A program made the position numbers and the translations under genes. From the NCBI RefSeq assembly GCF_000517265.1, contig NZ_AYSJ01000004.1, positions 261,286 through 325,285 of the forward strand: a DNA stretch of 64,000 bases, in the 5' to 3' direction. Positions 1 to 64,000 of this stretch are shown here, in pieces. This DNA is from Photorhabdus khanii NC19. GTDB taxonomy: Bacteria > Pseudomonadota > Gammaproteobacteria > Enterobacterales > Enterobacteriaceae. The notes under the pieces are model-generated. The model was not told the DNA's origin. It was given only the letters and a program-made list of their open reading frames with translations, and ran no database searches. Numbering within the stretch: position 1 is the first letter of the stretch; each line of letters starts with the position of its first letter.

Positions 1-274
1 GGGTCTTACTAAATTTCATTGGAATGCCAGCACTATTGCACCATTACTGCGAGACATACATTTCAATCAAGGATTGTTATTAGGTAAATCTGATTATGAA
101 GACACCAAACAGGCAACGCTTAATAACCTTCTATCTAACATAATCTATTCAGGTAAAGAGGTAGCTTCCAACAACAGTGTCAACTCAATCGACGCCAAGT
201 ACATGACTCAGATTTTGGTACGCCTTAGCATGTTTATCCGTACCCATCCTCGCCAGATTCCTCTGTTTCCATAG
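1..274 (+). pseudogene. Fic-family protein, N-terminal fragment
   Basis: The frame is open from the window edge to a stop at 272-274. The readable peptide (motifs FHWN, then GLLLGKSD, then LLSNIIYSGK) resembles the DUF4172-type N-terminal helical region that precedes the Fic AMPylase domain in many bacterial Fic proteins, where the family reads roughly F-W-D, a G-x-L-L-G turn and a V-x-S-S-x-I-E-G segment. Here the inhibitory S-x-x-E-G equivalent has become SGKEVAS, and no HPFx(D/E)GNGRxxR motif follows. Instead the sequence runs into the 3' end of the convergent AbiEii gene, with about 90 bp overlap. It is therefore a truncated remnant. Its true start lies left of the window. Confidence 0.5.
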
Positions 275-1102
275 GATGGCTGGCAGTTGTTCAACATTTT
301 CTAGCCCCAGCAATAACCAGTCTGGCACCCGGTTTTTGAAGGATAGCAGAAAAGTACGCTCCTGTTCGGTTAAAGAGTCGTTGATCAACTCAACCAAGCG
401 TTCTCGTGTAGCTTCCAATTCGGCCAGTTCGACGTGCTGCTCCGCCATATTCAGAAACTCACCACGATAGATACCAGTAATATCCTTGAAACTGGGCCTG
501 AGCAGTTCGGCAATAGGACGGTTATGACTCACCATATAGACGATCAGAGCCTTGCGAAGATCATCGGTAAAGCCTTCGTTATCCAGCAACCATTTCACAT
601 CGAACAAATCCCTAGGATGTTGCCTGTCCAGCGCAGCGCAGATTTTCCCAGCGTAGAGATCAGCGTGGGAAATGATTTGAATTTCGGCATAACCAAACTC
701 ATCTTCCATAGCCTCACAGACTGTCATTACCTTTGGTTCAAACACAGTACCACGCAAAACCGGTGACAACTCAATTTTTATTTGAACACCTGATCTTCCT
801 ATAATCAACCGCAAGGCATCGTCTTTATCCCGGAAAGATTCGATAATTTCCGCGTCTGTCATAGCAGCCCGGATGGCAACCGCAATCTTATTCAGAGCAA
901 TTTTGATCGCCGTTAAGGCTTCTGTACGTTGCAATATCGGCAGAAATACCAGATCGATATCGACCGACAACCGAGGCAAGTTGCGAACGAACAAATTGAT
1001 AGCGGTACCTCCTTTCAAGGCAAAGCAATCCTGTTCGGCGACAAAAGGCAACAGTTGCAATAACAACTGAACTTGTCGGTAATAAATGCTGTTGCGATCC
1101 AT
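185..1102 (-). CDS. AbiEii-type nucleotidyltransferase toxin
   Basis: 305-residue protein of the AbiEii/DUF1814 family, the toxin half of type IV AbiE abortive-infection modules. AbiEii toxins are nucleotidyltransferase-fold proteins; some relatives modify tRNA acceptor ends. Near residues 30-55 the protein has the hallmark KGGTAINLF followed by RLSVDIDLVFLP, that is, the GG-T/S motif plus the D-x-D metal-binding pair of this fold. A third family feature, KIELSPVLRG, occurs near residue 107. The upstream partner AbiEi ends 9 bp before this start, so both are read from one transcript. The 3' end overlaps a convergent Fic remnant. Which tRNA or nucleotide it uses cannot be read from sequence. 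Confidence 0.85.
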   Translation of the reverse strand: MDRNSIYYRQVQLLLQLLPFVAEQDCFALKGGTAINLFVRNLPRLSVDIDLVFLPILQRTEALTAIKIALNKIAVAIRAAMTDAEIIESFRDKDDALRLIIGRSGVQIKIELSPVLRGTVFEPKVMTVCEAMEDEFGYAEIQIISHADLYAGKICAALDRQHPRDLFDVKWLLDNEGFTDDLRKALIVYMVSHNRPIAELLRPSFKDITGIYRGEFLNMAEQHVELAELEATRERLVELINDSLTEQERTFLLSFKNRVPDWLLLGLENVEQLPAILWKQRNLARMGTDKHAKAYQNLSHVLGVD

Positions 1103-1111
1103 AGTTTCTCC

Positions 1112-1885
1112 CTACATCCCCTTAGGCACAGTGATAAACCAAGTGTTATCCAACCGCCCTTCGCTAGCAATGACGCGTTTGCCAGACCCCAAGTTGTACT
1201 TTTTGGGCTCCAACTTCTTAAACCAAGTGTGCTGATGCTTTTCTGCCAGCCAGAGGAAGAGTCGCTTTACCTTGATACTGGAGCAAGTCAGCAACAAAGC
1301 ATCAAGTTTGCGTGGTGACAAATTGTATAATCCCTGCATTAGTTGCTCAGCATGCTCAAAGCTGACAGCTTTGGGCACATCCACCAAAACTTCGAAGATA
1401 GCCCTCTCCGGACAGGAGAACTGGAGAGCAGGCATTCCCGCCAGCCATTGTTCCTGCTTAAACCAAGTTGGATCAACTATCAGACTTTCCGGCCATAACA
1501 CCTGAGTCCGGTGTCCCTTAAAATACACATCTAAAGGCACTCTGGTCAGCCAGCGGGGTAGCGGCCCACTGGAATATAAGTGAACCGTTCGGATATGGGA
1601 GCGGGTGATGTAGTGAGCTAACCCAGCTATTTCCAGCGCAGTTAACCCTCCAAGGTGAACAGGTGTTTTAGACATACGCTGCAATGAAGCAACAACACCT
1701 TGCCAATTTAGCTGGCAGCTGAATTGACTAAACACACCTGTAACAAGAGGGAGAAGTGTTTTACTACGCACAGCATTATCCACAAAATGAAGGTTAAGCC
1801 CTTGAGCAACGAGCCATTGCTTAGTAGCCAGCATACCAACAGGAAGTAGTTCTTTTAGCTGTCGACGTGCTTCAATGTTTAGCAT
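1112..1885 (-). CDS. AbiEi-type antitoxin / transcriptional repressor
   Basis: 257-residue partner of the downstream AbiEii toxin. The N-terminus (about 1-80) looks like the winged-helix DNA-binding domain of AbiEi antitoxins (GMLATKQWLVAQG, then a basic KTLLPLVTGVFSQF stretch). A central HLGGLTALEIAGLAHY motif matches the AbiEi C-terminal domain that opens with G-G-x-T-A-L. In characterised AbiE systems this protein both neutralises the toxin and represses its own promoter by binding inverted repeats. Two such repeats lie just upstream here (1907-2018). The protein is of usual family length and has no visible damage. Confidence 0.8.
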   Translation of the reverse strand: MLNIEARRQLKELLPVGMLATKQWLVAQGLNLHFVDNAVRSKTLLPLVTGVFSQFSCQLNWQGVVASLQRMSKTPVHLGGLTALEIAGLAHYITRSHIRTVHLYSSGPLPRWLTRVPLDVYFKGHRTQVLWPESLIVDPTWFKQEQWLAGMPALQFSCPERAIFEVLVDVPKAVSFEHAEQLMQGLYNLSPRKLDALLLTCSSIKVKRLFLWLAEKHQHTWFKKLEPKKYNLGSGKRVIASEGRLDNTWFITVPKGM

Positions 1886-1906
1886 AGTTTATAAAATCCA
1901 TAATTT

Positions 1907-2018
1907 GCGGCAGTTATTGCCGTATATTTCATAATTTATAAACTAGCAGATTCTTTTATGGTTTAGAATATTTATTTTTTGCGGCGGTTATTGCCGTATA
2001 TTTCTATTTTTATAAACT
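1907..2018 (-). promoter_or_regulatory. Twin palindromic repeats upstream of abiEi (likely AbiEi operators)
   Basis: Two nearly identical ~38-bp blocks start at 1907 and 1981 (74-bp period). Each contains an inverted repeat CGGC(A/G)-GTTAT-TGCCG (1908-1922 and 1982-1996) followed by GTATATTTC and an AT-rich TTTATAAACT tail. They occupy the 5' region of abiEi. AbiEi proteins are known to bind paired inverted repeats for negative autoregulation, so operators are the natural reading; binding itself is inferred. Confidence 0.65.
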
Positions 2019-2115
2019 ATTGCGTTGCCTTTGAAGGGTTGAATATGACCATTCGTCTTATCAAAGTAATCATAACGTTTTCAATTTGGTTCGAAGACGA
2101 TTTTGCGTTGACAAT

Positions 2116-2144
2116 GGCCCCTTTCAAGGGGCCTTCTCTATTTT
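2116..2144 (+). terminator. GC-rich hairpin with T-rich tail
   Basis: An 8-bp perfect stem GGCCCCTT / AAGGGGCC with a 2-nt loop (2116-2133) is followed on the + strand by TTCTCTATTTT. The T-rich side faces right, while the aldehyde dehydrogenase gene ends at 2161 on the other strand and sees no T-run. It resembles a rho-independent terminator of a rightward transcript for which no clear gene remains. Confidence 0.5.
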
Positions 2145-2160
2145 GATTCGAACACCAAAT

Positions 2161-3654
2161 CTAATAACGAACCATAACTGATTTCAATTCAGTATAGTAC
2201 TCAATAAAGGCACTGCCGAATTCACGGCCAATACCTGAAGATTTCGTACCGCCGAACGGTAATGCCGGATCAAGGAATGTATGCATATTGACCCAAACAG
2301 TCCCAGCTTCAATACGCGGGATCATACGCATAGCTTTACTCAGATCATTAGTCCACAAACTCGCCGCTAAACCAAATGGCGTGCTGTTCATCAACCCAAT
2401 CAGCTCTTCCTCGTCGTCATAGCTAAGGAAAGTCCCTACAGGACCAAATGTCTCTTCCTTCATCAACGAATCTTCTGGGCTGTTAGCACGAATAACGGTT
2501 GGCACCACAAAGCAACCAGGTCCTTCCAGAGCATAACCGCCATAAACAACTTCACTGCCTTCCTGACGGGCTTTGTCAAACAGGGACAGTATCTTGTTAT
2601 AGTGCTCTTTGTTCGCCAGCGGTCCCATTTCCGTTGATTCATCCAGCGGGGAACCAATGTTCATTGCAGCAAGTCTTTCAGACAACAATTTCAACACTTC
2701 ATCCATGCGGCTGGCAGGAATATAGAAACGTTCAGCCGCAGCACAAATTTGCCCTTGATTGAGATAACCCGCTTCCAGAACACCATCAACAATCTTTTCA
2801 GCAGACATATCTGACAAAAATGCCGCACCGTTTTTACCACCAAGCTCCAACGTAACGCGAGTCAATCCCTGTTCCATCGCTGATTGGCCCACAGCAATAC
2901 CGGTTGACACAGAGCCAGTAAAAGTTACTTTGGCACATAATGGATGACCTATCAGTGCAGGGCCTAATACTGAACCTGAACCATTAACCACATTGATGAC
3001 ACCATCAGGAATACCCGCTTCTTTTGCCAATTCAGCCACCCTGAGCATTGTCAGCGGTGTGTATTCGCTTGGTTTCAACACAATGGTACAACCACAGGTC
3101 AGTGCAGCCGCCATTTTCCAGATGGCAACGATGATGGAGAAATTCCACGGAATGATCCCCGCCACAACACCAATCGGCTCACGACGGGTAAACGCCGTGT
3201 ATTGTTCACCTTTAAAAGAGGGCAAAGAAACATTCAGCGTTTCACCGCTGATCTTACTTGACCATCCGGCAAAATAACGCAGGAACTGAACAGAAGAATC
3301 AATTTCCAACATGCGGGACAATTGGATAGTTTTACCAGAGCAAATACTTTCCAATTGCGCCAGTTCTTCCCGATGTGTCAGTAATAAATCTGCCAGACGA
3401 TTCAGACAGTTACCACGCTCCATAGGTGAAGTTTGCGCCCACACACCGTGAAATGCAGCATGTGCCGCTTGCATAGCCGCATTGACTTCCGCTTCACCGC
3501 CTTGATTCACTGTCGCAATCACTTCAGCAGTCGCAGGGTTCACCACGGAAAATGTTTCATTCCCCTGACCACCAACTAACTGACCATGAATATAATGACC
3601 ATGATTGCGTTGCAGAAAGGCCGTAACTTGCTGTAACAGGGTTATATCACTCAT
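2161..3654 (-). CDS. NAD(P)+-dependent aldehyde dehydrogenase
   Basis: 497-residue member of the ALDH superfamily, which oxidises an aldehyde to the carboxylate using NAD(P)+. Visible landmarks are the cofactor-site IIPWNFSI near 168, KPSEYTPL near 194, the GS(V)STG segment, the general base in VTLELGGKN near 270 and the nucleophile in NQGQICAA near 304. The late EETFGPV and PFGGTKSSGIGRE motifs are also present. It resembles PuuC-, betaine- and phenylacetaldehyde-dehydrogenase-type enzymes, and sequence alone does not settle the substrate. Next to a cupin and an FAD amine oxidase, it plausibly oxidises the aldehyde made by that oxidase. Confidence 0.9.
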   Translation of the reverse strand: MSDITLLQQVTAFLQRNHGHYIHGQLVGGQGNETFSVVNPATAEVIATVNQGGEAEVNAAMQAAHAAFHGVWAQTSPMERGNCLNRLADLLLTHREELAQLESICSGKTIQLSRMLEIDSSVQFLRYFAGWSSKISGETLNVSLPSFKGEQYTAFTRREPIGVVAGIIPWNFSIIVAIWKMAAALTCGCTIVLKPSEYTPLTMLRVAELAKEAGIPDGVINVVNGSGSVLGPALIGHPLCAKVTFTGSVSTGIAVGQSAMEQGLTRVTLELGGKNGAAFLSDMSAEKIVDGVLEAGYLNQGQICAAAERFYIPASRMDEVLKLLSERLAAMNIGSPLDESTEMGPLANKEHYNKILSLFDKARQEGSEVVYGGYALEGPGCFVVPTVIRANSPEDSLMKEETFGPVGTFLSYDDEEELIGLMNSTPFGLAASLWTNDLSKAMRMIPRIEAGTVWVNMHTFLDPALPFGGTKSSGIGREFGSAFIEYYTELKSVMVRY

Positions 3655-3687
3655 TACTTAACTTACCTCTGATCAAACAGGTGCTTT

Positions 3688-4056
3688 TTAACCTTTAATA
3701 CAAGAAAAATAATGCTTCACAAAACGGTCTGCGGTCACTTCCCACAACACTTCAGTTCCTTTCGCGGCAAACCAGGAATCCCCCGGATGATATTCAACTG
3801 TCTCACCGGTTTTCACATCGGTCAGTTTTACCGAGCCTTCCGAGACGGTTGCATGCTCATCAAACGGATACACCATACTGAATTTGCCACGGGTACAGGC
3901 GAAAATACCGCAAGTCAGATTATCAGCCGGTTCACCAAATATCATTGCAATACTTGCCTGCGGATCACCTTCCACCACGGTAGCACCCAGATTGCTTACG
4001 CTACCAATGTCCAACAGTTCAGGCAGTGATTTGTTCAGTAAAAGTGATTTAATCAT
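3688..4056 (-). CDS. Small cupin protein (DUF861-like)
   Basis: 122-residue single-domain beta-barrel of the DUF861/EutQ-like cupin group. The C-terminal half carries the typical V-x-Y-H-P-G-D-S-W-F turn (residues about 88-98), and DEHATVSEGSVKLTD fits the first cupin strand pair. Proteins of this group often sit beside FAD oxidases and aldehyde dehydrogenases in amine-degradation clusters, with poorly known roles. It lies 33 bp upstream of the ALDH gene and downstream of the oxidase, all on the minus strand, suggesting one operon. No catalytic function can be assigned. Confidence 0.75.
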   Translation of the reverse strand: MIKSLLLNKSLPELLDIGSVSNLGATVVEGDPQASIAMIFGEPADNLTCGIFACTRGKFSMVYPFDEHATVSEGSVKLTDVKTGETVEYHPGDSWFAAKGTEVLWEVTADRFVKHYFSCIKG

Positions 4057-4129
4057 GATGTTCTCGCTTTAAATAAAAGAATTTATAAATCGTTCAGTGA
4101 ACGCTATTGATACCTAAAATCTCAATAAA

Positions 4130-5431
4130 TTAACGGCGGCCTTTCCAGTATCCTGACGTTTGATGCCAAATCTTGCCCGCCGACACCATCAGATGCCGCA
4201 ATGTATCTTTGCCAACAATGTTCGCATGAGGAATTGAACTCATCAGGTCATAACGCTCAGATCCTTCACTTATCCCCTCAGCCAAAACCTTACAAACGAT
4301 ATGGCTTGGCGTTACCCCAAAGCCGGAATATCCCTGCACGTAGAACACATTATTATGCTGCGGCAAAGAGCCGATTTGCGGGAACAGGTTGGCGCTGCAG
4401 CACAATGGTCCTCCCCATGCCAATTCAATTTTCACATCTTTCAGATAGGGGAAAACCTTCAGCATCAAATGGCGGTTCCAGGCCTTCAAATCCGATGGAA
4501 TGTGTTCAATTAAAGGTGTTGTACTGCCGAACAACAGGCGGTTTTCGTTAGTCACCCGGTAGTAATCAATAACCGGACGAATATCACTGTATGCACCACG
4601 GATTGGACTGATTTTCTTGATCAAATCATCCGATAATTCTTCCGTCATTAGCTGGAAGGCATAAGTGTTAATTGTCTTCTTGTAGATGTAAGGCTCAAGG
4701 CCATTGAGGAAACCGTTACAAGCCCACAGCATTTTATTAGCGCGAACAGATCCCATCGAGGTCCGAACCGTCACCCTGGAACCATATTCAACATTCAACA
4801 CCTGACTGTTCTCAAAGATTTTTACGCCAAGTTCTGTCGCGGCTTTAGCTTCACCCAATAACAGGTTCAGGGAGTGAACATGCCCGCCCCCCATATGCTT
4901 CAACGCACAGGTATAGACATCAGAACCCACAACCTTTTTCACATCAGAGCCGGTATACAGCTCAATCTCTTCATCAGGAGAAACCGCCTGAAACTCTTTC
5001 AGCCAGCCACGTAACGTTTTTTCCTGCCGCTGATTAAAGCCAAGATAGCCATAACCACGGCAAAGATCGGCGTCAATGTTATATTTCGCAATACGATCAC
5101 GAATGATGCCGGCACCGAGGTTACTGATCTTAAAGATCGTCTCCAGCCCTTTTTCACCAACATGCCGCTTGATCACTTCCAGATCATGACCAATACCCGC
5201 CATAACCTGACCACCATTACGGCCAGTACCACCATAGCCAAGATGACGCCCTTCCAGAATCGCAATATTGGTGATGCCTTTTTCCGCCAGTTCAAGCGCG
5301 GTATTAATACCGGAAAATCCACCGCCGATAATGACAACATCCACATCCAGATCTTCTTTTAATATCGGAAAACGAAGATCATATTTCTTGGTCGTTGCAT
5401 AATAAGTTAATGAATCAACATTATTGTTCAT
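4130..5431 (-). CDS. FAD-dependent amine oxidoreductase (DAO/PuuB-like)
   Basis: 433 residues from the ATG at 5431; a TTG four codons earlier is less likely. The N-terminal Rossmann motif DVVIIGGGFSGINTALELAE binds FAD, and YGGTGRNGGQVMAG with a later YVQGYSGFGVTPSH near the end are typical of the DAO family around gamma-glutamylputrescine oxidase PuuB. Such enzymes oxidatively deaminate an amine to an aldehyde, ammonia and peroxide. Aldehyde dehydrogenase and cupin genes follow on the same strand, which suggests a short catabolic route in which this oxidase makes the aldehyde. The exact amine is unknown, and no glutamylputrescine synthetase gene is present here. Confidence 0.85.
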   Translation of the reverse strand: MNNNVDSLTYYATTKKYDLRFPILKEDLDVDVVIIGGGFSGINTALELAEKGITNIAILEGRHLGYGGTGRNGGQVMAGIGHDLEVIKRHVGEKGLETIFKISNLGAGIIRDRIAKYNIDADLCRGYGYLGFNQRQEKTLRGWLKEFQAVSPDEEIELYTGSDVKKVVGSDVYTCALKHMGGGHVHSLNLLLGEAKAATELGVKIFENSQVLNVEYGSRVTVRTSMGSVRANKMLWACNGFLNGLEPYIYKKTINTYAFQLMTEELSDDLIKKISPIRGAYSDIRPVIDYYRVTNENRLLFGSTTPLIEHIPSDLKAWNRHLMLKVFPYLKDVKIELAWGGPLCCSANLFPQIGSLPQHNNVFYVQGYSGFGVTPSHIVCKVLAEGISEGSERYDLMSSIPHANIVGKDTLRHLMVSAGKIWHQTSGYWKGRR

Positions 5432-5539
5432 GTGATACCCCAATTAGCATCTGACATAATCACCGGATTATCTGTAGTGCGGAGTCACATCACCATGTCC
5501 CTTTAGGGATATTTGCAACACTGTATTAACAATTGTGAC

Positions 5540-6295
5540 TCAAGCGAAATAACGCACAGGAGACGTCAAAAACAGGCTAAACAGCTCTGCTTGTGATCTG
5601 ACTTGCAGTTTTTGATAAATATTTTTCCGGTGGTTTTTCACTGTTCCAGTACTGATAAACAGTTTCTCAGCAATCTGTGGAGATCCTTTACCTTGCAATA
5701 TCAATTCAACAATCTCACATTCTCTTGGTGTTAAAGCATAACGGGCCTGGGTATCCAGATAAACCATGTCAGCAGAAGAGGCTTGCTGCACCATTTCACC
5801 GTGTAATCGGGCGACACTGCGAATAATTTCCAGCGCTGTTCGCAGGCTTTTCTGGTGCTGTTTTTGTATGAAAAATGGCTGATTTTCATTACCAAAAAAC
5901 AGGCCAAGCTGCCTTTGAGGAGAGAGTTTCAGCAAAACGCCCGCTTCATCCCGCCAGCCGGTTTTACGATAAAAATTCAGATAGTAGTCAGTATGATAAA
6001 ATCCTGTAGGAACGAGTTCCCGTAAGGTAAGCAGATCAGTCTCAGCCCCCTTTATCAAAGCCTGATAGAAAGGATCTTGCAGATAAGCACCCTGTTGATA
6101 AATCTGGTTTACCGCATCGCTGTTTTTCTTCTCTGCTTTGCTTAAACAACGTGGAGGAGCGCCTTGCTCGAAGGCATAGACAATGGCGTTATCAAAGGTA
6201 ATAAATTGTTCCAACCAGTTAAGTAGATTAGGATAAAATTCACTGGTTGCCACAGATTCAATCACTGCTGACAATCTATCCACATGAATATCCAT
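5540..6295 (-). CDS. LuxR-type transcriptional regulator
   Basis: About 251 residues. I prefer the ATG at 6295 because GAGGG lies 7 nt upstream; an in-frame ATG at 6361 would add 22 poorly conserved residues. The C-terminus has a clear LuxR/FixJ helix-turn-helix: LTPRECEIVELILQGKGSPQIA, then TGTVKNHRKNIYQKL. The N-terminal 180 residues look like a ligand-sensing domain without a phospho-acceptor, though no named family is obvious. It lies upstream of, and on the same strand as, the oxidase-cupin-ALDH genes, so local regulation of that cluster is the simplest idea. Confidence 0.8.
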   Translation of the reverse strand: MDIHVDRLSAVIESVATSEFYPNLLNWLEQFITFDNAIVYAFEQGAPPRCLSKAEKKNSDAVNQIYQQGAYLQDPFYQALIKGAETDLLTLRELVPTGFYHTDYYLNFYRKTGWRDEAGVLLKLSPQRQLGLFFGNENQPFFIQKQHQKSLRTALEIIRSVARLHGEMVQQASSADMVYLDTQARYALTPRECEIVELILQGKGSPQIAEKLFISTGTVKNHRKNIYQKLQVRSQAELFSLFLTSPVRYFA

Positions 6296-6560
6296 TCCAG
6301 CCCTCGCAATTATTAAGAAATTAACAATAAATCCGAAGTAGATATTGCCCGCCAATTCCATAGCGAAACTATATAAAAATCACACTCAAACTGGTTATAC
6401 AACTCAATTGTTGTTTATATGCTAATAAAATCACAATTATGAAACATTTTATTAATTATTTATGAGAACCCTCACATAGACCTAAGACCTCATCACGGAA
6501 TAGATTTTTTAACTGGATTATTCTCATTTTTTATATCACTTTCTCTGATAAGGAGTAAAA

Positions 6561-7511
6561 ATGACCACCAAGAAAATTATTCTTGATTGCGATCCGGGAC
6601 ATGATGATGCCATTGCGATGTTACTGGCACAGGGTAATCCTGATATTGAGCTATTAGCCGTCACCACGGTTGCCGGTAATCAGACACTGGATAAAGTCAC
6701 TCGCAACGCGCTGGCGATAGCGCATATTGGCGGTATTAATGGAGTGCCCTTTGCCGCAGGCTGTCATCGTCCATTGGTCCGTGATCTCGAAACTGCACCG
6801 GATATTCACGGCGAATCGGGTCTGGGAGGCGTGAAACTCCCGAAACATTCACGGACGCTTGATCCCCGTCACGCGACGGATCTGATCATTGATACCATCA
6901 TGTCTCATCCCCCCAAAACAGTAACACTAGTTCCTGTCGGCAGTCTGACCAATATTGCTCTCGCTGTCCGTAAAGCACCACAGATCGTTGAACGGGTAAA
7001 AGAAGTTGTTTTAATGGGAGGGGGATATCACACGGCTAACAGAAGTGCAGTTGCAGAATTCAATATCAAAGTTGATCCGGAAGCAGCACATATTGTTTTC
7101 AATGAAAAATGGCCTCTGACGATGGTCGGACTGGATCTCACACATCAGGCACGAGCCACACAAGAAGTGACGGAAGCAATTTCACGTATCAATACCAAAG
7201 CTTCCCGGTTTGTCGTGGACATGCTGGAGTTCTACGGCAAAAGTTACGAGGAGAGACACGGCTTCAATTGCCCTCCAATACATGATCCTTGTGCTGTCGC
7301 CTATGTGATTGACCCTACGTTGATGACGACACAAAAAGTGCCGGTCAATATTGAACTGAACGGCACCTTAACCGTCGGTATGACCGTGGTGGATTTCCGT
7401 TTTCCACGACCAGAAGATTGCCACACCCAAGTTGCAGTCAAATTGGATCAACAGCGATTCTGGCAATTGATCATTGATGCGTTGAGCAACATTGGTGATA
7501 CCTGCGATTAA
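6561..7511 (+). CDS. Nucleoside hydrolase (IunH/Rih family)
   Basis: 316-residue cytosolic ribonucleoside hydrolase that cleaves the N-glycosidic bond of nucleosides to free base and ribose. The signature DCDPGHDDAIAML at residues 9-21 holds the calcium-binding aspartates of the family. Further support comes from VPVGSLTNIALA near 130, MGGGYHTAN near 157, FNIKVDPEAA and the late HDPCAVAYV near 245, where the His and Asp close the active site. AAGGAG sits 6 nt before the ATG. It is similar to E. coli RihA/RihB but specificity (purine or pyrimidine) is not resolved. It is a single gene, divergent from the luxR-type regulator and ending at a hairpin. Confidence 0.9.
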   Translation: MTTKKIILDCDPGHDDAIAMLLAQGNPDIELLAVTTVAGNQTLDKVTRNALAIAHIGGINGVPFAAGCHRPLVRDLETAPDIHGESGLGGVKLPKHSRTLDPRHATDLIIDTIMSHPPKTVTLVPVGSLTNIALAVRKAPQIVERVKEVVLMGGGYHTANRSAVAEFNIKVDPEAAHIVFNEKWPLTMVGLDLTHQARATQEVTEAISRINTKASRFVVDMLEFYGKSYEERHGFNCPPIHDPCAVAYVIDPTLMTTQKVPVNIELNGTLTVGMTVVDFRFPRPEDCHTQVAVKLDQQRFWQLIIDALSNIGDTCD

Positions 7512-7545
7512 GGTGGAAAATCACCTCAGGCATAAGAGTCGTAAT

Positions 7546-7575
7546 TAAAGCCGTTAGTTAAACTAAACGGCTTTC
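7546..7575. terminator. Hairpin after nucleoside hydrolase gene
   Basis: Arms AAAGCCGTTAGTT and AACTAAACGGCTTT (7547-7574) form a long symmetric stem 35 bp after the stop. The T-tract on either side is short, so it may act as a modest bidirectional terminator. Confidence 0.5.
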
Positions 7576-7748
7576 AATACTATCTTAAGCAGTGGATATC
7601 GGCGTGCCAGGCACAAACATAATTTAAACCCATTGGCATTTTTCCAAATCATCGACCCAATACCACACTCAGATAATTCATAACCGCTGGAATCCACAAT
7701 ACAGCCGTCGTCACTAAACAATAACTGACTGAATTTCATGCCAATCAA
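7563..7748 (-). CDS. Hypothetical 61-residue protein
   Basis: Open frame from an ATG at 7748 to a stop inside the preceding hairpin. The peptide has an acidic centre (FSDDGCIVDSSGYEL) and a Cys-rich tail, and no family is recognised. No clear ribosome binding site precedes it. It could be a small real gene, a decayed 3' end or a chance frame. Confidence 0.2.
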   Translation of the reverse strand: MIGMKFSQLLFSDDGCIVDSSGYELSECGIGSMIWKNANGFKLCLCLARRYPLLKIVLKAV

Positions 7749-7943
7749 GTATAATGATGTGATTGTTTACCTTTGGTTTTAACAAAGAAGCGGATAATAA
7801 TATTCGAAACAAAGCTAACCGGTATTGGTAACACGCACTTATGCCACGTCAGACCACTACATTTCGTAGCTTCCAGTACACCATGTTGAGTTTCTATTGG
7901 TTCATATACGTTCATTCACACATCAGAAAAGGAATACAATATT

Positions 7944-9140
7944 ATGAAAAAACAGGGAAAAATAACCTGCCAGGCACTTATCACCACGAGTTTACTGACA
8001 CTAATTACTGGCTGTAGTCATATAGAAAAAAGCCATATTTCCGAAGAAAACAAGCCGGTACTCTCTACCAAACTGAATATCCATCAACCTACAGCGCTCA
8101 TCATTCCCGTCACTATTTCCGGTAAAAAATATCAATTCCTGCTGGATACCGGGGCCAGTTATACCTTCATCGATAATAAACTGGCTAAGACACTGACCCA
8201 AATCACGCCAGAATCAAACATACCGGCGACATTCCATCACATGCTATCCGATGGGTTACTGACCACCAGTGAAAAGCGATTACACAAAGATGATCTGACA
8301 TTATGGCAACCACTTGCTCTTACCATCGGTAATTATAGTGTGCCGGCTTCTGATCCCTGGATTGGCATTGATATAAATCTTTTCAATCAATCCATTGGTC
8401 AGAAGCTAGATGGTATCCTTGGGATTGATACTTTCCGCCAGTTAAACTGGGAAGTAAATAACTTAAACCACACTCTGACAGTATGGCACCATGCACCTTC
8501 AATCCTCAATTATCAGCAATGTGAACCTTATAGTGACAGTTACGGTAAATCTCCCGCTATCCAGGTTTCTAACGTTATTTTCAATATAGATACCGGGGCC
8601 GATTACAGCTATGTTTCTCAGGAATTTATCGCATATCTAAAAAAAGAGCATAGAGATAAAATTTCTGAAGGAATCAATGTTAAATACGCCTCCGCCAGTG
8701 GGCTTGCTAGTGGGAAAGAGTACCTGATTGACGGCTTTTATTTACAACAACTGCCTGTTGGTCGTCTGAGAATCAGTGAAAACAAAAATGACCAATACTA
8801 TCTTGGTATGAGTTTCCTCTCACGTTTTGATGACTATCTGTTTATTCCCAATAAAATGTTGCTCTGTTTTAACGCCAAAAACTTTACCCGTTATGATAAT
8901 AAATTCCTTCGTACTATCGCAGTTCGCTATTTTGATAACAAAGTAGAAATCTTTTATAACGAACCAAAAGATATTAAGAAATTTGGCTTGGAAAATGGTG
9001 ATATTGTGCTGGAAGTCAACGGCCAGAAAATCCTTCCTGAAAATATCACCTATGTTCGCAATCAGTTGTCAGAGACACCATCGGGTAAACTGACAATAAA
9101 AATTGAACGGAATGGCGCTCAACAAGTCATTAATATTTAA
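7944..9140 (+). CDS. Lipoprotein with duplicated retropepsin-like domain and PDZ-like C-terminus
   Basis: 398 residues. The N-terminus is a lipoprotein signal (basic KKQGK, hydrophobic core, lipobox LITGC with Cys at 24), predicting outer-membrane or periplasmic anchoring. Two aspartyl-protease-type motifs follow: FLLDTGASYTFID near 72 and FNIDTGADYSYVS near 217. Each is followed by the hydrophobic-G segment of retropepsin-like domains (GILGIDTFR and LGMSFLSRF), so one chain may form the two lobes that retroviral protease makes as a dimer. The last ~75 residues (ENGDIVLEVNGQKI) look like a PDZ domain. AAAGGA precedes the ATG. It stands alone between terminators. The substrate is unknown. Confidence 0.75.
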   Translation: MKKQGKITCQALITTSLLTLITGCSHIEKSHISEENKPVLSTKLNIHQPTALIIPVTISGKKYQFLLDTGASYTFIDNKLAKTLTQITPESNIPATFHHMLSDGLLTTSEKRLHKDDLTLWQPLALTIGNYSVPASDPWIGIDINLFNQSIGQKLDGILGIDTFRQLNWEVNNLNHTLTVWHHAPSILNYQQCEPYSDSYGKSPAIQVSNVIFNIDTGADYSYVSQEFIAYLKKEHRDKISEGINVKYASASGLASGKEYLIDGFYLQQLPVGRLRISENKNDQYYLGMSFLSRFDDYLFIPNKMLLCFNAKNFTRYDNKFLRTIAVRYFDNKVEIFYNEPKDIKKFGLENGDIVLEVNGQKILPENITYVRNQLSETPSGKLTIKIERNGAQQVINI

Positions 9141-9148
9141 TCATGCTA

Positions 9149-9183
9149 TTTATAAAGGGAGAACCTGAATCTCCCTTTATAAA
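9149..9183. terminator. Bidirectional terminator between convergent genes
   Basis: Perfect 14-bp arms (9149-9162 and 9170-9183) around a 7-nt loop, AT-rich at the outer ends so that both strands see a T-rich tail. It lies between the stop at 9140 and the convergent stop at 9199. Confidence 0.8.
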
Positions 9184-9198
9184 TTATTCCTCAGTTGA

Positions 9199-9795
9199 TT
9201 ATTTATTCTGTTTATAAGCAAGGTACGTTTTAGGTAAATTTTTCTCTTTCAGATCTTGCCATATTTCCAGCGCTTGTTTTTTCCCTTTACCTTCATTTTC
9301 CGGATCGGCAATGAAATCGCTAATAAAATTATTCAAACGGGCGGAAGGGATCTGTGGAAGTCTCCCTGCTTGCCTTTTCAGAGAAGCCAAATGTTCAATC
9401 AAATCGCCATAGGTAATTTGGTTATTATCAGCAATTTGTGCCTTACGCCAGTGATTCAGCCAATACCATTGGCCGGATTTATCCGGTAATATCCCATATT
9501 GGCCGCTCACCTGCTCTAGCAAGAAATTTTTCGTTTGTCTGTCACTCACATAATTTATGACCAAACTTTTCAGGGTGAGTAAATCTCGACCAACCCGATC
9601 TCTTTTGTTAGGTATAGCAATCGGCAAATCACCAGAATAACCAAACAAGCGTGACCGAATATGCAGCTCAAGCTCATTTTTTTTCAAGTTATCGGGGGTA
9701 ATTCCCAAAGATTTAGCAAATTGTCGCAGTTCAGCTGCGTAAAAATAACCATTCTCAAACGCTTCTTGACTCATGCCTTTATGCAATTTACTCAC
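9199..9795 (-). CDS. SAP-domain-containing protein
   Basis: 198 residues. Residues 15-50 (ELRQFAKSLGITPDNLKKNELELHI) fit a SAP motif, the helix-extended-loop-helix fold found in some DNA- and chromatin-binding proteins. The centre, YWLNHWRKAQ then ITYGDLIEHLASL, and the C-terminal DPENEGKGKKQALEIWQDLK recur in bacterial SAP proteins of unknown function. It is transcribed leftward, downstream of a small XRE regulator on the same strand (53 bp gap), and may share its transcript. A DNA-associated role is inferred only from the domain. Confidence 0.6.
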   Translation of the reverse strand: MSKLHKGMSQEAFENGYFYAAELRQFAKSLGITPDNLKKNELELHIRSRLFGYSGDLPIAIPNKRDRVGRDLLTLKSLVINYVSDRQTKNFLLEQVSGQYGILPDKSGQWYWLNHWRKAQIADNNQITYGDLIEHLASLKRQAGRLPQIPSARLNNFISDFIADPENEGKGKKQALEIWQDLKEKNLPKTYLAYKQNK

Positions 9796-9848
9796 CTTGA
9801 CATTTCCTCAATCACACTTACCTCTAAGAAATAAGGGGAAAGGTACGG

Positions 9849-10085
9849 CTAGCTTTTTGGTTTTGTACTGAAATCAAACAGATCTGTCAACTCAATCTGC
9901 AAACCACTTGCAATGATATTGATAATTTCAAGCGTAGGATTTCTGATCCCCCGTTCAATGCCGCTGATATAGGTACGATCAATTCCACATTTATCGGCAA
10001 AGGCTTCCTGAGACATTCCAGACGACTGTCTGAGATGCCTAACTCTTTGTCCAAAAAGGAATTTTACAGCATTTGGCTTTTTCAT
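9849..10085 (-). CDS. XRE-family regulator, copy 1
   Basis: 78-residue single-domain Cro/CI-type helix-turn-helix protein: GQRVRHLRQSSGMSQEAFADKCGIDRTYISGIERG, with the recognition helix around DRTYISGIE. Such one-domain proteins typically bind DNA as dimers, and the layout resembles controller proteins. A near-identical paralogue lies at 10590-10826 with a matching upstream region, so the gene and its control region were duplicated. The Ner-like gene at 10231 is divergent. Confidence 0.85.
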   Translation of the reverse strand: MKKPNAVKFLFGQRVRHLRQSSGMSQEAFADKCGIDRTYISGIERGIRNPTLEIINIIASGLQIELTDLFDFSTKPKS

Positions 10086-10088
10086 CTA

Positions 10089-10175
10089 ATAAGTATCGAA
10101 TTATGTTACTTATCAGACCACGGACTATGAGTCACTTTTCACGGTAAGTTATGTTATCATATGTGACTTATAGTC
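10089..10175. promoter_or_regulatory. Two nested inverted repeats between divergent regulators
   Basis: ATAAGTA / TACTTAT (10089-10095, 10107-10113) sits in the XRE copy 1 leader. A wider pair, GACTATGAGTCAC / GTGACTTATAGTC (10123-10135 and 10163-10175; one mismatch), spans the divergent intergenic region toward the Ner-like gene. The same ATAAGTA pair and a GACTATAAGTCAC box recur upstream of XRE copy 2. This conservation suggests operator sites for these regulators. Confidence 0.5.
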
Positions 10176-10230
10176 TACTATGTAACGATTTATCTTTTCA
10201 TATCAAAGTTATCCGTAGCGTGGAGGATTA

Positions 10231-10443
10231 ATGATGAAAAATCAGGACTGGCACCCAGCAGACATCATCGCAGCACTAAAAAAACGAGGAACATCGTTAG
10301 CAGCAGTTTCAAGAAAGGCAGGGTTAGCCTCATCGACCCTTGCCAATACCTTGCAACGCCGTTGGCCCAAAGGGCAGCGGCTCATTGCAGCTGCTTTAGA
10401 TTGCGACCCTGCCGAGATATGGCCTTCGAGGTACATGCGGTAA
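10231..10443 (+). CDS. Ner/Nlp-like small regulator, copy 1
   Basis: 70 residues of the Nlp/SfsB/Ner type: DWHPADIIAALKKRGTSLA, then a helix-turn-helix SRKAGLASSTLANTL, ending in EIWPSRYMR. Ner of phage Mu is a repressor of early transcription, and chromosomal relatives are regulators of unclear scope. GGAGG lies 6 nt before the first of two ATGs. A close paralogue lies at 56816-57025 inside the satellite-phage-like island, pointing to a prophage origin for both. Confidence 0.8.
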   Translation: MMKNQDWHPADIIAALKKRGTSLAAVSRKAGLASSTLANTLQRRWPKGQRLIAAALDCDPAEIWPSRYMR

Positions 10444-10589
10444 GTGGCTGTAGATCGAAAATGGAGTAGTTCATCAATCAATAAGATGAGCTACTCCAAC
10501 ATACTTTCATACCACTCGTTGAGATAAAATCTTCTGAAAGGAAATAGCGGAACAAATAAAGTCATCACATGATGCGCAAATAAAGCCGG

Positions 10590-10826
10590 TTAACTCTTTT
10601 TTTCCATACTCAAATCGAACAGATCTTTCAACTCAATCTGCAAACCATTTGCAATAACATTGATAACTTCAAGCGTGGGATTCCTGACTCCACGTTCAAT
10701 ACCGCTGATATAAGTACGATCAAGCCCACATTTATCAGCAAACGCTTCCTGAGACATGCCAGATATCAGTCTGATATGTCTCACTCTTTGTCCAAAAAGG
10801 GATTTTATTGTATTAGGCTTTTTCAT
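10590..10826 (-). CDS. XRE-family regulator, copy 2
   Basis: 78 residues, aligned end to end with copy 1 (same length; differences such as LRQSSG versus IRLISG and ending SMEKKS versus STKPKS). The helix-turn-helix core MSQEAFADKCGLDRTYISGIERG is intact. Its upstream region repeats that of copy 1, including ATAAGTA/TACTTAT and GACTATAAGTCAC, so the duplicated unit is promoter plus gene. It has no same-strand partner gene; the peptide deformylase gene further right is also leftward, but 250 bp away. Confidence 0.85.
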   Translation of the reverse strand: MKKPNTIKSLFGQRVRHIRLISGMSQEAFADKCGLDRTYISGIERGVRNPTLEVINVIANGLQIELKDLFDLSMEKKS

Positions 10827-10829
10827 CCG

Positions 10830-10876
10830 ATAAGTATCGAACGATGTTACTTATCTAACCACGGACTATAAGTCAC
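10830..10876. promoter_or_regulatory. Operator-like repeats upstream of XRE copy 2
   Basis: ATAAGTA (10830-10836) and TACTTAT (10848-10854) form an inverted repeat, and GACTATAAGTCAC lies at 10864-10876. All three elements match those upstream of XRE copy 1. Confidence 0.45.
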
Positions 10877-11079
10877 GCTTTCCTATAAGTCGTGTCACTA
10901 ATATGATTTACAGCCAGTTATGTTTAAAGAAGAAATGACGGGTTAATTCTCCTTTTGATAAATCGTGCCCCCCAGCGTTATATCAACAAAGCCAAATGCT
11001 TCAAGGGGCTTGTCTAAACTTAATCTACATTACATTGGTATTTCAGTTTTGCCCCTTGATTACTTAGGTTTAAACCCGG

Positions 11080-11586
11080 TTAAGATGCTCTGCTATTTTG
11101 ATATTTTTTAATTTTTTTCAGCGCCATTTGCCTTTTCAATGGTGATAAGTAATCAATAAAAATCTTGCCATGAAGGTGATCAATTTCATGTTGCATCACA
11201 ATAGCCAGGAAATCTTCACTTTCTACCGTAATGGATTCACCATGCCTGTTTAACGCTTCAACTTTTACCTTTTCGAACCGCTCTACATCAGCGTAATACC
11301 CTGGGACAGATAAACACCCTTCTTGCCCCATAACACTGCGTTCTTTCTCAACGATCTTTGGATTGACCAGAATCAAGGGCTGATCTCGATTCGCTGAAAT
11401 ATCAATGACCACCACCGCTTCTTTTCGTCCAACTTGCGGTGCAGCCAAACCGATCCCATTCTCAGTGCTATACATGGTGTCAAGCATGTCATCGATAAGA
11501 CCTTGGATATCTTCAACATTTGTAACTTCAACACATTTTTGTCTCAGTCGTTCATCTGGAATAGTCAATATTTCTAATGTTGCCAT
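11080..11586 (-). CDS. def: Peptide deformylase (probable second copy)
   Basis: 168 residues with all three catalytic motifs: GIGLAAPQVG (about 44-53), EGCLSVPG (about 90-97, metal-ligand Cys) and HEIDHLHGK (about 132-140, two metal-ligand His and catalytic Glu). It removes the formyl group from nascent N-termini. The housekeeping def is normally paired with fmt near the rRNA modification genes; neither neighbour is here, so this is probably an extra copy. Extra deformylases sometimes protect producers of deformylase inhibitors, but nothing nearby makes one. Its 3' region overlaps no other gene. Confidence 0.92.
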   Translation of the reverse strand: MATLEILTIPDERLRQKCVEVTNVEDIQGLIDDMLDTMYSTENGIGLAAPQVGRKEAVVVIDISANRDQPLILVNPKIVEKERSVMGQEGCLSVPGYYADVERFEKVKVEALNRHGESITVESEDFLAIVMQHEIDHLHGKIFIDYLSPLKRQMALKKIKKYQNSRAS

Positions 11587-12001
11587 GATAAATAATTCTC
11601 TCTATTCGAGCAGCCTGTCATTGCTTTCAATCGGCGTTAAACCGCACAGTCAAGCTACTCTACCCAAGCTGCTTTGTTTTTAGATTTATATAGTTAGTAC
11701 GCTTCTCATACTGAATTAGGTAGTAACTACGCCTTAAGCGATATGTTTTCTATGATAGAAATTAATCGATATCATATCATCCAGTACACCTTTGAAGCGG
11801 CTAAATAGCACTAATGGCATATCACTTGAATTTACCAAGAAGCTATTGACTCACATTTTTTTATGGGGCATGTAATTTGATCCTACTTTCGGGCTGAGTG
11901 ATCCCTTTAGTGTGGCATTGTTTGAATTTGACTGCTCCTCTCCCTAAAAGCGTAACTATCTACATAACAACAGATATTTTTATATGCAGAGGTAACACAA
12001 C
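11587..12001. other. Intergenic, promoter region of the 5-oxoproline operon
   Basis: About 415 bp between the divergent def and DUF969 genes. No coding frame is convincing. It must hold the promoters of both flanking units, and AGAGG lies just upstream of the DUF969 start. I see no clear palindrome. Confidence 0.4.
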
Positions 12002-12730
12002 ATGCAACAAATAGTGAATCTATGGCCGCTGATTGGAATCGCGGTCATTGTAGTCGGCTTTTTACTGAGGTTTAACCCCGTACTGGTGGTGATTGTCGCC
12101 GGAATCATCACCGGGCTGGCGGCACATATGCCAATCACAAATATTCTGGAAAAGTTAGGTTCCGGCTTCCTTAATACCCGAAATCTACCATTGATCCTAC
12201 TGCTACCACTGGCAACTATTGGTCTTTTGGAGCGACACGGTTTAAAAGAGCAGGCTCAGAACTGGATTAAGAATATCAAAACAGCAACCGCCGGACGTCT
12301 GCTGATTGTCTATCTATTCATTCGTGAAGTAACAGCGGCGCTTGGCCTAACCAGCCTGGGGGGGCATCCGCAAATGGTGCGTCCATTGTTGGCCCCTATG
12401 GTGGAAGGCGCGACGGAAAACCGCCACCATGATCTGCCTGACGATGTGCGCTATCGTCTGCGTGCTATGTCAGCAGCAACCGACAATGTTGGCCTGTTCT
12501 TCGGTGAAGATATCTTCGTCGCCTTTGGAGCAATCATCTTTATGCATAATTTCATGCTGGAGTCTGGCGGCATCCAAACGGAGCCACTGCATATCGCCAT
12601 GTGGGGGATCCCTACGGCTATCTGCGCCTTCCTGATCCACGCTTTCCGTTTATCCCGCCTTGACCACCACATCGCCAACGAGCTGGCAGCCTTGAATGGC
12701 ATGAACCAAAACAAAAGGAAGGCAAAGTAA
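12002..12730 (+). CDS. DUF969 membrane protein (probable 5-oxoproline transporter subunit)
   Basis: 242 residues, very hydrophobic, with about six membrane segments. It matches the DUF969 family by FLLRFNPVLVVIVAGIITGLA near the start, GLLERHGL near 80, LGGHPQMVRP near 120 and the DNVGLFFGEDIF block near 165. DUF969 and DUF979 genes occur side by side and are commonly found with 5-oxoprolinase genes, so a paired permease for 5-oxoproline or a related compound is inferred. Its stop shares a base with the next start (TAATG), indicating translational coupling. Confidence 0.85.
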   Translation: MQQIVNLWPLIGIAVIVVGFLLRFNPVLVVIVAGIITGLAAHMPITNILEKLGSGFLNTRNLPLILLLPLATIGLLERHGLKEQAQNWIKNIKTATAGRLLIVYLFIREVTAALGLTSLGGHPQMVRPLLAPMVEGATENRHHDLPDDVRYRLRAMSAATDNVGLFFGEDIFVAFGAIIFMHNFMLESGGIQTEPLHIAMWGIPTAICAFLIHAFRLSRLDHHIANELAALNGMNQNKRKAK

Positions 12731-13746
12731 TGTTTCAGCAACAGTATCTTTACTGGCTGGCTGGTGTGATCCTGTTAGCCGTAGCCGTGATGTCCTTGCG
12801 TGATCACACCAACCCCCGCCGCCTGACCACCAGCTTATTCTGGGCGCTATACGGAATCGTGTTTCTGGTTGGTGACTGGACCTACCGTCTGATGGAGTTG
12901 TGGGCAGGCAGCGAAGCTGAGGCTCAAAAAATGCTACATATCTGTGTGGGACTGATCGTCGTGTTGATGGCGCTGATAGCCGGTCTTGGCGGTGTGCGAC
13001 TCGGCAGCTACCATCAGCGCACACCCCAGCAACGACAAGAAAGCGCCGCTCGCCTGGGCCATCGTATCTTCCTTCCCGCACTGGCGATTCCTATTGTCAC
13101 TGTGGTGGGAGTGCTATTATTTAACCATGTTCCTGGACTACAACAGACATTATTCGGTACCGGCAACCATTCCACGCTGGTGACACTGTTTTCCATGACA
13201 GTGGGTTGTTTAACCGGATACGGCATTGCGTTGAAAATGACACGTGAAGGCATCACTCAATCAACTCAAGAAGCACGTCGCTTGCTGGATGCTATCGGCT
13301 GGGCGTTTATCCTGCCACAGATATTAGCTACGCTGGGACTCTTATTTACCGTAGCAGGCGTAGGTACCGCCATTTCTCATCTGACTGAAAACTACCTGGC
13401 AGTCGATAACAAGTTTATCGCCGTCACGACATACGTGATCGGCATGGCGTTATTGACAATGGTCATGGGCAACGCCTTCGCCGCCTTCCCGATTGTTACC
13501 GCCGGGATAGGTATTCCAATTCTGGTACTGCAACACGGCGGTAATCCGGCTGTTATGGCAGCCATTGGCATGTTCTCAGGCTATTGCGGTACATTGATGA
13601 CGCCAATGGCGGCAAATTTCAATATCGTTCCCGCCGCCTTGCTGGAACTGCCAAATCGCAATGCGGTCATTAAAGCACAAATCCCCACCGGAACGATGCT
13701 GTTGATTACCAACGTTTTTATGCTCTATTTTTTGATGTTTTTATAA
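12730..13746 (+). CDS. DUF979 membrane protein (partner of DUF969)
   Basis: 338 residues with roughly nine hydrophobic segments. Family traits include SLRDHTNPRRLTTSLFWALYG near 25-45, VMGNAFAAFPIVTAGIGIP near 250 and GYCGTLMTPMAANFNIVP near 290. The start overlaps the DUF969 stop. DUF969/DUF979 pairs behave as a two-component membrane unit by genomic context. Here they head a run that once held pcp and still holds pxpA and pxpBC, supporting import of 5-oxoproline or pyroglutamyl peptides. Transport itself is inferred. Confidence 0.85.
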   Translation: MFQQQYLYWLAGVILLAVAVMSLRDHTNPRRLTTSLFWALYGIVFLVGDWTYRLMELWAGSEAEAQKMLHICVGLIVVLMALIAGLGGVRLGSYHQRTPQQRQESAARLGHRIFLPALAIPIVTVVGVLLFNHVPGLQQTLFGTGNHSTLVTLFSMTVGCLTGYGIALKMTREGITQSTQEARRLLDAIGWAFILPQILATLGLLFTVAGVGTAISHLTENYLAVDNKFIAVTTYVIGMALLTMVMGNAFAAFPIVTAGIGIPILVLQHGGNPAVMAAIGMFSGYCGTLMTPMAANFNIVPAALLELPNRNAVIKAQIPTGTMLLITNVFMLYFLMFL

Positions 13747-13755
13747 GGGGATCAC

Positions 13756-13815
13756 ATGAAAACAGTTCTGATTACCGCGCGGGTAAACATCTTGGGTTTC
13801 TCACTGCATTTTTGA
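13756..13815 (+). pseudogene. pcp: pcp (pyroglutamyl peptidase) deletion scar
   Basis: A 19-codon frame between DUF979 and pxpA starts MKTVLITA, the exact opening of many Pcp proteins, then continues [11 protein letters not shown] and stops. The central ~200 codons are missing. Pcp releases N-terminal pyroglutamate from peptides, which 5-oxoprolinase then opens to glutamate; DUF969-DUF979-pcp-pxpA orders are known in relatives. The position and start match point to an internal deletion of pcp, leaving the downstream operon intact. Confidence 0.6.
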
Positions 13816-13840
13816 ATATCATTTTATCGAGGATAATTTT

Positions 13841-14611
13841 ATGAAATTTATCGACTTAAACAGTGATCTTGGCGAAGGCTTTGGTCAGTGGAAAATGGGT
13901 GACGATAATGCCATGTTGGACATTGTCACCAGTGCTAACGTAGCATGTGGATTTCATGCTGGTGATCCCGCCGGGATTCTTCAAACCCTGAAAGCTGCCC
14001 ATGAAAATCAGGTAGTTATTGGTGCCCATGTCTCTTATCCCGATCTTGTTGGATTTGGTCGCCGCAATCTGGACATTTCCAGCAATGAACTGATCGCTGA
14101 TGTTATTTACCAGATTGGTGCGCTGAAAGGTCTGGCAACAGCAGCAGGAACTACTGTGAGTTATGTTAAACCGCACGGCGCACTGTATAACACCATTGCC
14201 AACGATGAGTACCAGGCACTTGCCGTTATTACAGCAATTCGTGAAGTGGATGACAACTTGGCGCTGGTTGGATTAGCCGGTTCAAGAATTTTAGATTTGG
14301 CGAGGGGAAAAGGCTTACGTACTGTTGCTGAAGCCTTTGCCGACAGAGCTTACACGCCACAAGGCACTCTGGTTTCCCGGCGGGAAAAAGGGGCGGTACT
14401 GCATGATACCAACGAGATCGCCCGACGCATGTTGCAACTGGTCACCGAAGGGGGTGTTGATGCGATTGATGGCAGTTTTACACGCATTCAAGCGGACTCC
14501 ATTTGTGTTCATGGTGACAGCCCCGGTGCTGTAGAAATGGCGCATCAGGTGAAAATAACCCTGCAACAAGCCGGGATCACCGTACAGTCCTTTATTCAAA
14601 CCAGTAAGTAA
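13841..14611 (+). CDS. pxpA: 5-oxoprolinase subunit A (LamB/YcsF family)
   Basis: 256 residues of the LamB/YcsF family. The N-terminal [11 protein letters not shown] and the [14 protein letters not shown] block around 27-40 are diagnostic, and KPHGALYN near 108 is another conserved stretch. PxpA works with PxpB and PxpC in the ATP-dependent cleavage of 5-oxo-L-proline to glutamate. GAGGA stands 8 nt upstream of the ATG. The fused pxpBC gene follows after 56 bp, so all subunits are present and apparently intact. Confidence 0.92.
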
Positions 14612-14667
14612 TCATTAGCATCACGCGCCTTCTTACATATGCCGCTTATCATGCTCAGGAGTGCCTA

Positions 14668-16281
14668 GTGCGTTTTTTACCTGTTAATTTGAATGCCATT
14701 ATTGTCGAACTTTGCGATCTGGATGAAACCCTGGCGTTATTTGATTCACTTAACGCCAGCCCAATTCCAGGCATAGAAGAAATTATTCCAGCAGCCAGAA
14801 CACTTCTGATTCGATTTCGTCCCAATGTCGTTTCCACAGTCAAACTTGCCAGGGAAATCAGTGGCCGCAACCTGAATACACGGAATAAAACAACCGGAAA
14901 ACTCGTTGAAATCCCAGTGTATTACAATGGTGAAGATCTGGTTGAAGTGGCTGAAATCCTTGGTATCACCACACAGGAAGTCATCAAACAACATACAGAA
15001 AGTGAATACACTGTTGCTTTTACCGGATTCGCCCCTGGATTTGCTTATTTAGTGGCAGACTCTGATCTTTTGCGTGTTCCTCGCCGGATGACACCAAGAG
15101 CCCGCATCCCGGCGGGATCGGTAGGGCTGGCAGGCGAATTCAGTGGCATATACCCACAAGCCAGCCCAGGAGGGTGGCAAATCATCGGCACCACACCAGA
15201 ACGCATGTGGGATCTCTCGCGTTATCCCCCTTCCCTGTTGCAACCGGGCTTTCGAGTACGTTTCAAAGATAAAGGCAAAGGCGCAACAATCACCGTCACC
15301 CAACCCGAAAATCCTGTTGTTCACCCAGAAGACGACATACCTGCACGGGTTGATAAACATTCATCACTGGAAATCTTATCCACCGGGATACAAACACTTT
15401 TTCAGGATTTAGGGCGTTCAGGGCAAGCGGGTTTAGGCATTTCTTCTTCTGGCGCGCTGGATAAAACAGCGTTGCGAAGTGCAAATCGTATCGTCGGTAA
15501 TCCTTCGGATAACGCCTGTCTGGAAATTATAGAAGGCGGATTAAGCTTCATCTCTCATGGCAACGTCATTATCGCTATCACAGGCGCTGACTGCCCAATC
15601 ACAGTCCAAGCGGCATCTGGCCGGAGGTTTCAGGTTAATGGCTACCAACCTGTTGATCTGAGTGATGGTGATAAAGTGATGCTGGGCACCCCCAAAGCGG
15701 GAGTTCGTTGTTATTTGGCAGTCCGTGGCGGTTTTGCCAACAAGCCTATTCTCTCCAGCCTCTCTTACGATACGCTGGCGCACATTGGCCCCAAACCCAT
15801 CGCTACAGGCAATATTCTGGATATTCTTGCTGTCACGCGGGGTTCCGCTGTATCAATGGACGAAAGCCCGGCTTTCAATATGCCTGCCGCTGACGATATC
15901 ATCACACTGGATATTATTCTGGGGCCTCGTACCGACTGGTTCACAACAGAAGCGCTGTCCCTGTTACAAAACCAGCTCTGGCAGGTCACACCACAATCTA
16001 ACCGGGTAGGTATTCGCCTGAATGGAGACATACCGTTATCGCGCTTTAACCATGAAGAGTTACCCAGTGAGGGAACTTCCGCTGGCACCATTCAAGTTCC
16101 CGCCAGTGGGCAACCGGTTCTGTTTTTGGCAGATCACCCTTTGACCGGTGGCTATCCAGTCATTGGTTCAGTTGCCAGTTACCATCTTGATCTTGCCGGG
16201 CAAATTCCCGTCAATGCCCGTATCCGCTTCAACCCAATCAGTGAATTTCACGAAATAAAAGGGAGTGATTACGACTTATGA
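14668..16281 (+). CDS. pxpBC: Fused 5-oxoprolinase subunits B and C
   Basis: 537 residues from a GTG start preceded by AGGAG. Residues about 1-225 match PxpB/KipI ([17 protein letters not shown], then [20 protein letters not shown]), and about 230-537 match PxpC/KipA ([20 protein letters not shown], later [14 protein letters not shown]). In E. coli these are two genes (ybgJ, ybgK); here they are one chain joined by a charged linker near 222-232. KipI/KipA relatives also form part of urea amidolyase-type enzymes, but linkage to pxpA favours 5-oxoprolinase. The end overlaps the next gene by 4 bp (ATGA). Confidence 0.88.
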
Positions 16282-18071
16282 GTACTACAATGACTTTGAA
16301 TAATAAAGAAAACCATATGAAAAAAGTTTTAATCGCTAACCGTGGTGAAATTGCCGTCCGTATCATCCGTGCCTGCCGGGATTATGGTTTACACTCCATT
16401 GCCGTTTACGCTGATTCCGATATCAATGCGCACCATGTACAACTGGCTGATGAGGCTTACAGTTTAGGAGGAAACAGCCCCGCTGACACTTACCTTAATA
16501 TTCCCCACCTGCTGGATATTGCTAAACGTTCAGGTGCCAGCATGATACATCCAGGTTATGGATTCCTGTCCGAACGGGCAGAATTCGCCCGTGCGGCCAT
16601 TGATGCCGGGTTAATCTGGATTGGTCCTGAACCAGAGACAATTGATATTCTGGGTGACAAAGTTAAAGCACGTAAAATTGCCCAACGCGTAGGCGCGCCA
16701 CTGGTCTCAGGGACAGAAGAACCGGTGAAAAACGCAGAGGAAGCGCTGACATTCGCAGAAGAACATGGTCTGCCAATTGCAATCAAAGCGGCCTATGGCG
16801 GCGGTGGACGTGGCATGAAAGTCGCGTGGCGTTTGGATGAGGTAACCGAACTCTATAATTCAGCAGTTCGTGAAGCAACCGCAGCCTTTGGCCGTGGAGA
16901 ATGCTTCATCGAACAGTTTCTGGATAAACCTCGTCATATTGAAGCTCAAATCCTGGCTGATAAACACGGCAATGTGGTGGTACTTGGCACACGTGATTGT
17001 TCACTGCAACGGCGCAATCAAAAGCTGGTGGAAGAGGCACCAGCCCCTTTCCTGACCGATAATCAGCGCCAGCGTATTCATCAGGCAGCACAGGATATTT
17101 GTACCGAAGCCCGTTATACCGGGGCAGGTACGGTGGAGTTTCTGCTCAGTGCAGACGGAACTATTTCATTTCTGGAAGTGAATACTCGCTTGCAAGTCGA
17201 ACATCCTGTAACCGAGGAAACCACAGCTATCGACATTGTGATAGAGCAGTTCCGGATTGCTGAAGGTAAACCTTTATCATTGACAGCAACGCCAATTCCA
17301 TCGGGGCACGCCTTTGAATTTCGTATTAACGCAGAGGATGTGGGTAAAGGATTTTTGCCCGCACCGGGAACAGTGACACTATTTTCGCCGCCTTCCGGCC
17401 CTGGAATAAGATTAGATTCCGGCGTAGTGGCCGGTTCCATCGTTCCCGGAACCTTCGATTCGCTGATGGCTAAGTTGATCGTCACCGGAGCAACACGCCA
17501 ACAAGCTATTGCCAGAGCGCGGCGTGCATTACAGGAGTTCAATATTGAAGGTCTTGCATCGGTGCTGCCTTTTCATCGGGCAGTAATAGAACATCCCGAT
17601 TTCATTTCTGATAACACATTCAAAGTTCATACACGTTGGATCGAAACCGACTTTATCAATGATGTAAAAATGGTTCCGCGCCAGGAAAATCACTCTCAAG
17701 AAAAGATAACACGCACTTTTATTGAAATTGATGGCCGTCGGCACGAACTGGGGCTACCTGCCGGATTATTAGAAGGGCTTTCATTATCTAATCTTGGGCA
17801 AAATTCTGTTACCAAGGATAAAGGTAGTGAAGCTGAGGGCATAATTACAGCGCCTCATCATGTATTAGCCCCCATCTCCGGGGTTTTACAATCCTGGTAT
17901 GTGCAGGAAAGCGATGAAGTCAAACAAGGTGATGTCATCGCTGTGATGGAAGCCATGAAGATGGAAACACAACTGACCGCACATTGTTCTGGGAAAATTG
18001 TTATCCATGCGGAGGAAAACTCTTATCAACAGTCGGGAAGTGTGCTGGCGAGTATTAATGGTGGAAGTTAG
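16278..18071 (+). CDS. Biotin carboxylase with fused biotin carrier domain
   Basis: 597 residues. From about residue 14 ([20 protein letters not shown]) to 460 it is a biotin carboxylase: [14 protein letters not shown], the ATP-grasp glycine loop YGGGGRGMK, and [15 protein letters not shown] are present. The last 80 residues form a biotinyl domain with the acceptor lysine in EAMKM (codon near 17957). It charges its own biotin with CO2. It overlaps pxpBC by 4 bp, implying coupling; a second start at residue 14 (16317) is possible. Its role in a 5-oxoprolinase operon is unclear; the fused pxpBC resembles biotin-dependent carboxyltransferase-like subunits, so a carboxylation reaction is an alternative. 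Confidence 0.85.
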
Positions 18072-18140
18072 TCATGACACTGTCAGGTTAATTTCCAAGA
18101 AGCTAACTTAACACTACACTCACATTGCCCAATAATCCAT

Positions 18141-18165
18141 ATTGTACGGAAACTCTCCGTACAAT
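18141..18165. promoter_or_regulatory. Perfect palindrome upstream of the tacAT-like module
   Basis: ATTGTACGGA (18141-18150) and TCCGTACAAT (18156-18165) are exact inverted arms around AACTC, 19 bp before the antitoxin start. In DUF1778/GNAT modules the ribbon-helix-helix antitoxin and its complex repress such a site; operator function is inferred. There is no T-tract, so a terminator is less likely. Confidence 0.6.
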
Positions 18166-18183
18166 CTAAAAAAATAGAAAATT

Positions 18184-18452
18184 ATGGTTACAGCAAGATT
18201 AGATTTCGTCTGGATGAAGAGATTAAATCAGAAGCAGAGAAATCATCTGCACTATTAGGTATGAAAAGCCTGACAGAGTATGTTGTACACCTGATGCAAA
18301 GAGATGCTAATCAAGTCATGTCTGAATACGAAAGAATGACTATTAAAGGTGATATTTTTGATCATTTCGTCAATGCCTGCGAACAGGCTAAAAAACCGAA
18401 TAAAGCATTATTAAACGCAGTTGCCTTTACTAAAGAGCAGGAAGTCAAGTGA
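18184..18452 (+). pseudogene. TacA-like DUF1778 antitoxin with N-terminal frameshift
   Basis: The ATG at 18184 begins MVTAR, as in DUF1778 antitoxins, but then leaves frame. The family continuation (IRFRLDEEIKSEAEKSSALLG) is read in the frame that starts around 18198 and has no ordinary start codon upstream. One missing base near 18199 explains both. The next in-frame ATG, 18261, yields 63 residues that keep the toxin-neutralising C-terminal half but lose the ribbon-helix-helix DNA-binding part. The remaining C-terminus (VHLMQRDANQVMSEYE, then PNKALLNAVAFTKEQ) is typical. Either translation starts at 18261, a non-AUG codon is used, or the module has lost autorepression. Confidence 0.65.
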
Positions 18453-18976
18453 TCTGGTCTAAGTCATTCATTGAGCTAAATAAAAAAACGCATGATCATT
18501 TAACCTTTGATTGTGGCGAGTATGAACTCAACACTTTCATTAAAACTCAGTCAGCAAAGCACATGCAGGCAGGTATCAGCCGTACAATGGTTTTACCTGC
18601 CACGACGGCTTTACCAAATCAGCTTTATCCCATTTGTTCATTTTATTGTGTAGCGCCAAGTTCTATTGAAAGAGATACGCTTTCGAAGGAACAAGCAAAG
18701 AAACTACCACATTACCCCATACCTGTATTTTTATTAGCTCAATTAGCTGTACATAAAACTTATCATGGTCAGGGATTAGGGAAAATTACTCTTATAAAAT
18801 CACTCGAATACCTTTGGGAAATTAATCATCATATGCCTGCGTATGCGGTAATTGTTGACTGCCTAAATGATGCTGCTCAGACATTTTATTCTCAATATGG
18901 TTTTGAGCTTTTATGCAATCAAAACAATAAAATTCGTTTATTCTTACCCATGAAAACGATTTCTCAAATTTTTTAA
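18449..18976 (+). CDS. GNAT-family toxin (TacT-like)
   Basis: 175-residue GNAT acetyltransferase of the kind paired with DUF1778 antitoxins. These toxins acetylate aminoacyl-tRNA and block translation. The GTG start overlaps the antitoxin stop (GTGA), as is usual. Family marks include FDCGEYELNTFIKTQSAKH near 20-40, the acetyl-CoA loop KTYHGQGLGK near 107-116 (Q/R-x-x-G-x-G/A) and a late Tyr in AAQTFYSQYGFE. The frame is complete. An intact toxin beside a damaged antitoxin would be expected to be harmful unless neutralisation survives. Confidence 0.82.
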   Translation: MIWSKSFIELNKKTHDHLTFDCGEYELNTFIKTQSAKHMQAGISRTMVLPATTALPNQLYPICSFYCVAPSSIERDTLSKEQAKKLPHYPIPVFLLAQLAVHKTYHGQGLGKITLIKSLEYLWEINHHMPAYAVIVDCLNDAAQTFYSQYGFELLCNQNNKIRLFLPMKTISQIF

Positions 18977-19789
18977 ACTATATACTTAAATTATAAATCA
19001 AGCGGCTATTACACTTAATAATAAATAGGTAAACAGGCTAAAAAATGCCGGGAACTATAAATAACAAAAAGATAATGTATAATTACATAAATGATGATTA
19101 AGAGGATATATTTTATTTTTATGAACATTAAAAATAAAATAATCATCGAAAAACAGAATATAATTCGTTATTATTCCAATGTGTATTTAAATAATAATAA
19201 ATTATTGATGCGTTATAAATTACCGAATATGTAATATTATTCACAAAAAAATAAAAACAAATCACAAAAAGTCACCTCGCAATCAAAAAAATCATAAGAT
19301 ACTGATATTAATAAAAATTAACCACAAATAAATTAATAAAAACATTAGGGGCCATATATTGTACATCCTGACACTTTCAATAAAAACATTAAATAAAATT
19401 TATAATTTCAATTTAACCACAATAAAAATCAACTTACAAAGAGATATTAAACATATTTTGACAAAAATTAAACATATCATTCCACACAGTAATTAGCCAT
19501 ATATTTACCAACATCTCACTTAATAGTAAATAAAATAACATTCCAATAACAACATTATATAATCACTTAATGGTTTTATATTTTATCTTTAATCGTAACC
19601 ACAGACAATTTAAACATTATTAATAAATTCACATATAATTTTTCACAATACCTTTTTATATAGATTGGCATCACAATTTCAATATTATTCAATAAAATAA
19701 TTGCATTTTTCATTAAGCGCAACAATATATTAATAGTATAATAAAATTTTTATTTACAATATTTCTCAATGATTCATAAGGAAATTAAT
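18977..19789. other. AT-rich intergenic stretch upstream of rtcB
   Basis: About 810 bp of strongly AT-rich DNA with many short stops and no credible gene. TTGGCATC with TTTCA four bases later (19665-19681) is a poor sigma-54-like match. No divergent rtcR regulator gene is present, unlike in E. coli. Confidence 0.4.
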
Positions 19790-19867
19790 ATGAAAGTAAA
19801 TTTAGAAGCATTGATTAAAAAGGGGAAAATATTAATTACTTTAAATTATAGTAGTAGTGACGGATAA
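19790..19867 (+). CDS. Possible 25-residue leader peptide upstream of rtcB
   Basis: ATG at 19790 preceded by AAGGAA at good spacing. The frame encodes MKVNLEALIKKGKILITLNY and five further residues (SSSDG), then TAA, 26 bp before the rtcB start. It resembles no peptide I know. It may be a translated leader affecting rtcB expression, or chance. Confidence 0.3.
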   Translation: MKVNLEALIKKGKILITLNYSSSDG

Positions 19868-19893
19868 AATGGGTAAATAACCAGGAGAACAAT

Positions 19894-21120
19894 GTGAGAA
19901 CAAACGATTACGAATTGATGACTGCACCAAACAGCGCACCCGTAAAAATGTGGACTCATGGCGTACCAGTAGAAGCAGATGCTCGTGAACAACTACTGAA
20001 CACAGCAAAAATGCCTTTTATATTCAGCCATTTGGCAGTTATGCCTGATGTACATCTTGGTAAAGGCTCAACCATCGGCAGCGTAATCCCAACATATGGG
20101 GCGATTATTCCAGCCGCAGTAGGCGTAGATATCGGCTGCGGAATGATGGCGGTACGTACCTCATTGAACGCCAAAGATTTACCGGACAACCTGTATGCTA
20201 TCCGCCACGCTATTGAAATCGCCGTGCCACACGGCCGTGCCGTAAACCATACCGGCCATGATAAAGGCTCTTGGCAAAAACCGCCAGAAACCGTCGATCA
20301 CCACTGGAGCACATTGCAGGCAGGCTTTAAGCACTTGACCGATAAATACCCACAATTACTGAAAACCAATAACCATCAACATTTAGGCACACTAGGTACC
20401 GGCAACCACTTTATCGAACTATGCCTGGATGAATCCGACCGAGTATGGGTGATGCTGCACAGCGGTTCACGTGGCGTAGGAAATGCCATTGGCAACCTAT
20501 TTATTACCCTTGCCCAACAGGATATGAAACAACATATCGCTAATCTGCCTGATCGCAATCTGGCCTATTTCGAAGAGGGCAGCCGTCACTTTGCCGATTA
20601 TATGGAAGCTGTCGGTTGGGCACAAAACTTCGCCCGCCATAATCGTGAAGTCATGATGCAACATACAGTGGCAGCACTGGCGACAGTGATTACAAAACCG
20701 TTCACTGCCATGATGGAAGCGGTAAATTGTCACCACAATTACGTGCAACAGGAGCAACACTTCGGCCAAAACGTACTGGTGACGCGCAAAGGCGCTGTGG
20801 CCGCACACAAAGGAGTGATGGGCATCATTCCGGGATCTATGGGCACGAAAAGCTTTATTGTACGTGGACTGGGGAATAAAGAGAGTTTTTGCTCATGTAG
20901 TCACGGTGCAGGGCGGGTATTAAGCCGTACGGCAGCGAAAAAACGCTTTACGATAGAAGATCAGAAGCGCGCGACAGCACATGTGGAATGCCGTAAGGAT
21001 AGCGACGTCATCGACGAAATTCCGATGGCCTACAAAGACATTGACGCGGTAATGGCCGCTCAGTCTTCACTGGTAGAAATCGTTCACACCCTGCGTCAAG
21101 TGGTTTGCGTAAAAGGATAA
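19894..21120 (+). CDS. rtcB: RNA-splicing ligase RtcB
   Basis: 408 residues, closely similar to E. coli RtcB along the full length. RtcB joins a 2',3'-cyclic phosphate or 3'-phosphate RNA end to a 5'-OH end using GTP and Mn2+. The metal-site block VGVDIGCGM (Asp79 and Cys82, equal to E. coli 75 and 78), GTGNHFIE, INCHHNYV-type NCHHNYV and the guanylylated histidine in SHGAGRV are all present. The start is GTG with AGGAG 6 nt upstream, and an ATG-TGA pair overlaps it out of frame. The next gene encodes RlaP, giving a two-gene RNA repair unit; there is no rtcA or rtcR nearby. Confidence 0.95.
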   Translation: MRTNDYELMTAPNSAPVKMWTHGVPVEADAREQLLNTAKMPFIFSHLAVMPDVHLGKGSTIGSVIPTYGAIIPAAVGVDIGCGMMAVRTSLNAKDLPDNLYAIRHAIEIAVPHGRAVNHTGHDKGSWQKPPETVDHHWSTLQAGFKHLTDKYPQLLKTNNHQHLGTLGTGNHFIELCLDESDRVWVMLHSGSRGVGNAIGNLFITLAQQDMKQHIANLPDRNLAYFEEGSRHFADYMEAVGWAQNFARHNREVMMQHTVAALATVITKPFTAMMEAVNCHHNYVQQEQHFGQNVLVTRKGAVAAHKGVMGIIPGSMGTKSFIVRGLGNKESFCSCSHGAGRVLSRTAAKKRFTIEDQKRATAHVECRKDSDVIDEIPMAYKDIDAVMAAQSSLVEIVHTLRQVVCVKG

Positions 21121-21125
21121 TCACT

Positions 21126-21938
21126 ATGAAAGAAAAATTTGGTGTCAGTGACACCATGAAACAACACATATGCCAAAAACTGGCGCAACTTGAGACGGAA
21201 CAGCAAATACGAATACTCTATGCCTGCGAATCCGGTAGCCGCGGTTGGGGATTTGCCTCGACAAACAGTGATTACGATGTGCGTTTTATCTATGTTCATA
21301 CCCCATCATGGTACTTACGCGTTGACCCACCAAGGGACGTGATCGAATTACCGATCAGCGATGAACTGGATATTTGTGGCTGGGAACTGCGTAAAACCCT
21401 GGGGCTGCTGAAACGAGCCAACCCGACACTGATGGAATGGACTGATTCACCGGTGGTCTACCATGAGGATGCAGAGTTTATGACAGCATTGCGCGCCCTA
21501 CTACCGGACTACTTTTCCAACAACAAAGCACGGTATCACTATCTGTCAATGGCGAAGAAAAACTTCCGTGGTTATCTGCAAGGCGAAAAAATACGGCTGA
21601 AAAAATATCTTTATGTACTGCGCCCGTTGCTGGCTGTACGTTGGATAGAAGCAGGTAAAGGCGTACCACCAATGCGCTTCGACGTACTGCTAGCCGAAAC
21701 TGTTAAGGATACAACGCTGATGCAAGAAATACAGACTCTGCTTGCTATCAAACGTAACGCCGACGAAACGGATTATGGCCCACGTTTTAAGCACATCCAT
21801 GACTTTATCCGTCGTGAGCTGAATGACTCATTTGCCCGCCGCGAGTTGAAAAAAGATGAGAAACTTCTCCCGGATACTAAACTGGATTTGCTTCTGATGC
21901 GTACAGTACTTGGCAATAACAAAGAGCATGTATGTTGA
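21126..21938 (+). CDS. RlaP-type nucleotidyltransferase (RNA repair associated)
   Basis: 270 residues from the ATG at 21126 (AGGATAA upstream); a TTG at 21105 would overlap rtcB and is less likely. ESGSRGWGFASTNSDYDVRF near residue 30 is the polymerase-beta-type G-S-R-G-x-x-x-x-x-S-D-x-D active site of the RlaP family (PF10127), which recurs beside RtcB and other RNA repair genes. The later block YLYVLRPLLAVRWIEAGKG near 165 is typical. It presumably transfers nucleotides to RNA ends or another substrate prior to ligation, but the activity is not established. The gene follows rtcB by 5 bp. Confidence 0.85.
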   Translation: MKEKFGVSDTMKQHICQKLAQLETEQQIRILYACESGSRGWGFASTNSDYDVRFIYVHTPSWYLRVDPPRDVIELPISDELDICGWELRKTLGLLKRANPTLMEWTDSPVVYHEDAEFMTALRALLPDYFSNNKARYHYLSMAKKNFRGYLQGEKIRLKKYLYVLRPLLAVRWIEAGKGVPPMRFDVLLAETVKDTTLMQEIQTLLAIKRNADETDYGPRFKHIHDFIRRELNDSFARRELKKDEKLLPDTKLDLLLMRTVLGNNKEHVC

Positions 21939-22039
21939 AAGAATGGCTGAAAAAACTGTCCAATGACATAAGATCTCAACGACAAAGTTGAACGTTTACA
22001 AAGGACCAGTAAAACAGATTTTTACCTCCTTGTTGACCT

Positions 22040-22071
22040 ACAGCCAGTAATTTGAATAAGTTACTGGCTGT
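22040..22071 (+). terminator. Hairpin about 100 bp after rlaP
   Basis: Perfect 11-bp arms ACAGCCAGTAA / TTACTGGCTGT (22040-22050, 22061-22071) around a 10-nt loop. No strong T-tract follows, so termination is plausible but unproven. Confidence 0.4.
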
Positions 22072-23059
22072 CAGCATATAGCTCATATCATTTCTATTCA
22101 TAACCTTCCCTGAGCTATTAAAGGATTATTTAAGGCAAAAACGATTATCCTAAATTACCAGTGCCGCACTTTATAGCAGTTACTGAAAAAGATTCACATT
22201 TTATGGAAACCATTATCCCTTTCCTAGGAAGTCAACATGGGATAGCGGAAATATAGAGGTATTAGGATAAGTTAGTTAGCTAAACTATTTATAATAACAT
22301 TAATATATCTCTTATGTAGATTTATTCCCGTACTATATTACGATCAATTTTGGCATTAGATCCCCATAAGCATTTATATATGTTTAAAATATATATTTTC
22401 ATTACTTATTCTGATCTCAGGATCAGTGGTACCATTTTCCATCCCTAAATATGGAAAATAGAAAATGAAAAATTTTACCTTTAGGTTCAACTCAAGAAAA
22501 TCCTGATTGTGAATATATTTTTATAATATACTTGATTCTTAGCATCATCAAATAATCACTTCATATAAACAAAGAATACCGATTAACTTACCGCATCTTA
22601 CATTAGCTTAATTATTACTCCTCCAAACTAATTTTCATTCAGAAACTCATAACCACCATCCATTGAAATTATTTTTCAAATGGAATATTAAACTGAGGTG
22701 GTTTAAATAGTTTTACTCCACCTTTATCATTATAAAAAAACATTACCTCTAATATATTTATCTATTTTACCCCTAATGAATCTAATATCTCACAGGCTAG
22801 TGCCGGCATCCCCTTTATGAGATGCCATATTATATTAATTGAAAAAATTTCACATTATCCTTTTATCATTCCAATTACTTTTCCTGAGTTATAGTTATCT
22901 TCATAAATATAATATCAGATATTCTTCTCTGCCAGTTACCTTCAACTAATTAATTTCTCTTTATTACCTAAAGTAATTTATAACCACTTCTGGCAGAATA
23001 TCATGGCATTCTCGCAACACACCAAGCACTAGCGCATGTTTCATTCAATTTACCCCAAG
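22072..23059. other. AT-rich non-coding gap with small hairpins
   Basis: Nearly 1 kb without a convincing gene. Short perfect hairpins occur at 22411-22426 (CTGATC/GATCAG), 22434-22459 (ATTTTCCAT/ATGGAAAAT) and 22805-22826 (GGCATC/GATGCC). None has the length or context of a known RNA. Confidence 0.4.
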
Positions 23060-23482
23060 TTAAACCTTTAATTCCTCTGGGGTTCCATCTCTATATGGCA
23101 CCAGCGTCGTCCTATCTTGCGAATCAACCGCGCAATGATTATTACCAACAACAACCATGACCAAATCGCTGGTTGCCTTAATCGCGTGATCTATTTCCCC
23201 ATTCACAAAATAACAAACTCCAGGCTCTATTTCATGCTTTTCACCGGCATAAATAACATAACCCGTTCCTGCAAGTACAAATAAGATATGATGCCCTAAG
23301 TGAGTATGATTTTGCATCCCTTCATTTTTACTGAAACGAATTAGATCAGCACCAAAACCATCAAACGAAACTAATCCCTCGCCCGTACCCATACTATTAA
23401 CCATTTTGTGATTTCTCGCCATTGTATCTACAACGAGATGCTCACCGTTCCAGTGACAAAATCTATTTTTAATAAATTCCAT
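23060..23482 (-). CDS. Cupin-domain protein
   Basis: 140 residues forming one conserved-barrel cupin. The first motif reads NHTHLGHHILFVLAGTGYVIY (G-x5-H-x-H pattern with three His near 58-66) and the second GVCYFVNGEIDHAI near 88-101 ends in the metal-ligand His. Metal binding is therefore likely. GGAAGG precedes the ATG. It stands alone in an AT-rich region with no partner. Cupins of this size include sugar isomerases, dioxygenases and sensor proteins; no choice can be made. Confidence 0.75.
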   Translation of the reverse strand: MEFIKNRFCHWNGEHLVVDTMARNHKMVNSMGTGEGLVSFDGFGADLIRFSKNEGMQNHTHLGHHILFVLAGTGYVIYAGEKHEIEPGVCYFVNGEIDHAIKATSDLVMVVVGNNHCAVDSQDRTTLVPYRDGTPEELKV

Positions 23483-24106
23483 ATTACCTTCCTTTTATCT
23501 CTACAAATAAAATTTTATTTTAAAGTAACTATCATCTCTATTTATTAATTGAAATAACACTATCTATCAAATAAAATAATATTTCATAGTGACATTTCAA
23601 TCACCACAAAAATATCGACAGAGAAATTAACTGGTTATTAACAATATATCAAATAGAAATATGTAATTCCATAGAAGTATTTTACAAAAACTCACACTGT
23701 GATAAAAGTCACTATAAAATTTTTATCTTAGAGATCATCGCAGCAGATAATTCCCCCATAAAATAATCTCAATCAAAAGTTAGATTAATTACATTATTAA
23801 GTTAGGACAACCATAACATTGATTAAATCAACCTTAATTCCACCTAAAAACAGCTATTATTTTTTTAGTTAAAAAATATATACAATTAATCCTGCTGCCA
23901 CTCTCAGGAAAAAATTTATTGAAAAACAGTGCCTCAAATACTCTATTTAAGAAATATTCTTTAACTGCCCGAACATCGTTTCATTTAGATACTATTTTCT
24001 TAGCAAAACCAACTTTAGCCCCTCGTTCAATGCTAACAGGGACATAAGGCGAATTGTGCTAAATCCCACTAACGATTTGAATTCAACTCTCTTTTTCAGA
24101 AAACAT
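23483..24106. other. Intergenic, AT-rich
   Basis: About 620 bp without a gene. TGTGA-N6-TCACT at 23698-23713 is a fair CRP-like half-symmetric site, too far (216 bp) from the cupin start to be confidently linked. Otherwise nothing is recognised. Confidence 0.35.
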
Positions 24107-24274
24107 TTATACGATAGATTTTACACTATCTTGCAGATAATCGATCAAACTCCGTACTTTCCCTGACATATATTTTCCCGCAGGGTAAACGATATAAAAG
24201 TTTGAGTTCTCGACTGAATGCCACTCATAATTGATGGAACTGACAGCAGATGCGTAGCCACTAATGAATTTGTA
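24107..24274 (-). pseudogene. LysR-family regulator, C-terminal remnant
   Basis: Read on the minus strand to a stop at 24107, the last ~50 codons encode SSINYEWHSVENSNFYIVYP then AGKYMSGKVRSLIDYLQDSV. FYxVYPxxxYxxxKVRxxIDYL is the usual end of LysR-type regulators. A stop (24275-24277) interrupts the frame upstream and no N-terminal helix-turn-helix exists, so only a fragment survives. Confidence 0.6.
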
Positions 24275-24366
24275 CTATCCAGACGCAGCGTTGTAACAAG
24301 TACCTTGAAAACCATCATCTTTGCGAGCATGATCGCAATAACTTCAATCTATTAGCAAAACAACCC

Positions 24367-24669
24367 ATGACAACCAGTAAAACACTGCAAGTTGCCATAT
24401 CTAACCTTACCATCTGGCGTAAAGGTGATCAGCGCGCACCGCATAAGCCATTGTTGTTACTGTATGTATTGTCTGAATACAAAAAAGGTCATGGCCGATT
24501 CTTCGATTATGGTAATGAAATTCATCAACCGCTGCTTGATCTGCTGACTTGCTTTGGACCAAAGCGACGAGAGCATTACCCCACTATGCCATTCTGGCGT
24601 TTACAGGGTGATGGATTCTGGGAATTACAAAACACAGAATATTGCACGCCACAAAAAGGGACCTTGTAA
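24367..24669 (+). pseudogene. Truncated PT-DNA-binding type IV endonuclease (SBD domain only)
   Basis: 100 residues matching the N-terminal sulfur-binding domain of phosphorothioated-DNA-binding restriction endonucleases (ScoMcrA-like): LTIWRKGDQRAPHKPLLLLY at 14-33, LLTCFGPKRREHYP near 59-72 and FWRLQGDGFWEL near 75-86. Full enzymes carry a C-terminal HNH nuclease and cut DNA near PT sites. Here the frame stops at 24669 and the following DNA belongs to an IS256-type remnant whose end probably lies at about 24662-24693, so the nuclease half is gone. With an active dndBCDE 1.7 kb downstream, a working enzyme would cut the host's own modified DNA; truncation is consistent with that conflict. 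Confidence 0.72.
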
Positions 24670-24693
24670 ATCATTCTGTGTAATTGCCCCCTA

Positions 24694-24846
24694 TTAAAGG
24701 TGACCATCCAGACGATCACCGAACTCAATCATAAAACGGCTCATTACCAGCCGCCAGTTGTGGATCAGCATGCTCCATTTTTTCGTGGCATCCTGTATCG
24801 CCAGATAAATCACCTTACACACTGCTTCGTCTGTCGGGAACACCTT
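24694..24846 (-). pseudogene. IS256-family transposase, C-terminal remnant
   Basis: On the minus strand the frame reads KVFPTDEAVCKVIYLAI, then QDATKKWSMLIHNWRLVMSR and a final RLDGHL before the stop at 24694. F-P-(T/N)-D-x-A-x-x-K-x-x-Y-L-A, then K-K-W and the final W-x-x-x-x-x-x-F are the C-terminal hallmark of IS256 transposases. Only about 50 codons remain. It abuts the truncated SBD gene and probably caused its loss. Confidence 0.65.
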
Positions 24847-24985
24847 GCATGCCTCTCGATAGCAATCTCTTCGAAAGTATGGGCTTCACTCTGCTCAATC
24901 TTATCGTTTTTCTTTTTATCCCCCAGATCGACGCTGTTTGCCAAAAGTTTACGAGCTTCATCTCTCCTGCTGGCCTCATCCAACC
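24847..24985 (-). pseudogene. P4-type integrase, N-terminal fragment
   Basis: Minus-strand frame with RRDEARKLLANSVDLGDKKK, then EQSEAHTFEEIAIE, matching the arm-binding/linker region of P4-like tyrosine integrases (compare ADARQKREAARKLVAAGIDP in the integrase at 42.4-43.7 kb). The catalytic domain is absent. Confidence 0.55.
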
Positions 24986-25049
24986 TTTGAGAATTAATCA
25001 TATGGAAAACAAACCTAGACGCCAGACTGGTTCCTGTCGTCTCTCCTGA

Positions 25050-25476
25050 ACTGGCATATCGATAATATGACAGACCGATATGCCTGCCTGCGGGCATTAC
25101 GCATGGATCTGTTCTATCAAAACGGAATCGCAAAATACTATCAACAGGATCACCACTACCACGCTCATGTTGCCTTTTGGCTGGATGGTAGTAAAACCCA
25201 GAACACTTATCCCTGGGCAGAAAAAGCCGGTTCACTCTGGAATGATATAACCCTCCAGGATAACTGACATCACCGGTGCGAATTTAAGACTCACTACCGC
25301 ACCAATATCAATATCCCAGTGCGCTATAACGGTTCCGGACAGTATCGCCAACATCCGGCAGGTGCTGGCTTATATGACCAAAACCCAACAAGAAAGACGG
25401 CCTGCTACTGTACGATTGCAATGAAGTCCCTGAGCGTCCGCCTGCGGGGCGTCCACGTATCGGTACTGATTGCTAA
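25050..25476 (+). pseudogene. Inovirus Gp2-like (YagK/YfjJ) gene remnant
   Basis: Starting at about 25067 the frame gives RYACLRALRMDLFYQNG, then HAHVAFWLDGSKTQN and YPWAEKAGSLWNDIT, a pattern seen in Gp2/YfjJ-type proteins of enterobacterial islands. After a stop at 25265 the homologous sequence resumes in other frames (HYRTNINIPVRYN, then AYMTKTQQERRP), ending about 25476. At least two frameshifts are needed, so it is dead. Confidence 0.5.
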
Positions 25477-25669
25477 TCCCATCGTTTTTTACTTCAGATT
25501 TCCATTGTATGACAACCACACAGCAATACCACTCTGAATCCATTTAAGCTTTTCATCCACATGACGTTTGTCTGTCCACAAGGGACAGCTTACGCCTGCC
25601 TGCAGGAGTCTGATTGTGTTTGCAAAATCCTTCATAGCCTTAGATGGTAACGATCGTTTGACCGGGGCC

Positions 25670-26190
25670 AAAACGGTACAGACAGCGCCTTATGACCGTT
25701 ATACCTGCCACCTGTGAGGCAGCACACTGCGATACCACCCGGCGTACGACTCTGAACGCCCATGGTTCGAGCACACCCACGATACCCTGAAGGAGCGGCC
25801 AACAGCATTGCCCCTATGTGAATCCAGAAGCCGGAGAAGCGAGGCTGATTAGCCGCCTGCGCGATTTGTACCTGATGTTAGCCCGAGGGTGTGCAAAGCT
25901 GACTGGCACTGTACGGAATGTAGCACTGATTATTATGGGGAACATTATTGCTTGTCGTACGGTACCAGGCGTTTTAGTCGTGAAACAACTACTGGCGGAA
26001 TCAGTAACATCCGGCGCAGACACATGTGCTTTATGAAATGTTATCTCGCCAGAAACCCGAGAGGGTATCTGGTCAACGCCCAACAGGCTGTCGGCGGAGT
26101 GGAAGGAAGAATATGGACCGGCATATCTTGTGGCTGCAGGCTGATACTGCATGCGGGTTTGCAGGGAACCCCACCTAGCTTGAACATGCC
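25670..26190 (+). pseudogene. Zinc-ribbon island protein, frameshifted
   Basis: Pieces of a zinc-ribbon protein common in P4-like islands occur in order: YDRYTCHL, a TGA, then GSTLRYHPAYDSERPWFEHT; CPYVNPEAGEARLISRLRD in another frame; KADWHCTECSTDYYGEHYC; and QQAVGGVEGRIWTGISC. Cysteine pairs (C-x-x-C) are still recognisable. An in-frame TGA and several frameshifts make it a pseudogene. Confidence 0.5.
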
Positions 26191-26325
26191 CTAGGTTTAG
26201 CCTCTAGGAAGCCCTGATGAGATGTGCAAATCTGGATCCTTAAGTCAGAGCGGATGTCCGGATCAACAAACTTGGAAACCCTACATTAACTTCCTATTGA
26301 TAAGGCCTCCCCTATTTTTGATAGT

Positions 26326-26375
26326 TACGTGAAAAAAACTATAAAAAAATCATAAATTACGTAAAATATAACGTA
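26326..26375 (+). promoter_or_regulatory. DndB-type operator(s) upstream of dndB
   Basis: TACG-N10-CGTA is present exactly at 26358-26375 inside the longer palindrome AATTACGT/ACGTAATT (26355-26378), 37 bp before dndB. A weaker TACG-N10-TATA lies at 26326-26343. From memory, work on Salmonella DndB described repression through a twice-occurring TACGN10CGTA motif; the match suggests the same autoregulation here. Confidence 0.65.
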
Positions 26376-26411
26376 ATTCACCTTACACAATTTGATCAAA
26401 AAACGGACAAA

Positions 26412-27500
26412 ATGATGACTAACATTGATGTAGATTACTGCTACTCATTCCCTGCGCTGCGAGGTATTCAGGCTGGTAAACCTTTTTACGTCGCCATGTG
26501 CCCAATGCGCGTCATCCCTAAAATTTTTAGCTTTGATGAAAATGAAGTTCCGCCTGAATTAAGAGCACAAAGAAGTTTGAACAAAGCACGCATTCCTGAA
26601 ATGGCAAGATATCTAATTGAAAATCCGAAAGATTATATTTTTTCTGCGCTGACCGCATCGATTGCTATTGATGTAAGATTTGATGAGTTTTCTGATTCAA
26701 ATAATCTTGGTACATTACGTGTTCCAATGGAAGCACAGATACTTATCAACGATGGTCAACACCGCCGCAAAGCTATTGAAGATGCTTTGGAACAAATGCC
26801 GGAATTGGGCCAAGATAATATTCCCGTCTTGTTTTTTGTCGACGAAGGGTTGAAGCGCAGCCAGCAAATGTTTGCAGACCTAAACAAGTATGCCATTCGT
26901 CCCAGTCCTTCACTATCGGCACTGTACGATCACCGTGATATCAGCTCAAATCTGGCTCGCTATCTGGCGATGTCCGTTGAGCCGTTTGCCGGGCTGACAG
27001 AACTGGAGAAGTCCAGTATCAGCAAACTATCCAATAAGTTATTTACATTAAGCAGCATTAAACAAGCGACCCGTGCTCTGTTGGGTAAAGATCCTAAAGA
27101 AGGGGATCTCGAAGAAAACACACACATTGCCACACTCTACTGGCAGGCTGTTTACCACGTTATGCCGGACTGGCAACTAGCGGCCAAAAAAGAAGTTTCC
27201 CCTGCACAGCTGCGTCAAGATCATGTACATGCTCATGGTATTGGCCTTCAGGCGCTAGGATTGCTGGGGCGTAGTCTGCTGGCAGAACATCCCGAACACT
27301 GGCAGCAGAAAATAGCTGAACTTAAAGCCTTTGACTGGCGTAAAAGCAATCCCGAACTGAGTAAACGGGCGATGCAGCATGGAAAGCTGAGTAAAACCAG
27401 TGCAGCCATTCAGTTAACCTGTAATGCGCTTAAACATGCCCTCTCACTTCCTCTCACTCCTGAAGAACAGGAGCTAGAGGCTCAAATGGTTATCTCATGA
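26412..27500 (+). CDS. dndB: DNA phosphorothioation regulator DndB
   Basis: 362-residue DndB, the first gene of the dnd modification operon. The DGQHRR motif at residues 114-119, in ILINDGQHRRKAIEDAL, defines this DGQHR/ParB-like family, and MCPMRVIPKIF near 29-39 is typical of the N-terminus. DndB is dispensable for sulfur incorporation itself; homologues act as transcriptional repressors of the operon and may influence modification frequency. Two ATGs open the gene; the SD is weak. The stop overlaps the dndC start by 4 bp (ATGA). Confidence 0.93.
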   Translation: MMTNIDVDYCYSFPALRGIQAGKPFYVAMCPMRVIPKIFSFDENEVPPELRAQRSLNKARIPEMARYLIENPKDYIFSALTASIAIDVRFDEFSDSNNLGTLRVPMEAQILINDGQHRRKAIEDALEQMPELGQDNIPVLFFVDEGLKRSQQMFADLNKYAIRPSPSLSALYDHRDISSNLARYLAMSVEPFAGLTELEKSSISKLSNKLFTLSSIKQATRALLGKDPKEGDLEENTHIATLYWQAVYHVMPDWQLAAKKEVSPAQLRQDHVHAHGIGLQALGLLGRSLLAEHPEHWQQKIAELKAFDWRKSNPELSKRAMQHGKLSKTSAAIQLTCNALKHALSLPLTPEEQELEAQMVIS

Positions 27501-29131
27501 GTAAACTGATTCAGGCCTATGATCTGGCCGAGTATGAAGATTTCATTAATCAAGAGCAATTTGTTGGACGCCCTCTGGCCGAATATGTTGCTGAAGTTCA
27601 AAGAATTTATTGCGCGGATAAACGCCCGTGGGTGATTGGTTATAGCGGCGGTAAAGACTCTTCAGCGGTTATTACGCTGGTGTACTTGGCCTTGCTGGGC
27701 CTGCCTCCTAAAATGCGCAACAAAGATGTTTTTGTGGTGTCATCCGATACGCTGGTAGAAACCCCTGTAGTGGTGGATTTGATCAAAAAGACTATGCTGC
27801 AAATCGAGGCCGGTGCAAAGCGTAACGGATTACCGATCACTCAACATTCGGTGACGCCAAAAATCCATGAAACCTTCTGGGTCAACCTGCTGGGTAAAGG
27901 TTATCCGGCCCCGACCCGTAGTTTTCGCTGGTGTACCGAGCGCATGAAAATCAACCCAGTCAGTGATTTTATTAAAGATAAAGTCAGCCAATTTGATGAA
28001 GTGATTGTTGTTCTGGGTTCACGCAGTAGCGAAAGCGCATCACGTGCGCAGGTTATCGCGAAACATAAGATTGACGGCACACGGCTTGCCCGACATACCA
28101 CCTTACCTAATGCCTTTATCTACACCCCCATCGATACTTGGGATGTGGAAGACGTTTGGAAATTGTTGAGAGGCGCGTTTCGCTATTCTCCCGATGATAT
28201 AAAAGAGTGGGAAAATCCATGGGGGGGAAATAACCGCCCATTATGGACGCTCTATATGGACTCATCTGCTCAGGGAGAGTGCCCACTAGTGATTGATGAT
28301 AGTACCCCATCCTGCGGTAACTCTCGTTTTGGCTGCTGGACCTGTACCGTTGTCACCAAAGATAAAGCAATGGAAAGCCTGATTAAGAATGGTGAAGAGT
28401 GGATGTCCCCATTGCTGAAATATCGCGATCTACTGGCTTTTACGACCGATCCTGCGAATAAAGACAAGTACCGCAACTATAAGCGTCGTACCGGTAAGGT
28501 GAGTTATCAGTACGCCAAAGATGGTGAAGATCCTGGCGCAGAGCGTAAGCATGTTCCCGGTCCCTACTGGCTTAAATACCGTCAGCAGTGGATAAAAGAG
28601 TTGCTGAAAATTGAGCGCGATTTGAATGCTCAGGGCCACACCATTACGTTAATTACGCAACCGGAATTGCATGCAATCCGTCAGGAGTGGCTAAAAGATC
28701 CCAATGAGCCAGATTGGTACGACACTCTGCCCGGTATTTACCGCGAAGTGTATCAGCAGGATCTGGATTGGGTGGTCGACGATCAGTCACGCTTTGACGC
28801 CAGCGATGCTGATTTGCTGGTGCAAATAGCTCAGGGGTTTAATGTTGAGCCAGAGATGGTAATGAAACTGATTGAGCTGGAAGTTTCAATGGAAGGGTTA
28901 AGCCGCCGTCAGGGTATTTTTGACAAGCTCGGCGCCATTTTAAAACAAGACTGGGGCAGTCTTGAAGAGATCCAGCAGCAGCAGGCAATGTTACAAAAAC
29001 GCAATGACCGGGATATTCATCAGGAAGAAGTTGCAAAGCTGGAAGCTGAGCTTCAGGTTTTACAGCGCAGAATTGTCGATGCCAGTGAATCATCTGTATT
29101 TGTAGGTGAGGGAAACGAACGTGTTAATTAA
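27497..29131 (+). CDS. dndC: DNA phosphorothioation protein DndC (PAPS-reductase-like)
   Basis: 544 residues of the adenine-nucleotide alpha-hydrolase / PAPS reductase superfamily. The PP-loop SGGKDS is at 50-55. Cys146 (in FRWCTERMK), Cys262, Cys273, Cys280 and Cys283 (CGNSRFGCWTCT) supply the ligands for the 4Fe-4S cluster. DndC activates the DNA backbone with ATP and takes part in sulfur transfer. It overlaps dndB by 4 bp and dndD by about 11 bp, so BCDE is tightly coupled. No dndA cysteine desulfurase precedes the operon, so a chromosomal IscS-type enzyme presumably supplies sulfur. Confidence 0.95.
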   Translation: MSKLIQAYDLAEYEDFINQEQFVGRPLAEYVAEVQRIYCADKRPWVIGYSGGKDSSAVITLVYLALLGLPPKMRNKDVFVVSSDTLVETPVVVDLIKKTMLQIEAGAKRNGLPITQHSVTPKIHETFWVNLLGKGYPAPTRSFRWCTERMKINPVSDFIKDKVSQFDEVIVVLGSRSSESASRAQVIAKHKIDGTRLARHTTLPNAFIYTPIDTWDVEDVWKLLRGAFRYSPDDIKEWENPWGGNNRPLWTLYMDSSAQGECPLVIDDSTPSCGNSRFGCWTCTVVTKDKAMESLIKNGEEWMSPLLKYRDLLAFTTDPANKDKYRNYKRRTGKVSYQYAKDGEDPGAERKHVPGPYWLKYRQQWIKELLKIERDLNAQGHTITLITQPELHAIRQEWLKDPNEPDWYDTLPGIYREVYQQDLDWVVDDQSRFDASDADLLVQIAQGFNVEPEMVMKLIELEVSMEGLSRRQGIFDKLGAILKQDWGSLEEIQQQQAMLQKRNDRDIHQEEVAKLEAELQVLQRRIVDASESSVFVGEGNERVN

Positions 29132-31121
29132 GCAACTAGTATTGCGTAATTTTCGGGTATTCAGCGGTACGCATGCTATTGATCTGGCCCCCAGAAAGCG
29201 CCCACATGACGTGAATCCCCGACCTATTGTGCTGTTTGGTGGTTTAAACGGCGCTGGAAAAACCTCGATTTTATCGGCAATTCGGCTGGCGTTGTATGGT
29301 CGTTTGGCGTTTGGCCTCGCAACTCAGCAACAGGAATATATCGAGCAGCTTAGCGCATTGATTCACAACGGCGCGTACTATATCGAACAACCGGAAGAAG
29401 CGGCAGTAGCGCTGACGTTCACCTACAATAAAGGCGGCCATGAGGCAGAATTTACCGTCACACGAACCTGGAAAAAAGGCAGGAAAGATCGTCTTTCTCT
29501 ACAACAGGATGGGCAGCTTCTTGATGAGCTGGATTATGACCAATGTCAAGGGTTTCTTAATGAATTAATCCCGCATGGTATCGCCGATCTGTTCTTTTTT
29601 GACGGTGAGAAAATTGCGGAACTGGCGGAAGATGAATCCGGTAATATCCTGCGTACTGCCGTGCGCCGTCTGTTGGGTCTGGACCTGATATCCAAGCTAC
29701 GTAATGACTTAATGATTTTTGTTAAGCGCCTGCAATCTAGTCAGTTAGCAAGCTCTCAGCAACAACAGCTTGCGGAGCTTGAGGCACAAAGTAAAAAATT
29801 AGCCTGTCAGACGGAAGAAATACTGGAAAAAGCCGATTTTGCCAAAACGCGAATTGAGTTTCTATCTAAAGACATTACCCGTTACGAAGGGTTATTGAAT
29901 GCGCAGGGGGGTGCATTTGCCCAGACTAAAGCGCAAGAAAAACAGAAAGTTGAAACGCTGCTAAAAGATAAAGAACATTTGGAAAAAGCATTGCGGCAGG
30001 AATGTGATGGATCGCTACCCTATGCGCTCGCTCCCAATACCTTATCCCTTTTGCTACAACAAATTGCTGATGAAGCACAGATCAAGCAGGCAAAAAGCTT
30101 TGAGAAAGAACTGAGCCAGTTTTTAGCTCAACTCAGAAGCGATATTGCATTGCGCTCCAGCACCACCAGCAAAATTGCAACTGAAGCCATTACCGATAAT
30201 TTGAAAGAGTATATGGCGGCCAAACCCAAAGGCGATTTGCTGTTTGATATCTCTGAACGAGAAGCAGGCATGCTCCAGCAATCAATTGATCGGGACAGCA
30301 AGAGAGCATGGCAGCGTTTCGATCTTTACCGTACACAGTTGGCTGAGATTGAACAACAGTTAGAACAAGCTGCCGCTAATATTGCCCGCGCTCCGGAAGA
30401 CGATCAGCTAATGGATTTCTTTGAGAAATTACGCTACCTGGATCGGCAGCGCGAAGCTCAGCGGCAGAAATATCGTTCACTACTGGAAGAAGCTAAACGC
30501 AAAAAACAGCAGCAACTGGATTGCGTCCGCAAGGTCCAAAAAGCACATGATGCTGCCCGCTATCAGTATGGTTTTAGCAGTTCATTTAAAAACGCCCAAG
30601 AAACGATAAATTTACTCGATCGCTACAGCGACGTATTAACTCAGGCGCGAGTAAAAACGTTGTCTACAAACTTTGAACTGGCCTACCGTAAGCTGGCCCG
30701 TAAAGAGGATTTGCAACTTAATGCACATATCAACCCGGAAGCATTTGATGTAGAGTTGATTGATGAAAATGGCTCGATAATTAATCGTAAATTGCTTTCA
30801 GCTGGTGAAAAGCAGATTTATGCGATTGCGATCCTTGAAGCACTGGCAAAAACCTCTGGCCGTGATTTACCGGTGATTATTGATACGCCGTTAGGACGTC
30901 TGGATTCTCAGCATCGGGATAAGCTAATTAACCATTATTTTCCGGAGGCCAGCCATCAGGTTGTGCTGTTATCTACTGATACAGAAGTGGATGAACGTTA
31001 TTTTGTCGATCAATTGCGTGATGATATTTCTCATGCTTATGAGATCGTTTTTAATACGCATACCAAATCATCCACACTGAAACCCGGCTATTTCTGGGAA
31101 TTAACCAAGGAGACTATCTGA
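29121..31121 (+). CDS. dndD: DNA phosphorothioation protein DndD (SMC-like ATPase)
   Basis: About 666 residues from the GTG at 29121; another GTG at 29106 is in frame but lies closer to AGGG. Walker A is GGLNGAGKTS (about 40-50), the ABC signature is LSAGEKQI near 568 and Walker B VIIDTPLGRLD near 592. The middle (about 200-480) is heptad-rich coiled coil without a CxxC zinc hook. DndD is an RecF/SMC-like ATPase thought to alter DNA structure during sulfur insertion together with DndC and DndE. It overlaps dndC and shares the last base of its stop with dndE. Confidence 0.95.
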   Translation: MLIKQLVLRNFRVFSGTHAIDLAPRKRPHDVNPRPIVLFGGLNGAGKTSILSAIRLALYGRLAFGLATQQQEYIEQLSALIHNGAYYIEQPEEAAVALTFTYNKGGHEAEFTVTRTWKKGRKDRLSLQQDGQLLDELDYDQCQGFLNELIPHGIADLFFFDGEKIAELAEDESGNILRTAVRRLLGLDLISKLRNDLMIFVKRLQSSQLASSQQQQLAELEAQSKKLACQTEEILEKADFAKTRIEFLSKDITRYEGLLNAQGGAFAQTKAQEKQKVETLLKDKEHLEKALRQECDGSLPYALAPNTLSLLLQQIADEAQIKQAKSFEKELSQFLAQLRSDIALRSSTTSKIATEAITDNLKEYMAAKPKGDLLFDISEREAGMLQQSIDRDSKRAWQRFDLYRTQLAEIEQQLEQAAANIARAPEDDQLMDFFEKLRYLDRQREAQRQKYRSLLEEAKRKKQQQLDCVRKVQKAHDAARYQYGFSSSFKNAQETINLLDRYSDVLTQARVKTLSTNFELAYRKLARKEDLQLNAHINPEAFDVELIDENGSIINRKLLSAGEKQIYAIAILEALAKTSGRDLPVIIDTPLGRLDSQHRDKLINHYFPEASHQVVLLSTDTEVDERYFVDQLRDDISHAYEIVFNTHTKSSTLKPGYFWELTKETI

Positions 31122-31474
31122 TGCTCCCGAATCGAATGCAGCTCAGTCGTCAGACAGAAGAGCAGCTTAAGAGATTAAAAGGGTATACCGGGATCACTCC
31201 TAATGTCGCAGCCCGGCTGGCATTTTTCCGTTCAGTAGAAAGTGAGTTTCGTTATTCGCCTGAGCGGGATAGTAAAAAGCTAGATGGCACGCTTGTGTTG
31301 GATAAAATTACGTGGCTAGGGGAAACACTGCAAGTTACGGAGCTTGTCTTGAAGATGCTTTATCCGCAGATAGCGCAGAAGGACATGATTAAGGCGTGGG
31401 CAGCACATGTTGAGGATGGGATTGCTGCGTTGAGGAATTATCGTAGTCTTAGAGATTTTTTCATGGGAATATAA
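31121..31474 (+). CDS. dndE: DNA phosphorothioation protein DndE
   Basis: 117 residues, the usual DndE size. DndE proteins form tetramers with a preference for nicked double-stranded DNA and complete the modification complex. The sequence is helical and Lys/Arg-rich near the start (QLSRQTEEQLKRLKGYTGIT), followed by NVAARLAFFRSVES. It overlaps dndD by one base (TGATG). It ends 11 bp before the shared hairpin that separates it from the opposing operon. Confidence 0.92.
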   Translation: MLPNRMQLSRQTEEQLKRLKGYTGITPNVAARLAFFRSVESEFRYSPERDSKKLDGTLVLDKITWLGETLQVTELVLKMLYPQIAQKDMIKAWAAHVEDGIAALRNYRSLRDFFMGI

Positions 31475-31484
31475 ACAAAAATAA

Positions 31485-31517
31485 AAGGGATACGGAATAT
31501 TAGTTTCCATATCCCTT
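31485..31517 (-). terminator. Terminator between dndE and the leftward restriction operon
   Basis: Arms AAGGGATA / TATCCCTT (31485-31492, 31510-31517) extend inward with GGAA/TTCC. Leftward, the strand continues into TTTTATTTTTGTTT, an excellent T-tract for the five-gene leftward operon. Rightward the T-tract is poor. Confidence 0.75.
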
Positions 31518-31529
31518 ACAAACTTGAAA

Positions 31530-33068
31530 TTATTTCAATAACAGGTCCTTACTATCAAAAAATATTATTTCTTTATCAGTTGAATCCTTCTGAAATTGAA
31601 ATAATTCCAGTCCCATTGTTGAGGCAAGAGTATTTATTTCTTTTTGGTTCATATCGGAACTGGATACAATGACTGAGAAAATGAACTTATTAACTAACTC
31701 AACGTTATTAATAAACCAAACAGGAAATATACTATTAAACAATACTTCCTCACTAACATTGACATATCTGGCTAAACTCATAAATCTATCATGGTGATCT
31801 AAAGGAATGCATTGTTCATAGTACTGAAATAAATCATCGGACTCGATACCCAGCTTTTGAGCTATATCAGTTATATTATCAGATAAGGCTCTCCATAATT
31901 CTTCTTCTGGGTTTAAACCATCAATTGATGGTAAGGATATAACTGGTATAACTTTACCAACAAGTTTACTTATTTTTGCACGCATATCGGCATCAAAAAC
32001 AGCAAAAAAATTAAACCCTATGGTTTTATTAGGGTTGAAGTGTTTTACTACCTTTTCGATATCCGACTCACCATCTTTAAAGCTTACTATATGATAGTCA
32101 TAGGCAATGTCAGAAGCAGCTCGGTTCAACATACCATTAAGAAATAAGTAAGAAAACTTGTCTTCAACAATAAAAACTCCTTTTTTTCTTGGTTTAATAC
32201 CTAGTGCAGTGAAATACTTTCTTTCATGTTTAGGGGATACAACGTTAATCCCTGCGCTGCTAATATTAGAAATTAATCTGACATTATTAATACCAACTTT
32301 ATTTAAAATCGACTCAGAGTGACTAGACAATAATATCCAAATACCTCTTTGTGATGATATATAAGCTAGATAGTCCATTAAATATTCCTGGCTATACACA
32401 GATATACAATTTTCTATTTCATCTATGAGTAAAACAGAATGAGCATCGATCCAATTTACGAACCAAAAAATATACATACATAAATATTCACCAGCCCCCA
32501 TTTCAAGACAAGTATATTCCACTCCATTAGGCAGGGTGACTCTGATAAAGGGGAATGTATAATCATCTTCTAATGCACCTTCAACTTCATAAATCTCTAT
32601 TTTTGAGTAAACCCTTCCTATGACATTTCCTATTACATTGATATTTTCTTTTTTTCCCAACAATCCGTTTGGTTCAAGCCCCTCAATAAAATCCTCAATA
32701 TTCTCAGAACTATTCAAGAAATTTATAATTTTATTACATTCCACTGATGGCTCAAGGTAATTAACAGAAATATCTTCAATATTTTCAACCTCAGAGTTAT
32801 CCTTTATTAAAGAAATGTTAATATCAGCTTCATCTAATCTCGTTCTATATAGATCATTTTTCTTAATATGAGAATAGATTGATTTTAGGATAGTACTCTT
32901 ACCTATTCCATTTTTACCACAAATTACCGAAATGCCATTATTTAATTCTAAGCAAAATTTATCAGATATCCCTTTAGCATCACTGATTAAAACTTGACGA
33001 AGTTGGCAATTATAATTAGATAAATCTTGAGTTCTACGCCACCCATCACAAAATTTGGCTAGCCTCAT
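31530..33068 (-). CDS. AAA ATPase with TOPRIM/DUF4435-like C-terminus, appended to dndFGH
   Basis: 512 residues. Walker A GKNGIGKST at 51-59, a signature-like MGAGEYLCM near 190, Walker B VLLIDEIE at 212-219 and an H-loop SSHSES near 248 make an SMC/OLD-type ABC ATPase. From about 297 the chain changes to VFIVEDKFSYLF (Glu302) and FFAVFDADMRAK (Asp359, Asp361), the acidic pattern of TOPRIM-like DUF4435 regions in OLD-family nucleases. The start lies 4 bp after the DUF262 stop with AAGGAG overlapping it. It is the last gene of the dndFGH operon and much more AT-rich than dndFGH. A DNA-bound nuclease effector is a reasonable guess. Confidence 0.75.
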   Translation of the reverse strand: MRLAKFCDGWRRTQDLSNYNCQLRQVLISDAKGISDKFCLELNNGISVICGKNGIGKSTILKSIYSHIKKNDLYRTRLDEADINISLIKDNSEVENIEDISVNYLEPSVECNKIINFLNSSENIEDFIEGLEPNGLLGKKENINVIGNVIGRVYSKIEIYEVEGALEDDYTFPFIRVTLPNGVEYTCLEMGAGEYLCMYIFWFVNWIDAHSVLLIDEIENCISVYSQEYLMDYLAYISSQRGIWILLSSHSESILNKVGINNVRLISNISSAGINVVSPKHERKYFTALGIKPRKKGVFIVEDKFSYLFLNGMLNRAASDIAYDYHIVSFKDGESDIEKVVKHFNPNKTIGFNFFAVFDADMRAKISKLVGKVIPVISLPSIDGLNPEEELWRALSDNITDIAQKLGIESDDLFQYYEQCIPLDHHDRFMSLARYVNVSEEVLFNSIFPVWFINNVELVNKFIFSVIVSSSDMNQKEINTLASTMGLELFQFQKDSTDKEIIFFDSKDLLLK

Positions 33069-33072
33069 TCGG

Positions 33073-34263
33073 TCACTCCTTCCAATCTTCCGCGAGATCT
33101 TCTATGATAAATTTTACATTAACATTCTTATCTTCCATAAGACATACAAATTCATTAAGAGAATTGTTATCTTTTCTTTGTAAACATGAAAGACCAATCC
33201 CCGCTCTGAGACAGGAGAAATTTTGTATAATATCTCTAATAATAATCGAACCAATAGACATAACTCGTGAAGAACTTCTTTCAATATAAATCATTAATAA
33301 TTCACGAAGACATTTCTCATCAATATTAAAGAAAGATAAAATCTCGGATGGAATTTTCTCATTTGCTTTAACATGGGCCTTAGCTGATTCCAAATTAAAG
33401 AATGCGTTATATATCTGTTTATTTTCAAAATCTTCACCATAGATATTCATGCATGAAATTAGATATATCCAGTTCAAAGACGATGCTTTCGTAAGATTAG
33501 TGCTTATTTCCATGTTTTTTATATGGGAACTAAAAGCACCAAATATCTTTATCGTATCTTTAATAGCAATAGATATTTTACTATCGAAACTGGTATCATT
33601 ACGATATCTATTGGTTAAATTTGCATCACTGAGTTGATAGCGAATACTTTTCTTCTCAAGAAGAAGGCAAACACGAGAAAGTAAATCATTGTAAGCCATC
33701 CTAGAGTTACTAAATCCAAGAATGCCTTTATCAACACCAAGTTCATCCATATAAGAAACAAAGGATGATATATCATCACGTACATCACCGAAGATAGCAT
33801 TCCTAGCCTCAGATGAGGTCAGCTTTATTGTTTGGTTTAATCTATAGAAAAGCTCGCTAGGTTCACCTTGATTATATTCAGTTATCTCATAAATAGTAAT
33901 ACCAAAACGCTCAATCTTTCTTTGGATATCTGGATGTAAGTCTTTAAATTTTTTGCCATGTAGTTCGACAATGTCTTCATCCTTAGGTTCGATAAGACCA
34001 TCAATTTGAAATTGATTATCCAAAAAATCCCGAATAGCAGTCAGTCTCTGCTGTCCATCTAAAACTTCAGCTTTTCCATTGCCAATAGATACAGTGTGTA
34101 TTGGTGGGATGTACCATTCACGAAGAATGGAGTCGATTAATAATTTCTTTTTTTTCGTCGTCCAAACTTCACCACGTTGGAAGTCAGGTCTAAGATCTAG
34201 CTCCCCATCTTTAATATCCGCATAAACACTTTTTATTTTATTTGTAGTATCTTTTATGATCAT
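33073..34263 (-). CDS. DUF262 (DGQQR) protein, appended to dndFGH
   Basis: 396 residues. The N-terminal half is a clear DUF262/ParB-like domain: DFQRGEVWTTKKKKLLIDSI at 27-46 and VLDGQQRLTAI at 67-77. DUF262 is the nucleotide-using domain of GmrS and of SspE, the restriction partner of the Ssp PT system, but those carry a DUF1524 HNH nuclease that is absent here; the C-terminal 230 residues are alpha-helical with no H-N-H pattern. It begins 5 bp after the dndH stop and ends 4 bp before the AAA gene, so it is translated from the dndFGH message. It may sense PT state or nucleotides and control its ATPase neighbour. Confidence 0.78.
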   Translation of the reverse strand: MIIKDTTNKIKSVYADIKDGELDLRPDFQRGEVWTTKKKKLLIDSILREWYIPPIHTVSIGNGKAEVLDGQQRLTAIRDFLDNQFQIDGLIEPKDEDIVELHGKKFKDLHPDIQRKIERFGITIYEITEYNQGEPSELFYRLNQTIKLTSSEARNAIFGDVRDDISSFVSYMDELGVDKGILGFSNSRMAYNDLLSRVCLLLEKKSIRYQLSDANLTNRYRNDTSFDSKISIAIKDTIKIFGAFSSHIKNMEISTNLTKASSLNWIYLISCMNIYGEDFENKQIYNAFFNLESAKAHVKANEKIPSEILSFFNIDEKCLRELLMIYIERSSSRVMSIGSIIIRDIIQNFSCLRAGIGLSCLQRKDNNSLNEFVCLMEDKNVNVKFIIEDLAEDWKE

Positions 34264-34268
34264 GTCGT

Positions 34269-37200
34269 TTATCCTTTAATCAGTTCCCAAAACGCCCGAT
34301 CCCGCATCTTCTTAACCCGTTTATCCCCATCAATATACAGGCTAAAATGCTTCTCCAGTTGCCGAATCTGCCCCATCAGGGATTCTTGCTCACCTTTATC
34401 ATCGACGTTAAACACCGCCTTGATATCTGCATTCTTAATCTCTGACACACGATGGATCACCCAAGTCAAAATATAGGAGGCATAATTATTATCCCCTGTC
34501 TTGAAGTGAGTTATCTCCTGCGTTGACAGAATCACGCCAACACCATACTCGCGACCTTCTTTAAGGATCTTACGCAAGCTGGCAAAATCCTGACGCATAA
34601 AGTTATCAGCTTCATCCACCAGAATCATTTTAGTTAGCTGTCGATAATCCCCACACACTACCGGTTTACCCCTTTTTTGCATCTGCGCATAGAACAGATC
34701 CAGAGTCAGTGCGACCACCAGATTTTGTATTTCCGGCGGATAACCTGCTAACTCAATCACAGTTACACCGTCGATCAACTCGTACAGGCTGGTCATCTGT
34801 TCAGGGATAGTTTCAAATATTTTGTAACGCGCCAGTTTAGATAGCGCCGCGTACAGCGAATCTTCTTCGACTTTCTCTTGGTCGAGAAAACGCAGCCATA
34901 CATCTTCAATCGTTGGTGCGGTTCGTGACCATGTTGTCGGATCTTCCGGCGAAATCCCCGCCGAGTCATAACACTCTAAAATCAGGTTTTCTAATTTAAG
35001 CTGCTGTTTGTGGCCCAAACCATAGGCTTTCGCCATCGTTTCCGATAACCCGCCTGCGGTATGGATCGGCAACATCGGCGTATCGCCAAACAGGGAGAGT
35101 GGGTTATACGGCAGCTTAAATAACTTATATTTTTTAGCACCAGTTGCTTCCAGAAAAGCATCGTCCACATAGTCTGATTTGTAATCGAAGATCAGCAAAC
35201 CAATTGGCTTACCATCAACGTTACAGGACTGATTGCTCATCAGTTGCGTGACCACCGATTTGGTAAACTGAGTTTTCCCGGTGCCCATCGTGCCAATAAT
35301 ACCGGTATTGGTGTTCATAAACTTCGCGGTATTGGTCGGTTCCCAATATAGCGGACGCTGACGCACAGCATCATGACCAAACAAAATTTGCAGTGGTGTA
35401 TCACTTATGTCGGGAGATTGCGGCAGTGCAACGGGTTGTTGCAACTCCGGTTCAGAAATGGATTGCGTTTCGGGCAGAGAAACAACCTGTTCTACCGGCG
35501 CAGGTTGTAATGACTCTGCATCACAACCCGGCTTAAGCCGATATTTTTCCGGCACCCGATAACGTTCCGCGAGTGGCGGTTCATCCCCTTTCGTGGAGAT
35601 CAGCGACGGCAGCAGCGAATAAGGAATTTCAATCTGTAAGATATTATCTGATGTCTCTTTATAAGAGAGATCAAAACAACTTTCACTGTCCACATGAGCT
35701 ACAACAAAGCCATCAGCATAGCCTGCCAGGTTACCCAACTGGTAATCACCAGTTAGCCACCATTCACGCCGCTCCAGCAAGAGGGCCAGCTTGTCACTGT
35801 CCAGTACGCCGTACAGACGCAGTTTTTCTACCTGCATTAATACCTGACGAATAAAGAGCGCCCGGTACAGCTGTGATGCCAGCGTTTGCGGCTCCAAGAT
35901 ATCCTGCTGTAAATAGCGCTTCAGCTCTCGGGCCTGCTGTCCTGCATACCTGTAATCTGGCCGTGCCCCAGTCTTAACTTCCAATGGCAACAGATACAGG
36001 CGATTCTCTTTGAAGCCAACAAAGAGCACATCATCAGAGATCGCACCTTTATGATAGCCCTGTAAGTTACGGGATAAATCGCTCTCTTTCATTTTCAGCC
36101 CGACATTGCCGGACACACGGATCATTTCCGCCACCGATAACGGAATCCAACAAATATCGGATTGATGCAGCATGGATTGCACGAATTTATACGCGCCGAT
36201 GATACCGTGTTTCTCTTTACGCTCCTTTTCACCCGAACACAGCATTTTCAGCAACCATTCGCCGTTAAAGGCATTAAATTCAGCAAGCAGGTGCTGGCTG
36301 TCAACGGCAGGTTGTCCGGTCTGACCTGACGTCTGAAGTAGGCGCAAGAACAGTTCGACCTGTTTTGTGACAGTAACGGCGTCATAGCCCACGCAACTGG
36401 TGTACTGGTCAGAGTAATGGATCAGCACCACGTCTTTCTGGCTGGTAAAGAAATCAAGAGTGACTTTGGGGTCGATAATGGTTGTCCAAAGTGAACTGTC
36501 ATAAGAACGGTTAAGTAACTGCTTAAAGTTACCGCTTACTGCCAAGCCAATCCCCTGTCCATGATACTGGCTGTTGCTCTGACGCGCCGGTTGCCACAGG
36601 CAACCCAATAATCGGGCAAGTCGCAGGGCACAGTAGGGCTCAGTATCGACATCACGCAGGCCAAAAGCGGTAAAATAGGCATCACCCTGGGTTTCCGCAC
36701 CTTCACCTGCAATAAGGCCATGACATAATACCCCGCTGGAAGCATCTTCGATGCGGATTTGGCGGCAATCCACTGGCGCGGTATTAGTAAAAAATGCCAG
36801 ATGGGCGTAAGCCAGTTTGTCGCTTTCCGGCGGCAGAATAAATTTGCTGAACGTTAATCGACTTCGCAGCAGATCAATCAGCATCTCGGCCTCTGCACGC
36901 CATGCGCCGCTGTTCAGACCAAGATCGTTTTTAAGCCGTTCATAGCTACCACTTTCGGCAAAGTGATCAAAAGCATTAGGGAGCAGGCGTTCATCGTAGC
37001 AGTTCACATGCACCGAAATAGCACGCTCTTTTTCCTGCTTAAAATATTCCACTAATCCTAGGAACAGCTCTCTGGCGTTCCCTTGGTTAATGGCATTGAT
37101 AATCAGCGCATTATTTCCGGCATTCTGGAACAGCCGGGCATAGGCGTCCGTGAATTCATTAAGTTTATCTTTTACTAGCCGTTTAACGTAGTCATGACTC

Positions 37201-39365
37201 ATCTGACGCTGGGGAACAACGTCGATCCAGAAACGGTTTTCCGCTACCGGCTGTAGTTGCGCATATTCATGTTCGCTATGATAAACAAACGGCATTAAGC
37301 CGGAGACCACAAGACGATCGAGGGTAATTTGCGGTAATGAGGAAAATGAATGCTGCTCTGGCTCCGCGATAATCGTTTCCGTCAGCTGTAAATGGTAAGC
37401 CAGAACTAAGGGATGCAGCGGCGAGAGACGTTCATAATTATCGCCACGACAAATTCCCAGATGCAACAGACGCTTTTCCTGCACGGTCAGCGCCCTGCTC
37501 AGACCGATTTGCTGTAGTGCCTGTTCAAACGTAGTGACGATGTGGCTGACCAGTGCACGGTATTCAGCTGACCACGATACAAGGCTCGGCAAGGCGCTAC
37601 GGTGTTGATAGTAAGCAAGCAGTTGATGATACGCATTGTGGAGATCGGGATAGCTGGCACGAAGTTCATCCAGTGTAAACACACTATCGTCATTTCCTGT
37701 ACCGAGATGGTTCCGTTCAATCAGTGAAGCTTCCAGCATCAGCAACTGTTGGCGCACCCCAACTACGTTATGTTCAGTATTATCCAGAATAACGCGCCCT
37801 TTCATCCGGTTATAAGCCGCATTACCTTCTTCTTTGAACAACTTACTGAAACGACTTTGGTCAAACAGCAAAGGTAGAATTAACCCTTCTTCCGCTCCCG
37901 GCCCTTCGATGTTGAGCGGCAGACGGGAATCGCCTGAAACCAGCGCAAATTGAATCAACTCGCTTTGGTTTGCCAGAGTCTCAAAATTCACCCATGCATA
38001 GTGTCGACAGTCAATATCATCACTGTCTTCATCCAGCGTACAAATCAGATCGCCTACTTCAGCAATACGCAACTCGTTGTCTTCCAGTTGCAGTGTCAGT
38101 TGCCCTTTACCCGGCTCAACACGGTAGCAATGTTGAATATCGTTCAGCCAGAATTGCCCCTGTTCGACCAGTAACAGACGAAATTTATACTCCTCCGCCG
38201 AATTATTACGATTGATCAGTTCAAGGCTAAAGAAGCAGGGATGTCCATCGAAAGGGACCGACGCCATAATGCGGGAAGTTTTTCCCCCGGCCCGGCTGGT
38301 GCGCCAGAAGTGTTTTTTCTGTAATCGCCGGTGATGGGCAATTTTTATCTGATTATCCTGAAGATCGTTGCCCTGAAAGCTGAGCTCCAACTCAACCTGC
38401 GATTGTCCTGGTTGTACCTGTACCAGTAAACTGATGTCACGTTTGCCCGCTTTACTGATACTTTTGGCTCTTTGCCAAACTTCACCATTCTCAACGCAGA
38501 CGTTATCCAGCACCAGCTTTTGTTCGCTGTTCTGTTTTTTTTCATCCAGATAGTCAGCAAAATCAAGCTCACGCCAGTCATCTTTATCAACGAAATGCTC
38601 CTGAATGAATTTGGTACTGAATTCGGTCAGTACATTCTCCAGTTGCCCACTGTAACGCTCAATACTGTCTTCTATCTGGCGATATAATTTCCGGTTTTCA
38701 TTCAACCGAGCGCGTAGCTGCTTATGGCTAAAATTTAGCAACTCACCATCGTTGAATAGCTTTAGCTCGGAGAAATCCAGGTTACCATCGTCCAGCAGGC
38801 GATATAACGATGAAAAACCAAATACGGTTGCACCTTCCTCCAGTACCGTTGTCAGTTGATCATCCAGCAAACAGCGGGACAGCTCTGAACGGTTGCTGTC
38901 CGTGGTGATTAATTTCTCCAACTGGTGGCGGAAGGTTTCGGGATACCAGATAGCATCCGGTGCGGCCACGTCTTTAGTGCTGTTGATCAGGGTATCCAGC
39001 ATGCTGTTATGAATAATCAGCAAAGCCGTTTGGGCAAAAACCCCGCTGCGACCAGCCACTTTATCGCGCAGATGGGAAATATAGTTTTCCGTAAACGCAG
39101 GAGCGGCGGTACCGTGCAGAACCAGAATAAGCTGAATGCCATTACACGAGATACAGGCGAGATGCTGTGCCGGTGCAATCTCCAGTTGATTTCCATCTGC
39201 CAGGGTGACAAAAGCCTGCCAGAGCTTTAAGGCATTATCGGGGTCGGGAGATTTAAACTGATAGCGCTCACCTAGCTGGATGGTAACGCTAACCCATTTA
39301 ATAAAAGTTTCCGCCAGATAGGTTTCATACTGTTTTACGGACATACACGGCGTCTCCACTGTCAC
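34269..39365 (-). CDS. dndH: PT-dependent restriction protein DndH (HerA/FtsK-like ATPase)
   Basis: 1698 residues, the large translocase-like subunit of DndFGH. The ATPase is C-terminal: Walker A GTMGTGKTQF near 1357 and Walker B MILVDEADNF near 1580, with the HerA/FtsK-like segment EGREYGVGVILSTQ between the catalytic parts. The N-terminal 1300 residues have no simple motif. With DndF and DndG it restricts DNA lacking phosphorothioate. The start is either GTG at 39365 or ATG at 39344; both overlap the dndG end. The 3' end is 5 bp from the DUF262 gene. Confidence 0.92.
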   Translation of the reverse strand: MTVETPCMSVKQYETYLAETFIKWVSVTIQLGERYQFKSPDPDNALKLWQAFVTLADGNQLEIAPAQHLACISCNGIQLILVLHGTAAPAFTENYISHLRDKVAGRSGVFAQTALLIIHNSMLDTLINSTKDVAAPDAIWYPETFRHQLEKLITTDSNRSELSRCLLDDQLTTVLEEGATVFGFSSLYRLLDDGNLDFSELKLFNDGELLNFSHKQLRARLNENRKLYRQIEDSIERYSGQLENVLTEFSTKFIQEHFVDKDDWRELDFADYLDEKKQNSEQKLVLDNVCVENGEVWQRAKSISKAGKRDISLLVQVQPGQSQVELELSFQGNDLQDNQIKIAHHRRLQKKHFWRTSRAGGKTSRIMASVPFDGHPCFFSLELINRNNSAEEYKFRLLLVEQGQFWLNDIQHCYRVEPGKGQLTLQLEDNELRIAEVGDLICTLDEDSDDIDCRHYAWVNFETLANQSELIQFALVSGDSRLPLNIEGPGAEEGLILPLLFDQSRFSKLFKEEGNAAYNRMKGRVILDNTEHNVVGVRQQLLMLEASLIERNHLGTGNDDSVFTLDELRASYPDLHNAYHQLLAYYQHRSALPSLVSWSAEYRALVSHIVTTFEQALQQIGLSRALTVQEKRLLHLGICRGDNYERLSPLHPLVLAYHLQLTETIIAEPEQHSFSSLPQITLDRLVVSGLMPFVYHSEHEYAQLQPVAENRFWIDVVPQRQMSHDYVKRLVKDKLNEFTDAYARLFQNAGNNALIINAINQGNARELFLGLVEYFKQEKERAISVHVNCYDERLLPNAFDHFAESGSYERLKNDLGLNSGAWRAEAEMLIDLLRSRLTFSKFILPPESDKLAYAHLAFFTNTAPVDCRQIRIEDASSGVLCHGLIAGEGAETQGDAYFTAFGLRDVDTEPYCALRLARLLGCLWQPARQSNSQYHGQGIGLAVSGNFKQLLNRSYDSSLWTTIIDPKVTLDFFTSQKDVVLIHYSDQYTSCVGYDAVTVTKQVELFLRLLQTSGQTGQPAVDSQHLLAEFNAFNGEWLLKMLCSGEKERKEKHGIIGAYKFVQSMLHQSDICWIPLSVAEMIRVSGNVGLKMKESDLSRNLQGYHKGAISDDVLFVGFKENRLYLLPLEVKTGARPDYRYAGQQARELKRYLQQDILEPQTLASQLYRALFIRQVLMQVEKLRLYGVLDSDKLALLLERREWWLTGDYQLGNLAGYADGFVVAHVDSESCFDLSYKETSDNILQIEIPYSLLPSLISTKGDEPPLAERYRVPEKYRLKPGCDAESLQPAPVEQVVSLPETQSISEPELQQPVALPQSPDISDTPLQILFGHDAVRQRPLYWEPTNTAKFMNTNTGIIGTMGTGKTQFTKSVVTQLMSNQSCNVDGKPIGLLIFDYKSDYVDDAFLEATGAKKYKLFKLPYNPLSLFGDTPMLPIHTAGGLSETMAKAYGLGHKQQLKLENLILECYDSAGISPEDPTTWSRTAPTIEDVWLRFLDQEKVEEDSLYAALSKLARYKIFETIPEQMTSLYELIDGVTVIELAGYPPEIQNLVVALTLDLFYAQMQKRGKPVVCGDYRQLTKMILVDEADNFMRQDFASLRKILKEGREYGVGVILSTQEITHFKTGDNNYASYILTWVIHRVSEIKNADIKAVFNVDDKGEQESLMGQIRQLEKHFSLYIDGDKRVKKMRDRAFWELIKG

Positions 39366-40554
39366 TCATTCGCTCCACGTTTCCCATGCGTTCATAAAAT
39401 GCAACCAGCATTTGCGCGGACTGGTTATCCAGATAAAATCCGCGTTGCTCAAAACCACGCAGCAGTTCATACAGTCGGAGTTTGTCATTTTTGCCAACGG
39501 TGAGGTTGGTCAGCAGCAGTAGGCGATCCTGGTTCAGTACCAGCACTTTCCCAGCCCGGCCACGCACCTGGATGAAGTCAGTACAAATCTGGTTTTCCAG
39601 TTCGTTGACGTATTTCCGATTCACCTTTGCCCGCTCAGATTTTTTACCCTGAAACTGTTCAACGGCAACGGATAATAGCTGTTTGAAGGCACTTTCCAGA
39701 TTTGCAGCTCGTTCACGAGGCGGGAGCTCGCGATCCTTAATAAAATCCTGCAAATAGTCATTAAGGGCATTTAATACCTGAGAAGGAGAATCTGAATAAT
39801 TCAGGGCATCCTGATAGACCCACCATAACGGACGCTTTCTCTCCCCTTTCCCCCACTGCAAAACCTCCAGAGCAGAGAGCATCGGGAAAAGTTTTTCACT
39901 TTGGCTGGCGAACAGTTTATAGCCATAACGTTTCACTTTTTCCCGTTCAGAGCTGGCTTTTTCGGTATCAAGAATAAAAAATAACGACTTGCTTTGCGGC
40001 TCACCGTCTTGCCAGTTATCCAGATTGAGCGCCACTTGGGCACACCAGCTAAAGGCGTACAAACGCAGGGTATTGGTCAATTCCTGTAAAAGATACTGTG
40101 GGTGCTCTGCCAAAAACGCCAAATCGGACTGAAAGCACGTTACCATATAAGGCAGATAAGGTTGCTCTGCAGCAAATGGGCCTCTGCCCAAAAATGGCAT
40201 AACTTTTTCATCAAGCTTTTTCAATAGTTGCTGCTCGATGAAATTCAGCTTGCCCGGTATCGGGTAGCTAAGGCTGAAATCTCCCATCAAATTGGCAAAC
40301 AACGTTCCAAGGCGTTTATCCGCCATGGAACCTGCACTTATTTTTTCAGCGTCAAACTGGGCGTGAAACAGCAAAAACAGCGGTGAGACGCGAAAGATAT
40401 CCTGGCTGGAAAAATACATCCGTTCCAGCACAGACCAGAAGGCTGGCTCATCAATCAGTGCTTGCAAGTGCGCTTTACAATCATCGCGAAACTTATCGGG
40501 ATCGTAAGCTTCGATTTTACGTTTAAGGGCATAGCTAAGTACCAAGCCAGTCAC
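39325..40554 (-). CDS. dndG: PT-dependent restriction protein DndG
   Basis: 409 residues, identified chiefly by position between dndF and dndH and by overall resemblance to DndG/DptG. It is helical and charged and has no recognisable enzymatic motif; DndG is required with DndF and DndH for restriction. The frame begins at a GTG directly after an in-frame TAG and with a weak ribosome binding site, so no longer start is possible and a shorter one cannot be excluded. About 40 bp of its end overlap dndH. Confidence 0.85.
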   Translation of the reverse strand: MTGLVLSYALKRKIEAYDPDKFRDDCKAHLQALIDEPAFWSVLERMYFSSQDIFRVSPLFLLFHAQFDAEKISAGSMADKRLGTLFANLMGDFSLSYPIPGKLNFIEQQLLKKLDEKVMPFLGRGPFAAEQPYLPYMVTCFQSDLAFLAEHPQYLLQELTNTLRLYAFSWCAQVALNLDNWQDGEPQSKSLFFILDTEKASSEREKVKRYGYKLFASQSEKLFPMLSALEVLQWGKGERKRPLWWVYQDALNYSDSPSQVLNALNDYLQDFIKDRELPPRERAANLESAFKQLLSVAVEQFQGKKSERAKVNRKYVNELENQICTDFIQVRGRAGKVLVLNQDRLLLLTNLTVGKNDKLRLYELLRGFEQRGFYLDNQSAQMLVAFYERMGNVERMSDSGDAVYVRKTV

Positions 40555-40654
40555 GAATTGCTAGTCAATATTATTGTTTTTATTGCGTACAGGCAGGTAG
40601 CTATCAAGTTGATTGTTACCCACTTTTAACGTTGTTGAGATGGGATACATTCTG

Positions 40655-42304
40655 CTATCCCTCCATACCGCTAATGGTGATCATATCGTCATCCGCCCTT
40701 GCGCTATAAACCCGCTGCCCGCTATCATAAAATTTTATTTCACTGTTGGATTTGGCCTGTTCCGCGATCAACTCGACAATTTCATCCAGTAACACAATGG
40801 CATTTTTGTCGTATTTATTCGGGCGATAGCCGTTATTTAGTTTGTTCAAGAGCTCAAACAGATTAAGTCCGATACGGATGGGCAGCAGTGAGTTTTGCCC
40901 CACTTTTAAATGAGCATCGAAACAGGTTGGGTGAGCCGTGTTTTTCTTGAAAATTGCGTCCCAGTCTGGTTTCAGCGCCACCGGAGCTGTGATTTTAACC
41001 CCACCAAATTCGCCTAAAAAGAACTCTTCCTTTTGCATGCTTAATTCTGGCGCTTTGCGGTTCGCATAGCGCTGAATGCCAGCGATAAGCTCGGAAGTGT
41101 AAAATCGATGCAAAGCTTTTTTCTGTTCTGATTCTGCTGTGTAGTTTTTATGTAAATGCCAGATGTGTGAGTAACGTTCAAACAGTGATTCATTAAAAAA
41201 CACCAAAAAATCCCGGTGATAATCATTCCCCAGAGGCTCATGTTGTAATAACCAGAAAAGTCGAATCAATGAAGCAGCATCCCCCGGCTTAACATTCTGG
41301 CGATCAAATTTAATGTGTAATTGCTCAAGCGTTGCTAAAAAATCATCCAGTTTAGGATCTATTAGCCCAAGCTCATATCGCAAAATGAACTGATCGAGTT
41401 CATAGGTATGCAATCTGGCAGGATCAAAATCAGAGACCTTTTTAATCAAATCATTCTCTGCGCCGGTGAAGAGGTTATCAAATAAGTAGCCCGGCCCCAT
41501 CAGCAGATGATGCAAAAAATCCAGTAATGTTCTCGTGGTAACAAATTGGTCTTTAATTAGCCTGGCTTTAAATAATTGCGTAATTAATACATTCTGAACT
41601 CCGGGCATACGGAGTAGTTTAAAGTTAGCAAGTGTCTTTAAATCATGCCCTGTTGCCTCATCACGTCGAAAAATAGTGTAAAACAGATTGTTATCATCAT
41701 CGCAAGTTAAATTATCTAATAATGCTTTAATAAAGGGGGAATATTGTTTATCTTCATCAAACTGGAACTTCGGATAGTCTTCAAAATCAAAAAAATAACA
41801 ATTTTCATTGCGGTAAGGGCCACGCTCTTCTCGCTGTTTCGACAGAAATAAATCAATAGCAGCTCGGATTGCCTTGTGGCACTTAGCCCCTTCTCTGGCA
41901 AAATTAGCAAGCATCCCCGTGTTGATGCCGATGAGTAACGGGCGTGATTGCGGGTGATGATTACAAAATAAATCATTCAATGCATCAATGGCTGACTGTC
42001 GGGGAGCAAAGCTATGCGTGGCGTCCAGATGAAAGCTAAATCGCTGCTGATAACGCAGCACTGACTGGCAGCGGGTCAAAATTTCGGACTTACCATCCCC
42101 GCTGCTGCCACATAAAAAAATGATCTCGCCAGACTTTGCAATATCCAGGCAACGTTGTAAATCGGTTTCAATCTCTTGTTTAACAAAGAGTTGCTCTTTT
42201 AACTCATCGAACACGTCCCTTGGTCGATCAGTCTCCGTCGTTACGGAAAATGAAGAGGACTTAGCAAGTACACCCAACGCTTTACGTAATGTGATTGCGC
42301 TCAT
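40655..42304 (-). CDS. dndF: PT-dependent restriction protein DndF
   Basis: 549 residues with a P-loop, LCGSSGDGKSEIL at about 64-76, typical of DndF/DptF NTPases. It is the promoter-proximal gene of the leftward operon dndF-dndG-dndH-DUF262-AAA. DndFGH proteins damage or cleave DNA of cells that lack dndBCDE modification. A 100-bp gap separates it from dndG. The promoter must lie in 42305-42442, where I find no TACGN10CGTA box, so unlike dndB the restriction operon may not be under DndB control. Confidence 0.9.
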   Translation of the reverse strand: MSAITLRKALGVLAKSSSFSVTTETDRPRDVFDELKEQLFVKQEIETDLQRCLDIAKSGEIIFLCGSSGDGKSEILTRCQSVLRYQQRFSFHLDATHSFAPRQSAIDALNDLFCNHHPQSRPLLIGINTGMLANFAREGAKCHKAIRAAIDLFLSKQREERGPYRNENCYFFDFEDYPKFQFDEDKQYSPFIKALLDNLTCDDDNNLFYTIFRRDEATGHDLKTLANFKLLRMPGVQNVLITQLFKARLIKDQFVTTRTLLDFLHHLLMGPGYLFDNLFTGAENDLIKKVSDFDPARLHTYELDQFILRYELGLIDPKLDDFLATLEQLHIKFDRQNVKPGDAASLIRLFWLLQHEPLGNDYHRDFLVFFNESLFERYSHIWHLHKNYTAESEQKKALHRFYTSELIAGIQRYANRKAPELSMQKEEFFLGEFGGVKITAPVALKPDWDAIFKKNTAHPTCFDAHLKVGQNSLLPIRIGLNLFELLNKLNNGYRPNKYDKNAIVLLDEIVELIAEQAKSNSEIKFYDSGQRVYSARADDDMITISGMEG

Positions 42305-42442
42305 AACCGTATGGTCTCGAAGGAAAAATAATAACCATTTTATATAAATGAGTACATTATCTCTACCTAACTTTGTAATGTCTGAGTTGATGTCGCATCT
42401 CCCATTTTGATGGGAAGCCAGGAATTCACTCCTGACCTATTA

Positions 42443-43697
42443 TTAGAAATTTATTTTCGCGAAATCAAACAGACTCACCACCTTCTCCCTATTCGCATCT
42501 AAGAAATCAGCCCACCACTGCAACATCAACCTCCGCTCATCCAGATGCTCTGCCTTATGAATGTAAGCCGCCCGCACGGAGTTACGTTCCATATGGCTCA
42601 TCTGCCGCTCTATCGTATCCCTCGACCACAACCCCGATTCGATCAACGAGCTACAAGCCATCGTCCTGAAACCATGCCCGCAAATCTCAACTTTCGTGTC
42701 ATAGCCCATCACCCACAGCGCCTTATTCGCAGTGTTTTCACTCATCGGCTTACGAGAATAATGATCGCCAATAAAAATCAGCTCACGATCGCCACTGAAC
42801 TTATGAATCTGCTTAAGGATTGCTAATGCCGACGGGACAACGGCACCAGATGAAGAGTACGCATTTTCGATCCACGGTGAAAATGCTTAATGCCTTCTAA
42901 CGGTTCACGTTCAGATGGAATGATCCACATTGCCGTTTCAAAATCGATCTCCGACCAGCGAGCAAATCGTAGCTCACTGGAGCGGATGAAGATCAACAAT
43001 GTAAGCTCAACAGCTAACCGGATCAAAGGTCGCCCCGAATAGCCATCAATGCGATGAAGTAATTCAGAGATTCGCTTTAGCTCAAGCGCCGGACGATGGA
43101 CACGATTACTTGAAGCTACTGCTCCTACCATTTCTTGTACAGGGTTATAGTCAATTAAGTCACTCTGCACCGCATAACTCATAATAGCGGTTGTGCGCTG
43201 CTGAAAACGTGAAGCCACTTCGAAGCGGCCCGTAGCCTCGACCACTTTGATTGGAGCGAGAAGATCGCGAGTTTTCAACTCTTCAATACTGCGCTTTCCA
43301 ATTGCCTGAAAGAAATTATCCTCCAGACTCTTAAGCACACGCCGACTATGCTCTTCCGACCATTTCTTGTTGGCGGCGTGCCAATCTCTGGCAACAGATT
43401 CAAAGGTGATGACCTCTTTAGCCTGTTCCTCTTTCACGGCATGCTTATGCTCACGAGGATCGATACCCGCTGCAACAAGCTTCCTTGCGGCTTCTCGTTT
43501 TTGTCTGGCATCTGCCAACGATGTTTCAGGATAAATACCGAATGCCATCAGGTGTTGCCTACCGCCAAAACGGAAGCGAAAGCGCTAGTATTTGGAGCCA
43601 TTAGGGTGTATCAGCAAAAACATGCCATCACCATCGACGAACGAGTATTCCTTTGCTTAGGTTTTGCAGAACGCACCTTGATATCAGTCAAGGCCAT
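42443..43697 (-). pseudogene. P4-type tyrosine integrase, multiply broken
   Basis: The ATG at 43697 opens MALTDIKVRSAKPKQ, but a missing base near 43660 shifts the frame. The correct frame then reaches KEYSFVDGDGMFLLIHPNGS and hits a TAG at 43585-43587 where the family has Trp (KYW-RFRFRF). The body (43548-42823) holds FIRSSELRFARWSEID with the catalytic Arg, and a further frameshift near 42825 separates it from the end (HGFRTMACS, MSHMERNSVRAAYIHKAEHL). It is similar to the intact integrase at 57164-58417. It adjoins the leuX-like repeat at 43895, so it once served the dnd-bearing island. Confidence 0.9.
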
Positions 43698-43894
43698 GAT
43701 GGTAATCCTTCCATATGCTGCCGTGAGTATACAAGCGTTATCGAACCAGCATATATACTCGCTTCTATACTCACATGCATGTTGATGTGGGGTAACTCAG
43801 ATTGATGTAAATTGAATGAAAACCGGGGAGAAACCTTACGGGGACTGGGTTTTAGGCATAAAAAAACGTCAGTAAACGTCGATTTCGTACTAGA

Positions 43895-43917
43895 TGGTGC
43901 GCAGGCCGGACTCGCAC
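43895..43917. repeat. att-like copy of leuX 3' end (site 1)
   Basis: TGGTGCGCAGGCCGGACTCG (with adjoining CAC) resembles the 3' end of the tRNA-Leu(CAA) gene at 58583. The 30 bp before it also resemble those before site 2, including an ACGTCAGTNNACGTC box. It lies 200 bp from the start of the broken integrase, as leuX lies 165 bp from the intact one. The rest of 43698-44070 holds no gene. Confidence 0.65.
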
Positions 43918-44070
43918 ATAATGATTAATCCTTTGATTTAAAAACAATAAAAAATAACTTTTAGATAATATACCAACATCGATACCAACACATTAAATCG
44001 TTGATTTTGGGACTCGAATCGGGGCAAGAATTACCTGGGAAGATACTAATAATCGAGCACAACTCTGTCG

Positions 44071-45021
44071 CTATGCATCAACTACATTTAATGCCGTTCG
44101 GCGAAAACAGGCATAGGCCTCTTCCCAGGAAACGTGGCTTTCGCCGAATACCATTGGTGTGACAAACTGCAGATAGCGTTCCTTATAAACAGGATTGCTC
44201 ACGAGTTCTTCCAGCCCCCTTTTCAGTTCTTCAACAGGTGATTCGCAGAACTCAGGGTACTGGGCACCATAACGTTCAATATCCTGTTCAATGCATTCCT
44301 GCACGAAGTGCTTCAAAACAGGAACATCAGCACCTTTCTCTCTAACAATACAAAAATTGTCGTAGATATGACGCACCAATGATTCATCCACTGCTCGTTC
44401 CACATCACGCATACTTGCAGCCGTTCTGCGCATCATCGAGATCAGCTTTTCAGCCTGCGTGCTGGCGATAGTTGCACAGGGAAAAGCCCTTACTACTTCG
44501 CCTTTCTTTGTTAGATCCATTACCAATGAGCTAATAGCGCGGTTTTCCGCAGCCTCAAGCAAATCCGTTTCCATTAGTTCCAGTTTGATAAATGGCCTTA
44601 AGCAGGGAGCTTGTGCATATTCCTGCGGGTAACGCACCGGAATTTCATTATAGCGATATTCATCACGAGTAACCTTTGGGTACTCTTCATCCATGCGAAA
44701 CGTATCTGAGGCGGCAATCGTTTCGATAATGATCTGAATAACACCTTTACGGATTTTTTTACGCTGCCCCCTGGAATATTGCTGGAAAAAACCGGCGACA
44801 GGGACAAGCTTAATGTCCACGTCCTCCGACATCCTGTTCAAAGATATCCCCGCTTTTGACAATGCAGTTCCACCGGCAAAAACCAGTTGATGCGTATCAA
44901 AAGACAGAGGCTGGAGCAATCGCAATAACTCAACGATGTAATAATCTTTCTCTACAATTGCAACTGATTCAATGCCCAGAGCATCGGCAACGTCTGGGAA
45001 TAGCTTTGTTAAATCATCCAT
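44071..45021 (-). CDS. AbiEii-family nucleotidyltransferase toxin (second module)
   Basis: 316 residues of the AbiEii/AbiGii (DUF1814) family. LVFAGGTALSKAGISLNRMS near 46-65 is followed directly by EDVDIKLVPV, giving the GG-T/S and D-x-D pairs of the nucleotidyltransferase fold. It overlaps the upstream DUF6088 gene by 8 bp, so the pair is coupled. It is only distantly similar to the AbiEii at 185-1102 and has a different partner type. The likely role is growth arrest during phage attack or element stabilisation. Confidence 0.85.
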   Translation of the reverse strand: MDDLTKLFPDVADALGIESVAIVEKDYYIVELLRLLQPLSFDTHQLVFAGGTALSKAGISLNRMSEDVDIKLVPVAGFFQQYSRGQRKKIRKGVIQIIIETIAASDTFRMDEEYPKVTRDEYRYNEIPVRYPQEYAQAPCLRPFIKLELMETDLLEAAENRAISSLVMDLTKKGEVVRAFPCATIASTQAEKLISMMRRTAASMRDVERAVDESLVRHIYDNFCIVREKGADVPVLKHFVQECIEQDIERYGAQYPEFCESPVEELKRGLEELVSNPVYKERYLQFVTPMVFGESHVSWEEAYACFRRTALNVVDA

Positions 45022-45409
45022 TTAATTTGCTGTTCCCTACTGACAACGTTCTCTTAAAACGTGGTGAGGTTTTGATTTCCAGTGACGCGGGGATTTGAGT
45101 GGATTTACCGCTATTATAAGCGCTTGTTGCTCCTACCAGGCGGTAATCCACTTTCAAGCGGTCCAACGCTTCAATCACTACCGCAGCAGAACCTCCGGGA
45201 GCAGCAGGCATCAACTTACCGGTAATCGCATTTTTCCGCGCTTTGGTGTAGACGCCATAACCTACTTTCAGCAGTTGCCCTTCCTTCACCAGTTCACGCA
45301 GTGCTCTGCCAATTTGATCGTAGCCAGCAAGATCTTTGAAATCGTCACGAGTGAAAACATAACGCTTTGAGCGTTTCAGTCGTGACTGAATACGAGCTTT
45401 TGTGGTCAT
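45014..45409 (-). CDS. DUF6088 antitoxin / regulator
   Basis: 131 residues. DUF6088 proteins pair with AbiEii toxins and resemble AbiEi N-termini: TRDDFKDLAGYDQIGRALRE near 20-39 is the winged-helix recognition part and GQLLKVGYGVYTKAR the wing. The C-terminal part is short (ASLEIKTSPRFKRTL). The gene begins 31 bp from a tandem 15-bp repeat (45440-45477), the likely operator. An AGGAGG lies just upstream of the ATG. Confidence 0.78.
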   Translation of the reverse strand: MTTKARIQSRLKRSKRYVFTRDDFKDLAGYDQIGRALRELVKEGQLLKVGYGVYTKARKNAITGKLMPAAPGGSAAVVIEALDRLKVDYRLVGATSAYNSGKSTQIPASLEIKTSPRFKRTLSVGNSKLNG

Positions 45410-45439
45410 GCTATCCTCCTTTGGTCATTTCTTCATCAT

Positions 45440-45477
45440 AGCAAACATACGACATTTTTAACAGCAAACATACGACA
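45440..45477 (-). promoter_or_regulatory. Tandem direct repeat upstream of DUF6088
   Basis: AGCAAACATACGACA occurs at 45440-45454 and again at 45463-45477, a 23-bp period of about two helical turns. On the gene's strand it reads TGTCGTATGTTTGCT twice. A dimeric regulator could bind both on one face; this is inferred from geometry. Confidence 0.55.
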
Positions 45478-45483
45478 CTTAAC

Positions 45484-46317
45484 TTACCCTGCAGCCAGTA
45501 TTCGCGGGTAGTGTTTAGCAATGATGTCGTTCATCCTCTCAACCAACTCCAGGCGTTTGAAGGTCAAGTGCGCAGTGCCCTTTTGATAGTAACGAATGCT
45601 GAAGAACTCATCTTCGTAAACTTCCTTCGCCGGGTTATCACGAATATGCTCCATCAACCGGATAGAGATATCACCACGATTGTCAGATATCGGTTTACCA
45701 TCGAGCAGAAAAAGCATTCTTTCAAGATCTGCCAGTTGATCCCGCCGCCAACCCCAGCTGAGGCTAAAACCCCAGCGGTTATGCGTCACCAGATTGTTAA
45801 TGATAATCTTCTTACCGAAGCTGAAAGGACTATTGGTTTTATAATCCCATGACAGCCCTTTGAAAACATTAATAATGCCGCGTTCAAACACATCTATTTT
45901 GTTCAGATGCAACTGCTCAAAGGTACTGAGTATATTCGCCTCGCTGATTGCAGGAAGATCGCCTTCCTCTAGGTTCTTATGCCACTGGTCGCGAGCTTGC
46001 GCATCCATTAGCGACATCATGCCAGATTTCAACATTAAATCGCGCCAGATACTGCGGTCGATATTACGGGTGATAGCAGGCATCGCTTTATCAGCCTTTT
46101 CAGTCAGCCAACTGTCGTAACGATGTCCAGCTTTCATCGCCCAGCCTTGCGCTGTACCACCGCCGATTTCTGAGGTTAACCGTGAAATGGCATCAAGCTG
46201 CTCGATGATCTGTTTAATCTGCATAAGTGCGGAATCGCGACCAGTGACAATGCGTTCCATACTGGTCGAAAGGATGAGTTCGCTGTGTTCCGTTAACACA
46301 TCGGGTTCTGTTTGCAT
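45484..46317 (-). CDS. DUF4942 protein
   Basis: 277 residues of the DUF4942 family found in enterobacterial islands beside cbtA and DUF932 genes. Typical stretches are SIWRDLMLKSGMMSLMDAQA near 87-106, INVFKGLSWDYKTN near 150 and FGKKIIINNLVT near 166. The function is unknown; the context resembles the yfjQ-yeeS-yeeU-yeeV block of E. coli islands. It has an ordinary base composition for this island and no damage. Confidence 0.8.
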   Translation of the reverse strand: MQTEPDVLTEHSELILSTSMERIVTGRDSALMQIKQIIEQLDAISRLTSEIGGGTAQGWAMKAGHRYDSWLTEKADKAMPAITRNIDRSIWRDLMLKSGMMSLMDAQARDQWHKNLEEGDLPAISEANILSTFEQLHLNKIDVFERGIINVFKGLSWDYKTNSPFSFGKKIIINNLVTHNRWGFSLSWGWRRDQLADLERMLFLLDGKPISDNRGDISIRLMEHIRDNPAKEVYEDEFFSIRYYQKGTAHLTFKRLELVERMNDIIAKHYPRILAAG

Positions 46318-46430
46318 CGTTAATCGTCCATAAAAGCAAATGCGCCTGCCGGGAGTGGCAGGCGCATTATGCGATGAATAAAAAGAGTGGAGAGTTCAGA
46401 GGTAAAAAACAGGAATGAGGCTCGAAGAAT

Positions 46431-46751
46431 TTACGTATTCATCAGCCCTGTAGCTCGCCGGGCTCTGAGAATATCGGTAGCTGTCAGGAACGGTGTCTGT
46501 TCCTGACAGGTGAATCCCTTTCGGTCAGTACGTACCAGTTCATAGCGCTCAACCAGGAAATTCACTGCATCAGCAAGCGTGATCCCCGCCTCGATATGTT
46601 CCTGGATGGCCGTGTCGTCATGGAATGGCGTGTCGTTGAGTGTAAGGGCGTAATGTTGCTCTAAAAGATAAGTTAACAGTTGCTGCCAGACCTGGACGGG
46701 TGACAGGCGTGACGAAACCGGCACCGTGGCCGGTACAGTTGAAATTTGCAT
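46431..46751 (-). CDS. CbtA/YeeV-type toxin
   Basis: 106 residues of the CbtA (YeeV/YkfI/YpjF) family, type IV toxins that bind FtsZ and MreB and block their assembly. [23 protein letters not shown] at the start, [20 protein letters not shown] near 41-60 and [16 protein letters not shown] at the end are diagnostic. The cognate CbeA antitoxin gene lies 36 bp upstream on the same strand. Full length is typical. Confidence 0.9.
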
Positions 46752-46787
46752 GAGTGAAGTCCTGATAATAGAAGAAGAGAGAAGGTG

Positions 46788-47123
46788 TTACTGCGTGGCT
46801 AAAGCCTGAGGATAGATAGCGATGTAAACGTAGCCGCAACTACCACGGGTATCAGCTATGCAGGTGAATTCAGCAAGATGAACTGCTACCTGATGTTGCT
46901 GTCGTGGATTTAGTTCGCCGGAGCGCAGCATATTTTCCAGTTGTTCTACAAACAGAGGGAAAGCCAGATCCAGTTTCTGCAGTTGCTCCGGGGTAAAGCT
47001 CCCCGTCAAACCAGCCCTGTCAGCCAGGTAATGTAGCCTGTTGCCTTCCTGAACCAGCCTTGCGCCAAAGCGTGGGGTGATATCGCTTTGCAGTCCCCAT
47101 TCATGGGGTGGTATTAATGGCAT
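46788..47123 (-). CDS. CbeA/YeeU-type antitoxin
   Basis: 111 residues of the CbeA (YeeU/YfjZ/YafW) family, which counter the toxin by stabilising FtsZ and MreB bundles rather than by binding CbtA. The sequence begins PPHEWGLQSDITPRFGARLVQ and contains RLHYLADRAG and FTCIADTRGSCGYVYIAIYP, all characteristic. It sits between the radC-like gene and cbtA in the usual order. Confidence 0.9.
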   Translation of the reverse strand: MPLIPPHEWGLQSDITPRFGARLVQEGNRLHYLADRAGLTGSFTPEQLQKLDLAFPLFVEQLENMLRSGELNPRQQHQVAVHLAEFTCIADTRGSCGYVYIAIYPQALATQ

Positions 47124-47135
47124 GAAAACCTCTGT

Positions 47136-47606
47136 TTAAAGCAAACCATGCTCAGCAAAAGAAACTACTTCGTTCCCAACCACAAGATGATCCAGCACAC
47201 GCACTTCCACCAGTGCCAACGCTTTCACGATCCGCTGAGTGATATGTTTATCCTGCTGGCTGATTTCTGTCGTACCGGACGGATGGTTGTGCGCCAGAAT
47301 TACCGCAGCGGCATTGTGCTTCAGGGCCAATTTAACCACTTCTCGGGGATGCACTTCGGTATGGCTGAGCGTGCCGGTAAACAGTGTTTCTCGTTCCAGC
47401 AGACAATGCTGATTGTCGAGATACATCACGATAAAAACTTCACGCTCCTGATGAACCATCTGTAGCTGAAGCCAGGTTTTGGTGAAACTGGTGGAGGTAA
47501 ATGGCTCACTCGGCTGACGCTGGTATTTCTCCAACAGTCGCAACGCTCGAAGGATGACTCGCTGCTCGTTTGCAGGAAATACCGGGGATAAATTGAATGC
47601 AGACAT
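47136..47606 (-). CDS. RadC-like JAB-domain protein (YeeS type)
   Basis: 156 residues of the RadC/MPN family. The metalloprotease-like motif is [19 protein letters not shown] (H-x-H-P-S-G-x10-D). Lone short RadC proteins of this type are standard in enterobacterial islands directly upstream of cbeA-cbtA; their actual role is not known and repair activity is doubtful. It is complete, and 12 bp separate it from cbeA. Confidence 0.88.
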
Positions 47607-47671
47607 AATTGTTCCTTAAAACAAAAAGCCCCGCTGGTTTATTAGCAGGGCCTGAAGGATTATAAAAAGGT

Positions 47672-48493
47672 TCATGAAGCAAGCTGCAGCGTATTCTCGG
47701 CCATCACCCACAGGGCACGATTAAGCTTCACATCACCGTCGATACCTTTAACGCCGCGTGTGTGGGCGCGTTTACCTTTGGTCGTTCGCCCCGACAGTCC
47801 ACCTTTAATCAGGTTTTCCTGAATGCGCTGGTACGTGGTCCACAGATCGTTGCTCTCGTCCTGCCAGCGGCGCGGGGAAAGGATTTGTGATTCAGTGACC
47901 GGCTGGTGCTCCTCGCCAAAGCGATAGGTTAATGCTGCTTTCGCCATTGCTTGTTGTGCTGATGGAGGTAACAAAAGTGACTGCATAGCATCGCGCTTCT
48001 CTTCCACCCGGTCAAAAATCCCCAGTACTTCGTAAGCCCCTTCAATGACTTTCTCCACCACGTTACCCTTATGGGGGACACGCACCTCACCAAAACTCTC
48101 ACCGCAAATCAGTCCATTTTGGCAAACCGATCTGAATAGACCCGGCAGTATCTGGTATGAACTGGAGCCGTCGTGACTGTTAAGTAGAATAATTTCTGGC
48201 ACCTGCTTGCCGGTGATTTGTCCTTCGCGGCGAAGGCGCAGCATGTGTTTGGTGTGCTCACGCTTGCTCTGGTCGCACACGCGGGTCTGGCAGGCAAAGA
48301 ACAGCTGGAAGCCTTCTCGCTGCAAATTATCTAGCAGGGTAATGGTCGGGATGTAAGTGTATCGGTCGCTGCGTGATTCATGTTTCTCCTCGCTGAAGAC
48401 ACTTGGCACGTAATGCGCCAGTTCATCACGGGTTAGAGGGCGGTCACGACGTACAACATTGGCCGCACCAAAGCGGCTGGCTAATCGAGTCAT
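47672..48493 (-). CDS. DUF932 protein (YfjQ type)
   Basis: 273 residues of the DUF932 family (plasmid/phage and island proteins of unknown function). VPSVFSEEKHESRSDRYTYI near 30, then ILLNSHDGSSSYQ and PGLFRSVCQNGL near 102-130 are typical, and the C-terminus ends in the lysine-rich TTKGKRAHTRGVKGID. It opens the island module DUF932-RadC-CbeA-CbtA-DUF4942. Gene content upstream of it was probably lost when the IS1182 element entered. Confidence 0.82.
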   Translation of the reverse strand: MTRLASRFGAANVVRRDRPLTRDELAHYVPSVFSEEKHESRSDRYTYIPTITLLDNLQREGFQLFFACQTRVCDQSKREHTKHMLRLRREGQITGKQVPEIILLNSHDGSSSYQILPGLFRSVCQNGLICGESFGEVRVPHKGNVVEKVIEGAYEVLGIFDRVEEKRDAMQSLLLPPSAQQAMAKAALTYRFGEEHQPVTESQILSPRRWQDESNDLWTTYQRIQENLIKGGLSGRTTKGKRAHTRGVKGIDGDVKLNRALWVMAENTLQLAS

Positions 48494-48527
48494 AGCTAAT
48501 TCCTTATATGGAGATTAAAGACAAAAA

Positions 48528-48555
48528 GGCCATGCTTCCCGAAGGAGGCATGGCC
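48528..48555 (-). terminator. Leftward terminator upstream of DUF932
   Basis: GGCCATGC / GCATGGCC arms (48528-48535, 48548-48555) precede a leftward TTTTTGTCTTT tract. It lies 35 bp before the DUF932 start, so it would end a gene that once stood to the right, now replaced by IS1182. Confidence 0.6.
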
Positions 48556-48636
48556 CCAGATTATTGACAAAGTGCTGGTTTTTTATCCGACACTTTGTTT
48601 TAATTAAGTTCCGTTCACTCAACGGAGCTTGCCACC

Positions 48637-50015
48637 ATGTTAAGAACACCCCCTCTCCAGACTTTCCCACCAGAAACGCTCTCGCTTGACGAGCTGGTCC
48701 CTAAAAATCATTTGGTCCGTCAAGTCGATGCTGCCATTGATTTCGAATTTATCCGCGAATGAGTCGCCCCGTTGTATTGCCACAATAATGGCCGTCCTGC
48801 TATCGATCCGGTCATGCTGATTAAAATGATGTTACTCGGCTACTTGTTTGGCGTCCCCAGTGAACGCCGTCTGGTTCAGGAAATTCAGGTTAATGTGGCT
48901 TACCGCTGGTTTCTGCGCCTCGGACTGACAGAAAAGGTCCCTGATGCCTCAACCCTGAGCCAGAACCGCCGCCGCCGTTTCAATCATACTGCGGTCTTCC
49001 AACAGATTTTTGACCACATTGTTGAACAGGCGATAGCCAAAGGATTTGTGGGCAGACACGTACTCTATACCGACAGCACCCACCTGAAAGCCAGTGCCAA
49101 TCCGCATAAATCGGAGAATGTCATGCGGTCGGTTCCCCCCGGCGCCTATTTTGACACACTGGATAAAGCCGTCACTCAAGACCGGGCGGCAGCCGGAAAA
49201 AAAGCCTGAAGCCAGCCCTTAAGGAACGGCAGAGAAAGACGAAAGTCAGTACCACCGATCCGGAAAGCGGGTTTATGCCCCGGACCAACAAACCCAGGGG
49301 GTTCTTTTACCTTGACCACCGTACCGTGGATGGGCAAGTCGGTATTATCACCGATACCTACGCCACACCAGGTAATGTCCACGACAGCCAGCCTTTTATC
49401 AAGCGTTTGACGCGTCAGTTAGAGCGTTTTGCTCTCAATCCCCTTGCGGTTGGGTTGGATGCGGGCTATTTTACGGCCCCGGTTTGTTATCTGACGGAAC
49501 AGTTAGGCATTACGCCCATTATCGGTTATCGCCGCCCAAACAAGGGACCGAACACCTTTCAGAAGAAACACTTCACCTATGACAGGCAGCAAGATTGCTA
49601 TGTCTGCCCGCAGGGCGAAAACCTGATTTATACCCCAACCGACCGTCAGGGATACCGGCATTATCAAGCGCCGGCGACTATCTGCCAGAGCTGTCCGCAG
49701 CGTGATGCCTGCACTCACGCGAAAGGCGGAAAAATGCTAACCCGCCATGTCTGGGAGGCCAGTAAAGAGCAGGCCAGAGAAAACCGATTAACCCCGTGGG
49801 GGAAAAAGCTCTACAAACGAAGAAAGGAGACGATAGAGCGTAGTTTTGCGGATGCGAAGCAGCATCACGGGCACCGCTATGCCCGTTTTCGTGGGTTGCA
49901 GAAAGTGCAAATACAGTGTCTCCTGTCGGCAACAGCCCAAAATATCAAGAAGATAGCCTTGCTGGTCGCAATGCTGTGTTGTTTTTATCTCTGGAGAGCG
50001 AGTGTTTTATTGTAG
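48637..50015 (+). mobile_element. IS1182-family element, transposase broken twice
   Basis: The transposase frame starts at ATG 48637 (MLRTPPLQTFPPETLSLDEL) and belongs to the IS1182 family: LVPKNHLVRQVD, GRPAIDPVMLIKMMLLGYLF, VLYTDSTHLKASANPHK, later VGLDAGYFTAPVCY and RKETIERSFADAKQHHG with the catalytic Glu. A TGA at 48760 interrupts residue 42, and a run of seven A at 49197-49203 marks a shift to the -1 frame. The element therefore appears inactive. An ACAAAGTG/CACTTTGT hairpin (48567-48598) lies near its left end; the exact termini are not resolved. Confidence 0.85.
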
Positions 50016-50139
50016 GAGAAGCGAAAATAGCGCCCTGGCGGGGGATTAAACCGGGTTAATGAGGAAAATGGATGGCATTATGATTCATAATGAAAGGAAC
50101 AGACCCCGTTATTTTCAACGAGGTTTGTCAGCGGTCTGT

Positions 50140-50165
50140 CATCTACCAACATCTGTTGGTAGATG
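50140..50165. repeat. Perfect 26-bp palindrome
   Basis: CATCTACCAACA (50140-50151) and TGTTGGTAGATG (50154-50165) with a 2-bp centre, in the non-coding strip between IS1182 and att site 2. There is no T-tract. It may be a protein-binding or cruciform site. Confidence 0.6.
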
Positions 50166-50274
50166 TACGTTGAAGTCGGTTGACCCCGGGAGAGTTAATA
50201 TAGCGGGAACGATAGATAAGTACTGGATTTCAGGGACAAAAAAAGACGTCAGTTGACGTCCATTGATGTTCCGA

Positions 50275-50297
50275 TGGTGCGAAGGCCGGACTCGAAC
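50275..50297. repeat. att-like copy of leuX 3' end (site 2)
   Basis: TGGTGCGAAGGCCGGACTCG plus AAC differs from the leuX end at 58583 by one missing C. It is preceded by a GACGTCA-GT-TGACGTC inverted repeat similar to the one before site 1. It marks the left boundary of the P4-like element that ends in leuX. Confidence 0.75.
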
Positions 50298-50521
50298 AAT
50301 AAGTTAATATATTGTTTTTAAATTAGTTTATTAAAAAATATTATTATGATGCCCCTTTTTATGCCCCCAAGACCAGAATTATTCACTACTATTTCATGTA
50401 ACCAATTAAATTTAAATAGAAAATTAATACAACAGGTATGGTGTAATTTTAAGTTACAGTCTATTTCGTTACGTGATTTTATTTCATTTGAGATACAAGA
50501 TAACTCCGTGGTTTTTTCAAC

Positions 50522-50566
50522 TCTCTTAGTTGACTTGTTAAATTTTTTAACAAGTCAACTAAGAGA
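50522..50566. repeat. Perfect 21-bp-arm inverted repeat
   Basis: Arms at 50522-50542 and 50546-50566 are exact complements around a TTT loop; the stem begins TCTCTTAGTTGACTTG. It lies 225 bp inside att site 2 in AT-rich DNA with no gene. The lack of a following T-tract argues against a simple terminator. An untranslated hairpin RNA, a recombinase site or a replication structure are possibilities. Nothing else is recognised in 50298-50720. Confidence 0.65.
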
Positions 50567-50720
50567 AGACAAGCGTAGCGCGTCAGCTAGAAAACGCCCA
50601 TGTCATAGTCATCAATAAGCTGATTTCGTCAGCGTATCTAATCAACCGTTTAACTCACTGATTAAATTATCTGTCCCCTATTGCTACGTGTTACATCCTG
50701 CGTTAACCTTGCTACACTTA

Positions 50721-50852
50721 ATTGCTGTCATCGACAGCCGCCAATGTTTCCGAGGGATCTGTGAGGAAACGCTTTCGAGTGATCCGCTATTGCTGCCATT
50801 GACAGCACTCAATGCTTCTAAAAGGTCTGTGAAGAAGCGCTTTCGAGCGACC
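50721..50852 (+). repeat. Imperfect tandem repeat, 68-bp period
   Basis: Two ~64-bp units start at 50721 and 50789. Both begin ATTGCTG, continue GACAGC, CAATG, TCTGTGA, and end with CGCTTTCGAG. Each begins with a small inverted repeat (GCTGTC/GACAGC; imperfect in unit 2). No coding interpretation is convincing; the neighbouring 50853-51152 stretch also holds no clear gene. Confidence 0.55.
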
Positions 50853-51152
50853 ATACCTAAAATTCTCCCTGATCTGAAAAGAGAAGGCCGTCAGATACCA
50901 TGAGGCTGATAACCCCACTTATCCTTTGAGAGCGGGGATCGCGAAATGAAAGCGATGAAGGTGCACTTATACATTTGACTCACTCACGGGTTGTTTATCC
51001 CGGAGGAAAAGAGTTCTTCTTATACCCAGGAGTCAGACAGGACAGCTTTACTTGCCTTTCGCTCCAATGAGATTAAGTTACACGTTTAACCTCATTCACC
51101 TCACGTAAGTTAAAGCATCCGCGGTTTGTGGTTTGCTTGGCTCACACCTTAA

Positions 51153-51449
51153 CTACTGCTGCCTGAGTTATCAGGCGGTCAGGTAGGTTATATCTCAATA
51201 TCAGCATATTGCGACAGTTTTACACTGCTACGGGCAGCACTTTGCTATGCCATCAGGCATCAGCAAACGCCTGCCCTGCTTCTGTTTACTCACTCCGATG
51301 TTCAGGCGTCACTTTTCGCCGGTTTACCGCTGAAAGTGACGCCGCAGCATAAAGGCAACATTCGTATTACAGGTGTATGCCCGTTCAACAAATCAGTGCT
51401 TCTGTCACTGCTAATTAAGATTAAAAAAACATTAAAAAGGAAGGCTTGA
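51153..51449 (+). pseudogene. Start-less hypothetical frame (98 codons)
   Basis: Open frame between a TAA at 51150-51152 and a TGA at 51447-51449 with coding-like composition (YISISAYCDSFTLLRAALCY, then SDVQASLFAGLPLKVTPQHK). No ATG, GTG or TTG occurs in the first 60 codons, so it is either a decayed gene or a frameshifted one. The style recalls small P4-family island proteins (Ash/Icd-like) but I cannot assign it. Confidence 0.3.
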
Positions 51450-51640
51450 CGATATCGAGGCTGGCTTTTGCCAGAGGGGATAACCTGTTCACACAGGCGG
51501 TAGTACAGCGTACTGAAACCGATGCCCCGCAATACCTCAACAGAGCTCACTCTGGCGCACAGGTATCGTTCAAGGGCAAAACAGATAACCTCTGTTTTGT
51601 CAGAATTGTCGCGCGCCAGAGATTTGATGTTATCAGGTGA
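51446..51640 (+). CDS. Possible 64-residue hypothetical protein
   Basis: TTG start with AAGGAAG a few bases upstream, overlapping the previous stop (TTGA), 15 bp before the recombinase gene. It reads MTISRLAFARGDNLF and then a polar chain. No family is recognised and it may be a chance frame. Confidence 0.2.
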   Translation: MTISRLAFARGDNLFTQAVVQRTETDAPQYLNRAHSGAQVSFKGKTDNLCFVRIVARQRFDVIR

Positions 51641-51655
51641 AAAATAAGGGGTGAT

Positions 51656-52534
51656 ATGAGTCGATTAGTCAGGGAAATGCAAACTTTTGCCCGACAAGCC
51701 GGAGGCAGTCATAAAACCTGCCATGACCGCATTAGGATAGCGGGACGATTAGGCGAGTTTTTGCTAAGGCTGAATATCCAGGTGAAAAACCTCAACCATT
51801 TAAAGACCAAACACATTGAAAGTTATATCCATGCCCGACTGTCTCAAGGGATAGCCAAACGTACCCTGCAAAATGAAATGTCGGCACTTCGCCATATCTT
51901 TCTTCTGGCGGGTCGGACCAAGTTAAGCACCTCTCCCCGGCTGAGTAATCAGGCATTGGGATTGAGTGGTGCCAGCCGAGCAGGGACAAAACAAGCCATT
52001 CCTGATGTGCTTTTTCAGGCGGTTTATCAGAAAGCAACAAAATACGATGCCGGACTGGCTGTCACTCTCCAGCTTACTCGTTTGATGGGGCTGCGTTCTC
52101 AGGAAGCCGTTCAGTGTAGTGCTTCGCTGAAAAGCTGGCAAAAACAGCTTAACCAGCCTGAACCTAAACTTCATATAATTTTCGGTACAAAAGGTGGTCG
52201 CCCAAGGCAAACCCATGTACTGAATGTGGAAGCCGTGAAAAAAGCCGTTGAGAAAGCCATTGAAATTGCAGAACAACGCGGCGGCAGACTGATTGATAAA
52301 CCCAACCTCAAACAAGCTATGAACTACTGGCGTGCTCATACGACACAATTGGGATTAACAGGCTGTTATGCCCCGCACAGTTTGCGCTACGCATGGGCAC
52401 AGGATGCATTGAAGTTTTACCAAGAAAGCGGTTTTACTCGTCAGGAAGCCAGAGCCTTAGTCTCAATGGATTTAGGTCACGGTGATGGTCGCGGGCGTTA
52501 TGTTGAACGAGTTTATAGTCAAAAGGAAGATTGA
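51656..52534 (+). CDS. Tyrosine recombinase of the Integrase_1 type
   Basis: 292 residues. The N-terminal SAM-like part (about 1-90) precedes a catalytic domain with the full set of residues: Arg in RLMGLRSQEAVQ, Lys in FGTKGGRPRQ, H-x-x-R in YAPHSLRYAWAQ, His in LGHGDGRGRY and Tyr in YVERVY. This architecture fits the island-borne Integrase_1 group rather than P4-type integrases. It is followed within 3 bp by alpA, so it is part of the element's operon. It could act in DNA transfer or multimer resolution, since the P4-type integrase beside leuX is the more likely insertion enzyme. Confidence 0.82.
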   Translation: MSRLVREMQTFARQAGGSHKTCHDRIRIAGRLGEFLLRLNIQVKNLNHLKTKHIESYIHARLSQGIAKRTLQNEMSALRHIFLLAGRTKLSTSPRLSNQALGLSGASRAGTKQAIPDVLFQAVYQKATKYDAGLAVTLQLTRLMGLRSQEAVQCSASLKSWQKQLNQPEPKLHIIFGTKGGRPRQTHVLNVEAVKKAVEKAIEIAEQRGGRLIDKPNLKQAMNYWRAHTTQLGLTGCYAPHSLRYAWAQDALKFYQESGFTRQEARALVSMDLGHGDGRGRYVERVYSQKED

Positions 52535-52537
52535 AAA

Positions 52538-52738
52538 ATGGCAGAGACAACCTTAATACGTCTGGCGGATGTCATGAAAAAAGTCGGTTTAAAGAAATCA
52601 TGGATTTACCATTTGATGCAGCAAGACGAGTTTCCTAAATCTGTCAGTCTGGGAGCACGCTCAGTTGCATGGGTAGAAAAAGAAATTGATGAATGGATTA
52701 TCAATAAAATCAACAATCGCAAGGAAACACAGGGATGA
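52538..52738 (+). CDS. AlpA-family regulator
   Basis: 66-residue AlpA-type MerR-like winged helix: LIRLADVMKKVGLKKSWIYH, then EFPKSVSLGARSVAWVEKEI, with the W near the end of the domain as expected. AlpA proteins activate excision or integrase genes of P4-like elements. It is tightly packed between the recombinase and the Ash-like gene, the latter overlapping it by 4 bp (ATGA). Confidence 0.9.
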   Translation: MAETTLIRLADVMKKVGLKKSWIYHLMQQDEFPKSVSLGARSVAWVEKEIDEWIINKINNRKETQG

Positions 52739-53358
52739 GTCTGAATGAGGCTTTTAACCTTAATTATAAGTTGATAATCAGTAAATTACTGAGGTATAGT
52801 TCACGCGCTGCGGCAAAATCCGCAGCCGGAGTTAGCGTTCCGATTAACATGATGGCAGCATTAGACGCCTGTTTTAGGCTATTCAATGCTGGTGCCTTTG
52901 TACACCTGTTGTCTATGGTGGCTCAGGCAGGGGCTTCGAAAGAAGCGCCGGTTTCCATTGTGTCCGGTAACGCTAACCCTGTCTGGGCTGCCACCCTTGA
53001 GGTTAGCGTCTCTGGTGGTAGCGATAGTTCGCACACAATGGAGGCTGCCTTATGGCTATACCCCCTCTTAACCTCTACCTACCACCCCAAAACTGGCTGT
53101 TTTATCTACAATGTCAACTATTCTCCCGTTCTAAGACTTTTTCTCTGGCAGGGGTGTTTTATGCATGATTACCGCCCTGAAAACTCAGAAGAAGTACTCG
53201 ACCACTGCCGGGCACTTATCAATAGTATTATTGAGCAAAATAATCTCGCGTTTAAGGAAATCCTAGCTTTCATTTTATGGGAACGCATTGAACTGCTCAG
53301 TAAAATGCTGGTTGGGGAAACCACTGAGGAGGAAAATCATGCCCTCCTTCGTTTCTGA
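52735..53358 (+). CDS. Ash-like island protein with helical C-terminus
   Basis: 207 residues. The middle, SMVAQAGASKEAPVS then GNANPVWAATLEV, resembles the phage P4 Ash family core (S-M-V-x-x-A-G-x-x-x-x-x-P-V-S-x-x-x-G-x-x-N-P). The C-terminal 55 residues from MHDYRPENSEEV are a separate helical segment that often exists as its own small gene, so a fusion or a start at 53161 is possible. It follows alpA by overlap and its end overlaps the primase start (53339). Function is unknown. Confidence 0.5.
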   Translation: MSLNEAFNLNYKLIISKLLRYSSRAAAKSAAGVSVPINMMAALDACFRLFNAGAFVHLLSMVAQAGASKEAPVSIVSGNANPVWAATLEVSVSGGSDSSHTMEAALWLYPLLTSTYHPKTGCFIYNVNYSPVLRLFLWQGCFMHDYRPENSEEVLDHCRALINSIIEQNNLAFKEILAFILWERIELLSKMLVGETTEEENHALLRF

Positions 53359-53536
53359 TATTGTCCGGCAATCCCGCCACCGCTGGCCCGCGATTCTGTC
53401 TCAGGCGGGCATTGTTGTGCCTGCCAATCATCGCAAAGCGCCAGCCCACAGGCATTCTGTTAATGTTCCGCATTCGGTAAGAGGGTCCACTGCGGCAGCC
53501 GCAGCCCATCCTCATGCATCATCTGGACAAGTATAA
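53339..53536 (+). pseudogene. Primase-helicase gene, 5' fragment
   Basis: Starts at ATG 53339 behind GAGGAGGA and encodes FVSDIVRQSRHRWPAILSQ and AGIVVPANHRK, the N-terminal segment of P4-alpha-like primases that precedes the CPxCGGKDRF zinc motif. The homology stops near residue 40 and the frame ends at 53536. The zinc motif is found 880 bp further on, at 54435, so an insertion split the gene. Confidence 0.65.
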
Positions 53537-53539
53537 GCG

Positions 53540-54430
53540 TCACGGGGAGCAATCGCCATGTGATTACTTTGGGCAAATGAAAGGTTTTTTTTTTGATGAG
53601 ATTCCGAGGGGGGGCGAGGGTTAGCAAAGGTGGTTTTCACTCACCGCCAGGCTCGCTTTCCGCCGTTTGTAATCCACAGTCCGGTGACGTAAAAAGACAG
53701 GTTTTATACCACCTGACCGAGTTTTTGTGTTTCTCCATGGTATTCAACACGATGGCCCTCTTTTCCCCGGATTAACCACCGAAATCCCTGCGCACTGAGC
53801 TGACGCAGATGGCCCACCGAATCACCTTCCCGGTCAATCACATGAATCAATGTTTTACCCAGTTCCAGGGCTTCAATCTGGTTGATACAGGCTGTCAACG
53901 CATCCAGATGCGTTCCTGGAAGCAGCCGGTTCTCATCCAGCGTGGAGTGACATCCGGTATTGTCCGTCAGTGACTGTGCCACCGGGGCGATTGGCAGACC
54001 GGAAGCGGCATCAACCAGCAGGCTGGTTTGCAGCTCATAACCGATATCCCGGGCATGGGTCATCTGAAGACGCTGGGCTTTATGCGGATGTGAGGCAAAC
54101 TGTAAGCGAGACCAGTCATGAACCACCAACGCATAAGCATGGGAACTCTGAGCGATGCCCTGTCGGGCCAGTTCAATCATCGGCTGATTAAGCTGGCTAA
54201 ATGAAATACGGTCATTGTTGAGAAAACGCCAGACGGCCTGAGTGGTGGCAAAGGTCGTCTTCTGGGCACTGGCGATATCTTTAATCGCCGGCGCAAGGGA
54301 AGTGGCAGGGGTCATATGTTGTTTAACCAAAGATTGATATCGACGGTTGAGCCGGGCATCGAGCCCGGCGATAGAAAAGTTGAAAGCATACTGAATATTA
54401 ATACCATTCTGACGAGAATTGTGCAGATAC
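53540..54430 (-). mobile_element. IS4-type element remnant splitting the primase gene
   Basis: A leftward transposase frame (54441-53704, 245 residues) is of the IS4 family: TFATTQAVWRFLNNDRIS, ALVVHDWSRLQFASHP with the first Asp, and IHVIDREGDSVGHLRQL with the second. The frame ends at residue 245 (QKLGQVV), whereas IS4 transposases need about 400, so the YREK part with the catalytic Glu is missing. The element is therefore truncated and dead. The first residues of the frame are borrowed from primase DNA; the true start is later. Confidence 0.7.
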
Positions 54431-56359
54431 CTATGCCCCATGTGCGGAGGGAAAGACCGGTTCCGATTTGATGATAAAGACGGTAATGGTACATGGATTT
54501 GTAATCGGGCTGAATGCGGTCATGGAGATGGACTGGATTTATTGGCAAAATCTGAAGGCTGTCAGTTGATTGAAGCGGCAAGGTGGATATCTGAGTTGTC
54601 AGAACTTCCGTCAACAGCGCCAGCCAGAAAAAAAGCTTCTGTTATTCAGGTGCCGATTGCTGAACGGGTCAGTTTATTATTAAATCAGTGCATTAAGGGC
54701 GCAAGCCCTTATTTGCTCCGCAAAAATTTAGCTGAACCCGTTTTTCTGTTCCCGCCGGCTTACTGTCAAAAAACAGGCAATGTGATGTTTCCAGAAAATA
54801 CACTGGTGTTGCCACTGGTTAATATTTCGGGAGAATATTGCGGTGCCCAATTGATTCACCCTGACGGCAGTAAGCGATTATTATCCGGCAGTCAGTTAAA
54901 AGGGGCTTTTGCTGCTGTCCGCGAGCCTGATTCTCATGATGACATTATCATTACAGAAGGTTATGCCACTGGCTTATCACTGGCCGTTATTAACCGTAAC
55001 AGTGCAATCTATGCCGCCATTTCCGCTAATAATCTGCTCAATGTAGCAAAAACGCTTAAAGCTCAACATCCCCACGGTGTTTTTATTATCGCGGGGGATA
55101 ATGATATTAATGCAGATGAAGAGAACACCGGAAAAATTAAGGCAGAACAGGCCGCTAATGCAATACAGGGAAAGGTTGCCCTGCCACCAACAGACTATCA
55201 GGCTGACTGGGATGATTACCGCAGGCAATACGGTGATGAAGCCACCCGAACAGCCTTTTATCATCAGACAGATAAAATCATCAGTCCCCTTCCTGTAACT
55301 TGTCTTCCGACGACTTACAGCACATCATTACCTTTACGCAGAAGTTCTGAAGGATTTGATACTCATCAGGATTATCTGATTAAAGGCCATTTGCCCAGTA
55401 ACTCCTTAGCCAGTATTTACGGCCCCAGTGGTTCTTATAAATCTTTTTTGGCGGTGTCATGGGCATGTCATATTGCCACAGGTAAAGCATGGGCAGGTAA
55501 ACGAGTCAATCGGGGAGCGGTGGTTTATGTGGTGGGTGAAGGGGGACTGGGAGTTCCTCGTCGTATCCGGGCATGGGAAAGCAGCCTGAATGATAACAGC
55601 CCGATAGACGCCCTTTACCGTATAGACTGCCCAGTATTTCCTGCTAACCCGGAAAGCGCTGAACAGGTGATTTGTGCCGCCAAAGATGTCGAACAGGAAA
55701 CCGGATTACCTGTTCGTCTGATTGTACTGGACACCCTCGCCCGTTGTTTTGGCGGCTCAGACGAAAACACCGCTAAAGATATGGGCGCGTTTATTCAGGG
55801 CTGCGACTATATCAAAGCCAAAACAAACGCCACCGTACTTGTTGTGCACCATTCCGGCAAAGACCAAGATAAAGGCGCAAGAGGCTCCAGCGCCTTTCGG
55901 GCAGCACTGGATGCGGAGTTTAATATCCGCCGTGAAAATGATAAAGAAGCACTGATATTAAGCTGTACTAAAATGAAAGATGCTGATGAACCGCCACAAG
56001 TCGCTTACGACCTGCATCCGGTCAGCATTTGTATTGATGAAGATGGTGAAGAGATTACCTCTCTGGTGTTGTCAGATCAGCCCAGACAACCTCAAGATAC
56101 CGCAGCCAGTGATGTGGCACTGGCCCATGTCCGGCGTCTGTCAGACAATCATCTGGCCCTATGGGAATCTGTTCGTAACCGAACAGCCCAAAGCGATTCC
56201 TGCACAAAATCACAGGTACGGGATGACTTACGAGCAAAAGGCATCGATGTATCAAAGAAATTCAGCCGTTGGCTGGACAAACTGGAAAATGATGGCTTAT
56301 TGACCGTATTGGGTGAAGATATCCGCATTAATCAACGCCACTCCAATACGGGGGAATAA
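54419..56359 (+). CDS. Primase-helicase (TOPRIM plus RepA-like ATPase), 5'-truncated
   Basis: 646 residues in the present frame. A zinc motif CPMCGGKDRFRFDDKDGNG (about 6-24) with CNRAECGHGDG opens the chain. A TOPRIM domain follows (IIITEGYATGLSLA near 177, VFIIAGDNDINADE near 218). From about 318 there is a RepA-like hexameric ATPase with Walker A YGPSGSYKSFL near 337, VVGEGG, Walker B LIVLDTLARCF near 436 and VVHHSGKDQDKGARGS near 475. It would prime and unwind the element's own DNA. The missing N-terminus lies at 53339, separated by the IS4 remnant, so activity is doubtful. Confidence 0.82.
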   Translation: MCRYLCPMCGGKDRFRFDDKDGNGTWICNRAECGHGDGLDLLAKSEGCQLIEAARWISELSELPSTAPARKKASVIQVPIAERVSLLLNQCIKGASPYLLRKNLAEPVFLFPPAYCQKTGNVMFPENTLVLPLVNISGEYCGAQLIHPDGSKRLLSGSQLKGAFAAVREPDSHDDIIITEGYATGLSLAVINRNSAIYAAISANNLLNVAKTLKAQHPHGVFIIAGDNDINADEENTGKIKAEQAANAIQGKVALPPTDYQADWDDYRRQYGDEATRTAFYHQTDKIISPLPVTCLPTTYSTSLPLRRSSEGFDTHQDYLIKGHLPSNSLASIYGPSGSYKSFLAVSWACHIATGKAWAGKRVNRGAVVYVVGEGGLGVPRRIRAWESSLNDNSPIDALYRIDCPVFPANPESAEQVICAAKDVEQETGLPVRLIVLDTLARCFGGSDENTAKDMGAFIQGCDYIKAKTNATVLVVHHSGKDQDKGARGSSAFRAALDAEFNIRRENDKEALILSCTKMKDADEPPQVAYDLHPVSICIDEDGEEITSLVLSDQPRQPQDTAASDVALAHVRRLSDNHLALWESVRNRTAQSDSCTKSQVRDDLRAKGIDVSKKFSRWLDKLENDGLLTVLGEDIRINQRHSNTGE

Positions 56360-56718
56360 ATGGTAAATGTGGGGGATATTGTCAGAAATCCGGCAATACT
56401 CCCCACTTGCCACTTATTAAGTACACCTAAAAGGGGGAAGCACGTGAAACCCTTATTCTGTCTGACCTTAAGCGATTTTAATAATATCAATGTGGGGGAA
56501 ATAAAAATCCATATATCGTGGGGGATAAAACGGGGGAAACATGGGTATATTTTTTCTATGGACATGTAGTTATTTAACCCGTTCATAATATAATATCTAA
56601 AACAATCCTATTCAGTGACATTCAATAGAGTATTTACATTGTTCTGTAATTATAAAAACGTCTTTTCTTTATTTAAAGGGAATGAAATGGGTAATGAATG
56701 GGGGCATTTAAACGGGGG
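56349..56718 (+). repeat. Iteron-like G5 motif cluster (possible replication origin)
   Basis: Eight GGGGG runs, seven followed by A, in one strand of AT-rich DNA: 56350, 56371, 56433, 56494, 56520, 56532, 56700 and 56714. Most are preceded by (T/C)G(T) as in TGTGGGGGA or ACGGGGGAA. No gene occupies 56360-56815. Repeats beside a P4-alpha-like primase-helicase suggest an origin; this is inference. Confidence 0.5.
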
Positions 56719-56815
56719 AATAGTAAAATAATAGTATTTTTTAACTTTAACTATTTACAGATAGAATCCATGAAAGGATAATTATTTTATGTCGCCACTC
56801 AGGAGAATATAAAAT

Positions 56816-57025
56816 ATGATTCAACAAGATTGGCATCCAGCCGATATTATTGCCGGACTAAAAAAGAAAGGAATAACATTAGCTGCTTTATCAAGGAGCG
56901 CTGGACTAGCTTCATCTACACTAGCCAACGCATTGACACGCCACTGGCCTAAAGGAGAAAGAATTATTGCTGATGCGTTAGGGATTTCATCTGAAATTAT
57001 CTGGCCTTCCCGTTATAAAAGGTAA
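56816..57025 (+). CDS. Ner/Nlp-like small regulator, copy 2
   Basis: 69 residues, aligned without gaps to the copy at 10231 (DWHPADIIAGLKKKGITLAA, LASSTLANAL, IIWPSRYKR). Ner-type repressors control the early genes of transposable phages. AGGAG lies 9 nt before the ATG. It sits between the iteron cluster and the convergent integrase, at the right end of the element, and may control either. Confidence 0.82.
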   Translation: MIQQDWHPADIIAGLKKKGITLAALSRSAGLASSTLANALTRHWPKGERIIADALGISSEIIWPSRYKR

Positions 57026-57163
57026 CAATATTAAAATATCCAGGTTAGAGAGACTTTATAACTCTTAAAAAAACATCCCTCACTCAAAACATCTATTCCC
57101 CACTACTCAAAGTGGGCCTTTTTACACAGTAAATTAATGTGTTTCTATATGGTTATTTTAACC

Positions 57164-58417
57164 CTATTTCTTATTTGAAAATTCATAGGGATCAATAAAC
57201 TCCTTTCTACATTGATCCAAGTAATCAGCCCACCACTGAACCATTAATTTACGTTCTTTCAAATGTTCTGCTTTATGAATATAAGCAGCTCGTACACTGT
57301 TACGTTCCTGATGGCTCATCTGCCGCTCAACTGCATCTTTTGACCATAATCCTGATTCAACTAAAGCACTACAAGCCATTGCTCTAAAACCATGTCCACA
57401 GACTTCTGTTTTAGTGTCATAACCCATCGTCCTTAAAGCAGCATTTATTGTGTTCTCACTCATTGGCTTATTTGGATTATGATCGCCCGGAAAGATTAAC
57501 TCATTATCTCCAGATAATTTTTTTATCTGTTTTAATAATTCAAGAGCTTGGTGGGATAAAGGTACAAGATGTACCGTTCGCATCTTCGAACCTCTATGAG
57601 AATGTTTAACACCATCAATAGGCTCTCTTTCTGCTGGAATTGTCCAAAGTGCTTTATCCAGATCAACTTCTCTCCAGCGTGCAAAACGGAGTTCACTGGA
57701 ACGAATAAATATATATAGAGTCAGTCGGACAGCTAAAATAGTTAAGTGGCGTCCTTTATAGTGTTCAAGACGAGTAAGAAAATCGGGTAATTTTTCAAGA
57801 GGAAGAGCAGGACGATGAGTTGATTTGCGTGTCGCCAACGCACCTTTGAGATCTTGAGCAGGATTGCGAGCGATCAAGCCATTTTGTACCGCATAGCGCA
57901 TAATAGCAGTAATCCTTTGTTGTTGTCTGGAAGCGAGTTCCAATCGACCACTGCTTTCTATCTCTTTGAGAGGTGCCAACAGATCTTTGACCTCTAAAGT
58001 TGCAATACTTTTATTCCCAATCGCAGGGAAAACATTACGTCGGAGATCACCCAGTACTCGTTCTGAATGCGTTGTTGACCAACGCTTATTGCTACTGTGC
58101 CAATCCCTAGCCACTTTTTCAAAAGTTAAGGTTTCGGCAATTGCTTCTTGTTTTTCTACTTCTCTTTTTTTACTGGGATTGATGCCATTACGGATCATTA
58201 TCTTGATACTATCGCGTTGCTCTCTAGCTTTCCCCAGTGTTACTTGAGGATATGCACCTAAAGCAATCCGGCTTTCTTTACCCGCAAACCGATATTTCAG
58301 ATACCAGCGTTTTGAGCCATTGGGTTTGATGAGAAGATACAAACCTTGTACATCGGTAAGTTTGTATTCTTTTTCACGGGGCTTTGCCGCACGAGCTTCC
58401 ATGTCTGTTAAAGGCAT
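57164..58417 (-). CDS. P4-type tyrosine integrase (intact)
   Basis: 417 residues with an N-terminal arm-binding domain (LTDMEARAAKPREKEYKL, YLLIKPNGSKRWYLKYR), a core-binding domain and a catalytic domain. Catalytic Arg is in FIRSSELRFARW, HGFRAMACS gives H-x-x-R, and the Tyr is in SVRAAYIHKAEH. It runs away from leuX and its start is 165 bp from the tRNA, the classical layout of integrases using the tRNA 3' end as attB. It is similar throughout to the broken integrase at 42.4-43.7 kb, so both islands used the same site. Confidence 0.95.
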   Translation of the reverse strand: MPLTDMEARAAKPREKEYKLTDVQGLYLLIKPNGSKRWYLKYRFAGKESRIALGAYPQVTLGKAREQRDSIKIMIRNGINPSKKREVEKQEAIAETLTFEKVARDWHSSNKRWSTTHSERVLGDLRRNVFPAIGNKSIATLEVKDLLAPLKEIESSGRLELASRQQQRITAIMRYAVQNGLIARNPAQDLKGALATRKSTHRPALPLEKLPDFLTRLEHYKGRHLTILAVRLTLYIFIRSSELRFARWREVDLDKALWTIPAEREPIDGVKHSHRGSKMRTVHLVPLSHQALELLKQIKKLSGDNELIFPGDHNPNKPMSENTINAALRTMGYDTKTEVCGHGFRAMACSALVESGLWSKDAVERQMSHQERNSVRAAYIHKAEHLKERKLMVQWWADYLDQCRKEFIDPYEFSNKK

Positions 58418-58582
58418 AATTTGGGGGTCAACTCATTATCGAAAAGAAATGACCCCCAATTTGACCCCCAAATATCATGGATGTCAACGGATACGAATGG
58501 ACGATTATAGACTCAAAAACTAAGTAATTTGTTGTTTTTTCATATAGTTATGGAAGATTATGGACATCTCTGGAAGGTCAAA

Positions 58583-58667
58583 TGGTGCCGAAGGCCGGAC
58601 TCGAACCGGCACACCCGAAGGCGGTTGATTTTGAATCAACTGCGTCTACCGATTTCGCCACTTCGGC
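58583..58667 (-). tRNA. leuX: tRNA-Leu (anticodon CAA)
   Basis: An 85-nt cloverleaf on the minus strand: acceptor GCCGAAG at 58667 pairs with CTTCGGC near the 3' end, with encoded CCA at 58583-58585. The anticodon stem GTTGA/TCAAC encloses the loop TTCAAAA, giving anticodon CAA. A long variable arm and GGTTCGAGTCC T-loop complete it. leuX is a well-known island insertion site; two partial copies of its 3' end lie at 43895 and 50275. Confidence 0.96.
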
Positions 58668-59012
58668 ACTGAAGTAGTATGCGGAGAACGGGGCCATTAT
58701 ACCTGTCAGTGATCTGTTAGCAATAGTTATCCTACTGATTTAGTTTAACCGTCGAAAAAAAGATCATTTTTATCTATTCCATGTAAATGCACGCTCAATT
58801 TTTAAACACAAAAGCCCCAGACAAGTATAAAGCATACTCAGCAATATCTTTTCAGTCTAAAATTAATCTTCCTATTCAACACCAGCTCACAACCGAAAAA
58901 AAACCTAAAACAGTTTTATATCACTATAGTTGGCTGAAACACCTGACGCCGATAGACAACTTATAATCACCTTATATAATCTGGATGATAATTCACTATG
59001 AGGTAAATGGTT
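58668..59012. other. Intergenic between leuX and the small membrane gene
   Basis: About 345 bp, no gene. It should contain the leuX promoter (leftward) and a rightward promoter; TTATAAT near 58963 and TATAAT near 58975 are candidate -10 boxes for the latter. Confidence 0.35.
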
Positions 59013-59099
59013 ATGACGATTATTAGCTGGATTGGTGCCGGTATCTTTTTGGGCATTGTCATTGGCGCGTTGATGATGCTGTTTAAAAAGAATAAGTAA
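59013..59099 (+). CDS. 28-residue single-span membrane peptide
   Basis: MTIISWIGAGIFLGIVIGAL, MML and a basic FKKNK tail encode one hydrophobic helix with a positive cytoplasmic end. GAGGT lies about 10 nt upstream of the ATG. It resembles the many small stress-related membrane peptides of enterobacteria but has no name known to me. It lies 66 bp upstream of ampH and could share its transcript. Confidence 0.5.
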   Translation: MTIISWIGAGIFLGIVIGALMMLFKKNK

Positions 59100-59165
59100 C
59101 CGTATTTTGATATCTCTATCCTGTCCGTAAGTTCACTGGAAGTATGCCTGATTGGTTAATTCAAA

Positions 59166-60383
59166 ATGAATAAACAGTTTTTTAAGATCTTCCCTGTTTC
59201 TGCCATGGTGTTGGCTCTCGCAGCCTGTTCTTCTTCCGATAAAACCTATTCGCCAAAGTTTCTGCAACCAAAGAAGCAACCATTGAAATGGGAGGTGTTT
59301 GAAGGAAACGCGAGAACTAAAAAGTTAGCTTCGCAATTGGTTGATCAGTACGCTCAGGATATTTTCAATGGCAGCAATGCCCAAGGCATGGCGATGGTGG
59401 TGATTGATAATAATCAGGTAGTTTACCGCAGTTTCGGTGAAACCCATCCGGGAAACGGCATCCGTCCTAAGCCTGATTCCGTTATCCGCATCGCCTCGCT
59501 GACTAAGCTGATGACCAGTGAGATTATGATCAAGCTGGAAGAGGATAAGATTCTGCGTTCCACCGATCCATTGCAGGATTACAGCTATTATGGCGTGAAA
59601 GTGCCTCAATACAGCCCTCTTCAGCCTATCCGGTTGTTCCACCTGGCAAGCCATACCAGTGGTTTACCTCGTGAACAACCTGGAGGTCAATGGGCGCGCC
59701 CTGTTTTTGTCTGGCCTACACAAGCCAATCGCTGGACTTGGTTGAAAACCGCTCAATTAGATGTATCTCCAGGCACAACTGTATCCTATTCCAATCTGGC
59801 TTACGATTTATTAGCGGATGCGCTCTCTAAGGCCGCAGGTAAGCCATATACCCGCTTGTTGCACGATAAGATCACCGGCCCTTATTACATGAAAGACACC
59901 ACACTGACACCAAGCCGCTCTCAGTGCGCCCGTCTGATGGAAAGTGATAAATCCAGCCCATGCCTTAACACTGTTGCAGCAGCGGGTAGTGGTGGAATTT
60001 ATTCAACGCCAAGAGATATGCAACGCTGGATGCAGCAGTTTTTGTCATCAGACAGTCAGTTACGTAAGCAGACCGCCAGCCGCGAACAGGGAGTTTATTT
60101 TAAGCGTTCCGATCTGGCTTCAATTAAAGGGATGGATGTTGCCGGTCAGGCAGATGGCGTCGGCCTTGGCTGGGTTTACATGAACGCCCGTGGTGATGTA
60201 CCGGGAATTTATCAGAAAACCGGTGGTGGCGGTGGGTTCAATACGTATATGGCAATGATCCCCGAGCAGAATATCGGAGTATTTGTGGTGATTACCCGGA
60301 AGCAACGCAGTAAGTTCAGCAGTGTAACGACCGGGGTTAATCAACTGGTAACCGCGTTGTCAAAGAATTACAAACAAGTTTGA
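59166..60383 (+). CDS. ampH: D-Ala-D-Ala carboxypeptidase/endopeptidase AmpH
   Basis: 405-residue class C beta-lactamase-fold penicillin-binding protein, collinear with E. coli AmpH. Catalytic S-x-x-K is SLTK in RIASLTKLMTSE near 115, Y-x-N is YSN in VSYSNLAYDLL near 202, and KTG occurs in QKTGGGGGFNTYMA near 355. The N-terminus is a lipoprotein signal (LALAAC, Cys near 21), unlike the plain signal of E. coli AmpH, so outer-membrane anchoring is predicted. It trims peptidoglycan peptides and takes part in muropeptide recycling. Confidence 0.92.
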   Translation: MNKQFFKIFPVSAMVLALAACSSSDKTYSPKFLQPKKQPLKWEVFEGNARTKKLASQLVDQYAQDIFNGSNAQGMAMVVIDNNQVVYRSFGETHPGNGIRPKPDSVIRIASLTKLMTSEIMIKLEEDKILRSTDPLQDYSYYGVKVPQYSPLQPIRLFHLASHTSGLPREQPGGQWARPVFVWPTQANRWTWLKTAQLDVSPGTTVSYSNLAYDLLADALSKAAGKPYTRLLHDKITGPYYMKDTTLTPSRSQCARLMESDKSSPCLNTVAAAGSGGIYSTPRDMQRWMQQFLSSDSQLRKQTASREQGVYFKRSDLASIKGMDVAGQADGVGLGWVYMNARGDVPGIYQKTGGGGGFNTYMAMIPEQNIGVFVVITRKQRSKFSSVTTGVNQLVTALSKNYKQV

Positions 60384-60494
60384 ATCTGAGTTTTATAAAT
60401 CGAGATACCTGGGATGGAGTTTCCCGCTTAGTTCTCCATCCCTGCGGCTCCTCTAATATCTGATTCCCATCACCCACACCGCAATTTCTAAAAG

Positions 60495-61571
60495 TTACTG
60501 TCTCTTAAGCAGTAAATAAATACTCACAGTAAGGAATAGAAAACTGGGTAGCAGCGCTGCCAAAACTGCCGGCATACTGTAAACCAAACTCAGTGGGCCA
60601 AAGATCTCGTTGAGGACATAAAACAAAAAGCCAAAACTGATCCCTGTGATTATCCTAACCCCCATAGGTACGGTACGCAGGGGGCCAAATATGAAGGAAA
60701 GCGCCATCAACATCATTACCGCAACTGAAAATGGGGCAAATATCTTTTTCCACATATTCAGTTGATAACGCCCTGATTCCTGCTCAGTCTGTTTAAGATA
60801 CTTGATGTACTGATACAAGCCACTGATGGAAAGCGCGTCAGGGTCGAGTGCGACAACACCCAATTTTTGTGGTGTCAGCCGGGTTTTCCAGTCAGCAGAG
60901 ATACTCTGTGATCCCGTGATTTTTTTGCTGTCTGTCAGGTCAGATTCTTCCACTTGAGAAAGCTTCCACAAGTCACTATCTTCATCGTAAATAGCACTGG
61001 CAGCATACTTTACAGAGAGTAGTTTTTTTTCATCATCAAAATGATAGATATTAACGCCTTTAATCTCTGTATCACTCGTTAACTGCTGGATGTAGATAAA
61101 ATCGGCCCCGTCTTTCGCCCACATACCTCTGGTTGTTGAAACCAAAGAACCACCAAATATCTTCTGAGCCCGGTAGTTACGTGCCATCTGTTCACCTTGT
61201 GGCGCAACCCATTCACCAATAACCATGGTCAGGATCACCAGCGGAATTGCCGTTTTCATGACTGAGCCAGCAACCTGCATACGGGTAAAACCAGAAGCCT
61301 GCATAACCACCAGCTCGCTGCGGGTTGCCAGCGTGCCAAGCCCCAATAAGGCCCCAAGTAAAGCGGCCATCGGGAAGAATATCTGAATATCTTTCGGCAC
61401 ACTCAGCAAAGCATAAAGACCTGCGGAAAGAGTGGTATATTCCCCCCTCCCCACTCTTCTCAACTCGTCAACAAACTTAATAATGCCGGAGAGTGATACC
61501 AGCATAAAGAGTGTCATCAGAATAGTTTGTAGAATAGTTCGCCCAATATAACGATCCAATACACCAAACAT
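60495..61571 (-). CDS. lptG: LPS export permease LptG
   Basis: 358 residues, inner-membrane subunit of LptBFG, which extracts lipopolysaccharide and feeds it to LptC/LptA. The start FGVLDRYIGRTILQTILMTL and the later FPMAALLGALLGLGTLATRSEL are typical; the periplasmic beta-jellyroll region occupies about 135-270, with transmembrane helices at both ends. The ATG overlaps the lptF stop by one base (TGATG), so the two are coupled. Confidence 0.96.
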   Translation of the reverse strand: MFGVLDRYIGRTILQTILMTLFMLVSLSGIIKFVDELRRVGRGEYTTLSAGLYALLSVPKDIQIFFPMAALLGALLGLGTLATRSELVVMQASGFTRMQVAGSVMKTAIPLVILTMVIGEWVAPQGEQMARNYRAQKIFGGSLVSTTRGMWAKDGADFIYIQQLTSDTEIKGVNIYHFDDEKKLLSVKYAASAIYDEDSDLWKLSQVEESDLTDSKKITGSQSISADWKTRLTPQKLGVVALDPDALSISGLYQYIKYLKQTEQESGRYQLNMWKKIFAPFSVAVMMLMALSFIFGPLRTVPMGVRIITGISFGFLFYVLNEIFGPLSLVYSMPAVLAALLPSFLFLTVSIYLLLKRQ

Positions 61572-62671
61572 CAGGCTACTCCTCTACCTTTGAAACGGGC
61601 CCGAATTCTGCGCATCGGTACGGTATCCCAGATATTGAGAATCAGCGCCAGCATCAGATAAGCCCCGTTAACCGCCCACATCCAGATCATCGGATCCAAT
61701 TTGCCCTTGCTACCGTTAGAACGCAGGGAACTTTGCAGTAAGAAGAAGATTAGGTAAAGCAGCATCGCAGGCAACATACTGAGTACCCGGCCCTGACGTG
61801 GGTTCACCGCACTTAATGGTACAACCATCATGGTCATAATCAATACCGAGAGCACCAGGGTCAAGCGCCAATGGAACTCAGCGCGGGAATCTTTATCATC
61901 ATTTTGCCATAATTGAGTCATGGACTTTTGTTCAATTTTATCACCATCTACAGTCGAAGCCTGATGCCCAATAACCGCTTGATAATCATTGAATTCGGTA
62001 ATTCTGAAATCCCGCAGCATTGCAGTACCTTCGTAACGGGTACCGTGGTTAAGGACAACCATCTGTTTACCATCAGGCCGCTCCACCATATGACCGCCAT
62101 CCGAGATCACAACTGAAGGGCGCTGGTTATCAGCCGGACGAAGCTGGGCAAGAAATACGTTTTCGAATTTATCGCCGTGCACGTTGCCAATATAGAGCAC
62201 CAAGTTACCGTCATTGGAAGGTTTGAATCTTCCTTCCATTATCGCCGCCAAGCTTGGGTTAGCCCTGGCGTCAGCCAGCACATGTTCCTGATATATTGAG
62301 GACCACGGCATTGCCCAAATGACATTCACCGCCGCCAGCGCGGAAGTCAACAATGCCAGAATAAGTGCTGAAACCACTAACACGCGTTTGCCCAAGCCAC
62401 ACGCATGCATAACAGTAATTTCACTTTCAGTATAGAGTTTGCTGAAAGTCATCAACACCCCGAGAAAAAGACTCAGGGGTAAAATAAGCTGCGCCATTTC
62501 AGGCACACCCAGTCCTAACAAGGATAAAACCAAATTTGCCGGGACTTTTCCTTCCACTGCTGCACCCAGAATTTCTACTAATTTTTGACAGAAAAAAATC
62601 AGTAAAAGGATAAAGAGTATCGCAACTTGGCTTTTCAGGGTTTCCCGTACCAGATATCTAATGATGATCAC
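61571..62671 (-). CDS. lptF: LPS export permease LptF
   Basis: 366 residues, partner of LptG. IIIRYLVRETLKSQVAILFI at the start, LPLSLFLGVLMTFSKLYTESE near 62-82 and MHACGLGKR near 88 are characteristic. Three N-terminal and three C-terminal membrane helices flank the periplasmic domain. It is divergent from pepA across about 290 bp, the standard enterobacterial arrangement. Confidence 0.96.
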   Translation of the reverse strand: MIIIRYLVRETLKSQVAILFILLLIFFCQKLVEILGAAVEGKVPANLVLSLLGLGVPEMAQLILPLSLFLGVLMTFSKLYTESEITVMHACGLGKRVLVVSALILALLTSALAAVNVIWAMPWSSIYQEHVLADARANPSLAAIMEGRFKPSNDGNLVLYIGNVHGDKFENVFLAQLRPADNQRPSVVISDGGHMVERPDGKQMVVLNHGTRYEGTAMLRDFRITEFNDYQAVIGHQASTVDGDKIEQKSMTQLWQNDDKDSRAEFHWRLTLVLSVLIMTMMVVPLSAVNPRQGRVLSMLPAMLLYLIFFLLQSSLRSNGSKGKLDPMIWMWAVNGAYLMLALILNIWDTVPMRRIRARFKGRGVA

Positions 62672-62905
62672 GCTTATTACGCCTGTGAAAACTTGTCTTT
62701 TTGCAGGAAAATGGCTAACTTCATTGTATATCTACTATTTATTATATGCATCAGTTTGGCTTCCCTATTGCTAAAATGTTCTCGAAGCATTTCATATTTA
62801 TTTAGGTTCCCAATCAGAACATACTTAAATAGTTAGCTAAACAATTATTAAGTAGTGCGTTTAGCTTAACATAAAGAGTGAACTTTCTATGGGGTAGATT
62901 AATGC

Positions 62906-62935
62906 GGAACGCTATATTTTAACGATAGCGTCCGT
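62906..62935 (+). promoter_or_regulatory. Stem-loop in the pepA leader
   Basis: CGGAACGCTAT (62906-62916) and ATAGCGTCCG (62926-62935) pair with one bulge, then TCTTTGTCTTT follows, 28 bp before the pepA start. It could be an attenuator or part of a PepA/other-protein site. The rest of 62672-62962 carries the divergent lptF and pepA promoters. Confidence 0.35.
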
Positions 62936-62962
62936 CTTTGTCTTTAAGATTCAGGAGAACGC

Positions 62963-64000
62963 ATGGAATTTAGTGTAAAAAGCGGTAGCCCGGAGAAACA
63001 GCGCAGTGCGTGTATCATTGTCGGCGTTTTCGAACCCCGCCGCCTTTCCCCTATTGCCGAACAGCTCGATAAAATAAGTGATGGTTATATCAGCGCCTTG
63101 CTGCGCCGTGGTGAACTGGAAGGCAAAGTTGGTCAATCTCTGCTGCTGCATCATGTTCCCAATGTGTTATCTGAACGTATTTTGCTCATCGGCTGCGGTA
63201 AAGAACGAGAACTAGATGAACGTCAATATAAACAGATTGTCCACAAAACGATCAACACCCTTAATGAAACAGGTTCAATGGAAGCAGTCTGCTTCTTAAC
63301 AGAGTTGCATGTTAAAGGCCGCAATAATTACTGGAAAGTGCGCCAAGCGGTAGAAACAGCCAAAGAGTCTCTCTATGTTTTCGACCAGCTTAAAAGTAAT
63401 AAAAATGAGTTACGCCGCCCACTGCGTAAAATGGTCTTCAATGTTCCGACTCGCCGGGAGCTGACTAGTGGTGAACGTGCGATCCAACACGGCCTTGCTA
63501 TTGCTGCCGGTATCAAAGCGACCAAAGATCTTGGCAATATGCCGCCAAATATCTGTAACGCAGCTTACCTGGCCTCTCAGGCACGCCAACTCGCAGATTC
63601 TGCCAATAGTCATATTACAACCAAAGTCATTGGTGAAGAGCAGATGAAAGAGCTGGGAATGAACGCCTATTTGGCTGTTGGTCAGGGTTCTCAGAATGAA
63701 TCTCTCATGTCAGTCATGGAATATAAAGGCAGTCCTGATAAAAATGCCAAACCCATTATCCTTGTTGGCAAGGGCCTGACTTTTGACTCTGGTGGTATTT
63801 CAATCAAACCTGCGGGTAGCATGGATGAGATGAAATACGATATGTGTGGTGCGGCAACAGTTTATGGTGTTATGCGTGTGGTTGCTGAGTTACAACTACC
63901 GCTCAATGTCATCGGTGTCATGGCAGGCTGTGAGAATATGCCAGGAGGTCGAGCTTACCGACCTGGAGATATTTTAACCACCCTATCTGGTCAGACTGTC
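62963..64000 (+). CDS. pepA: Leucyl aminopeptidase PepA (5' part)
   Basis: 346 codons, continuing past the window end (full length about 500). CAGGAG precedes the [23 protein letters not shown] opens the N-terminal domain, and the catalytic M17 domain is reached: [16 protein letters not shown] holds the metal-binding Lys and Asp, MKYDMCGAA a further metal-site Asp, and [15 protein letters not shown] the catalytic Arg. PepA is a hexameric Mn/Zn aminopeptidase and, in E. coli, also a DNA-binding architectural factor in Xer recombination and carAB control. Confidence 0.97.

Follow-up and report, generated by a model that had tools for sequence, protein, structure and literature searches.

Introduction

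Menshen, whose components appear in PADLOC as NsnA, NsnB and NsnC, was reportedly described by Millman in 2022. It places a DUF262 protein that lacks DUF1524 next to a predicted OLD nuclease, and one of its components carries TOPRIM (PMC10952713). A DUF262 effector is also described for phosphorothioate (PT) loci: DndI of Salmonella (PDB 9JFL) is encoded in a dndFGHI operon and senses PT, and its Tyr25, like Tyr30 of SspE, is required for the PT response (PMC11662687). TgvAB is a two-gene GmrSD-like system embedded in a type I R-M operon (PMC11411939, which cites Payne et al. 2024 for other embedded defence genes), and effectors combining an OLD-type ABC ATPase with TOPRIM are described as backups in BREX loci (PMC12839542). 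The neighbourhoods of dnd genes carry varied nucleases, including a HARE-HTH REase (Rakesh et al. 2024, PMC10853773), and a comparison of E. coli islands associated the ‘1 to 3 hypothetical proteins’ that separate dptFGH from dnd with dnd-positive genomes (PMC4373003).

Here we analysed a 64,000-nt stretch of Photorhabdus khanii NC19 DNA (the window), in which a DUF262 gene and an ATPase gene follow dptFGH. A first-pass annotation had taken this combination to be undescribed. As a kind, an added DUF262 effector, it is already published in the form of DndI (PMC11662687), and what is new here, as far as the literature searched goes, is the pairing of DUF262 with an OLD-type protein at a dnd locus. 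The literature searched, namely the text of openly available papers, showed no such pair beside dnd genes and no account of exchange in the dptH-dndE gap, which is no proof of novelty; the main text of PMC10853773 does not contain the word DUF262, and its section 17 holds neither the OLD pair nor an exchange-slot map.

Layout of the locus

The features of the locus, in window coordinates, are these:

26412..31474, plus strand: dndB, dndC, dndD and dndE (NCBIfam), the PT modification genes, converging on the slot
31121..31474, plus strand: dndE, open reading frame
31475..34268, no strand: candidate exchange slot, dptH stop to dndE stop, 2794 bp; GC content 32.0% (final 3 kb of dptH, 48.0%)
31485..31517, minus strand: hairpin resembling an intrinsic terminator, 13-bp stem and T-run, where the dptFGH-cassette strand ends
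31530..33068, minus strand: second cassette gene, an ABC ATPase of the OLD type with a TOPRIM-like half, 512 aa (product ORF5)
33073..34263, minus strand: cassette gene 1, DUF262 (GmrSD_N) without HNH, 396 aa (product ORF4); Pfam 5.5e-24, PADLOC NsnA 3e-37
34269..39365, minus strand: dptH (dndH), 1698 aa, HerA-type ATPase end; NCBIfam dnd_assoc_2 1205.9 bits, PADLOC DndH 2827 bits
39325..40650, minus strand: dptG (dndG), ATG at 40650, in-frame TAG; NCBIfam dnd_assoc_1 4.8e-90
40655..42304, minus strand: dptF (dndF), 549 aa; NCBIfam dnd_assoc_3 9.9e-136

The order on the minus strand is dptF, dptG, dptH, DUF262 gene and ABC-ATPase/TOPRIM-like gene, with 5 bp before the fourth gene and 4 bp before the fifth. 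DndF, DndG, DndH, DndB and DndE were named by both PADLOC and NCBIfam, DndC and DndD by NCBIfam. The hairpin (31517-31485) faces dndE and has a folding energy of -19.8 kcal/mol (z -5.9), in a scan that overall gave fewer terminator-like sites than shuffled sequence (9 against a mean of 16.8). The open reading frame coordinates and the hairpin confirm the one-strand layout, the two short gaps and the terminator opposite dndE that the first-pass annotation had reported. This layout is not due to chance, because the same gene order recurs in 31 of 5426 E. coli genomes and because the dN/dS values of 0.06 and 0.09 between the window’s pair and that of E. coli L002 indicate purifying selection. Judging from gene spacing, the pair is probably cotranscribed with dptH. 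An Rfam search over 24000-46500 gave no match.

The dptG frame starting at 40650 meets an early in-frame TAG at codon 30 (40563-40561), a position at which dptG is open in all four relatives compared. Translation could restart at a GTG at 40554, nine bases past the TAG, to give 409 aa (39325-40554). With the frame stopped this early and the restart only possible, DndFGH may be impaired in the window’s strain. The TAG had been missed in the first pass, where the 409-aa dptG reading frame listed begins at the GTG.

The DUF262 protein and PT sensing

GmrSD_N is the sole domain that Pfam found in ORF4, with neither HNH nor a C-terminal DUF1524, in agreement with the earlier description of a DUF262 protein without HNH. 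Its motifs are PDFQR (residues 26-30) and DGQQR (residues 69-73). Like DndI, it is a DUF262 protein encoded with dndFGH beside dndBCDE. However, DndI is a single protein with its own HNH nuclease and Tyr25, whereas the window’s protein has no HNH, carries Phe28 and has a separate ABC-ATPase/TOPRIM-like partner.

PT sensing by the DUF262 protein had been suggested from its relation to SspE. In a profile alignment that is weak overall, the position of the PT-sensing tyrosine (DndI Y25, SspE Y30) is occupied by Phe28, and phenylalanine stands there in 15 of 15 DUF262 rows (five dnd-linked, five dnd-free and five Menshen or Menshen-like), including all ten versions of the pair. Since the tyrosine is replaced in every version, the sequence gives no support for PT sensing; phenylalanine is also aromatic, so sensing could still occur. 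Phe28 removes one argument for PT sensing and neither proves nor disproves it. The profile match between ORF4 and a DndI orthologue is weak (probability 9%), and the structure model of the DUF262 protein is poor (pLDDT 56.0).

The pair also resembles Menshen in combining a DUF262 protein lacking DUF1524 with an OLD-type neighbour. The PADLOC NsnA score for ORF4 compares with 1.3e-142 for the NsnA of a Menshen locus (L106), and the window’s protein falls in a separate clade: the Menshen NsnA rows are 24-26% identical to it and stand apart in the tree at 100/100. No third gene that could be NsnC lies before dndE.

The ATPase/TOPRIM-like protein

For ORF5, Pfam gave AAA_15 at 31.4 bits (cut-off 32.1) and AAA_21 at 28.4 bits (cut-off 27), and PADLOC gave HEC-04 (1.5e-19), retron ATPase-TOPRIM (7.2e-16), GajA (2.2e-15) and NsnB (1.1e-13). 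Together with a Walker A motif at residues 51-58 and fold matches, these are features of an OLD-type ABC ATPase. The residues E302, D359 and D361 are present in all ten versions and stand in TOPRIM order in the model; Pfam found no TOPRIM domain in ORF5. Among seven relatives scanned, OLD-like_TOPRIM matched one (L073), below cut-off and elsewhere (residues 404-448). The model is moderate (pLDDT 69.3, pTM 0.54), Foldseek TM-scores are low, and the matches of a second aligner lie mostly over residues 17-293; the fold match to AriA covers the ATPase half. An adjacent ATPase with a TOPRIM-like half agrees with the first description. DUF4435, the other label given to that end, is not supported, with no Pfam match to E 0.5.

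Profile and fold matches liken ORF5 to PARIS (AriA/AriB), Gabija GajA and OLD nucleases, in which an OLD-type ABC ATPase goes with TOPRIM. The partners differ: DUF262 here, a separate TOPRIM protein in PARIS and a helicase in Gabija. Neither a GajB-like helicase nor a separate AriB was found, the neighbours being the DUF262 gene, dptH and dndE, and assignment to PARIS AriAB or Gabija was rejected on these grounds. The NsnB profile matches ORF5 over 75 columns (probability 96.9), and the NsnB compared is shorter (369 aa against 512 aa), a difference that is not firm because one Menshen component has TOPRIM (PMC10952713). NsnC as the TOPRIM half was rejected, since ORF5 has no match to the NsnC profile. 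With TgvAB the pair shares the plan of a two-gene GmrSD-related system lodged in a restriction operon; there the host operon is type I R-M, and the description drawn on from PMC11411939 mentions no OLD-type ATPase.

The interval between dptH and dndE

The borders of the interval were set by comparing the DNA of nine loci in ten combinations. Both the window and E. coli L002 carry the pair, and they are collinear throughout. Between L002 and L031 the match runs 456 bp into a related DUF262 gene, and the other eight comparisons lose homology no more than 31 bp from the dptH stop (one of them, L032 with L029, also matches over 154 bp where the DGQHR genes are related). All nine comparisons with an interruption regain homology 10-40 bp inside dndE. 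E. coli L002, with the pair, and L032, with DGQHR cargo, have flanks that are 96.2% and 97.2% identical around unrelated cargo. The window’s DptH is 88% and 87% identical to those of E. coli L029 and L030, which have other cargo, and 84% identical to that of E. coli with the same cargo. All nine slots have 31.5-34.0% GC, compared with 44.5-49.0% over the final 3 kb of dptH. These borders, the GC content and the cargo differences suggest that the dptH-dndE gap behaves as an exchange slot. This is a stronger result than the claim of the first-pass annotation and the most useful outcome of the analysis.

The slot is occupied by varied cargo elsewhere. In the order, dptH was found in 19 of 394 genomes; at 16 of the 18 other loci read, dptFGH and the dnd genes converge and are separated by one reading frame or more (dndE being assigned by its place in L055 and L056), one contig ends before the dnd genes (L062) and one locus has no dnd genes beside dptH (L070). 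With the window’s proteins as queries, the pair was found in none of these 16 slots. A third dnd-bearing Photorhabdus (G1267) has Mrr-like and DGQHR-like cargo, and the L068 slot holds a DndI orthologue (2.9e-69 to 9JFL). Pfam analysis of 29 selected genes from 17 loci, a subset of the reading frames, gave HATPase, DGQHR/DndB-like, PIN_8, HEPN_Swt1, HNH_2, Mrr, AIPR, helicase and other domains. A DndB-like or DUF262 domain exceeds the Pfam cut-off in seven of the 16 slots (L056, L057, L064, L067, L068, L069, L071), and four more (L058, L060, L061, L072) have a ParB/Srx-type match below it. Some slot genes have no evident defence role, such as a transporter in L066.

Among the E. coli genomes, megablast found dptH in 203 of 5426. 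A DGQHR pair occurs in 123 of 5426 (109 at 80% coverage; L032 is the one locus at which its position next to dptH was read), a second DGQHR pair in 19, an Mrr with HARE-HTH in nine, adjoining dptH in nine of nine, and one more cargo in a single genome, ET490; the cargo counts and the dptH count are separate lists that may overlap. The HARE-HTH REase of PMC10853773 is one slot cargo here.

Distribution of the pair

The close E. coli version (88% and 79% protein identity; 31 of 5426 complete genomes) has dptH under the match in 30 of 30 among the matches listed. A diverged version (41% and 31%) occurs in 12 of 5426, including B7A, and adjoins dptH in 12 of 12; in one of these records the annotation splits the ATPase gene in two. 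Within Photorhabdus, dptH was found in three of 12 genomes and the pair’s ATPase in two of 12. Two short peptide patterns, of limited reach, run over 84,980 species genomes gave one find, P. noenieputensis (G1206, NZ_RCWC01000033.1), of the same genus as the window’s genome. There the pair lies 1.3 kb past dndE in the opposite orientation, beside an Mrr remnant and near the contig end, and dptFGH is at the end of another contig. With this orientation, transcription of the pair in that genome does not need to continue from dptH.

In genomes drawn by taxonomy, the DUF262 profile matched seven of 369 at class level (E 1e-20), eight of 398 at phylum level (E 1e-25) and five of 198 at family level (E 1e-20). 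Reading of the neighbourhoods gave four distinct genomes with the full pair: the window’s own (G000), G1206, G1202, where the pair adjoins dndE with dndBCDE and there is no dptH match, and G530, which has neither dptH nor dndC. Two other matches (L103, L106) are three-gene Menshen loci, and three (L108, L110, L111) look similar by gene sizes and alignment. In L085 and L107 the sequence ends soon after the DUF262 gene, and the remaining profile matches have no such ATPase partner. Four viral contigs carry the pair (L074, L075, L117, L190), and the stretches of them that were read contain no dnd genes; judged by eye from translations, L074 is filamentous-phage-like and L075 places the pair beside terminase, portal and capsid genes. 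From these viral contigs and G530 it follows that the pair can exist without PT.

The proposed link of the pair to dnd, as opposed to unrelated loci, thus held in part: five of ten versions are dnd-linked, as are three of the four taxonomy-drawn genomes (the window’s own counted), while five (the viral contigs and G530) are dnd-free. This ratio depends on the collections searched, since a viral collection can hardly add dnd-linked versions. Nor are the ten versions ten independent events, given the close kinship of window and E. coli, of P. noenieputensis and G1202, and of L074 and L075. Both trees group four of the five dnd-linked versions in a clade with good support (99/99 and 98/96). A single origin of the dnd link was dropped, as all five dnd-linked rows fall on one side of a branch at only 68/62 and 69/79; one or more recruitments are possible.

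Other searches returned less. No match was found for ORF4 alone in genome_contigs, for ORF5 alone, query A2 or the L084 DUF262 in viral_contigs, for ORF5 in plasmids by tblastn, for the L075 relative of ORF5 in phages, or for query A4 among solved structures to E 0.1. ORF4 matched 704 plasmid records, none covering 80% and all below 60% identity, which we took as generic DUF262; the L075 relative matched 26 plasmid records, none covering 80%. At order level (E 1e-3) ORF5 matched 26 of 394 genomes; leaving aside the window’s own, the other 25 score no more than 26 bits.

Discussion

The observations are the gene order, kept motifs, purifying selection, the limits of the slot and the differing cargo of loci that are otherwise nearly identical. 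We propose that the pair is probably a defence cassette of two proteins that can be exchanged as cargo, in a slot at which dptFGH and dndBCDE converge. Protein 2 would be an ABC-ATPase nuclease of the OLD/Gabija/PARIS type that cuts nucleic acid with its TOPRIM-like half. Protein 1 would act as a DUF262 switch, driven by nucleotides, that senses infection or a state of the DNA and turns protein 2 on or off. At the window’s locus the pair would be transcribed on from dptH and add a second effector, consistent with the earlier idea of an effector-like layer beside dptFGH.

What the switch responds to is where the readings part. By analogy to DndI, host PT might serve as the sign of ‘self’: the DUF262 protein would read it, and the nuclease would spare PT-marked DNA and restrict unmarked DNA beside or instead of DndFGH. 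We regard such gating as a tentative possibility. That a DUF262 protein of the same operon works in this way (PMC11662687), the supported clade of dnd-linked versions and the presence of the pair with dndBCDE in G1202, though without a dptH match, argue for it; phenylalanine in dnd-linked and dnd-free members alike, the dnd-free half of the versions (G530 lacking even dndC) and the weak profile match to the DndI orthologue argue against. A trigger of the PARIS kind, phage-borne or anti-restriction, may be nearly as plausible. That the pair is a backup guard, firing when a phage blocks the DndFGH layer and causing abortive infection, we consider unlikely. OLD-ABC and TOPRIM backups are described in BREX loci (PMC12839542), ORF5 matches the fold of AriA over its ATPase half and the pair sits in a restriction operon, but G1202 has no dptH match and the viral contigs show no dnd genes in the stretches read.

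It is somewhat doubtful that the pair is an autonomous, Menshen-like passenger sharing slot and transcription with no functional tie to PT. The NsnA match and the dnd-free copies on viral contigs and in G530 would suit such a module; its repeated position between dptH and dndE (in the window and in both E. coli versions), and beside dndE in two more genomes, would not. Degenerate or regulatory leftovers with no defence role are highly improbable: dptG of the same operon is interrupted, but the pair is open, keeps its ATPase and DUF262 motifs and is under purifying selection.

Beyond the exchangeable cassette itself, we speculate that the dptH-dndE junction might be a dedicated effector-exchange site, at which one PT mark serves interchangeable ParB/Srx-type readers (DUF262, DGQHR) that are coupled to different weapons, with the DUF262 and OLD-TOPRIM pair as a PT-gated two-protein member. 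If so, a comparison of E. coli loci that are nearly identical but differ in cargo would separate the effectors that use the PT mark from those that merely travel along. The slot provides a list of candidate effectors, comprising DGQHR pairs, Mrr, PIN, AIPR, HATPase, HEPN and DUF262/OLD. Since the PT strain B7A carries the diverged pair, part of the effect credited to DndFGH in such strains could be that of the cargo.

Interruption of dptG and relatives of the pair

Codon 30 of dptG is an in-frame TAG (40561-40563, minus strand), and at this site the frame is open in all four of the relatives that we compared. Judging from this sequence difference, DndFGH may therefore be impaired in NC19, with the DUF262 and ABC-ATPase/TOPRIM-like pair left intact.

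A diverged DUF262/ATPase pair adjoins dptH in the phosphorothioate (PT) strain B7A, which matches the E. coli locus carrying that pair (L031) at 100% coverage. Its presence there could bear on the results of phage studies in B7A.

Two loci met in the DUF262 profile searches, L103 and L106, are three-gene Menshen loci: PADLOC matched NsnB and NsnC in both and NsnA in L106. Their NsnB is 369 aa, whereas the ABC-ATPase/TOPRIM-like protein of the window is longer.

Flanks of the dnd locus

Three features lie beside the dnd genes:
24367-24669, 100-aa ORF with a below-cut-off match to the N-terminal part (model positions 2-93 out of 284) of the NCBIfam family 'phosphorothioated DNA-binding restriction endonuclease'
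42443-43548, integrase-like gene split over two ORFs, adjoining dptF
44071-45409, gene pair of AbiEi/AbiEii type, at the dptF end of the locus

The 100-aa ORF, apparently truncated, would be a fragment of a PT-cutting enzyme next to the PT-making genes. As judged by eye, the dnd locus of a third dnd-bearing Photorhabdus (G1267) has two ORFs resembling those of the integrase-like gene at the same position, and ORFs closely resembling the AbiEi/AbiEii-type pair on its dndB side.
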